Under the pieces are notes generated by a model that saw only the letters and a program-made list of their open reading frames with translations, searched no databases and was not told the origin of the DNA. A program made the position numbers and the translations under genes. From a virus, in the IMG/VR virus record IMGVR_UViG_3300044464_000097, positions 1 to 34,770 of that record: a stretch of DNA of 34,770 nucleotides; one strand, written 5' to 3'. This document shows positions 1 through 34,770 of the stretch, one piece after another (within the stretch, counting starts at the first letter, position 1; every line of letters starts with the position of its first letter).

Positions 1-2
1 CG

Positions 3-377
3 GAGATTGTCGCGTCCGTGGATTTCATGCTCGGGGGTGATGATCGTGCTTCCGATGGGGAACAAAATGCAGAAGCCGGCAACCTGGCACCCGCCTCGCC
101 CGTTGTGCACCCAACACCCCCGAGCGATACCCCCACCATCGCCTTTGACGATCCGCGCCACGACGAATGGCAGCACCAATTGCAGCGTTCCTTTGCTCTG
201 GGACGACGATTTGGGATTGAAGAAGTCGAAGCCATTCTTCGCCAAGGCGTGCGCCCGATAACGGATCACTTGGCAGCGATGAACGCACGGATTGATGATC
301 TGAGCGCTTCGGCACTAAGGGAAGCCGGCATCGCCGAGGACGGATCGGATGCCACGCCCGCGCCGGATGATCCATGA
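3..377 (+). CDS. Hypothetical protein, 5' end cut by window edge
   Basis: The reading frame is open from the first bases of the window, so the true start probably lies outside it. The first possible start inside is a GTG at 18, which would give 119 residues. The visible protein is hydrophilic. A Pro- and Asp-rich N-terminal half is followed by a helical stretch (RRFGIEEVEAILRQG, then DHLAAMNARIDDL) that could form a short coiled coil, and an acidic Pro-rich tail. No catalytic motif is visible and I do not recognise the family. Its stop overlaps the start of the next gene (ATGA at 374-377), so the two are probably translationally coupled. Confidence 0.6.
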   Translation, partial: EIVASVDFMLGGDDRASDGEQNAEAGNLAPASPVVHPTPPSDTPTIAFDDPRHDEWQHQLQRSFALGRRFGIEEVEAILRQGVRPITDHLAAMNARIDDLSASALREAGIAEDGSDATPAPDDP

Positions 378-694
378 ACTGGGAGCGCGCGATCCCACCG
401 AGCGGCCTTGAGCACGTGGAGCACTGGAAGTCGGACACCGGCGCTGCCGTCTTCGTCGCGCGTGAGGGTAAGCGCTGGCACCTGTCGATAGCTCACCCGA
501 AGCGCCTACCGACTTGGCCGGAAGTCCACGAGGCGCGCTACCGCTTCCTGCCCGAGCAGATGGTGGTCGGAATGCTACTCCCGCCCAAAGCCGACTACGT
601 GAATCAGCACCCGTACTGCTTCCACCTGTGGGAGATCCAAGGCGAAGAGGCCTACTCCCACGCGTCATCACTTCGGAGGATCGTCATCCCGTAA
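374..694 (+). CDS. Small phage protein, possibly DUF7694-like
   Basis: This 106-residue protein starts at an ATG that overlaps the previous stop. It is soluble and compact. Conserved-looking features are a Trp-rich start, a central PTWPEVHEARYRFLP stretch, and a later segment reading LLPPKADYVNQHPYCFHLWE. That pattern (PTWxE, then PP and YVN, then HLWE) resembles small proteins found in many phages that I associate with DUF7694, whose function is unknown to me. The match is from memory. It ends just before a strong hairpin at 701-723 and converges on the minus-strand operon, so it belongs to a separate transcription unit reading in from the left. Confidence 0.65.
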   Translation: MNWERAIPPSGLEHVEHWKSDTGAAVFVAREGKRWHLSIAHPKRLPTWPEVHEARYRFLPEQMVVGMLLPPKADYVNQHPYCFHLWEIQGEEAYSHASSLRRIVIP

Positions 695-700
695 TGGAAA

Positions 701-723
701 GGGCCCGGAGCACTCCCGGGCCC
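701..723. terminator. Bidirectional intrinsic terminator between convergent genes
   Basis: An 8-bp perfect GC stem (GGGCCCGG, 701-708, with CCGGGCCC, 716-723) closes a 7-base loop. On the plus strand it is followed by TCTTGCTTCT. On the minus strand it is followed by TTTCC. It lies 6 bases after the plus-strand stop at 694 and about 35 bases beyond the minus-strand stop at 759, the expected place for a terminator shared by converging operons. The T tracts are short, so termination may be partial. Confidence 0.7.
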
Positions 724-758
724 TCTTGCTTCTCCGCTCCGCTCGTTGTGCTACTAGA

Positions 759-1319
759 TCACCAATAGAGTCCTACTTGCACGCCGAACTCCCCGTCCCA
801 CGGGTAGACCTCGTCGTCGTCGCCCACCCAGGTGTCGCGGAACGTGTACCGCAAACCCGCGTAGAGCGGATCAATGTCGAACTCGAATCCCGCCTCAACA
901 CCCAGCGATAGCTTATCGGGCCCCGTCGGCACGGCCAGCACCACCGCCGCATGCACAAACGTGGGCACCGCCCCTAGGCTGCCAATGCCACCCTGGTAGA
1001 GTCCCAGCTTGGCGAAGGCCGTGCCATCCCATGGCACCGTCTGCCTCTCCGACAGCACATCGTGCAGCGTGTAGCCCAGTCCAATCCACGGCGTGCCGAA
1101 GTCTAGCTCGACTCCACCCGACACGCCATTGGTCCACTGCGCATCGTGGCCGCTCACTCGATCGGAATTGAACTCGATGTAGGGGTGCACCTCGACGCCC
1201 AGCACCTCGTGCTCGGGGCGCCCCCGCTCATCCTCTTTCGCCGTCGTCCTTGTCTGTGCACTCGCGCCCGTCGCCATGACGACGATCCCCGCGAGCACCA
1301 TGAGCCATGTTCTACGCAT
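759..1319 (-). CDS. Secreted, outer-membrane beta-barrel-like protein
   Basis: The 186-residue protein has a clear Sec signal peptide: MRRTW, a hydrophobic core of about 15 residues, then GASA before Gln (cleavage near residue 22). The mature part alternates short amphipathic strands rich in Gly and aromatics (GVELDFGTPWIGLGYTL, LYAGLRYTFRDTW) and ends in VGLYW. A terminal aromatic after alternating residues is typical of barrels folded by the Bam complex. The start at 1319 has GGAGGT at good spacing; the in-frame ATG at 1334 would place that motif inside the gene. It is the last gene of the minus-strand run. Phage outer-membrane proteins of the Lom type are known; a similar moron role here is inference. 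Confidence 0.65.
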   Translation of the reverse strand: MRRTWLMVLAGIVVMATGASAQTRTTAKEDERGRPEHEVLGVEVHPYIEFNSDRVSGHDAQWTNGVSGGVELDFGTPWIGLGYTLHDVLSERQTVPWDGTAFAKLGLYQGGIGSLGAVPTFVHAAVVLAVPTGPDKLSLGVEAGFEFDIDPLYAGLRYTFRDTWVGDDDEVYPWDGEFGVQVGLYW

Positions 1320-1367
1320 TGGGTTACCTCCCATGATTGCCCCGGCATCCCTGCTGGGGCGAATTGA

Positions 1368-1850
1368 CTAGCGACCGATCCGGCTAAAGGCCCAGTCCAA
1401 GAACCGCGCAAAGAACTGGGATCCAAGAAGCAGCCAGAGCCGTCCCGTCTCCTTCGCCGTCTCGACGACCGGCGCCACGAGCGTTGAGTCCTGCGCCACG
1501 GCACGGCCCACGAGCCCTACGGCAAAGAGCAAGGCGAGTCCTACGGCCAACGCCTCGACCTTATCCCGACTCGTCACAAACGGGACCTTCGCCGCTCCCG
1601 CCTTGACCGTGTTCACAGCCCCTGTCACAAACGCGCGGGTTCCCGTCAGGATCAGGAAGAGGATCAGTCCCTCCTGCACTCCGGGGATCAGGGTCAAGTC
1701 CGTCGTCACGATCACGTAGGCCGTCGCGACCGCGGCGATGACCGCGGCGAGGATCTCCCGCCAGAGTTGCGGCACCCACTGCTTCAACACGGCGATTACC
1801 TGCGGGATCGCGATCAGCATCCAGGCGGGGAAAAAGAGTAAGTCTTCCAT
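1368..1850 (-). CDS. Multi-helix membrane protein, holin candidate
   Basis: This 160-residue protein is dominated by hydrophobic segments: about residues 4-20, 32-50, 58-76 and 98-115, plus a last amphipathic helix ending in basic residues (FSRIGR). The ATG at 1850 is preceded by GGAAGGATAG; a GTG immediately upstream (1853) is the alternative start. There is no signal peptidase site. It lies between a methyltransferase gene and the outer-membrane-like protein gene, several kilobases after the main lysis genes. Such small polytopic proteins in late phage operons are often holins, but the topology here does not single out a known holin class. It could instead be a membrane partner of the neighbouring glycan enzymes. 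Confidence 0.6.
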   Translation of the reverse strand: MEDLLFFPAWMLIAIPQVIAVLKQWVPQLWREILAAVIAAVATAYVIVTTDLTLIPGVQEGLILFLILTGTRAFVTGAVNTVKAGAAKVPFVTSRDKVEALAVGLALLFAVGLVGRAVAQDSTLVAPVVETAKETGRLWLLLGSQFFARFLDWAFSRIGR

Positions 1851-1867
1851 CACCTATCCTTCCGATG

Positions 1868-2524
1868 TTACGGGTTCTCCGGTTTCACATCTGCCTTCCG
1901 AAACAAGATCACATTGCCCCACTGCGAGTGCAGGGCGTAGCCCCGGCCTTCCTGGCTCCACGCCGATTGAACACCGGGCCCGAACTTGGGCCACCAATCG
2001 TCGAGAAGGATCCAGCGCGTGGCGAGTGATTTCGCAAGCAAGATGTCCCGCGCCACGGCATCATGCTCGTGATCTCCGTCGATAAACACGAGATCGGGAG
2101 AGGCGTAGTTCAAGCCCTCCATGACTTCTTGCGCGGTGAGGGTGCCCGAATCCCTGGACACGAATCGGAAGCGTGGCGCGTAGCGTCGCTCCATGCTCCG
2201 CGCGGCCTGGATCACGTGGTCATTCGTCGTCCAGTCCACCGACAGAACGCGCTTCACTTCGGGCCGGAGACCAAGGAACATGCTCGCTGACGCCCCAGCG
2301 CCGAATCCGATCTCGAAGATATGCGCCGGGCGCACGATCTCGATCACGTCCTGGATGATCGCCAAGGAATGCGGCCCGAGACCGTACATCTCGAGGAGCG
2401 GCAGGTCCCGCGTGATGACGGCAAACAGCGCTTCCGCCTCGGGCGTCACGTTCTCCCGATACTCATCGATCTCGTCATCGGTCGCGTAGTTCAGCATGTC
2501 GAAAGGCGTCGGGGTCCAGTGCAC
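1868..2524 (-). CDS. Class I SAM-dependent methyltransferase
   Basis: The protein is 218 residues with a GTG start at 2524, directly after the TAA of the previous gene. An upstream TTG at 2569 would overlap that gene by 44 bases and is less likely. Motif I is visible as FEIGFGAGAS (about residues 70-79), the strand carrying an acidic ribose contact as VLSVDW (93-98), and the fourth strand as LVFIDGDHEHD (145-155) followed by a second acidic pair (LLDDWWP). This IDGDH arrangement is typical of the Methyltransf_24 group, whose members often act on sugars. The neighbours are glycosyltransferases, so O-methylation of a glycan is a reasonable inference. The acceptor is unknown. Confidence 0.8.
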   Translation of the reverse strand: MHWTPTPFDMLNYATDDEIDEYRENVTPEAEALFAVITRDLPLLEMYGLGPHSLAIIQDVIEIVRPAHIFEIGFGAGASASMFLGLRPEVKRVLSVDWTTNDHVIQAARSMERRYAPRFRFVSRDSGTLTAQEVMEGLNYASPDLVFIDGDHEHDAVARDILLAKSLATRWILLDDWWPKFGPGVQSAWSQEGRGYALHSQWGNVILFRKADVKPENP

Positions 2525-2525
2525 G

Positions 2526-3314
2526 TTAGGCCCCCCCGCCCCGATGCCGCTCGACCCAGGATTGTGCAAAGCGCGGGTGCGACACGGGGAGCGGCATCAA
2601 CTCGTCGTCGGTGATAATGTCCTGATAGCGGAAGCCCGTCCCTTCGGCGCGCATCTTGAGCACCCGCTCATCCACGGTTGCTTCCTTGCCGTGGAACCAG
2701 CCTTGCATCTCGATCGTCTTATCAATTAGGGCTTCGCCCGCCCGCACGAATCCGTAGTGCACGATCGTGATGTGATTCAGGAGCCGCATATCCCGTCCGT
2801 CGGATTCGATGATGGACTCGGCATCTCCGACCGCGGGATAGGGAGTCATAGCGAGCCGGGTCGGCATGTCGGAACAGGGCTTCATCGTGGAATCGATCTT
2901 CACGCAGCGATCGACGTCGCCATAGAGATTGAACCGCCGCACGCGAAAGGTCGTCGCCCCCCAGCCATCCGCCGTCACGGCCTCCCGGATGATCGGGTGG
3001 CTCGCCTCATGCAATACCTCATCGGCCTGCAGCATGAAATGCCAGTGCGTATCGAGCTTCTCTCGCGCGGCGTTAGCGTGGAGAGCGAGCCGCACATAAT
3101 TGTCCCCGACTTCCCACGGCTGCTCGGTGTAGACGCGGAGATGGGAATGGCGCCGCTCGAGCTCTCGCAGAAGATCCACCGTGCCATCGGTGGATTCGCA
3201 ATCAAGGGCCACGATCTCATCGCAGACAGGGGCGAGCGATTCGATCGCGGCTTCGAGGCAGTAGTCAAGCCGGATCGCATCGCGCACAAAGATCGACCCG
3301 CCAAGAAGCTTCAT
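2526..3314 (-). CDS. GT2-family (GT-A fold) glycosyltransferase
   Basis: The start at 3314 overlaps the previous stop (ATGA), giving 262 residues. The N-terminal nucleotide-binding region reads DEIVALDCESTDGT (about 32-45), the usual D-x-S-x-DGT pattern of GT2 enzymes. LQADEVLHE (about 95-103) follows in the position of the DXD metal site, as Q-A-D-E. This variant is common in phage and plant-like GT2 enzymes that begin with GSIFVRD-like strands. The C-terminal half holds several Trp/Arg motifs and a late HYGFVR. It most likely transfers a sugar from a nucleotide donor. It is part of the cassette 1868-5463 and is translationally coupled to the GT2-GT9 gene. Confidence 0.8.
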   Translation of the reverse strand: MKLLGGSIFVRDAIRLDYCLEAAIESLAPVCDEIVALDCESTDGTVDLLRELERRHSHLRVYTEQPWEVGDNYVRLALHANAAREKLDTHWHFMLQADEVLHEASHPIIREAVTADGWGATTFRVRRFNLYGDVDRCVKIDSTMKPCSDMPTRLAMTPYPAVGDAESIIESDGRDMRLLNHITIVHYGFVRAGEALIDKTIEMQGWFHGKEATVDERVLKMRAEGTGFRYQDIITDDELMPLPVSHPRFAQSWVERHRGGGA

Positions 3315-4870
3315 CCCCCGTTCATCTCCACGCGTTGAATCACGGCGTCGAGGATGGCCGTCGGGCGGAGTCCTAGGCAGGCGAGATCCCCACGCGCGCA
3401 GCCCTGAAAGGATGTCGTTCCCGGTCCCTGGATATGATGGCAACCAAGGCAATCGAGATCAGGAGCCGTGACGGCGGTAACATTCGCGTCCCCATCGCTC
3501 ACGATGTCCTGCCGGGTGCAGCCAAAGAAGACGACCGACGGGCAGCCCATCGCGCGGGCGATATGGTAGGGCCCCGAGTCGAGCCCCATAAAGAGCTTCG
3601 CCCGGCCAAGGATCGCCGCGAGCCCCATGAGAGACGTTCGGCCCCCGAGCGGCAAATCAGCATCCGTGAGCTGACGTCCACTGCCGACCTCCGCGACGAC
3701 ATAGCCCCGGCGTCCGAGTTCATCGATCGCTCCGGTCCAGGCATCGGGGCCGATATCCTTCCCGGCCCATCCCGTGGCTTGCGGGGCGACGATCGCGAGC
3801 CGCTCCGGCCGGCCAACGAGCTTATCCGCCTCCGCTTCGGCTGCCGGTCCGGGATGGAGATCACCCGCAGGGGTCGGATCTTCGGGCGCGAACATGGTCG
3901 CCTCGGCGAAGGACTTCCAATAGGGGCGACCGAGCCGCCGCTCGTAGAGCCCATCCAGATCCCAGGCGTAGGCCATGCGGCGCCCCATCGACTGGAAATC
4001 GACCGAGTGCACTACGTCTTCCACGTGCGGATTGCCGCGCACGAGTTCGGGCAAGATCGTCGCAAAGAAGATCCGCGCCTCGGGGATCAATCCCTTGACG
4101 AGTTTCGGGAGCGACGTCGCGATCACCACGTCGCCAATCGCGGCCGATCGGCGAATGAGCACCGTGGGATCGAAGGCCCGGCGGCGCAGGTAATCACTCC
4201 ACCGCGCCACAAACCGTTGCTGAGCCAAGTGTAGGTGCGGCCCGAGATCTATCCCGCCATGATGATCCTTGTCGGGCTCGTTCGGATGCCAGACCGGGAT
4301 CCCATCCGCCGTCGCGATCTTCCATCCTCTTGCACGCAGCCGGAGCGAGTAGTCGGAGTCGTCACCGTAAGCGAAGGGAAAGAAGCGATCACACAGGCCG
4401 ATTTCATTCGCGATCGCCGTGCGGGTCATAAAGCAAGAGCCGTCGATATACTCAAGCGGCCCCTGCGGATTCCCGATTCCGTCATCGCGGAGCGACTGAT
4501 GCTGCCCCGTGCGCCCGACTTCGGCGACCGCGGGATCCCGATCGAGCGGCGCGCGTAAAGCGTTGAGCCATCCCGGCCCGACCCAGGCATCATTATCGAT
4601 CGAGACAAAGTAGGGCGCCCGCGCTCGCTCGCAGGAGCGCCGCTTGGGGCCGCTGATCCCCTCATTGCGCGCATTCGTCACGATCGTCAACCGTCGGTCG
4701 GCCTCGGCCATGCCGGCCAAGAGCTCGGCCGTGCCGTCCACCGATCCGTTGTCCGTGACGATGATCTCCGTATCGGCGGGCGAGTGTTCGATGACCGAGC
4801 GCAAGCACCGCTCCGTCATCACGCGGCGGTTGAAGCAGAGAACGGAGATCGTGTAGTGAGGCTCGTTCAC
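3311..4870 (-). CDS. Bifunctional glycosyltransferase: GT2 domain fused to GT9 domain
   Basis: The 519-residue protein uses a GTG start at 4870 overlapping the upstream stop (GTGA). Residues 1 to about 225 form a GT2 domain: ISVLCFNR at the start, VTDNGSVDGT (38-47), the metal motif SIDNDAW (90-96) and DGSCFMTR with FPFAYGDDSDY further on. From about residue 237 a heptosyltransferase-like GT9 domain begins with VLIRRSAAIGDVVIATSLPKL and ends with the donor-site stretch GLDSGPYHIARAMGCPSVVFFG and a Cys-rich region (CLGCH, CARGDLAC). The two domains would add successive sugars. A single chain joining a GT-A and a GT-B enzyme is uncommon in a phage late operon. Confidence 0.85.
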   Translation of the reverse strand: MNEPHYTISVLCFNRRVMTERCLRSVIEHSPADTEIIVTDNGSVDGTAELLAGMAEADRRLTIVTNARNEGISGPKRRSCERARAPYFVSIDNDAWVGPGWLNALRAPLDRDPAVAEVGRTGQHQSLRDDGIGNPQGPLEYIDGSCFMTRTAIANEIGLCDRFFPFAYGDDSDYSLRLRARGWKIATADGIPVWHPNEPDKDHHGGIDLGPHLHLAQQRFVARWSDYLRRRAFDPTVLIRRSAAIGDVVIATSLPKLVKGLIPEARIFFATILPELVRGNPHVEDVVHSVDFQSMGRRMAYAWDLDGLYERRLGRPYWKSFAEATMFAPEDPTPAGDLHPGPAAEAEADKLVGRPERLAIVAPQATGWAGKDIGPDAWTGAIDELGRRGYVVAEVGSGRQLTDADLPLGGRTSLMGLAAILGRAKLFMGLDSGPYHIARAMGCPSVVFFGCTRQDIVSDGDANVTAVTAPDLDCLGCHHIQGPGTTSFQGCARGDLACLGLRPTAILDAVIQRVEMNGG

Positions 4871-5463
4871 GCGCGATCACTCGCTGGCCCCGGCACCCGC
4901 TGGAAGATCATCGCTCCACCCCAGTCGGAGCCATCCGATTCCCCGACCTTCATCCAGGCTGGATGCCGTTCGATCCCCAGGAGCTTGATCGCCAGCCGCA
5001 CGCCGACCGAGAACTCGGGCAGCTCCCGCGGTCCGTGCTGCTGGTAGTCCTTCCCCTGCATCTGGCGGCCCGAGTCATGGAAGACGACGATCCCGCCCGG
5101 AATCACGCGGGCACCGTAGTGGAGGAAGTCGAGGGCGACGTGGTTCACGCAATGGCAGCCATCGATCAGGACGAAATGCAACTCGGCAGGGACGCGATGA
5201 TAGACCTCAGTCGAGTCCCCGAGTACCAAATGCGCTTCCTGAAATGGCGGGGCTACGGGCATGTCACGGGCCGAGTCCACGGCCCAATAGCGGAACGGGG
5301 TTCCCGTCATATGGCGGGCGATCGCGCGGGAGGTCTTCCCTTCGCGAATGCCAATCTCCACGAGCTCCAACGTCTGCCCGTGAAAGCGGCCGGCGAGATT
5401 GGCGAGCACATCGCCGATCAATTCGGCGTCCGTTGTCGTCAGGAGTCCGTATTCGGTGATCAT
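4867..5463 (-). CDS. Class I SAM-dependent methyltransferase
   Basis: The 198-residue protein starts at ATG 5463, preceded by AAGGATCAACG. Motif I reads LVEIGIREGKTS (about 34-45). The fourth strand is VLIDGCHCVNHVALD (98-112), followed by PGGIVVFHDSG (122-132). Strand, IDGxH, GG and FHD in this order are the signature of Methyltransf_24-type enzymes that often work beside sugar transferases. It is the first gene of the glycan cassette in transcription order, and its stop overlaps the GT2-GT9 start. It is not close in sequence to the second methyltransferase at 1868-2524, so the two probably methylate different positions or acceptors. Confidence 0.8.
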   Translation of the reverse strand: MITEYGLLTTTDAELIGDVLANLAGRFHGQTLELVEIGIREGKTSRAIARHMTGTPFRYWAVDSARDMPVAPPFQEAHLVLGDSTEVYHRVPAELHFVLIDGCHCVNHVALDFLHYGARVIPGGIVVFHDSGRQMQGKDYQQHGPRELPEFSVGVRLAIKLLGIERHPAWMKVGESDGSDWGGAMIFQRVPGPASDRA

Positions 5464-5555
5464 CGTTGATCCTTCACGGGTGAACCACGCGCCACCGCTC
5501 GCCCCGGATGGGGTCCACGATGGCGCGCAGGTATGGTAACGGGACGGGCATGGAA
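5464..5555 (-). other. Intergenic gap, no gene seen
   Basis: These 92 bases separate the Ig-like protein gene from the glycan cassette. They contain the ribosome binding site of the methyltransferase at the left end. No clear -10/-35 pair or U-tract hairpin was seen, so the cassette is probably read through from the lysis genes. Confidence 0.4.
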
Positions 5556-5909
5556 CTAGTCGGGGACGGGCGTCCCGACGGAGACGTTCAGCTGCCCCCG
5601 AACCCCGGGCTCGTAGCTCAACGGCTGGAGCGTGGACTCGTACCCCGGCGCCGAGATCGTGACGTCCGCTGCCCCACGATCGAGCGGCGTCAGGAGCCAC
5701 GCCTCGTGAGTCCCCGGGATCGTGATCGGAAGCCCTTCGGCATCCAAGCCCTCATGCTCGGGCAAGACTTCGATCCCCACCTGATCGGGGGCCGAACTCA
5801 CCCAGCTCACCTGAACCGCCGGATCCGGCGTACCGTCGGGCTTCCGTGGGGCCGTCGATACCAAGACACGCTCGACATCGAGCATGACAATGGGTGGTCT
5901 CGTAATCAT
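5556..5909 (-). CDS. Internal in-frame start: 117-residue beta-rich product
   Basis: ATG 5909 is preceded by GGAAGGAG with 7 bases of spacing, as good as any start in the window. It begins exactly where the helical N-terminal part of the longer ORF ends (MITRPPIVMLDVERV). The product would be the isolated Ig-like domain. Either both forms are made, or the longer frame exists because a small upstream gene has lost its stop codon. The sequence alone cannot separate these possibilities. Confidence 0.5.
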   Translation of the reverse strand: MITRPPIVMLDVERVLVSTAPRKPDGTPDPAVQVSWVSSAPDQVGIEVLPEHEGLDAEGLPITIPGTHEAWLLTPLDRGAADVTISAPGYESTLQPLSYEPGVRGQLNVSVGTPVPD

Positions 5910-6095
5910 CGTCGATCTCCTTCCATGGATTTCGCGTACAAACAAGCCCAGCTCTGCCTTCCCTTGCGGAGCCGAGAGGATATCGACCAGCTTCTTGAAC
6001 GACTGATCGATCGCGTGCACATGCTGCACGAGTTCCCTTAAGAGCCGATCATCGTCATGGGTCGGTCGTCTCTCCCGACCGCCTGCCCATTGCAT
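5556..6095 (-). CDS. Hypothetical protein with helical N-terminus and beta-rich C-terminus
   Basis: The ORF gives 179 residues from ATG 6095, which has an excellent ribosome binding site (AAAGGAGGGCCA before ATG). Residues 1-62 are charged and helical (DRLLRELVQHVHAIDQSFKKLVDIL). Residues 63-179 look like a beta-sandwich: short alternating strands, TIPGTHEAWLLTP, ADVTISAPGYEST, ending in NVSVGTPVPD. This resembles Ig-like or carbohydrate-binding modules in phage structural proteins. A second strong start lies inside at 5909, at the domain boundary. Two products, a 179- and a 117-residue form, are therefore likely. It follows the lysis genes and precedes the glycan cassette. Function unknown. 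Confidence 0.6.
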   Translation of the reverse strand: MQWAGGRERRPTHDDDRLLRELVQHVHAIDQSFKKLVDILSAPQGKAELGLFVREIHGRRSTMITRPPIVMLDVERVLVSTAPRKPDGTPDPAVQVSWVSSAPDQVGIEVLPEHEGLDAEGLPITIPGTHEAWLLTPLDRGAADVTISAPGYESTLQPLSYEPGVRGQLNVSVGTPVPD

Positions 6096-6109
6096 TGGCC
6101 CTCCTTTCG

Positions 6110-6292
6110 TCACGGTTGAATCAGACTGCCGCCGCCGCCCAACACGCCGGCGATCCGGAGGAGCCAGATACAAAGACCCAGCACCAGGACGACGGTCAAC
6201 ACCGTCTTGATCGGTGGGGGCAACGGCACGTAAGTATTCACGAGCCAGATGCAGACCCCCACGACTACCAGCGTTATCAGAACCGGGATCAT
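6110..6292 (-). CDS. Small two-helix membrane protein, Thivi_2564-like
   Basis: This 60-residue protein consists of two transmembrane helices (about 2-20 and 28-50) joined by a Pro-rich turn (VPLPPPIKT), with a short Gly-rich tail. The layout VVVGVCIWLVNTYVPLPPPIKT then VLTVVLVLGLCIWLL matches a widespread family of tiny phage and bacterial membrane proteins that I know as Thivi_2564-like. Their function is not established. AAGGGGGATTGTC precedes the ATG. Its place next to an XhlA-like gene and a peptidase candidate makes a holin-like role plausible but unproven. Confidence 0.75.
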   Translation of the reverse strand: MIPVLITLVVVGVCIWLVNTYVPLPPPIKTVLTVVLVLGLCIWLLRIAGVLGGGGSLIQP

Positions 6293-6323
6293 GACAATCC
6301 CCCTTTCTTAGACTCTCCCCACA

Positions 6324-6674
6324 TCACTTCGTCGCCTTGAAGTAGTTGAGTGCTACTTGCAGGCAAATCGGAATGGCGACGGCGAGAAATACCGCGATCG
6401 CTGCGAGCTTCTCCAAGGCCTGGAGACGTGAGTTCATTTCTTTGAGATCCGCCGTCGTCACCTTGTCCGCCGCGAGCCTCCCTGCTTCATTGTTCAGGTG
6501 TTCCAGATGCTTGGATAGTTCTGCCGAACGCTCCCGCTGGATATCGCTATCAATCTTCGCCGCGAGCTGGGTTGCCTTCTCCATCGCGATGAAGCGCAAA
6601 TTAATATTATCTTTGAACGCGCCGAAGCGATACTTGATGGTCTTCTCGAAATACTTTTGGCAAACACGGTTCAT
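6324..6674 (-). CDS. XhlA-like membrane-anchored coiled-coil protein (lysis-associated)
   Basis: The 116-residue protein has a long charged helix (about 30-90, with heptad-like spacing in DLKEMNSRLQALEKLAA) leading into one C-terminal transmembrane segment (about 91-111) and a short basic tail. This layout matches the XhlA/hemolysin family, which works with a holin and endolysin in PBSX-type phages. The start overlaps the preceding stop (ATGA). The 5' third is visibly more AT-rich than the surroundings (for example aaattaatattatc near 6597-6610), which suggests recent acquisition from another genome. The neighbours are a peptidase candidate and a two-helix membrane protein, together a likely lysis cassette. 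Confidence 0.65.
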   Translation of the reverse strand: MNRVCQKYFEKTIKYRFGAFKDNINLRFIAMEKATQLAAKIDSDIQRERSAELSKHLEHLNNEAGRLAADKVTTADLKEMNSRLQALEKLAAIAVFLAVAIPICLQVALNYFKATK

Positions 6675-6898
6675 TTATGGTTCTCCCACCATGTCGGATC
6701 AATCCGAAAGTCCCGCGTGCCGTCGGGATGCGTGATGAAATCGCTCTGATTCGGCAGCCGGTTCGGATTCTCCTTCGGGCCTAGATACTGCACCCGCACA
6801 TCGTGCGACTGCGCCTGCGCGATCCGTAGGCTTTGTAGACATGCGCGCTGATAGCACCGGCAGGGCTCCTCCATGCCTTCCACTTTCCATGTGCTCAT
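6671..6898 (-). CDS. Small hypothetical protein in lysis region
   Basis: The 75-residue protein starts at ATG 6898, overlapping the stop of the peptidase-like gene, and its own stop overlaps the XhlA-like start. It has an N-terminal Cys cluster (CRCYQRAC, about residues 14-21) and a Trp- and Asp-rich C-terminus (DFRIDPTWWENHK). There is no signal peptide or membrane segment. The Cys spacing could bind a metal, but only three Cys are present. I do not recognise it. Confidence 0.6.
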   Translation of the reverse strand: MSTWKVEGMEEPCRCYQRACLQSLRIAQAQSHDVRVQYLGPKENPNRLPNQSDFITHPDGTRDFRIDPTWWENHK

Positions 6899-7386
6899 GC
6901 TGGCACCCCCGGAATGTCCACGCGGCGCACGGTCTCCCTCTCGGGACGGCACTGGAGGTGCAGGTGCGTTCCTGAGACCGAATGGAAGAGCGCCACTTGG
7001 TGCGCCTCGCTTGCTTGGTAGCGCCATCTATCATTGATTGCTGATACGAGCCTCCGCATGACGGTGGATGGCAGGAATGGCCAGTCCTGGTAACGCATTC
7101 CCGGGCGCGCCATCCTGACCGAGATATCGGCCCCGCGGCAGCCACTCCAGGGATCACCCAGCACGCGCACCGCCTCATGCACGCTCGCGGCCGGCGGGGT
7201 GAGTCCTGCCTCCGTGTAGATCCTGACCGTCTCGTCGTGCGTGCGGAACATCTCCGTCACGATCATGTTCTCCTGGCTCGTGTACTCGAACCACATCCCG
7301 TCGGCGAGCTCGCGCACGATCTGCCAGAGCGTCGGATGGAGCAACGCCACATCTCGGGCAATCGATGAGCGAGCGAACCTGAGCAC
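6895..7386 (-). CDS. Putative M15-like zinc peptidase, endolysin candidate
   Basis: The start is most likely GTG 7386, because AGGAGG lies 6 bases upstream. This gives 163 residues. The C-terminal half has SVHEAVRV (His70), GCRGADIS (Asp87), an INDRWRY stretch and GTHLHLQC (His141, His143). A His, an Asp and a final HxH in this order fit the zinc ligands of M15-type D,D/L,D-peptidases, and the closing HLHLQ is common in phage members. The His-Asp spacing of 17 is longer than the usual 7, so the first ligand is uncertain. It heads the block holding the XhlA-like gene, and no other endolysin was found in the window. Confidence 0.5.
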   Translation of the reverse strand: MLRFARSSIARDVALLHPTLWQIVRELADGMWFEYTSQENMIVTEMFRTHDETVRIYTEAGLTPPAASVHEAVRVLGDPWSGCRGADISVRMARPGMRYQDWPFLPSTVMRRLVSAINDRWRYQASEAHQVALFHSVSGTHLHLQCRPERETVRRVDIPGVPA

Positions 7387-7396
7387 GCCATGCCTC

Positions 7397-7891
7397 CTAG
7401 AACGGCGTGTCCGTTGAGCGGTAGAGGAAGCCCTGAAACCCGAGCGACATGGACGTGCCACCAACCATCGCCGGGCCGGCCCATCGCCACCCAATCCATT
7501 GGAACGTTGCCACCTGAACGTCCAGGTCCCATATCTCGAACAATGTCCCGGCCCCCAACGTCACGGGGGCTGCCGCCACGGATGGAAAGGCTGGCGTCCA
7601 GGTTGCCCCGCCGTCGAAGGAGACATCGAACTCGGCCGTCTGATCTCCGCCCGCACTTTGCGCCGCGAAGCCGAAAATATAGAGCCGGTTATGGACGGAC
7701 TTCTGGGGGTTGTAAGGAAAGAACCCGCGGGGGGCGGTGGCATAGGCACCGATCGTGTCCGCGACCGTATGGCTGTAGAAGTAGCTCCATATGGGTACGC
7801 CGGGCGTAATGTAGTCCGTGTTGGCCTGGTTCATCTTCGATGATGAGACCGGCCGCTCTTGGAATGCCCAGCTAACCCGCGCCTTCGACAT
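7397..7891 (-). CDS. Hypothetical beta-rich tail-associated protein
   Basis: This 164-residue protein starts at ATG 7891, sharing one base with the TGA of the large hub gene. It is predicted beta-rich, with many aromatic residues and Gly-bounded strands (NRLYIFGFAAQ, AEFDVSFDGGATWTP, FQWIGWRWAGP). The FDGGATWT stretch resembles the Asp-box-like turns of sugar-binding folds, though only one copy is seen. Its position right after the hub/tip gene suggests a tail tip or receptor-contacting component. It ends in TAG, which forms part of the ribosome binding site of the next gene. Confidence 0.6.
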   Translation of the reverse strand: MSKARVSWAFQERPVSSSKMNQANTDYITPGVPIWSYFYSHTVADTIGAYATAPRGFFPYNPQKSVHNRLYIFGFAAQSAGGDQTAEFDVSFDGGATWTPAFPSVAAAPVTLGAGTLFEIWDLDVQVATFQWIGWRWAGPAMVGGTSMSLGFQGFLYRSTDTPF

Positions 7892-10824
7892 CAGAACACC
7901 CCCCAGCAATCATCATCCAAGCCCGTGTCGCTCGTATCGAGCCCTAGATACCCGCCGCACTCGCCCGACACGATCTCGGAATCCACCTCGACGAGATCGA
8001 GCCCGGCCGTGAGATCACCCGTGATGTTGCGATCAATCGAGACCGGCTCCGTGAACCGCGGACCGATCGTCGGCACGAGCGAATCGATGCGGAAGACGTC
8101 GCCGAGATCCGCCGCCAGCCGCTCGGACTTAGCGCGTACGCTGTAAATCCTGCGCGGGTCTTTGTACCGGTCGTAGAGCGCCAAGGCAATCGACTGCATC
8201 CAGGGCAGGTTCGAGGCATCGTAGCCCCGGAATTGCATCGTGGATGGTGCGGGGAAAATCTTGTCGTAGCGCTCGAAGCTATCGTTATCCGTCGGCTCGG
8301 GTGAGGCGAAGCCCTGCGTGAACTTGTCGTTCGATTCCGAGAACGCGTGCTCGACCGTGTACTCGTTGTAGATCGGCAGGTGAGCGATCTGGAGATCCAT
8401 CAGGTCTGCCGAGTGACACAGCACCGGCGGCTCCGGCACCACCCGCGGCATGAAGGACGCGACCCCGATGTCGCCGTTCGCCTTCTCGATGAACGAGCAC
8501 CCGAGATGTAGCGCCATCGCTTGGACGGCAGCTAGCAGATTCAGCGTTTCGTCGAAAGACATGCGAGCAATGGTCGGGATGAATTCTGCCGAGGGCAAGA
8601 GCTGGTCAGCGGCCGTACCAATGAGCGCATCCAGGGAGCCGTCGATCTCCGAGGGATCGAGCCCGACACCTCTCCAATCAAGGAGCAGCTGCCGCATGGC
8701 CTGCACGGCCGTTGTCCCCGCTGTCGGGCGCCAGACCGTCCGGATCGAGGTCGTGGAATTCTTGGGCGCGTTCCCCGGTCCAGGCCCGAGCGGGCTCTCG
8801 CGAATGTCCCCCGTCACCCGATCTGTGTTGATCGCGATCTGTCCCGACTTCGAGACGAAGGATCCCGGCACGCCGTGCTGCCCTTCGCCGTCGAAACCAG
8901 TGATCGAGCCCGTGATAAAGAATGCCGGGTGCGTCGTGCCGTTCGGCACCGCCTCCGACGTGAAGGTCAGCGTCCAGGTCTGGCACTTGGTCGCCTGATT
9001 CCGGGTCGCGGGCGATTGGTTGAGCAAGGTCAAGTTGCCGAGATACCAGCCCGAAGCCGGAGCGTTCGTGCCCAGCACGTTGATCGATGGCCCAAGCCCC
9101 GGTGCACCCGTGGTCGAAACAATGCGCCCCACCGTGTTGGCGAGCAGCGGGCGATCGAACATGGCCTGGAAGCGGTCGGCGATTCGGAGAATGCCGCGCC
9201 CGCGGAGGGATTGCACCTCGAGCACCTGCCCGATGAACCGTGTCAGGACTTCTTGCCCCATCCGGAGATCGACCGTGACCCGCTTCCCGAACCAGTTGGG
9301 CTCGCCGGTGACGGGATCGCGGAGGAAGGAGAAGGGATTCGTTTCGATGAACAGCTCGTCCGTGTCCCGGAATTCGAGATCGGCATCGGAGGCACGGTAG
9401 TCGCGGAGGAGAATGTCCCGCTCTTGCCGGAGCGGGCGCGCCAGCGAGAGGCGGGAGGAGAGATCGAATTCCTGCATCCCGCCGGGATCGAAGATAACGG
9501 ACGCGCAGAAGACATCGGGCCCTGGCTCGGGAGCGGGCTCGGATCCGCCACTCGGGAGGCTGTCGCTGCCGCCAGTCGGTGGGACAAACGGCGGCTCATA
9601 GTCCACCTGCATCCAGAGTGTGGTGACGCGCTGGATCGAGGCCGCGGCGGTCGTGATGCCCACCACGCCGATGTAGACCGCGTCGAGCGTGTTCGGAGTC
9701 CAGTCCAGTGCGGTGAACGGGCTCACCTGTTGGAGTGAAGCTCCGTAATTCTGCGCGGCCGAAGCGTTGACCGCGGAAGTCGTCAGTTGGAGGAACGCGC
9801 CGCATACGGCCGTGGCCGGACATGCTCCGACGCTCGGGTTGGTGCAGGAGGAGTTGCTCGGAGAGGCCACGATCCGCACCTGGCCGGTAGTCCCCGGGGC
9901 GTTGGGCTGGGCCTGGATCACGCAGAACTGCGCCGCGTTGATCACAGAAGCGTCATCTATCCCGGCCAGCCCGTGGGCCTCCTGGGCGAACGATTGCCAT
10001 CGGCATGTCCCGCCGGCGCCCGAGATGGCGATGTCGGTCGTCCCTCCGTCGAACGGGCGGGACACGCACGGGTACGCGGATGGGGCGCTCGGGCACGCGG
10101 CCGTTCCCCACACTCCGTCGAGCGAGCCGTCGGCGCTGACGTCCATCGCAACCACGTGCCCCGCTAGCGGGTAGTCAACGGAGGCGACCGCGGTGGCCCC
10201 TTCAAGGCAGATGTCGTCCACGGCGATGGTATACGTGCCCGGGTTGCCGATCTTGCCGACGCGCAGGCGCAGCACCGGGTTGCCGGCCGGTGACGTGACG
10301 TTGGTGAACTCCTGCGATCGCACCTGGACGCCATCCGCCCGCAGCCGCACGCTGGTATTGCCCGCCCCTGTCGAGTCGTAGATGCCCGTGACCTCGTACC
10401 ACGTATTGAGAGCTAGGGGCGTGGTTCCAGCCACCCCGTCGAGCGTGAGCACGCCGGTGGTGCTCATGGTGAAGATGGCCTGCGGCGTCCCGCCGCTGCC
10501 CACCAGGTCCATGACCCCGAGCCCGTTGGTGCTGGGGTACGCTTTGACCTTGAGCCACACGCGGAAGCTCACGGCCGCAAAGGTGATCGTGGTGCTGGGC
10601 TTGCCATTACCCGTGGCCGGGGTCCCGCGGCTTCCGTCGAACTGCCAGGCGAAGGATAGCGAGCTACCCGTGACACCGTCCTGGGTGATCAGGTATCCGT
10701 AATCACCTGAGCGTCGGTCGGCCGCGGCGGACGAGACGACGCCGCCGGCGCCGGTGGACACGTCCCCGTTCAGGTTGATGTAAGTGCCGGCCTCCGCACC
10801 CTCGATGCGCGTGATGGTATGCAA
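7891..10824 (-). CDS. Large tail tip/hub protein with LamG-like N-terminus
   Basis: The 977-residue protein begins at TTG 10824, directly after an in-frame TAG. Residues 1 to about 210 look like a concanavalin/LamG jelly roll (NTWYEVTGIYDSTG, VRLRADGVQV, YTIAVDDICLEG). A Cys-rich segment follows to about 415, then a Pro/Gly/Ser linker (PPTGGSDSLPSGG). From about 440 to the end the protein resembles phage hub or baseplate-type minor tail proteins (VTVDLRMGQEVLTRFIGQVLEV, RGILRIADRF, DVFRIDSLV). The jelly roll would bind glycans on the host or on the tail. The order tape measure, distal protein, tube-like protein, hub fits a siphovirus tail tip. A start without a good ribosome binding site is unusual for such a large gene. 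Confidence 0.7.
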   Translation of the reverse strand: MHTITRIEGAEAGTYINLNGDVSTGAGGVVSSAAADRRSGDYGYLITQDGVTGSSLSFAWQFDGSRGTPATGNGKPSTTITFAAVSFRVWLKVKAYPSTNGLGVMDLVGSGGTPQAIFTMSTTGVLTLDGVAGTTPLALNTWYEVTGIYDSTGAGNTSVRLRADGVQVRSQEFTNVTSPAGNPVLRLRVGKIGNPGTYTIAVDDICLEGATAVASVDYPLAGHVVAMDVSADGSLDGVWGTAACPSAPSAYPCVSRPFDGGTTDIAISGAGGTCRWQSFAQEAHGLAGIDDASVINAAQFCVIQAQPNAPGTTGQVRIVASPSNSSCTNPSVGACPATAVCGAFLQLTTSAVNASAAQNYGASLQQVSPFTALDWTPNTLDAVYIGVVGITTAAASIQRVTTLWMQVDYEPPFVPPTGGSDSLPSGGSEPAPEPGPDVFCASVIFDPGGMQEFDLSSRLSLARPLRQERDILLRDYRASDADLEFRDTDELFIETNPFSFLRDPVTGEPNWFGKRVTVDLRMGQEVLTRFIGQVLEVQSLRGRGILRIADRFQAMFDRPLLANTVGRIVSTTGAPGLGPSINVLGTNAPASGWYLGNLTLLNQSPATRNQATKCQTWTLTFTSEAVPNGTTHPAFFITGSITGFDGEGQHGVPGSFVSKSGQIAINTDRVTGDIRESPLGPGPGNAPKNSTTSIRTVWRPTAGTTAVQAMRQLLLDWRGVGLDPSEIDGSLDALIGTAADQLLPSAEFIPTIARMSFDETLNLLAAVQAMALHLGCSFIEKANGDIGVASFMPRVVPEPPVLCHSADLMDLQIAHLPIYNEYTVEHAFSESNDKFTQGFASPEPTDNDSFERYDKIFPAPSTMQFRGYDASNLPWMQSIALALYDRYKDPRRIYSVRAKSERLAADLGDVFRIDSLVPTIGPRFTEPVSIDRNITGDLTAGLDLVEVDSEIVSGECGGYLGLDTSDTGLDDDCWGVF

Positions 10825-11370
10825 CTAAACCGGATCCATCGTAATCATGCCGAGCGGGTTGGCTGGGTGATTGATCGGGTCGGGCAATGTCGTGAACACA
10901 AACCGATGCACGGTCTGCTCGTCCTGCGAGAAGGTGTAATTGAAGGACGTATCGAGATAGGCGCGCCAAAAAATGAGATTGATCCAGCGGAGTAACGGGC
11001 AGCCTTCCGCGACCGGATATTCCTTCTCGAAACGGATCTGATAGATCGGCGCCACGCGGACGGTACGCAGGTTGAGCATGCGCGTGCCGTCCATCTCAGA
11101 CTCCAACTGCTCGTTCATGAGCCTGGTCAGATTGTCCTCGGAGAAGCTGTCCCCCGTGAGCTCGAGCCTGTAAGCCCCAGTGATCGCGACCGGGGAGGCC
11201 ACCTCGTCGGCCCCCAAGAAGACGCGCCGAGTCTCTCCGTCCCCGATGAAATCCACGAGCGAGAAGTTGCCGGCATCCAGTTCATTGGTGCCGCTCGTGA
11301 TAAAGAGCCGGCCCGTTCCGAAGAGCACGGGCGGGAGATCGCAGCCGTCGAGGAATTCAACGATCGCCAT
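10825..11370 (-). CDS. Second tail-tube-like protein (paralogue of 14759-15307)
   Basis: The 181-residue protein starts at ATG 11370, abutting the upstream TAG. It can be aligned by eye to the 182-residue tail tube protein. Shared landmarks are RLFI near the start, GN plus a hydrophobic strand, NLxxLxNE (NLTRLMNEQ here, NLAALLNED there), DG, a Cys before the LIFWRA/VLFWRA motif, F-x-F-x-F strands, and a closing HPxxPxGxITM-like end (HPANPLGMITM against HPTEPYGTVTL). It lies after the tape measure, where siphoviruses place distal tail proteins with tube-like folds. It probably forms a ring at the tail tip. Confidence 0.65.
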   Translation of the reverse strand: MAIVEFLDGCDLPPVLFGTGRLFITSGTNELDAGNFSLVDFIGDGETRRVFLGADEVASPVAITGAYRLELTGDSFSEDNLTRLMNEQLESEMDGTRMLNLRTVRVAPIYQIRFEKEYPVAEGCPLLRWINLIFWRAYLDTSFNYTFSQDEQTVHRFVFTTLPDPINHPANPLGMITMDPV

Positions 11371-11790
11371 CTAGCTCCCCCCGACCGGCGGACACAGGAC
11401 CTCGCGCGATTCCTTCCACGTGATAGGCTTATCCCACTGCGCGAAGCGGCGCCCCCGGACCCAGCGCTCCGTCATCGTCGGCTGCTCCGGCCAGAAGACG
11501 GTAAAGGCCGTGGCCGGCTCCTCCAAGATGAACGGGTAGAGCGTGAACGTCTGCCGCAGGAGCCGGATCGATTCGAGCTTCTGTAGCGTCGATTGGTAGA
11601 AGACGTTGAAGAGGAAGTCGAATTCGTACCGCTCCTCGCCGACGTAGATCATGGAGAGATTGCCGGCCTGCGCCATCTGCTCGACCACGATCTGCTCCCG
11701 GCGTACTTCGAGCTCCACCACCTCATCGTCCGTGAGCATGAACCCGCCGCCTGCAAGGTCAGCGTGCGCTATCCGGATTACGTTACTCAT
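11371..11790 (-). CDS. Distal tail protein candidate
   Basis: The 139-residue protein is coupled to the tape measure by an ATGA overlap and abuts the next gene (TAG then ATG). It is a compact alpha/beta protein with ERYEFDFLFNVFYQSTLQK in the middle and a late aromatic stretch (FTVFWPEQPTMTERW). No family was recognised with certainty. A small protein between the tape measure and the tail tip genes is commonly a distal tail or tail tip assembly component. Confidence 0.6.
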   Translation of the reverse strand: MSNVIRIAHADLAGGGFMLTDDEVVELEVRREQIVVEQMAQAGNLSMIYVGEERYEFDFLFNVFYQSTLQKLESIRLLRQTFTLYPFILEEPATAFTVFWPEQPTMTERWVRGRRFAQWDKPITWKESREVLCPPVGGS

Positions 11791-13850
11791 AGGGCCTGCT
11801 CGTTCAGGCGCCGCTGACGCTCACGGAGGCGCGGCAGCACCTTGCGATCGGTGATCTCGGACCAGGTGAGCGGGCCCGGCTCGTGGATCTGGACCACGAG
11901 CGAGGAGTTGGCGCCGGCAGCGGGGGCCGCGGCGAGTGCGGGGCCGGCGAGACCGGCGGACAGACCGCGCGCCTGGGATGCGCGTCCCATGATGGAGCTC
12001 TCGCGATCTTGGAAGCCGATCGCGCCGAATCCGAGCTGCGATTGCACGCTCTTGAGGATCTTCCCGAGCGAGAACCCGCCGCCGAGGAACCCGAGCAGGG
12101 CTTGCAGGATGGTCGCGCGGATGATCGCGCGGCCGAGCTGCTTCAGCAGCTGCGAGAAGAATTCGCTGAGCGCTTGCTTATTGCCCTCGAATACGTCGGC
12201 GATCGCATCGCCGAGCCCGAAAGCCAGCGCGGTCAGTCCCGCGAGAATCCCATTCCCCTTGGCGAGCGTGCTGTTGAGCGCGTCGGCGGCCAGATCAGTA
12301 CCCAGAATTGCCGCGCGCAGTTGCTCGGCGAATCCAGCCGCGTCCTCTATGAGCGGCACTTCCTCGGCGAATCCGAGGCTCGTGGCTTGCGGCAGGAAAA
12401 ACTGTGCCGCGTCCGTGCGCGCGGCAGTCGGCCCCTCACCCGTGGCTGTTGCTGGACCCTGGACGCGGCCCCCTTCCTGGAGGCCCTGGGCGATCGCGTC
12501 CTGCCGGACTTGGAGCACTTCGGCAAGCGCACGACCCGCCTCCTGGCTCGTCTTGGCGAGTGTCTGTAATCGCGCGATAAGTGCATCTAGCCGCGGGTCC
12601 AGCGCGCCCAACGCAGAGTCGGCGAACTCCTTCGCGAGCGCGATAACCGGGGCGATCCCCTTGTTGCCAAGGTTCTCGAATTCCTCGACCAGCGATTCAA
12701 TCGCCGTCTTGGTGTCTTCGATCTCGTCCGGCGTGGGTTGCAGCTTCTGCGTGCGCGGCTCGAAGAGCTTGTCGAATTCAGTCTCGGCATTGGCTATTGC
12801 CTTGGACGTACGCGCCAGCTCGGCCTGCGCCTTTTTCAGCGCCACATCATTGCGCGTAAGCCGCGCGAAAAACCCGGCAATGGCCGCCGCACCGAAAAGG
12901 AACTTGTTGGCGAGTATGGCCAATTGCGTGCCCATGCTCGCGGCAAGGAATTTCAGATCGGTTCCGGGCGCCAACGCGTTGACGAATCCGAGGACGAGCG
13001 TATCCAATGCAGGCAGCACAGCTGTCGCGATCGCTTGGCCGAGCCCGATCGTGACCGTCTTCAATTCCTTGAGCCGATCGCCAAACGCGTCGGCCTGCTT
13101 TACGAATCCCGTCGATATCTCTCCGCCGAGCGACCGCGCCCGCTCCTCGAGCGCGCGGATTCCATCTTCGCCTTCCTTGAGAAGTGGAACGAGTGCAGGA
13201 CCGGATAACCGCCCGAGAAGCTGGGCCGCTACCGCCGTTTTCTGGGCATTACTGCCTAGGCCGGCGACACCCCTGGCCACGTCCCGGAAGAGCGCATCGA
13301 CTTCGCGGATGTTCCCGTTCGCGTCCTTGACCTCGACCCCGAGCTGGCGGAATGCCTGTGCCGCCTGCTTGTTGCCATTAGCAGCAGCAACGGCCGTGCG
13401 CGCGAGATTGCGAAGGCCGATCTGCAAGTCGCCGAAGGACGCTTCCGATTGCTCGGCCGCAAATCCGAGCGTCGATAGCGACTCGACCGCGGCACCCGTC
13501 CGGAGCGATACTTTGTTCAGCTCGTCGGCAAACGTTATGGCTTGATGCGCAGCAAGTGCTGCGGCGCCGGCAATCGCTGTAAATCCAGCCACGCCGAGGG
13601 CTGCCGCAGCACTAGTCTCGGCGATCGCCGCAGCAGCATTCTTGGCAACGTCCCCAAGCGTCCGATTTTGCTTGATGAAGTTGGCCAGCCCCTTGGCGCC
13701 CTGGTCGAAGCCACCCTTCTTGACCGCGGCGCCGGCCTTCTGATTTGTCTTGATGAACTTTTCGAGCTCATCAATCGATGCCTTGACGCCCGAGATATAT
13801 CCAGCGGCGTCGGCCGATAGCCGAGTCTCTACGGTATTGGTGACGCTCAT
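11787..13850 (-). CDS. Tail tape measure protein
   Basis: This 687-residue protein sits directly after the tail assembly chaperones. It has the family's composition: long Ala/Lys/Glu/Gln helices, hydrophobic segments (about 77-100 around AAALGVAGFTAIAGAAALAA, 275-300, 315-330 and 540-560), few Cys or Trp residues, and an early tape-measure-like stretch (SLSTLGFAAEQSEASFGDL, then LRNLARTAVAA). The C-terminal end has a membrane-active-looking segment (IIRATILQALLGFLGGGFSLG). By the usual proportionality to tail length, 687 residues suggests a fairly short tail. No lysozyme or peptidase domain was seen. Its start overlaps the frameshifted chaperone stop (ATGA). Confidence 0.9.
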   Translation of the reverse strand: MSVTNTVETRLSADAAGYISGVKASIDELEKFIKTNQKAGAAVKKGGFDQGAKGLANFIKQNRTLGDVAKNAAAAIAETSAAAALGVAGFTAIAGAAALAAHQAITFADELNKVSLRTGAAVESLSTLGFAAEQSEASFGDLQIGLRNLARTAVAAANGNKQAAQAFRQLGVEVKDANGNIREVDALFRDVARGVAGLGSNAQKTAVAAQLLGRLSGPALVPLLKEGEDGIRALEERARSLGGEISTGFVKQADAFGDRLKELKTVTIGLGQAIATAVLPALDTLVLGFVNALAPGTDLKFLAASMGTQLAILANKFLFGAAAIAGFFARLTRNDVALKKAQAELARTSKAIANAETEFDKLFEPRTQKLQPTPDEIEDTKTAIESLVEEFENLGNKGIAPVIALAKEFADSALGALDPRLDALIARLQTLAKTSQEAGRALAEVLQVRQDAIAQGLQEGGRVQGPATATGEGPTAARTDAAQFFLPQATSLGFAEEVPLIEDAAGFAEQLRAAILGTDLAADALNSTLAKGNGILAGLTALAFGLGDAIADVFEGNKQALSEFFSQLLKQLGRAIIRATILQALLGFLGGGFSLGKILKSVQSQLGFGAIGFQDRESSIMGRASQARGLSAGLAGPALAAAPAAGANSSLVVQIHEPGPLTWSEITDRKVLPRLRERQRRLNEQAL

Positions 13851-14290
13851 GGGACGGGCGCTCCCTGCGGCCTAAGGCGCGCCGCCATCTCCTCGGGCGT
13901 CAACGTCACCCGCTTGATCGGCCCCAATGCCGCCGTCAGATCCGAGAGCTTGATCCCCTCCTGTCGGCGTGACCTCCCGCCCGTGTCCCCGCGCACGAGC
14001 CGCGCACGTTCTGTACGGAGCTCGGTGAAGAGCTTCCGGCGTACCATCTCCGAATCGCCGTACGGATTGTGGGCGATCGCGAGCTCGGTCAGGTAGCGGT
14101 CCACCTGACGCTGCTGGGAGGCTCGGGCGAAGAGGATCATTTGGCTATAGGTCAATCGTTGGAGGACAGTTTCAAGGTCGAATCCGGCCCCGACGAGCTC
14201 CCCGACGAGCTGTGCCGACCGGTATTCCCATTCGCTTGGCCCGGTTGTTTCGGCGCCAGCGCGGCGGCTTGCTGGCGCAGCCGAAAAAAA
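13847..14290 (-). CDS. T-like extension of tail assembly chaperone, expressed by -1 frameshift
   Basis: This frame lies -1 relative to the G-like gene and is open from the slippery T7 (14284-14290) to the tape measure start. The segment before the formal TTG at 14155 looks coding (GPSEWEYRSAQ, LVGAGFDLETVLQRLTYSQ) and flows into the rest (MILFARASQQRQ). A slip after residue 115 of the G-like protein would add 145 residues and give a 260-residue GT-like product. In lambda and many siphoviruses a minor GT fusion of this type binds the tape measure and the tail tube during assembly. A separate TTG start at 14155 is possible but has no good ribosome binding site. Confidence 0.8.
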   Translation of the reverse strand, partial: FFSAAPASRRAGAETTGPSEWEYRSAQLVGELVGAGFDLETVLQRLTYSQMILFARASQQRQVDRYLTELAIAHNPYGDSEMVRRKLFTELRTERARLVRGDTGGRSRRQEGIKLSDLTAALGPIKRVTLTPEEMAARLRPQGAPVP

Positions 14291-14628
14291 GCCTTCACCA
14301 TCGGCTCCTGCGCTGCGAGCACCGCGGAGGCGAGCTCCATGAAGACACTCCCCGGCAGATCGTTGATTGCCGCGACCTCGAGCCCCGTCGCTTCGGAGAT
14401 CAAGGCGACAGCCTGGTCCGCGTAGTCCTCTATCATCGTGACACCCACGTCCGCCTGCTCGTTCTCGCTGGCCCGGGACGCGCGCCCCATGATCGAAAGG
14501 ATCTCCCGCATGTAGAGCCGGAGCTTGCCCGCGGGGAGTTCGCGGACCGTGAACGGTTTGCCTTGAATCGTCACCGGGGGCGGGTTATTCCACACCCGGT
14601 CATGGTCAATCGATGTCGTGGTCGTCAT
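14152..14628 (-). CDS. Tail assembly chaperone, G-like
   Basis: The 158-residue protein starts at ATG 14628 with GAAGGAGAACCC upstream. Residues 1 to about 115 are a helical domain (VTIQGKPFTVRELPAGKLRLYMREIL, then ADQAVALISEATGLEV and VKAFFRL). The tail after the slippery site is low-complexity (Ala, Pro, Gln, Ser, Gly), as expected for the unshifted end of a G protein. It lies between the tail tube and tape measure genes, the conserved location for this chaperone. Most ribosomes should finish here, making the major short form. Confidence 0.85.
   Translation of the reverse strand: MTTTTSIDHDRVWNNPPPVTIQGKPFTVRELPAGKLRLYMREILSIMGRASRASENEQADVGVTMIEDYADQAVALISEATGLEVAAINDLPGSVFMELASAVLAAQEPMVKAFFRLRQQAAALAPKQPGQANGNTGRHSSSGSSSGPDSTLKLSSND
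14253..14290 (-). promoter_or_regulatory. Programmed -1 frameshift signal: slippery T7, spacer and hairpin
   Basis: On the minus strand the heptamer T TTT TTT (14290-14284) is in the correct phase of the G-like frame (GCT TTT TTT). A 5-base spacer (CGGCT) follows. Next comes a perfect 8-bp GC-rich stem, GCGCCAGC (14278-14271) with GCTGGCGC (14260-14253), and a 10-base loop. Slippery site, short spacer and stable hairpin are the three classic elements of -1 frameshifting, and the -1 frame is open and coding-like downstream. Confidence 0.88.
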
Positions 14629-14724
14629 GGGTTCTCCTTCAACATGGACCGCTCGGCCGCAAGGCAGCCACCAGACCTAGGAGCTTGAAGGTGCCACCAC
14701 TAGCCCCTAGTACCCCTGACCAGA

Positions 14725-14741
14725 CGGCCACCCGTTGGCCG
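14725..14741 (-). other. Intergenic hairpin after tail tube gene
   Basis: In the 130-base gap between the tail tube and chaperone genes, CGGCCA and TGGCCG form a 6-bp stem with a 5-base loop. No U tract follows on the minus strand, so it is not a standard terminator. It may protect or process the abundant tail tube message. No open frame or clear promoter was seen in the rest of the gap (14629-14758). Confidence 0.4.
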
Positions 14742-14758
14742 AGCGGAAGTAGCAGCAC

Positions 14759-15307
14759 TTACGACGCCGGGCAGGTGCCGAAGAGCGTCACCGTGCCGTA
14801 GGGCTCGGTCGGGTGAGCGCTCGAACAGTTGAGCGCCTTGATGACCCCCTGGACCGTGGCCACAGCCTCGCGCTCGAAGTTGAGCGTGAACTCGGAGAGG
14901 ATCGCTGCCCGCCAGAAGAGGACTTCGAGCGTGCCCTCCGACTCGCAGGGGAAGAGATGGAGCAAGCGCGCGCCGTAGGACCGGACGCATCGGTTCCCCG
15001 TGAGCGGGATCTTGCACCCGTCGATCGTGTTCACGGGATCCTCGTTCAAGAGGGCGGCCAAGTTCTGCGCCGTGATCGCGTCGGTCGTGAAGTTGATGAT
15101 GTAATCCCGCCCGAGCGCAAAGAGCGCGTCGAGCGAGTTATCGATCCCACGCCGATGCTCGAGGATGTTCGGCGTGTATTGAAACGAGCCCGTCTCGATG
15201 TTCCCGACCTCTTGCTCGGTCCCACCGGCCGCCTGGATGAAGAGGCGAAACGTGCCCAGGGTTAAGGCCTGGTCGATCGACTCGGTACAGAGTGCAGGAT
15301 TCGGCAT
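14759..15307 (-). CDS. Major tail tube protein
   Basis: The 182-residue protein starts at ATG 15307 with GGAGGGGCGAACC upstream. It lies between the tail terminator and the assembly chaperones, which is the usual tail tube location. The sequence is beta-rich: TFRLFIQAAGG, EVGNIETGSFQYTPN, a helix around NLAALLNED, EVLFWRAAILSEFTLNFERE and a closing GTVTLFG strand. Cys residues near both ends (CTES, CPAS) could cross-link subunits. A related protein is encoded after the tape measure. The assignment rests on fold pattern and position. Confidence 0.75.
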   Translation of the reverse strand: MPNPALCTESIDQALTLGTFRLFIQAAGGTEQEVGNIETGSFQYTPNILEHRRGIDNSLDALFALGRDYIINFTTDAITAQNLAALLNEDPVNTIDGCKIPLTGNRCVRSYGARLLHLFPCESEGTLEVLFWRAAILSEFTLNFEREAVATVQGVIKALNCSSAHPTEPYGTVTLFGTCPAS

Positions 15308-15319
15308 GGTTCGCCCCTC

Positions 15320-15901
15320 CTATGGCGCTTCACAAGGCAGGCAGATTGGAGCGATAAGCCCCCGGCTCACGGTCATCCATGTAAACCGTGTAGCGATCTG
15401 CCAGTAGCGGTGAGAGTCATTGAACTTGAGCGGCTGAACTTCTCCGTCATGCCGCCGGCTAAGAACCCGGAAGTTACCGTTGCATGGGAGCCCGTCGTTT
15501 CCCCGGACCCATCCGAGGATCCGGCGCACGTGCTCGTAAATGTCGAGCGCCCACAAGTCCCCCGATCCGCCGTCCGTGCCGTCTGCGAGCGTGATCCCTT
15601 CACGCGCGAACACGCTCACAACGAAAGACCAGTTCTCGACCCAGGGGTGCGTCGTCGCCGGGAACGCGGGGATCGCTTGAAAGCGTCCGTAAGTGATGAC
15701 CGCCCGCGAGAAGTCGGACGGCCACCCCATCTGCTCGCGTCGGATAGCCCGTCCGGGGTGCGCGTTCACGGGCTCGTCGCAGAAGGCGTCCGTGCCGTGG
15801 CTCACGTCGGCCTCGTCATCGAGTAGGCCCGCAAGACAGGGGTCGGTCAGGAGGGCGTCTCGGATCGCCGCTGCCATATCGCGCCCGGTGAAGTAGCTCA
15901 C
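15320..15901 (-). CDS. Tail terminator/completion protein candidate
   Basis: The 193-residue protein uses a GTG start at 15901 that overlaps the previous stop (GTGA). It begins with a helix (MAAAIRDALLTDPCLAGLL) followed by alternating strands (WSFVVSVFARE) and a late YWQIATRFTWMTVSR segment. An N-terminal helix with a beta-sheet body, sitting between the gp10-like protein and the tail tube gene, is typical of tail terminators such as lambda U or DUF3168-type proteins. It is somewhat longer than those, with an insertion around residues 30-60. The family match is inferred, not recognised by a motif. Confidence 0.6.
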   Translation of the reverse strand: MSYFTGRDMAAAIRDALLTDPCLAGLLDDEADVSHGTDAFCDEPVNAHPGRAIRREQMGWPSDFSRAVITYGRFQAIPAFPATTHPWVENWSFVVSVFAREGITLADGTDGGSGDLWALDIYEHVRRILGWVRGNDGLPCNGNFRVLSRRHDGEVQPLKFNDSHRYWQIATRFTWMTVSRGLIAPICLPCEAP

Positions 15902-16299
15902 GCTCGGCCCCAGTTCAACTCGGGCTTCTTGATCCCGTTGTCATAGACAAACCGAATCGTCTGTGGCAGGGTCTCGACGGAGGCGGGGAAGAGGAAGCCA
16001 CCATCCGGCAAGCGCTCGACAAAGGGCGCGTACTCGACGAAGGAACCCACCGCGACCACGACCCGGCGCTCGGTTGCATCGATCAATTGCGTATTGATCG
16101 AGCGGCGGAGGTTGCCGGTCACGATATGGCCTTTCTCGGTCAGGATCTCCTTCGCGCGCGCCTCAATGATCTGCCCCGCGTTCATCATCGTGCGCGGGAG
16201 CCCGCCCGAGATGAGCTTCAAGAGCTCGCGATTCCGAGCTTGGAGCCGCTTCAGGTTGACGGTCGTTTGGTTGAATCCGTTGGACTTGTAGACAGCCAT
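15898..16299 (-). CDS. HK97 gp10-like neck/tail completion protein
   Basis: The 133-residue protein starts directly after the TAA of the connector fusion gene (TAA then ATG). It shows the gp10-like pattern: an N-terminal helix (LKRLQARNRELLKLISGGLPRTMMNAGQIIEARAKEIL), then TGNLRRSI, then a valine-rich strand (RRVVVAVGSFVEYAPFVE) in which EYAPFVE corresponds to the usual YAxxVExG. A small beta-rich end follows. It should act at the head-tail joint before tail terminator binding. Confidence 0.8.
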   Translation of the reverse strand: MAVYKSNGFNQTTVNLKRLQARNRELLKLISGGLPRTMMNAGQIIEARAKEILTEKGHIVTGNLRRSINTQLIDATERRVVVAVGSFVEYAPFVERLPDGGFLFPASVETLPQTIRFVYDNGIKKPELNWGRA

Positions 16300-17787
16300 T
16301 TACGAAGGCACCCCCAGAGCTGCGAGCACCGCCGCCGCTTCGAGGTAAGCCGTCTCCCGGTTCGCAATGCCGGCGACGGAATCGTCGTCGGTGAAGGAGA
16401 TCCATCCCCCCGTTTCCTGCCAATGGGCGAGTGCTTCGGGCACGCCGACGATCGCATTCGCCTGCGTCTCGCAGCGAATGGAGAGGATGTTTCGGGGATC
16501 GGTCGCGAATCCGGCCTTGGCCGCGGCCCAACGGATCGGCTGGTTCGGACCGTCGATGTTGTTATTCCACGCGTTCTCGAAGATCCAGGGCTTGGGGATC
16601 GTGTCGCCCGAGATCGTCCGATGGTCGCCGTTCTTGATCGCGTAGCGGCCCTGGCCGAATGCCGTCGCGATCTCGGAATAGAGCGCCATCAGGGCCGCGC
16701 GATGCGTGTTCCAGCTCCCGCCCTCACCGAAGACGGTCTCCGTCCCTGCATAGTCAAGGGCGGTGAGCTTGGGGCTCCCCTCCTTCACGTTCCCGTGCCC
16801 GGACTCGTTCGTGAGCGTGTCCTCGACGAAAAAGCTCTCCAGATTCAGCCATGACTGATCGAAGAAGACGCCGGCGGCGGGGATGGAGATCCCACCCGGA
16901 GCGTCCGCGAGCGCGACCATCTGGCTCACGATCGCCGCCCGCTCTCCACCGGTAATGAGCCCCCAGGGAATCAGCTCGCGCTGCTGGAGCGGAGAACCAG
17001 CGGGGGAAGCATTGAAGAGGGCGACCGTATCCGCCACCCGAAAGCGACGATGAGATGTCGCGCCTGCAAACTGGATATTGTCGCGCAGATAGTTGAACCA
17101 TGTCGCGAGCGGGGCCACGAGCCCACCGAACGCCGTGCCACTGAAGGGGTAGTCGAGGATCGTGTAATAGCGCCACCACCGGCGACCGGCGGCAACCATC
17201 GCATGGAGTGCCGCCAGTTGGGCCGGGTCGTCATATTGGAGATTGAAGATCGCGCCATCGAAGTAGGGAAGCGACGGCCAGGTCAGGATCTCATCGCCCC
17301 CGAAATGCCGCATGATGAAGAGCGTTTGCGTCGGCTGCCCTGTCGCCCCCGCGTTCCCCGTACCGCCAGCCCCAGCAGTCGCCGACCCGTAGCCCGCGGC
17401 TGCATCCGGGCAACCGTCTTTGACGAGCCGCAGCTCGTAGTGGATCATGGCCGAGTAGGCAAGCCCCGGGCGCGGGCGCTTGACCGCCACCACGTCATAG
17501 CATTCGTTGTTCTTTTGGTCGAAGAAGCGATCGCCGATCATTACCGTCTTGCCGTTCCGTGTCGGATCGGCGACGGCGCGATAGTCCTGGATTGCTTCCT
17601 GTTCGCCGAGCTCGACGCGCTCACGGCGCTGATGCTGCTCGGGCCAGAGCCGCACGTGGTAGCGCTGGATGATCGTCTGATGCTTGGGATAGGTCCCGCC
17701 CATACCATCGTCGATCCGCAAGCGGCGATCGACGCGGACCACCCGATCGGGCAGTAGCGATTTACTGGTGCGGGTAAACGTAACCAT
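16300..17787 (-). CDS. Head closure protein fused to a glycosidase-like domain
   Basis: This is a 495-residue protein. Residues 1 to about 125 resemble a small head-closure/head-tail joining protein (an N-terminal RVVRVDRRLRIDDGMGG, LWPEQHQRRERVE, TVMIGDRFFDQ, YDVVAVKRP and a final strand YELRLVKDG). A Gly/Ala-rich linker covers about 129-152. The remaining 340 residues look like a TIM-barrel glycoside hydrolase-like domain: FNLQYDDPAQLAALHAM, RWWRYYTILDYP, GISIPAAGVFFDQSWLNL and a late GWISFTDDDS. A strand ending in FFDQ or FLDN is typical of GHL/GH114-type enzymes. The typical protein of this position is only 100-130 residues. Catalysis is not proven; the domain could only bind sugars. Confidence 0.65.
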   Translation of the reverse strand: MVTFTRTSKSLLPDRVVRVDRRLRIDDGMGGTYPKHQTIIQRYHVRLWPEQHQRRERVELGEQEAIQDYRAVADPTRNGKTVMIGDRFFDQKNNECYDVVAVKRPRPGLAYSAMIHYELRLVKDGCPDAAAGYGSATAGAGGTGNAGATGQPTQTLFIMRHFGGDEILTWPSLPYFDGAIFNLQYDDPAQLAALHAMVAAGRRWWRYYTILDYPFSGTAFGGLVAPLATWFNYLRDNIQFAGATSHRRFRVADTVALFNASPAGSPLQQRELIPWGLITGGERAAIVSQMVALADAPGGISIPAAGVFFDQSWLNLESFFVEDTLTNESGHGNVKEGSPKLTALDYAGTETVFGEGGSWNTHRAALMALYSEIATAFGQGRYAIKNGDHRTISGDTIPKPWIFENAWNNNIDGPNQPIRWAAAKAGFATDPRNILSIRCETQANAIVGVPEALAHWQETGGWISFTDDDSVAGIANRETAYLEAAAVLAALGVPS

Positions 17788-17792
17788 GATGC

Positions 17793-18797
17793 CTAGACCG
17801 ACCCCACGATCACACCTTGACGGAATCGGGCGAGGATCGAATCGACGTCGGCGTAACCCGTCGCGTTATTGATCTGTGCCTTCCTAAAGATGTCCCGCAT
17901 GGTGTACTGCCGATCGCCGTCCGTGGACTCCGATGAAAAGGCGGCATCGGTGAGTCCGAGCGGGTCATCGCAGACGGCGGCATAGCGGATCAGTTGCCCG
18001 AGAGCCGCCGTGATCTGGCGCGGTGGAGAGGCGAAGGCGCCCCATTCGCCCGTGATCTGGATATTCTGGAAGCCTGGCGGCCAGATGCCGCACCCGCCGC
18101 CGGGCCAGCCCCATGGGTAGCCGATGAACCCCGACGCAAAGCGGTCGCTGTAGCGCTGCACGTTCCCGAGAGCGAGCATGGTGCGGCTGCCGGAAATCCG
18201 GATACCCGCTGGGTCGATCAGCGAGTCCTCGCCCCCCGGATGGCATGAGAGAACGCGCGCTTCGATCACACTCTGAATCGGGCGCTTGATCGAGAGCGTG
18301 CCCCGGCCCGAGCCGTCGAAGATCCGGGCTGCGGTTTGGGGTAGGAACGTCTGGCCCGTTACCCACTCGATCGTCTCTTGACCCAAGAGCACCATTTCGG
18401 CGAGCTGGGCCGGGGTGATCTCCGAGGCATCGGGGAGCCAGGTGCGGGCCGATTCGACCGTCATGTAGGGCGTTCCGGACGTGGCCGTGGAGAAGGCGAG
18501 CACCTGGAAGGCGAAGGTGAAGGGCTCTTCCGTCCCGCCGGAGGAGGCGGTCGCAAACCAGCGATCGAAGTGGATCGAGACAGGCTCGTTTGAGGGCACG
18601 AACCAATCGACGTAGTACTGGCCGAGCGCCGAGCGGACAATCGCCGTACCGGAGATCGTGGCGAGGACGGCCATGTTCTCGTCCAGGATCTCCACTTGCC
18701 GGATCTGGAAGGGATCCACGGGCGTGCCGGCGAGCGAGAAGGCAGCGCGGAGTCGCACGGTCTGGCCCGGCTGGGCGTGCCCACGATCAACGGCCAT
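17793..18797 (-). CDS. Head-tail connector (gp6/adaptor-like) with N-terminal beta domain
   Basis: The 334-residue protein starts at ATG 18797 with GAGGAG 8 bases upstream and overlaps the previous gene by 11 bases. Residues 1 to about 110 form a beta-sandwich-like domain (GQTVRLRAAFSLAGTPVDPFQI, ALGQYYVDWFVP). From about 115 a connector domain follows: TWLPDASEITPAQLAEMVLLGQETIEWVTGQTF, the FDGSGRGTLSIKRPI stretch common in adaptors, a Gly/Trp-rich loop, and a C-terminal helix pair (LGQLIRYAAVCDD, then DVDSILARFRQG). Helical adaptors of this kind bind beneath the portal. The extra N-terminal domain is unusual and might face outward. Confidence 0.7.
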   Translation of the reverse strand: MAVDRGHAQPGQTVRLRAAFSLAGTPVDPFQIRQVEILDENMAVLATISGTAIVRSALGQYYVDWFVPSNEPVSIHFDRWFATASSGGTEEPFTFAFQVLAFSTATSGTPYMTVESARTWLPDASEITPAQLAEMVLLGQETIEWVTGQTFLPQTAARIFDGSGRGTLSIKRPIQSVIEARVLSCHPGGEDSLIDPAGIRISGSRTMLALGNVQRYSDRFASGFIGYPWGWPGGGCGIWPPGFQNIQITGEWGAFASPPRQITAALGQLIRYAAVCDDPLGLTDAAFSSESTDGDRQYTMRDIFRKAQINNATGYADVDSILARFRQGVIVGSV

Positions 18798-19032
18798 GCT
18801 TCACACTCCTCTTCGCGCGCGGCTTGGATGGTGGCTTGACGGCTGTCCTGGCACCCGCAGGCGGGGCGAGCTTGGTCCCGGCCGGCAGCGGGGGCGGCTG
18901 ATGGCCAGGCATGGGTTCCGACCGAATGAGCGGAAACCGGCTATCGCTCGAGCCGACGCAGAGTGCCGCAGCGATGACCCCGAGACAAAAGCCGACGATC
19001 AGCCCGATGATGCCTGCCGCCCAGGGGGTCAT
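18787..19032 (-). CDS. Small single-pass membrane protein
   Basis: The 81-residue protein starts at ATG 19032, overlapping the fibre stop (ATGA). One transmembrane helix covers about residues 3-26 (AAGIIGLIVGFCLGVIAAALCVG), followed by a Pro/Lys/Arg-rich cytoplasmic-type tail ending in KRSVKHGR. Short DUF3789-like proteins with this plan occur among phage structural genes without known function. Its place between a giant fibre gene and a connector gene is odd for a membrane protein. Confidence 0.6.
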   Translation of the reverse strand: MTPWAAGIIGLIVGFCLGVIAAALCVGSSDSRFPLIRSEPMPGHQPPPLPAGTKLAPPAGARTAVKPPSKPRAKRSVKHGR

Positions 19033-22000
19033 AGCGGCACCGCCTCGAAGGTATCGACCGGCGATCCGCCACCACCAGGGCCAGGCGTGCAAGGGGGATC
19101 GCAGGCCTCGACGTGCGAACGCATCCGGCCGCCGTTCAAGGTGAGCGGGAGGCGGGTCTGAATGTCATTCGTATCGCCGAGAATGTCGTCGATCAGGTTC
19201 TCGGCGAAGCCAGCCGAGCCGGCGATCACGTGCCCTGCGAGCGCCTCGTCCCATACGGCGTCGGCAATCGTGGCTGCTGAAGGACTTGCCGCCGCGGAGT
19301 TGTTTAGCGCCTCGCCCGTGGAGCCGACGGCCAAGTGCCCTGCCAGAATCTCGTCCCAGGTCTGGTCTACGATCTCGTTGATGGCCGAGACATCCAGGCT
19401 CGCGGCCGTGATCCCGTTCAACGCCACGGAGCCTACCGAACCGGTCACGGAAGCCGTGGATCCCGTAACATTGCCCTGCACGGAGGCGACACCTTCGCCG
19501 AAACTCCCGGCGATGACGTGGCCGGCTCTCAATTCATCCCAAACCGCGTCAGCTATAACGGCGGCGGAGGCGCCCGAGCCGGCGTTGTTCAGAGCCTCAC
19601 CGGTGGAACCAACGCCGAGATGACCCGCAAGAATCTCGTCCCAGGTTTGATCGACGATCTCATTCACGGCGGAGACGTCGAGGGAGGCCGCGGTGATTCC
19701 GTTCAAGGCAACCGAGCCGATGGACCCCGTGACCGAAGCGACCGTACCCGTCACGCTCCCCTGGACGGATGCCACCCCCTCGCCGAACGAACCAGCTATG
19801 ACATGACCAGCGCGCAACTCGTCCCAAACAGCATCGGCAATGGTTGCGGCGGAGGCACCGGATCCAGCATTGAAGAGCGCTTCTCCCGTGGAACCCACGC
19901 CCAGGTGCCCAGCGAGTATTTCATCCCACGTCTGGTCCACGATCTCGTCAACCGCCGACGTGGCAAGTGCCGCGGCAGTGATCGCATTCGCCGCGAAGGA
20001 TGCGGCGGTAATGCCACCCGCGGCAACAGATCCAACCGACCCGACGACATTGCCCCCGACGTTCCCCGTCACGGAGGCGGTGGAGCCGGTGACGTTTCCT
20101 TGCACGGACGCGACGCCTTCCCCAAAGCTGCCGGCAATGACGTGGCCCGCCCTGAGTTCATCCCAGACCGCATCGGCAATGGTGGCCGCGGAGGGTGACG
20201 CCGCAGCAGCGAGCGAAAGCGCTTCACCAGTGGATCCGACTCCCATGTGGCCTGCGAGAATCTCATCCCACGTTTGATCCACGATCTCATCGACTGCGGA
20301 AGATGCCAGGGCGCCGCTCGTGATGGCGTTCGCGGCAAAGCTGGCCGCCGTGATGCCACCCGCGGCGATGGACCCAGTGGATCCGACGACGTTTCCGCCT
20401 ACATTCCCCGTCACTGAAGCCACCGATCCGGTCACGTTGCCCTGCACCGACGCGACACCCTCACCGAAGCTGCCAGCGATCACATGGCCGGCCCTCAATT
20501 CATCCCACACGGCGTCGGCGATCACGGCGGCCGTGGGCCCCGCAGCGGCGAGTGCATCCCGGATCGCTTGGAGTGAATCCGTCGTTCGGTCGTAGACCGC
20601 CGTGCCGTCGTCGAGGATCTGCCCGACCACCGAGCCGTCGAGCACATCGGTCGTGAGCGTCACGGCACGCTTGGTCAGTTGCGAGAGGATCAGTCCAGAC
20701 GTATCGGCCGTCCCGTGCGCGGCCACGATGTCCTCGTCCCACACGCCATCGGCGATCTCGGCAATGGCCGTGGCGTCGAGCGAGGACGCCGTGATTCCGT
20801 TGGCTGCGACCGAGCCCACGCTGCCGACCACGTTCCCATTCACATTGCCAACGACATTCCCGCCGACGTTTCCGACCACGCTGGCGACGGTCCCCACCAC
20901 GTTGCCATTCACGTTCCCGACAACGTTGCCGCCGACGTTCCCCGTCACCGAGCCGACGGAGCCTGTCACGTTGCCCTGAACGCTAGCGACACCCTCGCCG
21001 AAAGAGCCGGCAATGACGTGGCCAGCGCGCAACTCGTCCCACACAGCGTCAGCGATCGTTGCGGCGGACGCACCGCTGCCCGCATTGTTCAACGCCTCGC
21101 CGGTGCTGCCGACACTCAGGTGCCCGGCGATCGGCTCGTCCCACACGCCGTTCACGATGCTCGTGACGTTGACGACTGAATCCACGGTGCCGCACAGGTC
21201 GCCATTGATGTCGCAACCCGTACCGGCGCCCGTGGCTTCGATCCCGTCACCGTCCGTCAGCGCTTCGGCATGCAGCCCGTCGCCGATCACCGAGCCACCG
21301 GTGGCCATGATGCCGTGACCACCGGTGTCGGCTTCGGCCCAGAGTCCGTGGAACCCGTTGCCGTTGGCCAGCGCATGGATGCCATGCCCGTCGCGCCCAA
21401 GCGATTCGATTCCGTTGCCCATGTCCACGGCAACGAACTGCGCGCCATGGCCCCCGACGCCGCTGCCGCGCCCGTGGATTCCTTGGCCTGTGGCCCCGCC
21501 CGCGGCGGCTGCTCGGATGCCGTCGCCCGACGTGGCTCCGCCCGCAGCGCTGAGGCCGTGGCCGGTGGCGCCAGCTTCGAGCCGCATCCCGTGGCCAGCG
21601 CCATCGCCGAAGCCGTAGAACCCGTGGCCACTGACGCCCGACTGCCCAACGATCCCTGAGTTGCCGGCCGTTCCGCCACCGATGCCCTGGACGCCCTGCC
21701 CGTTGGCCTGCGCCTGTCCCCGAAAGCCGTCGCCGCTCGTGGCCCCACCGAACCCATGAATGCCATGGCCCGTGGCCCCACCAAGCCCGCGGATGCCGGC
21801 ACCAGTGCCCGCGCCCATGCCGATGATGCCGTGCCCGTTGGTGGCGCCTCCGGTGGCCGCGATGCCAGCCCCGTTGGACGCCCCACCCTGCGCAGCGAAT
21901 CCAGCCGCCGTACCGAAGCCAAGCGCCGAGAAGCCTGCCGCATTGCCTCCGCCCGCGTTGGCAACGATGCCAGTACCGCTCGTGACTCCGCCCTCGCCGA

Positions 22001-23381
22001 CGATGCCGCTCCCGGTTCCAACGCCTACGGCCTGCAAGCCGTGGCCCGTAGCGCCACCGCTGGCACGGATGCCGGCACCCGTGCCAGCACCTAGCGCGGC
22101 AAGCCCGCGGCCGTTGGTCGCGCCGCCGGTCGCCCGGATGCCGTCGCCGTTCGTGGCACCGCCCGTGGCGGTGATCCCATGTCCGGCACCCTGTCCATCA
22201 GCGACGATGCCAGAGGCGCCGCCCTGCGCCGTGGCCTGGATGCCTGGGCCGGTGGCGCCGCCTGTCGCTAGCACGCCCGCCGCCGAGCCCTGGCCGGCGC
22301 CGTCGATGCCGGGCGAGTTGCCGGCCGTGCCCGTGCCGCGGATGCCCGAGCCCGACGTGGCCCCGCCAACCCCATGAATGCCGTGCCCGGTGGCCCCCCC
22401 GGTCGCCTCGATCCCGTGGGCAGCACCCTGCCCGGTGGCCACGACGCCACTGAAGCCTCCGGTGCCTGTCGAGCGCACCCCCGCGCCCGAAGTCGCCCCG
22501 CCACTCGCCAGCAGGCCGTCGCCGGTTGGACCGCCACTCGTTTTGATTCCCGCGCCAGTGCCGCGGCCAGAAGTCTGGATACCCGCCGCGTTGGTCGCCC
22601 CACCGAGTGCGCGGATGCCAGGCCCAGCGCCATCACCGAGCGCGTCAATACCTACGCCGCCGCTGCCACCCGTCGCTCGGATGCCGGATGAACCCGCACT
22701 GAGCGTGTCGATACCCGGCCCGCTTCCGCCCACGGCCAAGATGCCCGACAGGCCATCCGCATAGACCCCCGATCCACCGCCGGCACTCACCCCGATCGCG
22801 TTGATGCCGTTGCCGGAGCCCTTGCCCGTCGTGGTGATGCCGTGCCCGTTGCCAGCGCCAGTGGCAAGGATCTCGACCACATCGGTGTTGCTGCTGTGCG
22901 CGCTGATCGCCGGCCCACCGCTGTTGTCGATGTCGATCGCACCGCCCGCCGCCGTCGAGTTGAGGCGCAATTGGTTCAGCGTAAGCGTTTGGCCGCCGGT
23001 GCCGTCGAGCATAGTCTCCAGGTTGTCGGCCGCCGTGGCATCACCGGACACTTGCACCATGTTGGAAGCCACGGCCGACAAGCCGAGGCTCACGCCGTCG
23101 TGCGGGTTCGCGTTCGTCGTGATGAAGTTGGCGCCAACTGGGATGGCGTTCGTGGCCGTGAAGATGTATCCCACGTGGTCGCCGTTCGTGTCGGCGGCAC
23201 TCGGGTCGAACCGATACTGCCCGAGCCCAAGCTCTGTCACCGTGCCAGTCGCCGCCGCCTGTGCAGCGCCGTCGATCCCGCGATTCACCGTCACCGTGGC
23301 GCCGGTCAACCCGGCCCCCGTGGTGGCGTTGATCAGCACGAAATAGACGCGCTGGCCGGCGACGTTCTGGCGGAGTGTCAT
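19029..23381 (-). CDS. Giant repetitive fibre, BppU-like N-terminus, candidate head fibre
   Basis: This 1450-residue protein starts at ATG 23381 (ATGA overlap). Residues 1 to about 105 resemble BppU-type N-terminal domains that anchor receptor-binding proteins (GQRVYFVLINATTGAGLTGATVTV). Residues about 175-720 are a Gly-rich array of 11-12-residue units of the form GI-x-A-x-GGAT-x-G. From about 740 to 1420, five near-identical blocks centre on WDELRAGHVIAGSFGEG and alternate with EIVDQTWDEILAGH segments and GNVVGNV-type strands. A short C-terminal domain follows. The repeats suggest a long trimeric beta-helical or polyglycine-like shaft. The gene lies between capsid and connector genes, not with the tail tip, so a head fibre is more likely than a tail fibre. 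Confidence 0.75.
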   Translation of the reverse strand: MTLRQNVAGQRVYFVLINATTGAGLTGATVTVNRGIDGAAQAAATGTVTELGLGQYRFDPSAADTNGDHVGYIFTATNAIPVGANFITTNANPHDGVSLGLSAVASNMVQVSGDATAADNLETMLDGTGGQTLTLNQLRLNSTAAGGAIDIDNSGGPAISAHSSNTDVVEILATGAGNGHGITTTGKGSGNGINAIGVSAGGGSGVYADGLSGILAVGGSGPGIDTLSAGSSGIRATGGSGGVGIDALGDGAGPGIRALGGATNAAGIQTSGRGTGAGIKTSGGPTGDGLLASGGATSGAGVRSTGTGGFSGVVATGQGAAHGIEATGGATGHGIHGVGGATSGSGIRGTGTAGNSPGIDGAGQGSAAGVLATGGATGPGIQATAQGGASGIVADGQGAGHGITATGGATNGDGIRATGGATNGRGLAALGAGTGAGIRASGGATGHGLQAVGVGTGSGIVGEGGVTSGTGIVANAGGGNAAGFSALGFGTAAGFAAQGGASNGAGIAATGGATNGHGIIGMGAGTGAGIRGLGGATGHGIHGFGGATSGDGFRGQAQANGQGVQGIGGGTAGNSGIVGQSGVSGHGFYGFGDGAGHGMRLEAGATGHGLSAAGGATSGDGIRAAAAGGATGQGIHGRGSGVGGHGAQFVAVDMGNGIESLGRDGHGIHALANGNGFHGLWAEADTGGHGIMATGGSVIGDGLHAEALTDGDGIEATGAGTGCDINGDLCGTVDSVVNVTSIVNGVWDEPIAGHLSVGSTGEALNNAGSGASAATIADAVWDELRAGHVIAGSFGEGVASVQGNVTGSVGSVTGNVGGNVVGNVNGNVVGTVASVVGNVGGNVVGNVNGNVVGSVGSVAANGITASSLDATAIAEIADGVWDEDIVAAHGTADTSGLILSQLTKRAVTLTTDVLDGSVVGQILDDGTAVYDRTTDSLQAIRDALAAAGPTAAVIADAVWDELRAGHVIAGSFGEGVASVQGNVTGSVASVTGNVGGNVVGSTGSIAAGGITAASFAANAITSGALASSAVDEIVDQTWDEILAGHMGVGSTGEALSLAAAASPSAATIADAVWDELRAGHVIAGSFGEGVASVQGNVTGSTASVTGNVGGNVVGSVGSVAAGGITAASFAANAITAAALATSAVDEIVDQTWDEILAGHLGVGSTGEALFNAGSGASAATIADAVWDELRAGHVIAGSFGEGVASVQGSVTGTVASVTGSIGSVALNGITAASLDVSAVNEIVDQTWDEILAGHLGVGSTGEALNNAGSGASAAVIADAVWDELRAGHVIAGSFGEGVASVQGNVTGSTASVTGSVGSVALNGITAASLDVSAINEIVDQTWDEILAGHLAVGSTGEALNNSAAASPSAATIADAVWDEALAGHVIAGSAGFAENLIDDILGDTNDIQTRLPLTLNGGRMRSHVEACDPPCTPGPGGGGSPVDTFEAVPL
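19492..21050 (-). repeat. Five protein-level repeats of WDELRAGHVIAGSFGEG in the fibre gene
   Basis: Copies of the same coding block lie at 20992-21050, 20458-20516, 20116-20174, 19777-19835 and 19492-19550. A divergent sixth copy (WDEALAGHVIAGSAGF) lies near 19190-19260. The encoded residues are almost identical, but the DNA differs at many third positions. The spacing between copies varies (534, 342, 339 and 285 bases), because the segments between them differ in length. Confidence 0.85.
21225..22860 (-). repeat. Gly-rich short tandem repeats in the fibre gene
   Basis: Roughly 45-50 imperfect units of 11-12 codons encode G-[IVLF]-x-x-x-G-x-[AG]-[TG]-x-x. Examples are GIRATGGATNGR, GLAALGAGTGA and GIRASGGATGH. 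On the plus strand this appears as recurring gccggtggc- and gatgcc-like words. Units vary at the DNA level and are not perfect copies. Confidence 0.8.
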
Positions 23382-23737
23382 TGGACGTCGTACCCCGTTC
23401 CCATGTTCGCCTTGGCGCCCCATGCGGCCACGAAGGACGGCGCCGCGGGCGCTTCGAGGTCAAACAGCTGCGGCTCCCACCACGCCATCGGGGCGACCAC
23501 GGCGTGCATGCTCCCCGACGGCGTCGAGTATCCCGACCCGGAGCTAGACGGCAGGCTCGAAGGAAATAGCGCGCGCTTTTCGTCGGGCAGACCCACAAGA
23601 TCCATCCCGTCGTAGCCCGGCAGCAAGGCGCCAAACGTCGTACCGATTACCCGCGCGTTCACCGTCGGCAGAGGCGAGTCGAAGACCTCGCCGACGTGCT
23701 GGATACAGATGACGATGGTGCCGCGATAGGTGGGCAT
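23378..23737 (-). CDS. Hypothetical structural protein
   Basis: The protein is 119 residues from ATG 23737. It starts with a short beta strand pair (TYRGTIVICIQHVGEVFDSPLPTVN), has a Gly/Leu-rich middle and ends in a Met/Trp-rich stretch (MAWWEPQLFDLE). There is no signal peptide or membrane segment. It overlaps the fibre start by ATGA and lies 4 bases after the previous stop, so it is co-expressed with the fibre and might be its partner or chaperone. I do not recognise the family. Confidence 0.6.
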   Translation of the reverse strand: MPTYRGTIVICIQHVGEVFDSPLPTVNARVIGTTFGALLPGYDGMDLVGLPDEKRALFPSSLPSSSGSGYSTPSGSMHAVVAPMAWWEPQLFDLEAPAAPSFVAAWGAKANMGTGYDVQ

Positions 23738-23741
23738 CGGT

Positions 23742-24218
23742 TTACAGCCAGTCCTCAAGCCACGTGATTGCCACTTCCATCGCCGTCGATGCCGTCGCAG
23801 GCACCTGGATGTAAGCGATTCCCGCGCCGGGCGGGATAATGACGCCGCCGGGAATGGGGTAGATGATCCCGGCGCCAATCGTCGCGGGATATGGGTAACC
23901 GAGCAGCATGTCCACCGAACTAGCCAGCAGCGTCGGCTGTCCAGAGAACTGTGCCAGATCGAGAAGCACACCCGATGGCGGCGCGATGGCGAGTTCCGAA
24001 TGATTCGAGCTATTCGGCGTCACCGTCGAGCCGGCCGTGCCGCGGGCGCTGATACGGCGAAATCGCCCCGTCCATCCGGCCGTCGGGGCGACCTGCGCGA
24101 ACATCGCGACCGAGATGACCTTGATCCGATGCGTCGAGTGCGGATTCCAGAAGGAAAACACTGCATGATCGGCGGTCGCTGCCGTTGCCGCTGCCCGTCC
24201 GCGTACGCTGAAGCTCAT
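23742..24218 (-). CDS. Hypothetical beta-rich virion protein
   Basis: The 158-residue protein starts at ATG 24218, directly after the TAG of the upstream gene. It is rich in short strands, Ala, Gly and Pro (HRIKVISVAMFAQVAP, YPIPGGVIIPPGAGIAYIQVP, AMEVAITWLED). This resembles small jelly-roll-like structural proteins seen near capsid genes in environmental phages. A capsid decoration role would fit but is not shown by any motif. Confidence 0.6.
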   Translation of the reverse strand: MSFSVRGRAAATAATADHAVFSFWNPHSTHRIKVISVAMFAQVAPTAGWTGRFRRISARGTAGSTVTPNSSNHSELAIAPPSGVLLDLAQFSGQPTLLASSVDMLLGYPYPATIGAGIIYPIPGGVIIPPGAGIAYIQVPATASTAMEVAITWLEDWL

Positions 24219-24461
24219 CTAGATCTCCGATCCAAGTCCGCCGCCGCCAATCGGCAGCTCGGGGGTCTCATCCGCTGGCGCCGGGAGCGAGCCGATCGAC
24301 ACCCACGCCGAGTTTCGATTCGCGCGCGCGTCAATCTTCACGTTCGGCGGTGAAGACTGCTCGTCCACGATGAGCCGAAACTGCGGTTGATCTTCCGGCT
24401 GCTGGATCGATCCGACCATTTCGGCGAGTCGATCGAAAACCTGAACCCACGTGAGAATCAT
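24219..24461 (-). CDS. Small hypothetical protein
   Basis: The true start is most likely ATG 24461, with GGAGTGGACG upstream and 10 bases after the glycosyltransferase stop. This gives 80 residues. The sequence has an N-terminal amphipathic helix (TWVQVFDRLAEMVGSI), a strand (PQFRLIVDEQ) and a Gly-rich end. It is too short to assign. Confidence 0.6.
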   Translation of the reverse strand: MILTWVQVFDRLAEMVGSIQQPEDQPQFRLIVDEQSSPPNVKIDARANRNSAWVSIGSLPAPADETPELPIGGGGLGSEI

Positions 24462-24471
24462 CGTCCACTCC

Positions 24472-25623
24472 TTATGCCGCCTGGTAATTGAAGTGCACCG
24501 GCTGGGCTGCCGGCTGCTGGTGGACAAACGGAGCACGGTAGTCGTAAGGCGGCGCATTCTGCGCCATCCACTCGATCTCTTGCCAGACCCGCGCGGGCTT
24601 GACCTCCAAGGCACAGAGCGTTTGCCCGGGCGGCGCGCCACACGTGGGCGCGTGGTAGCAGGGAGCGCAGTGGACGGCGGCATATAGGCTCCGCACATGG
24701 CGGTAGTGCACGGCCCTGGCCTCGGGCGGCACGCTCGTGAAGTATCCCACCGTCCTGACGCCCAAGGCTTCGGCGAGATGGAGGACTCCGGTATCGGGCG
24801 TCACCAAGTAGTCAAGCGACGCGACGACCGATAACAACGTCGGGATCATGAGATGCCCGGCGAGCGAGCGCACTCCCGCCGCTGCGAGCCTTGGTGTCAG
24901 CTGGTGCACGTGGTCATCGATCAGCACGGCCCGGTAGCCATGATCGAAGGCCCGCTCGGCGAACTCCTCGACGTAGGTCGTCGGCCAGTTCCGCATGCCA
25001 GACTGCGAGTGCGAGCCGACCACAATCCCGACCACCGGCCGGCCGTGATCGATCGCCCCCGTGGCGATCTTCCCTTGTAGACGCTCCTGATCTGTGGCCT
25101 GGAGGGGATAGGACCAGTCCAAGGGCTCGCCGCCGTTCAAGAGGTAGCGGGCGAATACTCCGATCCGATCGTAGCGCTCCCGGCCGTCTCGCTCGGAGTA
25201 GCCCCGAAGATCGATCACCCACGGGAGCCGGCCATGGAGATCGGCCAGGGCGCAGACCCGGTGGAGGAATCCGCCCGGCTGTCCTAAGAGGCAATTCCGG
25301 AGGAGCGGCACGAATTCGTGCGCTGTCGCGTAGGTGAACCGGAGCCGGGGGAACCGATGCGCCAACTCCCGCAAGGCGGGGAGCACCATCAGCACGTCAC
25401 CGAGCCCACCCGTTCTGACGATCGGGATCTCGGAGTCCGCCGGGGCCCGCGTGAGCCGTGCCGGGTGGACCACCTGGATCTCGTGGTTCGGGTCGATGAA
25501 GCCCTGGGAGAGTAGAAACAGGTAGTCGCCTTCGGGCACGTCCTGGGGCTCGCCACGCCGGAACGCGCGTCCGTTGTGGGCATAGGTGAGGCTTCGCGCC
25601 AGGACCACCTGAGGCACGGGCAT
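24472..25623 (-). CDS. GT9-family glycosyltransferase with capsid-neighbour-like N-terminal module
   Basis: The 383-residue protein is a heptosyltransferase-like GT-B enzyme. The acceptor-side motif GGLGDVLMVLPALREL (72-87), a central RPVVGIVVGSHS, the donor-side TPDTGVLHLAEALGVRTVGYF, and a Cys-rich end (CAPCYHAPTCGAPPGQTLCALEVKPARVW) are typical of GT9. Residues 1 to about 55 are not part of GT9. They follow the pattern LTYxxxGxxFxxGE-x-x-xVP-x-x-x-xxFLxxxGFI, seen in small phage proteins encoded next to capsid genes. The ATG at 25623 touches its ribosome binding site, so GTG 25617 may be the real start. It is the first gene after the capsid gene, behind a structured spacer. Confidence 0.85.
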   Translation of the reverse strand: MPVPQVVLARSLTYAHNGRAFRRGEPQDVPEGDYLFLLSQGFIDPNHEIQVVHPARLTRAPADSEIPIVRTGGLGDVLMVLPALRELAHRFPRLRFTYATAHEFVPLLRNCLLGQPGGFLHRVCALADLHGRLPWVIDLRGYSERDGRERYDRIGVFARYLLNGGEPLDWSYPLQATDQERLQGKIATGAIDHGRPVVGIVVGSHSQSGMRNWPTTYVEEFAERAFDHGYRAVLIDDHVHQLTPRLAAAGVRSLAGHLMIPTLLSVVASLDYLVTPDTGVLHLAEALGVRTVGYFTSVPPEARAVHYRHVRSLYAAVHCAPCYHAPTCGAPPGQTLCALEVKPARVWQEIEWMAQNAPPYDYRAPFVHQQPAAQPVHFNYQAA

Positions 25624-25819
25624 CCTTTCTCGGCTGTCTCGCCCCTATGGGTAGGCTGGGGCGGGGGAGGCGGACGGCTACTCAAGAGCCGGGTGAGTTG
25701 TCTTGGCTTCTGTCCCCTTCGGCGAAGCGCGTTTCCAGCCGGTCCCGGAGAACCCGTGGGCAACCGGCCAGAGCTACCGCGCTTCGCCGAAGGTCGCAGG
25801 CTACGAGAGCGTTACCCCG
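25624..25819. other. Structured intergenic spacer between capsid and glycosyltransferase genes
   Basis: These 196 bases form the longest gene-free gap in the window. They hold the long inverted repeat at 25716-25793 and a smaller hairpin (GCCCC at 25641-25645 with GGGGC at 25658-25662) just before the glycosyltransferase start. No convincing promoter or U tract was found. Confidence 0.6.
25716..25793. repeat. Perfect 16-bp inverted repeat with nested stem
   Basis: CCTTCGGCGAAGCGCG (25716-25731) is exactly complementary to CGCGCTTCGCCGAAGG (25778-25793). The 46 bases between contain a second stem, GCCGGT (25738-25743) with ACCGGC (25763-25768), and a CCC/GGG pair. The RNA would fold into a long two-tier hairpin just after the capsid stop. 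No U tract follows, so it is more likely a processing, attenuation or mRNA-stabilising element than a simple terminator. Confidence 0.85.
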
Positions 25820-26926
25820 TTAGTTGATGCAGGCGACACAGCGCCCGGCCGGCAGAGCCGCCGGCACGCAGGTCGAGGCGCAAGCATCCAGCTGCATGCA
25901 ATCGACCATCGCCGTCGCATCCTCGTTGAACACGAGCGCATCGAACCGGAAGGTCCAGATCAACCACGTCAGATGCCGCGGTCCATCGCGCCACCGCTCG
26001 AACGTGATGTTCTTCTGGATCCCCACGACGAGATTCGCCGGGTCCGTGATCAGCATGAACGTCCCCGTGGACGTCGCGAGCGACTCGCACCCGCACGCGC
26101 GGATGTTGGTCGGGATCAAGGGCACGGGTACGATCGGGGTGGACATGTGCTCGCGCGGGACCGGGCCCAGGAGCGAGCGATCGCCAAGGACCGTCTCCCG
26201 GCCCTGGTGGAGCTCCGCATAATCGACCCACATGTCACTCGGCATGTAGATCCGGAGCTGCTCGGGGTTCCGGCGGTACTTGGTCGGGAGTGCGCGCTGA
26301 AGGCAATTCAGCTTGTGGAAGGTGATCGTCCGGTCCCCGGCATCGGCACCCGAGAACCCGCCGCCGTTCAGGATGTGCCCTTGCTGGAGCTGGCGATACC
26401 ACATATCGCGCGCTCCCATGACGCCGTTGTTCACGTTCGATGGATCGGTGTAGCTCCCGTTCGTGTTCCCCATCCACGCGATCCGCTCGGTCTCGTTCGC
26501 GATCGTCTCGGCCGTCATCCGCATGATCTGCTGCTCCAACTGCGGGCCGGTGATCCCGTCCTGCAAGTCGTCATCGCAGAGGAAGAACTTGGCGTCGAGA
26601 CTGATGGTCTTGAGGCACTTGTTCGTGTTCGTGATCGAGACCGATTCGGTGGGGGTCTCGTTACAGGTCGCGAGCCGGAGGATGCCGCTTGAGAGATTGA
26701 TGAAGCGGATCGTCTGCTCGTTCGTGGTCATGCGCTCGACCGACGCCTCGCGGAACATCTGGGACTCATCGACCACGTAGTCAATGAGCCGGTCTGCCTC
26801 CTCGGGCTGGATCAAGCACGGAGCGACGGTACGGAGCAGGAACTTTGCCTGCTCGTACTTCGTGAGGCGCCGACCCTCGGTCACCGATGACGGTGCCGCG
26901 AGCAGCGCGTGTCCTTGGGATAGCAC
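25820..26926 (-). CDS. Major capsid protein (HK97-fold)
   Basis: The 368-residue protein uses GTG 26926 with AGGAGG 8 bases upstream, a strong signal suited to an abundant product. The early helix EQAKFLLRTVAPCLIQPEEADRLI, the DLQDGITGPQLEQQIMRMTAETIANETERIAWMGN spine-helix region and the C-terminal P-domain stretch NLVVGIQKNITFERWRD followed by WTFRFDALVFNEDATAMVD are typical of PBSX/XkdG-like HK97-fold capsid proteins. The tail is Cys-rich (CMQLDACASTCVPAALPAGRCVACIN), which is unusual and could form inter-subunit disulfides. It follows the protease and scaffold-like genes, the standard capsid order. Confidence 0.85.
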   Translation of the reverse strand: MLSQGHALLAAPSSVTEGRRLTKYEQAKFLLRTVAPCLIQPEEADRLIDYVVDESQMFREASVERMTTNEQTIRFINLSSGILRLATCNETPTESVSITNTNKCLKTISLDAKFFLCDDDLQDGITGPQLEQQIMRMTAETIANETERIAWMGNTNGSYTDPSNVNNGVMGARDMWYRQLQQGHILNGGGFSGADAGDRTITFHKLNCLQRALPTKYRRNPEQLRIYMPSDMWVDYAELHQGRETVLGDRSLLGPVPREHMSTPIVPVPLIPTNIRACGCESLATSTGTFMLITDPANLVVGIQKNITFERWRDGPRHLTWLIWTFRFDALVFNEDATAMVDCMQLDACASTCVPAALPAGRCVACIN

Positions 26927-26992
26927 TTGCGTCCCCTCCTTGGAACTTCCGGCACGGAACGTCCCTGTCCCGTGATGCCCGGGGTGGTTTCC

Positions 26993-27391
26993 CTACGTAC
27001 GCGCGAGCGCTCGCCGGCTGCGAAGGTGCGCGCAGACCTCGTACACGTTCTTGGCAAGGAATGACGTCCCGTTGAACATCTTGACCGACTGCTCCATCGA
27101 GTCGCAGTAGGTCGGGACGTCCGTCGGTTCGCCGACAAACTTCTTGGCTTCCTCGAGATCGACCCCGAGGGCCCCGAGGAAGGCGCCGAGCCGCTTCTCG
27201 GCAAAGATGTGCCAGCGCTGGCCGGGCGGGTGCGTCACCTTTTCGGCGTAGCACTTGGCCAGGAAAGCGACGGTCTCGGGGTCGCGGGCGATGAGCTGAT
27301 CGGCCCCCGAGAGCCGCACGTCGGAGAAGAACTTGGGCGGGCCCTGCGGGTCCTCGTCCACGTGCATCGACTTGAAGTAGGTCGCACTCAT
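26993..27391 (-). CDS. Hypothetical protein between scaffold and capsid genes
   Basis: The 132-residue protein starts at ATG 27391 with AAGGAGCGACCCCC upstream. It is mixed alpha/beta with a central helix (DPETVAFLAKCYAEKV) and a Lys/Glu-rich segment (RWHIFAEKRLGAFLGALGVDLEEAKKF). Between scaffold and capsid genes many phages encode a decoration or stabilising protein, which is a possible role. No motif decides it. Confidence 0.55.
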   Translation of the reverse strand: MSATYFKSMHVDEDPQGPPKFFSDVRLSGADQLIARDPETVAFLAKCYAEKVTHPPGQRWHIFAEKRLGAFLGALGVDLEEAKKFVGEPTDVPTYCDSMEQSVKMFNGTSFLAKNVYEVCAHLRSRRALART

Positions 27392-27403
27392 GGGGGTCGC
27401 TCC

Positions 27404-28876
27404 TTATCGCCGGGCGATGCGGGGGAGCCCGCCGCCGTTACGCGCCGCGTTCCGCTCCGAGGTCGTGACGGGCGCCCCGAGAATGGTCGAGTACTCGACC
27501 GGCGTACCGCTCGAGGCGGTGGCGACCGCCTTCGACTGGAGGAGACGGTTCGGAGGCGGGGTCGCAGCACTCACACGCTTCGGCTCAGCCGAGGGTGCCG
27601 CGACACCGGCACCCACCAGATCCGGCAGCTCGTTGTCGCCGGGCTCGTCCATCGCCGGGCCGCCGCCCGTGAGCGCTGCCACGAGCTCCTGCACGGTCGC
27701 CTCGAGCCGGGCGATCCGGTCATCCGGGGTAGGAGCCGCCGGGATCGGGGCCCCGGCCGCGGCACCATCCTTGGCACCATCGGCCGGGGCAGTCGGCGCC
27801 GACTTGGCAGGCTCCATGATCGGATTCCCGGAGCCCTGAGGCGGAGCCGCGGGGGCGGGCTCAGCCGCGGCTGCCGGGGCAGCGGAGGCGGTGGCCGGCA
27901 GGGTAAAGCCGGCGAGGCCCGCCAGCGCGTGGATCATCTGGCCTTGCTGCTCGATCACGAGCCGCAGGTCCTCCCGTGACTTCACTTGCTCAGACATGAG
28001 TCCCTCCACGCGGGACTCCACGCCCCGCAGATACTCGACCAGCTTGCGCCCGGGGCGCGGCTCACGGATTCCCAAGAAGCGCTTGAAGAGCGTGCGCCAG
28101 CGGTTCTCACCCTGGAATTTGACGGCCGGCGGACCCGTGGGCTCTACCTTGAGCGACTTCCCCAGCCCCAAGCTCATCGCCGCCGCATTGATCAGGCCCT
28201 CGGGTTCAGTCCCGTCGGGCACAAGGATCTTCGTCTCATCGTTCGGGTCGCCGAACTCGCCCCGCACCATCTGGCAGGCCGAGACCGCGGCGTCTTCGGG
28301 GAGCCCCATCTCGGTCGCTTGCGTCAAGCAATCGGCGAGGCTCCATTCGGTAGGGGTCGAGGGCACCTCGATTGCCGCCGGCTCGTCCTCGAGCGGCATG
28401 TCGGCTGCCATCTCTTCGGGCACCGGCGGTGCGACGTCCTTGCCTTCGGGCACGATCCCGTCGGGGCACTTCCGTCCGCGTGTGATCATCTTTTCCTCCT
28501 GCATTGTGAGTTCGCCCCGTGTGATCGCGTCCTCAACATCGGCCAGCATCTTCAAATCGGCGACCGAGGCGTCATGTCCCGCCATGTCGGCCCGGAGGAC
28601 ATCCGTAAAATTGCCGAGCGCATCGGGTTGACCCGCTGCCTCGCAGAGGGTCGGGGTCGGCATGTCGCCGCGAGCGAGGCATTCGGTGTAGTTGACCCCG
28701 GGCGCGAGGGTCGGGGAGATCCCCGCCTTGGAGCCGGGCCCAGCCTTGAAGAAGCGCCAGCGGCGTCCCGTGGCAGGCCGATCAACGCCTGCCACTTCCG
28801 TTACCTCGCCCGCGATGATCTCGCCCACGTAGTCGAGTTCCTTGGCACCCGAGAGAAGCTCCCTGAGTGACTTCAT
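27404..28876 (-). CDS. Scaffold-like protein with N-terminal VDRPA module
   Basis: The start is ATG 28876, overlapping the protease stop (ATGA), giving 490 residues. The first 40 residues contain GEVTEVAGVDRPATGRRWRFFK, the short VDRPA signature that follows XkdF-type domains in many phages. The middle has a helical part rich in acidic residues, then a coiled-coil-like stretch (SRVEGLMSEQVKSREDLRLVIEQQGQMIHAL, about 305-335). After that comes an Ala/Pro-rich disordered region, and finally a helix (DDRIARLEATVQELVAAL) with a low-complexity tail. Long helices, disorder and position between protease and capsid genes fit an internal scaffold. The Cys residues in the middle are unexplained. Confidence 0.6.
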   Translation of the reverse strand: MKSLRELLSGAKELDYVGEIIAGEVTEVAGVDRPATGRRWRFFKAGPGSKAGISPTLAPGVNYTECLARGDMPTPTLCEAAGQPDALGNFTDVLRADMAGHDASVADLKMLADVEDAITRGELTMQEEKMITRGRKCPDGIVPEGKDVAPPVPEEMAADMPLEDEPAAIEVPSTPTEWSLADCLTQATEMGLPEDAAVSACQMVRGEFGDPNDETKILVPDGTEPEGLINAAAMSLGLGKSLKVEPTGPPAVKFQGENRWRTLFKRFLGIREPRPGRKLVEYLRGVESRVEGLMSEQVKSREDLRLVIEQQGQMIHALAGLAGFTLPATASAAPAAAAEPAPAAPPQGSGNPIMEPAKSAPTAPADGAKDGAAAGAPIPAAPTPDDRIARLEATVQELVAALTGGGPAMDEPGDNELPDLVGAGVAAPSAEPKRVSAATPPPNRLLQSKAVATASSGTPVEYSTILGAPVTTSERNAARNGGGLPRIARR

Positions 28877-30483
28877 CCGATCCCCATCTCGGCTGCCGAC
28901 GGAACCAGGTGGAGCGGCACAACGCCCCACTGGCCCTCGATCGAGTAGCCCGTGAGCCTGCCCGACTTGACTTGCTCCCAGGCTTCGGGGTGCCACTTGA
29001 CCCCCATGACCCAGGCGCCGCGGGGGAAGTCGGGATCACCCGAGCGGGCGATGAAGGATTCGACGGGTTCCCCGGCCGGGCGGCCGTCTGTCATCTTGAG
29101 CCCCGTGATGTGCATCAGGTTCATGCCGCCCTTCCGGGCGATGAACTCGTGCGCCATCTTCCGGACCTCGTCCTCGGTTGCGTACTGGCCCTGGAGATCC
29201 ACCTCCCAGGGCGCGTACACGACGTCGTAGGTGATCCGCTCCTGCGCCTTCTCGGGCGAGGTCACGAACTTGCAGCCCGTGACGTCCAACCGTGCGGCCG
29301 GCTCGGCCAAGGCCTTGACGACCGACTGGCGGATAAGGGCACCGGGGGAGACGTCCGACTGAGCAACCGTGCGGATGATGTCCATATTCCACTGGACCCA
29401 GCCTGCGGCCCCGGAGCCGCCCGGGGTCGAGTCCACCATCCGCTTCGGCACCCGGACATCGATGATCTGCTTGTGGTTATTAGGGCGGCCGATCCCGACG
29501 CGAACGACAGCGCCGCCGGAGTCCGGGATCACCCGGCTATCGATCCGGTCGTAGAGGTTCTCGGCACCGCGGGACCGCGAGACCGGCACGATCCAGAACC
29601 CGCCTTCGGAAAAGACGGGGCCGCCCCACGGGATGCCTTTCGCGTGTGTCGGGGCAGAAACGAAACGGCCGTGGCCCGAGACCGGGGGCCGCATCCCGGC
29701 TGCTTGCGGCAACGTAGCGGCCTTCGCTGGCCCGCTGGGAGCCGACGCAAAGCCGTACGCCTGGGCCACGGCTCGCCATGCGACCCCCGAGGCGTAGCGC
29801 TTGCTCGCGGGATCGTCGGCCTTGCCGAACATCTGAAAGGTCGTGTCGTGCATCCGGTCGTAGACCTCGCGCCCGTAGGCGGGGAGGTTCGCCGGATCTT
29901 GAGTCGCGTAGGCACCGGCGGCCGCCGCCTTCTCTCGGTCGGGATCCGTATCGGTGGGCTCCACTCGGTCCTCCTTCGTTCCTGGGGCGGACTTACCGGC
30001 GGCTGCTTCCTCGGCCAGCCGCTCGTTCACCCGCCCAAGCTCGCCGGCCAAGGTCTGTAGCCCGCGCGCATCGGCCGTCCGCGCTCGGCTGGAGATGGCA
30101 CTCAAGGTCCGGGTCGCCGGGTGCTCACGGCCAAGGGTCGAGCGCGCCCGGGCGGTCGCCCGATCCACGAGCCCTGCCAAGCGCTGCCGGCCGGCGGCCG
30201 CTTCCTGCGGGTTTTTGGTACCGGCGACCGCGAGCGCCACCCCGCGCGCGTCGAGCGCATCGTTCGCCGCCCCGCCGGCGCCTTCGGACGAGAACCGGCC
30301 GTGATCGTCGCGCACGTATTCGCGCTTGCCGTCCTGCGGGTAATCGGGAGCGCCGGGGGCAGCGGCAGCGTCGGGGGCGGGATCGGTGGCCGGCTCGCCA
30401 ATCGGGGGCCCGGTCGGGACGATCTGGCCACCGGGTAGCGTGACCTCGTGAAAGTGCGGGTCCTCGGCTTTCGTCCCTTGCAC
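28873..30483 (-). CDS. XkdF-like capsid maturation protease with ChaB domain
   Basis: The 536-residue protein starts at GTG 30483 (GGGGGACGA upstream). About residues 199-244 match a ChaB domain (LPAYGREVYDRMHDTTFQMFG, then VAWRAVAQAYG). The final 120 residues match the XkdF putative serine protease: YDVVYAPWEVDLQGQYATEDEVRKMAHEFI (419-448), MHITG with a conserved His near 458, VESFIAR (474-480), GAWVMGVKWHPEAWEQVKSG and GYSIEGQW (512-519). The N-terminal 180 residues are Ala/Arg-rich with an RDDHGRFSSEG motif. XkdF is predicted to cleave capsid and scaffold proteins in PBSX-type phages. A protease at the start of this block fits. Confidence 0.75.
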   Translation of the reverse strand: MQGTKAEDPHFHEVTLPGGQIVPTGPPIGEPATDPAPDAAAAPGAPDYPQDGKREYVRDDHGRFSSEGAGGAANDALDARGVALAVAGTKNPQEAAAGRQRLAGLVDRATARARSTLGREHPATRTLSAISSRARTADARGLQTLAGELGRVNERLAEEAAAGKSAPGTKEDRVEPTDTDPDREKAAAAGAYATQDPANLPAYGREVYDRMHDTTFQMFGKADDPASKRYASGVAWRAVAQAYGFASAPSGPAKAATLPQAAGMRPPVSGHGRFVSAPTHAKGIPWGGPVFSEGGFWIVPVSRSRGAENLYDRIDSRVIPDSGGAVVRVGIGRPNNHKQIIDVRVPKRMVDSTPGGSGAAGWVQWNMDIIRTVAQSDVSPGALIRQSVVKALAEPAARLDVTGCKFVTSPEKAQERITYDVVYAPWEVDLQGQYATEDEVRKMAHEFIARKGGMNLMHITGLKMTDGRPAGEPVESFIARSGDPDFPRGAWVMGVKWHPEAWEQVKSGRLTGYSIEGQWGVVPLHLVPSAAEMGIG

Positions 30484-30493
30484 TCGTCCCCCG

Positions 30494-30520
30494 AAAAAGA
30501 TAAAAGCCCCGCCCGGGCTT
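30494..30520 (-). terminator. Intrinsic terminator in the leader of the protease gene
   Basis: On the minus strand AAGCCC (30520-30515) pairs with GGGCTT (30509-30504) around a 5-base loop and is followed by TTATCTTTTT. It ends about 10 bases before the GTG start. A second AAGCCC lies about 20 bases upstream (30538-30533, plus-strand GGGCTT) and could pair with the same GGGCTT, giving an alternative fold. Any transcript reaching the capsid genes from the right or from the promoter at 30570-30598 must pass it. Confidence 0.7.
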
Positions 30521-30569
30521 GCGCTCGGACAGGGCTTCTTGAGCCTCGCGACTGGAGATACGTGGCGAC

Positions 30570-30598
30570 TTGTTACGGCACTGCTAGTTGCGTGTCAA
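30570..30598 (-). promoter_or_regulatory. Candidate sigma-70-type promoter for the capsid block
   Basis: TTGACA (minus strand, 30598-30593) is a perfect -35 hexamer. After a 17-base spacer, TAACAA (30575-30570) matches only three positions of the -10 consensus. It points at the protease gene, with the terminator lying between. It is divergent from the plus-strand promoter for the zinc-finger-like gene, and the two start regions overlap. Confidence 0.45.
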
Positions 30599-30600
30599 GG

Positions 30601-30629
30601 TTTATTTCGGCTGGCGACTGTGCTATAAT
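30601..30629 (+). promoter_or_regulatory. Extended -10 promoter giving a leaderless transcript
   Basis: TGCTATAAT at 30621-30629 is a perfect extended -10 (TGn plus TATAAT). The -35 region (TTTATT, 30601-30606, 17 bases upstream) is weak, as is common with extended -10 promoters. Transcription starting 7-8 bases later would begin at the ATG at 30637. No ribosome binding site fits between them. Confidence 0.8.
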
Positions 30630-30636
30630 TCTGGCC

Positions 30637-31368
30637 ATGATCAAACACCCGCGCGAAGCTCCTCGCCCCGACCTGTGTAGCTTCGAGGACTGCGAGCAAG
30701 CTGCCGTTGTGTACTCGCCCGCCGTTGAGGCTTGGGTATGTTCCGCGCACTCAACCGCCGGCTCGTGGAGCGGGCCCGGCGGCCTGGACGACCCAACGCC
30801 AGCAGAGGACAAACCGCGATACAGCGCACGCGAGATCCAAGCCGCACGACTGGAGGGGGCGCGCGCGATCTGGCGATGGTGCTATGAAGAAGTCCAATAT
30901 GAACACAACCACATCGCTGGCCCGGACACCAGCTACGGATATGGCGTCCGCGGTGTGACTGCTGCCCTACTAGGTAAATTCGGCCTGCTGAGCACCGACG
31001 AGGCAATGGCCAAGATCATCGGAGAAAGTGTGGGAGGTGATGCGATTGCCGGACGACTCGACAGCGAAGCCGCCGCCGTACATGTAAGTGTGGGCGATGA
31101 GGTGTCCGGAATAGACGAAGCTGGCGAATCTATCGGCCAAAGCAGTGGACCCGCAACGCCAAGCGCGGATGCTACACCACCGGCGCAAGCGGCCGAGCCT
31201 CCTCGCCCTTACTTCATCGAAGCGAGCGGGAGCACTTTTGTCCCTGGTGCAATGGCCTCCGTGTGCGTGTTGTGCGGGGAAACCATGATGGTCGGAACTG
31301 GCTGGGCCCGTTACAAGTCGAAAGCCTACGCGCATTCGGCGTGCGCCTTCGCAAATATCGCGGACTAG
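30637..31368 (+). CDS. Plus-strand zinc-finger-like protein, leaderless, possible regulator
   Basis: The ATG at 30637 directly follows the extended -10 promoter; the frame extends further upstream but that part lies before the promoter. The 243-residue product has an N-terminal metal-site-like pattern CSFEDCEQ with CSAH (C-x4-C-x15-C-x2-H, about residues 13-36) and a C-terminal one, CVLCG, with HSACAFA (C-x2-C, then H-x2-C). Between them are a helical domain (ARLEGARAIWRWCYEEVQYEH) and a Pro/Ala/Asp-rich linker. The only plus-strand gene inside the structural run is this one. A DNA- or protein-binding regulator is plausible; a moron is the alternative. Its TAG overlaps the TAG of the next minus-strand gene as CTAG. 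Confidence 0.7.
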   Translation: MIKHPREAPRPDLCSFEDCEQAAVVYSPAVEAWVCSAHSTAGSWSGPGGLDDPTPAEDKPRYSAREIQAARLEGARAIWRWCYEEVQYEHNHIAGPDTSYGYGVRGVTAALLGKFGLLSTDEAMAKIIGESVGGDAIAGRLDSEAAAVHVSVGDEVSGIDEAGESIGQSSGPATPSADATPPAQAAEPPRPYFIEASGSTFVPGAMASVCVLCGETMMVGTGWARYKSKAYAHSACAFANIAD

Positions 31369-31682
31369 CGTTTGCCATTCGTATCGGGCTTGCCGGGCGG
31401 TCCGATCGGGTGCTGGATCAGGACGCGCTTCTCTTTGCACCGTCGGCACTGGAGGAAGACGACCCCCTGGGCGCCAGCATGCTGCTCGGGCGTGTCATCG
31501 GGGGCGAGGAGCGCGTAGCGCGTCCCCATCGGTAGCTCGGCAATGAGGGCGCCGTCCTTGAAGCATCGCACCTGGACGAGCCGAGCGGCGGGATCCGACT
31601 GGGTCGGGGGCTCGTAGCCTTCGGCCTTGAGGCGAGCCCGCTGCCGCTCCAGGCGATCGCGGCTCCGTCCGCCAATCCGCAC
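31365..31682 (-). CDS. Small Cys-containing hypothetical protein
   Basis: The 105-residue protein starts at GTG 31682, abutting the TGA of the previous gene. It has an Arg-rich N-terminus (RSRDRLERQRARLKAEGYEPP), a beta segment (VQVRCFKDGALIAELPMG) and a late CRRCKEKR motif. One CxxC plus an earlier Cys could form a minimal metal site. It ends tail-to-tail with the plus-strand gene at a shared CTAG. Transcripts running past it would be antisense to that gene. Confidence 0.55.
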   Translation of the reverse strand: MRIGGRSRDRLERQRARLKAEGYEPPTQSDPAARLVQVRCFKDGALIAELPMGTRYALLAPDDTPEQHAGAQGVVFLQCRRCKEKRVLIQHPIGPPGKPDTNGKR

Positions 31683-31934
31683 TCACTCACCACCCTCATT
31701 AGCCCTGCTCTCGCTCTCCGCTTTGGCGATGTAGGCGCGGGCAGCTTCGTGCCACCGGTTCTGTCGTTCGATCCCACGCGCTGACAACGGGTCGGCCTCA
31801 ATCAGTCCTCGCATAATTGCCGACGCCTGCTTGCGCTCCATCTTCTCGCCGCGTTCCATTCCATCCGTAATCTCGAACTCGACGCTACCGCACTTGGAGC
31901 ACCGTATCCGCTCGGTCGCTGCAATCTCGCTCAT
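31683..31934 (-). CDS. Small hypothetical protein with one CxxC
   Basis: This 83-residue protein starts at ATG 31934 (ATGA overlap with the upstream stop). It begins with IRCSKCGSVEFEI, a half zinc-ribbon knuckle. The rest is a long charged helix (ERKQASAIMRGLIEADPLSARG, then RWHEAARAYIAKAE). The missing second knuckle means it could bind zinc only as a dimer or with a partner. I do not recognise the family. Confidence 0.55.
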   Translation of the reverse strand: MSEIAATERIRCSKCGSVEFEITDGMERGEKMERKQASAIMRGLIEADPLSARGIERQNRWHEAARAYIAKAESESRANEGGE

Positions 31935-32158
31935 GGCTGCTTCTCCTTCGCTGCATCATCGCGCACCACCTTCGGCGGCCGGCCGGGACCACCAGGCCGC
32001 CAGACCTTGCTACCCGTCCGCTTCCGCGTGCGCGCCGTGTCCTTCTTGGCACACGCATCACAGGTCCGCAGGTAGTGCTCGCGTGGCTTGCCGCACCGGA
32101 CACAGCGACCCGTGGCGAGCATACGATCGGCCCAGATGCGGCCCTTCTGAGGCGTCAC
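31931..32158 (-). CDS. Small zinc-finger-like, basic protein
   Basis: The 75-residue protein uses a GTG start overlapping the minor head protein stop (GTGA). It carries CVRCGKPREHYLRTCDAC, a C-x2-C-x10-C-x2-C knuckle pair, followed by a very basic tail (ARTRKRTGSK, then GGPGRPPKVV). The GRPPK stretch resembles an AT-hook. A nucleic-acid-binding role is likely; whether it acts in packaging or regulation cannot be told. Confidence 0.6.
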   Translation of the reverse strand: MTPQKGRIWADRMLATGRCVRCGKPREHYLRTCDACAKKDTARTRKRTGSKVWRPGGPGRPPKVVRDDAAKEKQP

Positions 32159-33252
32159 TCATCCTCCGGAAAGGCGAAGTCGAGATCGTCGGTCGCGGAG
32201 GGATCGGGCCCCGTCTGCCGCGGTGGGCGATCAGGATCGGCGAGCCGCTCCCGCGCAAACTGGTCGGGATTGTTCGTCCCGTCCCAGACGTCGGCATCGG
32301 AGAAGGCTTGATCTGCCGTCACGACCGGCACTTCATCGCACCGACAATTGCAAACCTGCGCCGCACTCCCGGCGGGATCGAGTGGATGCATGAGCTGCTC
32401 GCCGCCGACGTCATAGGGCTCATCGATCGCGCGGATCTGGCCGTGCGCGTCGAAATGATCTTCCCTTTCCTTGCCGTCAAGCGTCGCAAGCCAGCGCTTG
32501 AAAGGCACTCCGCTCGCGGAGTACGTGATCCAGCTCGCCTCGCTCACGATCGCACCCGTCTCCGTGCGTGCCAGCAATTCCGATCTGGCTTTCGTCAACC
32601 AATCGAACTCGCCCCGTAACGTGCGTGCGACTTCAAACGGCCCCTTGCCCGCGAAATAGAACTCCTCGGCAAGCACCGTCTTCAACCGCTCGAAGACATC
32701 ATCGGCCACGTTCCCGGCGAGGAGGTTCGCTCGCTGTGCCAGGGCTTCGGCCACGGCCGGGCTCTCCAGGCGAAAAGCCCCCCGTACGCCCAGCGCCCGA
32801 CGCGCGGCTGTGCCCCCCGCCTCGAACATATCGACGTAGGCGTCATCCAGCGATTCCGTGATCGCGAGCCGAAAGGCGTCTTCATCGTCAGCCATGAGGG
32901 AGCCCACGGCCCGGAGCTCATCCAGCTCGAAGATCCCTTGCAGTTGGCGGGTGCGCTCGGGGCCCAGGGGCCGGCCGCCCCGACCTACTGGGCCCTTTGC
33001 GCGTTTCGCCTCGGCCGCCAGACGTCGAGTCGCGTCACGGTGGAGCCGTTCCAGAGTCCCAGAGCGAGAGAGAACCTGGGTCACAGCTGCCGCCGTCCGC
33101 GAGAAGTCCCGATTCAACGCCTGACGCAGGGCACGTGCCGGCCGGACAAGGGATGTCGGCCGACGCAGCCGGGGCGAATCCAAAGAGGGCGGCTCGGGTA
33201 AGCGGCGCGCCGCGGAGCGAGTGGACACGACTATCGCCGATCCCCGAGCCAC
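32155..33252 (-). CDS. Minor head protein, Mu F/SPP1 gp7-like
   Basis: The 365-residue protein starts at GTG 33252, with GGAAGGATCG upstream. The N-terminal half is helical. The C-terminal part has the Mu F head-morphogenesis pattern: TKARSELLARTETGAIVSEAS, SGVPFKRWLATLDGKEREDHFDAHGQI and GGEQLMHPLDPAGSAAQVCNCRCD. The conserved H-x-x-x-x-GQ, MHPxDP and C-x-C-R-C elements are all present. Such proteins sit next to the portal and are taken into the prohead in small numbers. The tail after the domain is short and acidic. Confidence 0.88.
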   Translation of the reverse strand: MARGSAIVVSTRSAARRLPEPPSLDSPRLRRPTSLVRPARALRQALNRDFSRTAAAVTQVLSRSGTLERLHRDATRRLAAEAKRAKGPVGRGGRPLGPERTRQLQGIFELDELRAVGSLMADDEDAFRLAITESLDDAYVDMFEAGGTAARRALGVRGAFRLESPAVAEALAQRANLLAGNVADDVFERLKTVLAEEFYFAGKGPFEVARTLRGEFDWLTKARSELLARTETGAIVSEASWITYSASGVPFKRWLATLDGKEREDHFDAHGQIRAIDEPYDVGGEQLMHPLDPAGSAAQVCNCRCDEVPVVTADQAFSDADVWDGTNNPDQFARERLADPDRPPRQTGPDPSATDDLDFAFPEDE

Positions 33253-33254
33253 AG

Positions 33255-33785
33255 TTACGATCCTTCCAACGCCGAACGCTGGACGTCATCCGAGAAGGTG
33301 GCGACTGGTTCACCCGCATCGTTGAAAGTGATCTTGACCAGGCCGCGGCGCTCCCAGTCCTGCCGCACGCGCCTGAAAGCCTCGACCCGGACGGGGCCCG
33401 GGCGCACGGTCCATGTCAGGCGCTTTTCCCCGGTGCCATCTACCCACTCGAAAGGAATGCGCTCCTCCCATCCGCTCGAAGTCCGCGGATCAGGGAGGCG
33501 TCCGGTCGCCGGGTCGGGATGGCAATCCATGATCAGGTTCGCCTTGGCGTGCGAGCCGTAGCCGCGGGGCGGCTCAAGCTGGAGCATCCAGCCGCATCCC
33601 CGATTATCACCAACAAATGGCGGCTCATCGGCCATGCAGAGCGCCATCACGTATTCCCTGCGGGTCGTGAAACTGAACTTGCAACGCGGGCATACAGCCG
33701 CCATGAGCTTCGGATCTGGCCGGCCGGGTACTGCACCAGGATCCGATGGCCGTCGCCGAAAGCGGGGATCAGGTTTGAGGTCCAC
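33255..33785 (-). CDS. Zinc-ribbon-like hypothetical protein beside the portal gene
   Basis: The 176-residue protein starts at GTG 33785, overlapping the portal gene end by 17 bases; a downstream start is possible. It has CPRCKFSF, a later Cys (MALC) and a GCGW motif, together a possible four-Cys zinc site over residues about 34-66. The rest is beta-rich (WVDGTGEKRLTWTVRPGPVRVEAFRRV). The gene lies between the portal and Mu F-type genes. I do not recognise it. Confidence 0.6.
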   Translation of the reverse strand: MDLKPDPRFRRRPSDPGAVPGRPDPKLMAAVCPRCKFSFTTRREYVMALCMADEPPFVGDNRGCGWMLQLEPPRGYGSHAKANLIMDCHPDPATGRLPDPRTSSGWEERIPFEWVDGTGEKRLTWTVRPGPVRVEAFRRVRQDWERRGLVKITFNDAGEPVATFSDDVQRSALEGS

Positions 33786-34770
33786 CGTTCCCCGCTGGCA
33801 GCTGCGGGCGCGGGACTACGCGATCGCTGACCCGCGTCGTCCCCTGCCGTAGCCGTGTCAACGCGTCCTCCGGTGACTGGCGACTATCGCCCCCACCGAG
33901 CCCGAACATGCCGGCAATCCGGGATAGCGTCCCCGAGCGCTGGCCGGGGAGCGCCATAGCACTGCCGGCATCCCCGCCATCACGCGCAAGGAGCCCCGCC
34001 GTTTGGAGATCCAAGAGCCGTATCGGGATCGTCGCTTCCTCCGAGTCATCGGGCGGGAAGTCGAGATGCTTGACGATCATCGACGCCCACGCGCGAATGT
34101 CATTGATCGAGAGCGCACCCGTGGACGCGACCCCTACGAGCATCGATACTTCCCGCTGCTCGTCGAGAATGTCGATCTCGTCGTACTTGAAATCCACGGC
34201 CATGAACCCGAGCTCGTCGAGCATCAGGTCGAAGAAGGCTTCGAGCACCGCTTGCTCGGGGTCTATTTGAGACCGCTTGTAGGTCTCGTCCTGCGATTCC
34301 CCGGAGCCCGTACCGAGACTCGCCGTCTCGTTGATCCCGAGCTTCGAGGGCTGCATTCCGTACACATGGATGATGTTGTCCCGGTTCGCGATCTGGTAGC
34401 CCGACCACTCCTGATCGCTGGGCTCCCCGCCGAGCTTCTCGAAGACCACATCGTAGCCATCGATCGGGACCCGGAGCGTGAGGGTTCTATGATCCTCGCC
34501 CTCGATCATGTATTTCATGTGCTCTTCGATCGTGTTCTGGATCCGGTCGATGATGTTCTCGCGGGTATCGGGATCCGAGAACGCAGCCGAAGACGCCTTG
34601 ATCATCACGAGCCAATCGGGCATCCCGCGGTTCACGAAGAAGCGCACGTTCCGGTTGCTCGCAAAGATGTTTCCGACGAGCGAATTGAAGGCCGAGACAA
34701 TCGGCGGGATTCCATAATAGCGCTCGCGCGGGTGGTAAATCTTGAAGTCCGTCAGCTCGCGCTTCAAGTC
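33769..34770 (-). CDS. Portal protein (PBSX/HK97-like), 5' end cut by window edge
   Basis: The frame is open to the right edge; the TTG near 34767 is internal, so the start lies outside the window. The visible 333 residues begin in the middle of the portal fold: KIYHPRERYYGIPPIVSAFNSLVGNIFASNRNVRFFVNRG, a hallmark of PBSX-type portals. Then come a clip/stem region (GYQIANRDNIIHVYGMQPSKLGI), the EAFFDLMLDELGF helix and a Gly/Ser-rich C-terminus. The portal forms the dodecameric DNA channel at one capsid vertex. Terminase genes are probably just beyond the edge. Confidence 0.88.
   Translation of the reverse strand, partial: DLKRELTDFKIYHPRERYYGIPPIVSAFNSLVGNIFASNRNVRFFVNRGMPDWLVMIKASSAAFSDPDTRENIIDRIQNTIEEHMKYMIEGEDHRTLTLRVPIDGYDVVFEKLGGEPSDQEWSGYQIANRDNIIHVYGMQPSKLGINETASLGTGSGESQDETYKRSQIDPEQAVLEAFFDLMLDELGFMAVDFKYDEIDILDEQREVSMLVGVASTGALSINDIRAWASMIVKHLDFPPDDSEEATIPIRLLDLQTAGLLARDGGDAGSAMALPGQRSGTLSRIAGMFGLGGGDSRQSPEDALTRLRQGTTRVSDRVVPRPQLPAGNGGPQT

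Follow-up and report, generated by a model that had tools for sequence, protein, structure and literature searches.

The first gene downstream of the major capsid protein (MCP) gene of an uncultured phage encodes a small YqbF/FI-like capsid-neighbour module joined to a GT9 glycosyltransferase. The gene comes from a virus record in IMG/VR (34,770 bases), which was analyzed over its whole length and is called the window below. Because the front end is a capsid-neighbour protein, the fusion suggests an enzyme held on the growing shell to glycosylate it. No paper on a module-GT9 fusion was found in the literature searched, in agreement with the novelty that the first-pass annotation had ascribed to it; the fusion appears new, while FI-like proteins and the glycosylation of phage virions are each known already.

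Structural operon and position of the fusion gene

The window holds a tailed-phage structural operon on the minus strand (Table 1). On that strand, positions 24472-25623 form a single uninterrupted ORF with its ATG at 25623 and the purine-rich GAGAAAGG immediately upstream, and the plus-strand translation of the same interval is broken by stops. The stop of the MCP gene and the start of the fusion gene, both on the minus strand, are 196 nt apart, and the claim that the enzyme gene comes first after the capsid gene was borne out. The MCP matched phrog_1623, "virion structural protein", at 3.9e-42, and 104 phage records matched it, many of them annotated as major capsid protein.

Table 1. Features of the window, listed in the direction of the operon
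Feature	Positions	Strand	Basis
Portal	33769-34767	-	
Mu-F-like protein	32155-33252	-	
Series of small overlapping ORFs, weakly matching zinc ribbons, between the Mu-F-like and protease genes	31365-32158	-	
XkdF-type protease	28873-30483	-	
Probable scaffold	27404-28996	-	Inference
MCP, HK97-type, phrog_1623, 368 aa	25820-26926	-	PHROGs
MCP C-terminal tail, five conserved cysteines and Ser/Thr	25823 to about 25912	-	
Perfect 16-bp inverted repeat, MCP-GT9 spacer	25716-25793	-	
Fusion gene, YqbF/FI-like capsid-neighbour module and GT9 glycosyltransferase, 383 aa	24472-25623	-	ORF, Pfam GT9
N-terminal module, residues 1-47 (strands 5-8, 13-16, 19-23; helix 31-39), YqbF/lambda gpFI-CTD-like	25483-25623	-	
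GT9 catalytic domain, about residues 65-365	24529-25431	-	Alignment to WaaC/WaaF, invariance, Cys positions
Repeat protein, 1464 aa, GATGxG-like, later long repeats, no family	19029-23423	-	
Head-tail adaptor	17793-18797	-	
Tape measure-like protein	11787-13850	-	
Laminin-G-containing protein, 977 aa	7891-10824	-	
Second sugar cassette, downstream of the tail genes	1868-5700	-	
Methyltransferase (second cassette)	4867-5700	-	
GT2-GT9 fusion, 519 aa (second cassette)	3311-4870	-	
GT2-like (second cassette)	2526-3452	-	
RMNT_CmcI-type, rhamnosyl-O-methyltransferase-like (second cassette)	1868-2569	-	

Phage glycosyltransferases are encoded at two places within the structural region, in the fusion gene and in a second sugar cassette. 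The main parts of this cassette were kept in three of the four relatives searched; in the fourth, whose 44.7-kb record is possibly a fragment, they were not detected. The link between the cassette and the fusion gene is putative. The 1464-aa repeat protein is possibly a fibre or head appendage.

The GT9 catalytic half

The heptosyltransferase-like assignment of the first-pass annotation was upheld, with the gene placed on the minus strand. Residues 170-325 matched the Pfam GT9 family PF01075 (E 2.1e-13, 50.6 bits against a cut-off of 22), and the PDB profile matches of the fusion protein were WaaF and WaaC. The predicted GT-B fold had its best structural matches in 1psw, 3tov, and 2h1h (E 1e-11 to 1e-10) and also matched TibC, and the TIGR04414 (BAHT) model was absent among the matches at E 0.1. 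In the model the GT9 fold starts at the strand of residues 65-69, so that residues 1 to about 55 fall outside it, as the first-pass annotation had supposed. In the species genomes only two weak GT9 relatives were present (23-24% identity), and no full-length relative of the fusion protein was found in the phage records. GT9 enzymes act mostly on LPS.

The GT9 motif residues of the fusion protein are Asp76 in the GGLGD loop, R211, and D277-T-G-x-x-H282. In the alignment, Asp13 and Asp261 of WaaC corresponded to D76 and D277, and the catalytic/donor-site lysine of WaaC ("K-H-W-P" stretch) corresponded to Arg211. The GGxGD and DxG..H positions were unchanged across nine proteins with identity as low as 27%, and four invariant cysteines (C319/C322/C328/C337) make up a four-Cys finger in the C-lobe of the GT9 domain. 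Judged by its sequence, the GT9 active site has its positions intact and the protein is presumably catalytic.

The N-terminal module

Residues 1-66 matched no Pfam or PHROGs family. For the YqbF family PF14553, the module itself was without a Pfam match and its best stand-alone homologue reached 16.7 of 27 bits, under the cut-off; tblastn of the module against the phage records gave chance-level matches only. A profile of eight fusion-protein N-termini (A3) was searched against the 147 proteins of 12 phages whose capsids are homologous, and ranks 1 and 2 were taken by the post-MCP genes of the Rhizobium phages RHph_I4 and L338C (E 7.8e-8 and 6.8e-7). The post-MCP genes outscored the rest with this profile (Mann-Whitney p = 1.2e-6; p = 9e-5 once the two Rhizobium cues were removed and the comparison was limited to proteins of at most 230 aa), p-values that are optimistic because the phages are partly related.

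A further profile (A4) was made from eight stand-alone post-MCP proteins of cultured phages with homologous capsids and contained no sequence from the window. In the six-frame translation of the window it had one match only, at 25531-25608 (E 0.0023), which is the N-terminus of the fusion gene, and it had one match in each of two relatives' records of about 61 kb; it detected no second module copy in the window or these two relatives. Aligned with hhalign, A3 and A4 matched at E 3.6e-6 and a probability of 87.5. The stand-alone neighbours in A4 matched YqbF (2HJQ) at E 1.1e-6, and 2HJQ was also the best non-repeat match of the module profile in the PDB, weak at E 0.2. A PDB match of the module to 6nyr was rejected, its score adding up 12 weak repeats. 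Judged by eye, the post-MCP gene carries the module in 10 of the 12 cultured phages with homologous MCPs, and the fusion gene occupies the slot where these phages have a stand-alone protein.

The AF2 model of residues 1-65 consists of three strands and a helix (pLDDT 83-90 over residues 1-40, about 90 over 11-40). Searched with Foldseek against 350,542 chains, it retrieved B. subtilis YqbF (2HJQ) at rank 1, with a probability of 1.00 and 1.0 A over 40 columns at 35% identity. In VIA the module aligned with 2HJQ at Z 5.6 (1.9 A, 45 aligned) and with the C-terminal domain of lambda gpFI (2LSM) at Z 4.2 (1.8 A, 43 aligned), the latter tied with other matches; other small folds (L9-N and GINS) reached Z 3-4.5. 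The top viral structural matches of the module included an 88-aa protein and DUF7210 proteins, among them one of 74 aa from Thermus phage P74-26. In that phage a 74-aa protein is encoded directly downstream of the major head protein, and by length and name it is probably the DUF7210 match.

The module is homologous to YqbF-like capsid-adjacent proteins. The resemblance of the N-terminus to small capsid-adjacent proteins, proposed at first reading, was found concordantly by A3, A4, hhalign, AlphaFold, and Foldseek. The distant GT9 proteins checked in other viral and bacterial contigs were without the module by profile, in line with an N-terminus that is not an ordinary part of GT9 enzymes.

Comparison with known capsid neighbours and glycosyltransferases

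The first domain of YqbF (PF14553; PDB 2HJQ) has a fold like that of the window module, and the gene yqbF follows the MCP gene yqbE in the skin element of B. subtilis; YqbF has no glycosyltransferase, in contrast to the fusion in the window. Lambda gpFI is a packaging chaperone that helps terminase-DNA complexes meet procapsids, and it acts during packaging and is not known to be a virion component. Its gene, like the fusion gene, lies directly after the MCP gene, and its C-terminal domain (2LSM) may have a similar small fold, a likeness at the level of fold only. No sequence signal to the window module was found. The module is C-terminal in gpFI and N-terminal in the window fusion, and the enzyme is absent from gpFI. 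Lambda gpFI is a likely relative of the YqbF-like family of the module. Popovic and colleagues reportedly found in 2012 that the C-terminal domain of gpFI binds the capsid protein gpE, and are said to have tied the product encoded after the major head protein of TP901-1 to gpFI. This TP901-1 protein, MCP3, called a gpFI equivalent, is non-essential, its loss being tolerated with lower plaquing, and HHpred links it also to HK97 gp5 (PMC4493119).

The capsid neighbours of Rhizobium, Agrobacterium, Rhodobacter, Aeromonas, and Streptomyces phages share with the window both the slot and a homologous module, and so does the DUF7210-like protein that P74-26 encodes downstream of its major head protein. 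In the 12 cultured phages examined the module stands alone or has an HeH/LEM or other extension, never a glycosyltransferase. In RHph_Y1_11 it carries a long C-terminal part, and in the Streptomyces phages Faust (L057, 4030-4419) and Coruscant (L042, 4927-5394) an HeH/LEM-like domain is fused ahead of the post-MCP module.

A precedent for a GT9-fold enzyme acting on protein is TibC, which heptosylates its protein substrate and whose iron finger (cysteines 339, 342, 358, and 370) serves dimerisation and substrate recognition (PMC4358343). TibC/BAHT and the window enzyme have in common the GT9-like catalytic fold and a four-Cys finger in the C-lobe, but the cysteine spacing differs, and the N-terminal beta-barrel of about 97 residues in TibC/BAHT has no counterpart in the window protein, whose module is made of three strands and a helix. 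In mycobacteriophages, virions are glycosylated via phage-encoded glycosyltransferases (Freeman 2023, as cited in PMC12619734), and that source places the glycans on capsid and tail tube subunits. Those systems and the present one both have phage-encoded glycosyltransferases, and virion glycans are predicted for the present uncultured phage. We know of no capsid-docking fusion in the mycobacteriophage glycosylation systems.

Conservation of the fusion

The fusion was present, and adjoined the MCP gene, in all 18 viral contigs that had a homologous MCP (relatives of about 58% identity or more) together with DNA downstream, with GT9 identity down to about 50%. The dN/dS ratio was 0.08-0.34 for the module and 0.13-0.46 for the GT9 part, and both halves are under similar purifying selection. 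An MCP tail with 5-6 cysteines occurred in 7/7 examined MCPs of the fusion lineage and in 0/7 other homologous MCPs, a correlation that, in a single lineage, does no more than point towards an acceptor site.

In a distant phage (L074, 3137-5882; MCP 24% identity) the MCP gene is followed by a weak module-like gene (E 0.05) and then by a separate GT9 (29% identity), with a same-frame TGA between the two. This arrangement is a possible counterpart of the unfused state. A module at the N-terminus of the L074 GT9 itself was suggested by MAFFT and by eye, but the profile finds none, so it is not claimed.

Possible function of the fusion

We favour, with about even confidence, a GT9 enzyme that is tethered by a capsid chaperone, works on the procapsid, and most likely glycosylates a head protein. 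In this lineage a small YqbF/FI-like post-capsid protein would have been fused at its C-terminal end to the glycosyltransferase. The module, by homology with lambda gpFI, would attach to the MCP of the (pro)capsid, bringing the catalytic domain to the shell, where the enzyme would transfer a sugar to a head protein, with a nucleotide sugar of the host (probably ADP-heptose or a similar compound) as donor. The acceptor would most likely be the MCP, possibly its Cys/Ser/Thr-rich C-terminal tail, and the cassette of GT2-GT9, GT2, and O-methyltransferase could extend and methylate the glycan. Carriage of the enzyme in the virion, raised at first reading beside capsid docking, is not required by this model, nor does present knowledge of gpFI support it.

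The tethered enzyme is supported by the homology of the module to capsid neighbours and YqbF, the post-MCP slot, the 18/18 fusions, purifying selection, the kept D76 and D277, and the sole module copy found, as well as by the TibC precedent, the L074 gene order, and the Cys-rich tail confined to the fusion-lineage MCPs examined. Counted against it are the E of 0.2 between module and YqbF, the best stand-alone homologue under the Pfam cut-off, the fold-level likeness to gpFI, the non-essential MCP3 of TP901-1, Arg211 in place of the WaaC lysine, the mostly LPS-directed action of GT9s, and an MCP-tail correlation from one lineage. The fullest version, in which the FI/YqbF domain would dock a glycosyltransferase on every procapsid and each subunit would be glycosylated on the new Cys-rich MCP tail, with the cassette extending and O-methylating the glycan, is possible but doubtful.

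Another virion protein may be the acceptor, with the fusion acting during head assembly on the 1464-aa repeat protein, on small post-GT9 proteins, or, jointly with the second cassette, on a tail protein. The repeat protein shares its operon direction with the glycan cassette, and capsid and tail tube subunits are both glycosylated in mycobacteriophages (PMC12619734); with a capsid-neighbour module as the tether and the gene beside the MCP gene in 18/18 contigs, we consider this rather unlikely. Joining for co-expression only, where the module would stay a packaging chaperone and the GT9 would modify host LPS or a surface glycan (superinfection exclusion or receptor change), is in our estimate unlikely. 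It would agree with GT9 matches that are LPS heptosyltransferases and with the unrelated extensions that the module bears elsewhere (HeH/LEM in Faust and Coruscant, the C-terminal part in RHph_Y1_11), but the position in the late head operon argues against it, a chaperone would keep the enzyme at the procapsid, and GT9 enzymes with protein acceptors exist (PMC4358343).

The arginine at the donor-site lysine position of WaaC could also point to a catalytically dead GT9 that the head has co-opted as a structural or decoration domain, glycosyltransferase domains being presumably reusable as binding domains; with GGxGD and DxG..H invariant in nine proteins and purifying selection on the gene, this is improbable. 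Convergence, that is, a generic beta-beta-beta-alpha add-on with a chance likeness to capsid neighbours, has in its favour the shortness of the domain and the Z scores of 3-4.5 for small folds such as L9-N and GINS, but it is very improbable in view of the single A4 match in the window, the post-MCP position, the hhalign result, and the rank statistics. DNA glycosylation was considered and held unlikely because the gene adjoins the MCP gene within the head module.

To our knowledge, it is not clear how known phage glycosylation systems choose their virion substrates. The tethered enzyme, if true, would show how a phage enzyme selects virion proteins as substrates, and the module would be a natural tag to attach enzymes to procapsids. 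The fusion also offers a function-by-fusion clue for the small proteins encoded downstream of capsid genes, a family that is large and for the most part unannotated.

Spacer between the capsid and enzyme genes

No RNA families were found in the window. The inverted repeat in the spacer had an RNA fold z of -2.27, and is a possible mRNA hairpin between the capsid and enzyme genes that perhaps lowers enzyme expression. The same spacer in relatives holds inverted repeats of different sequence, to be read with caution as it is GC-rich.
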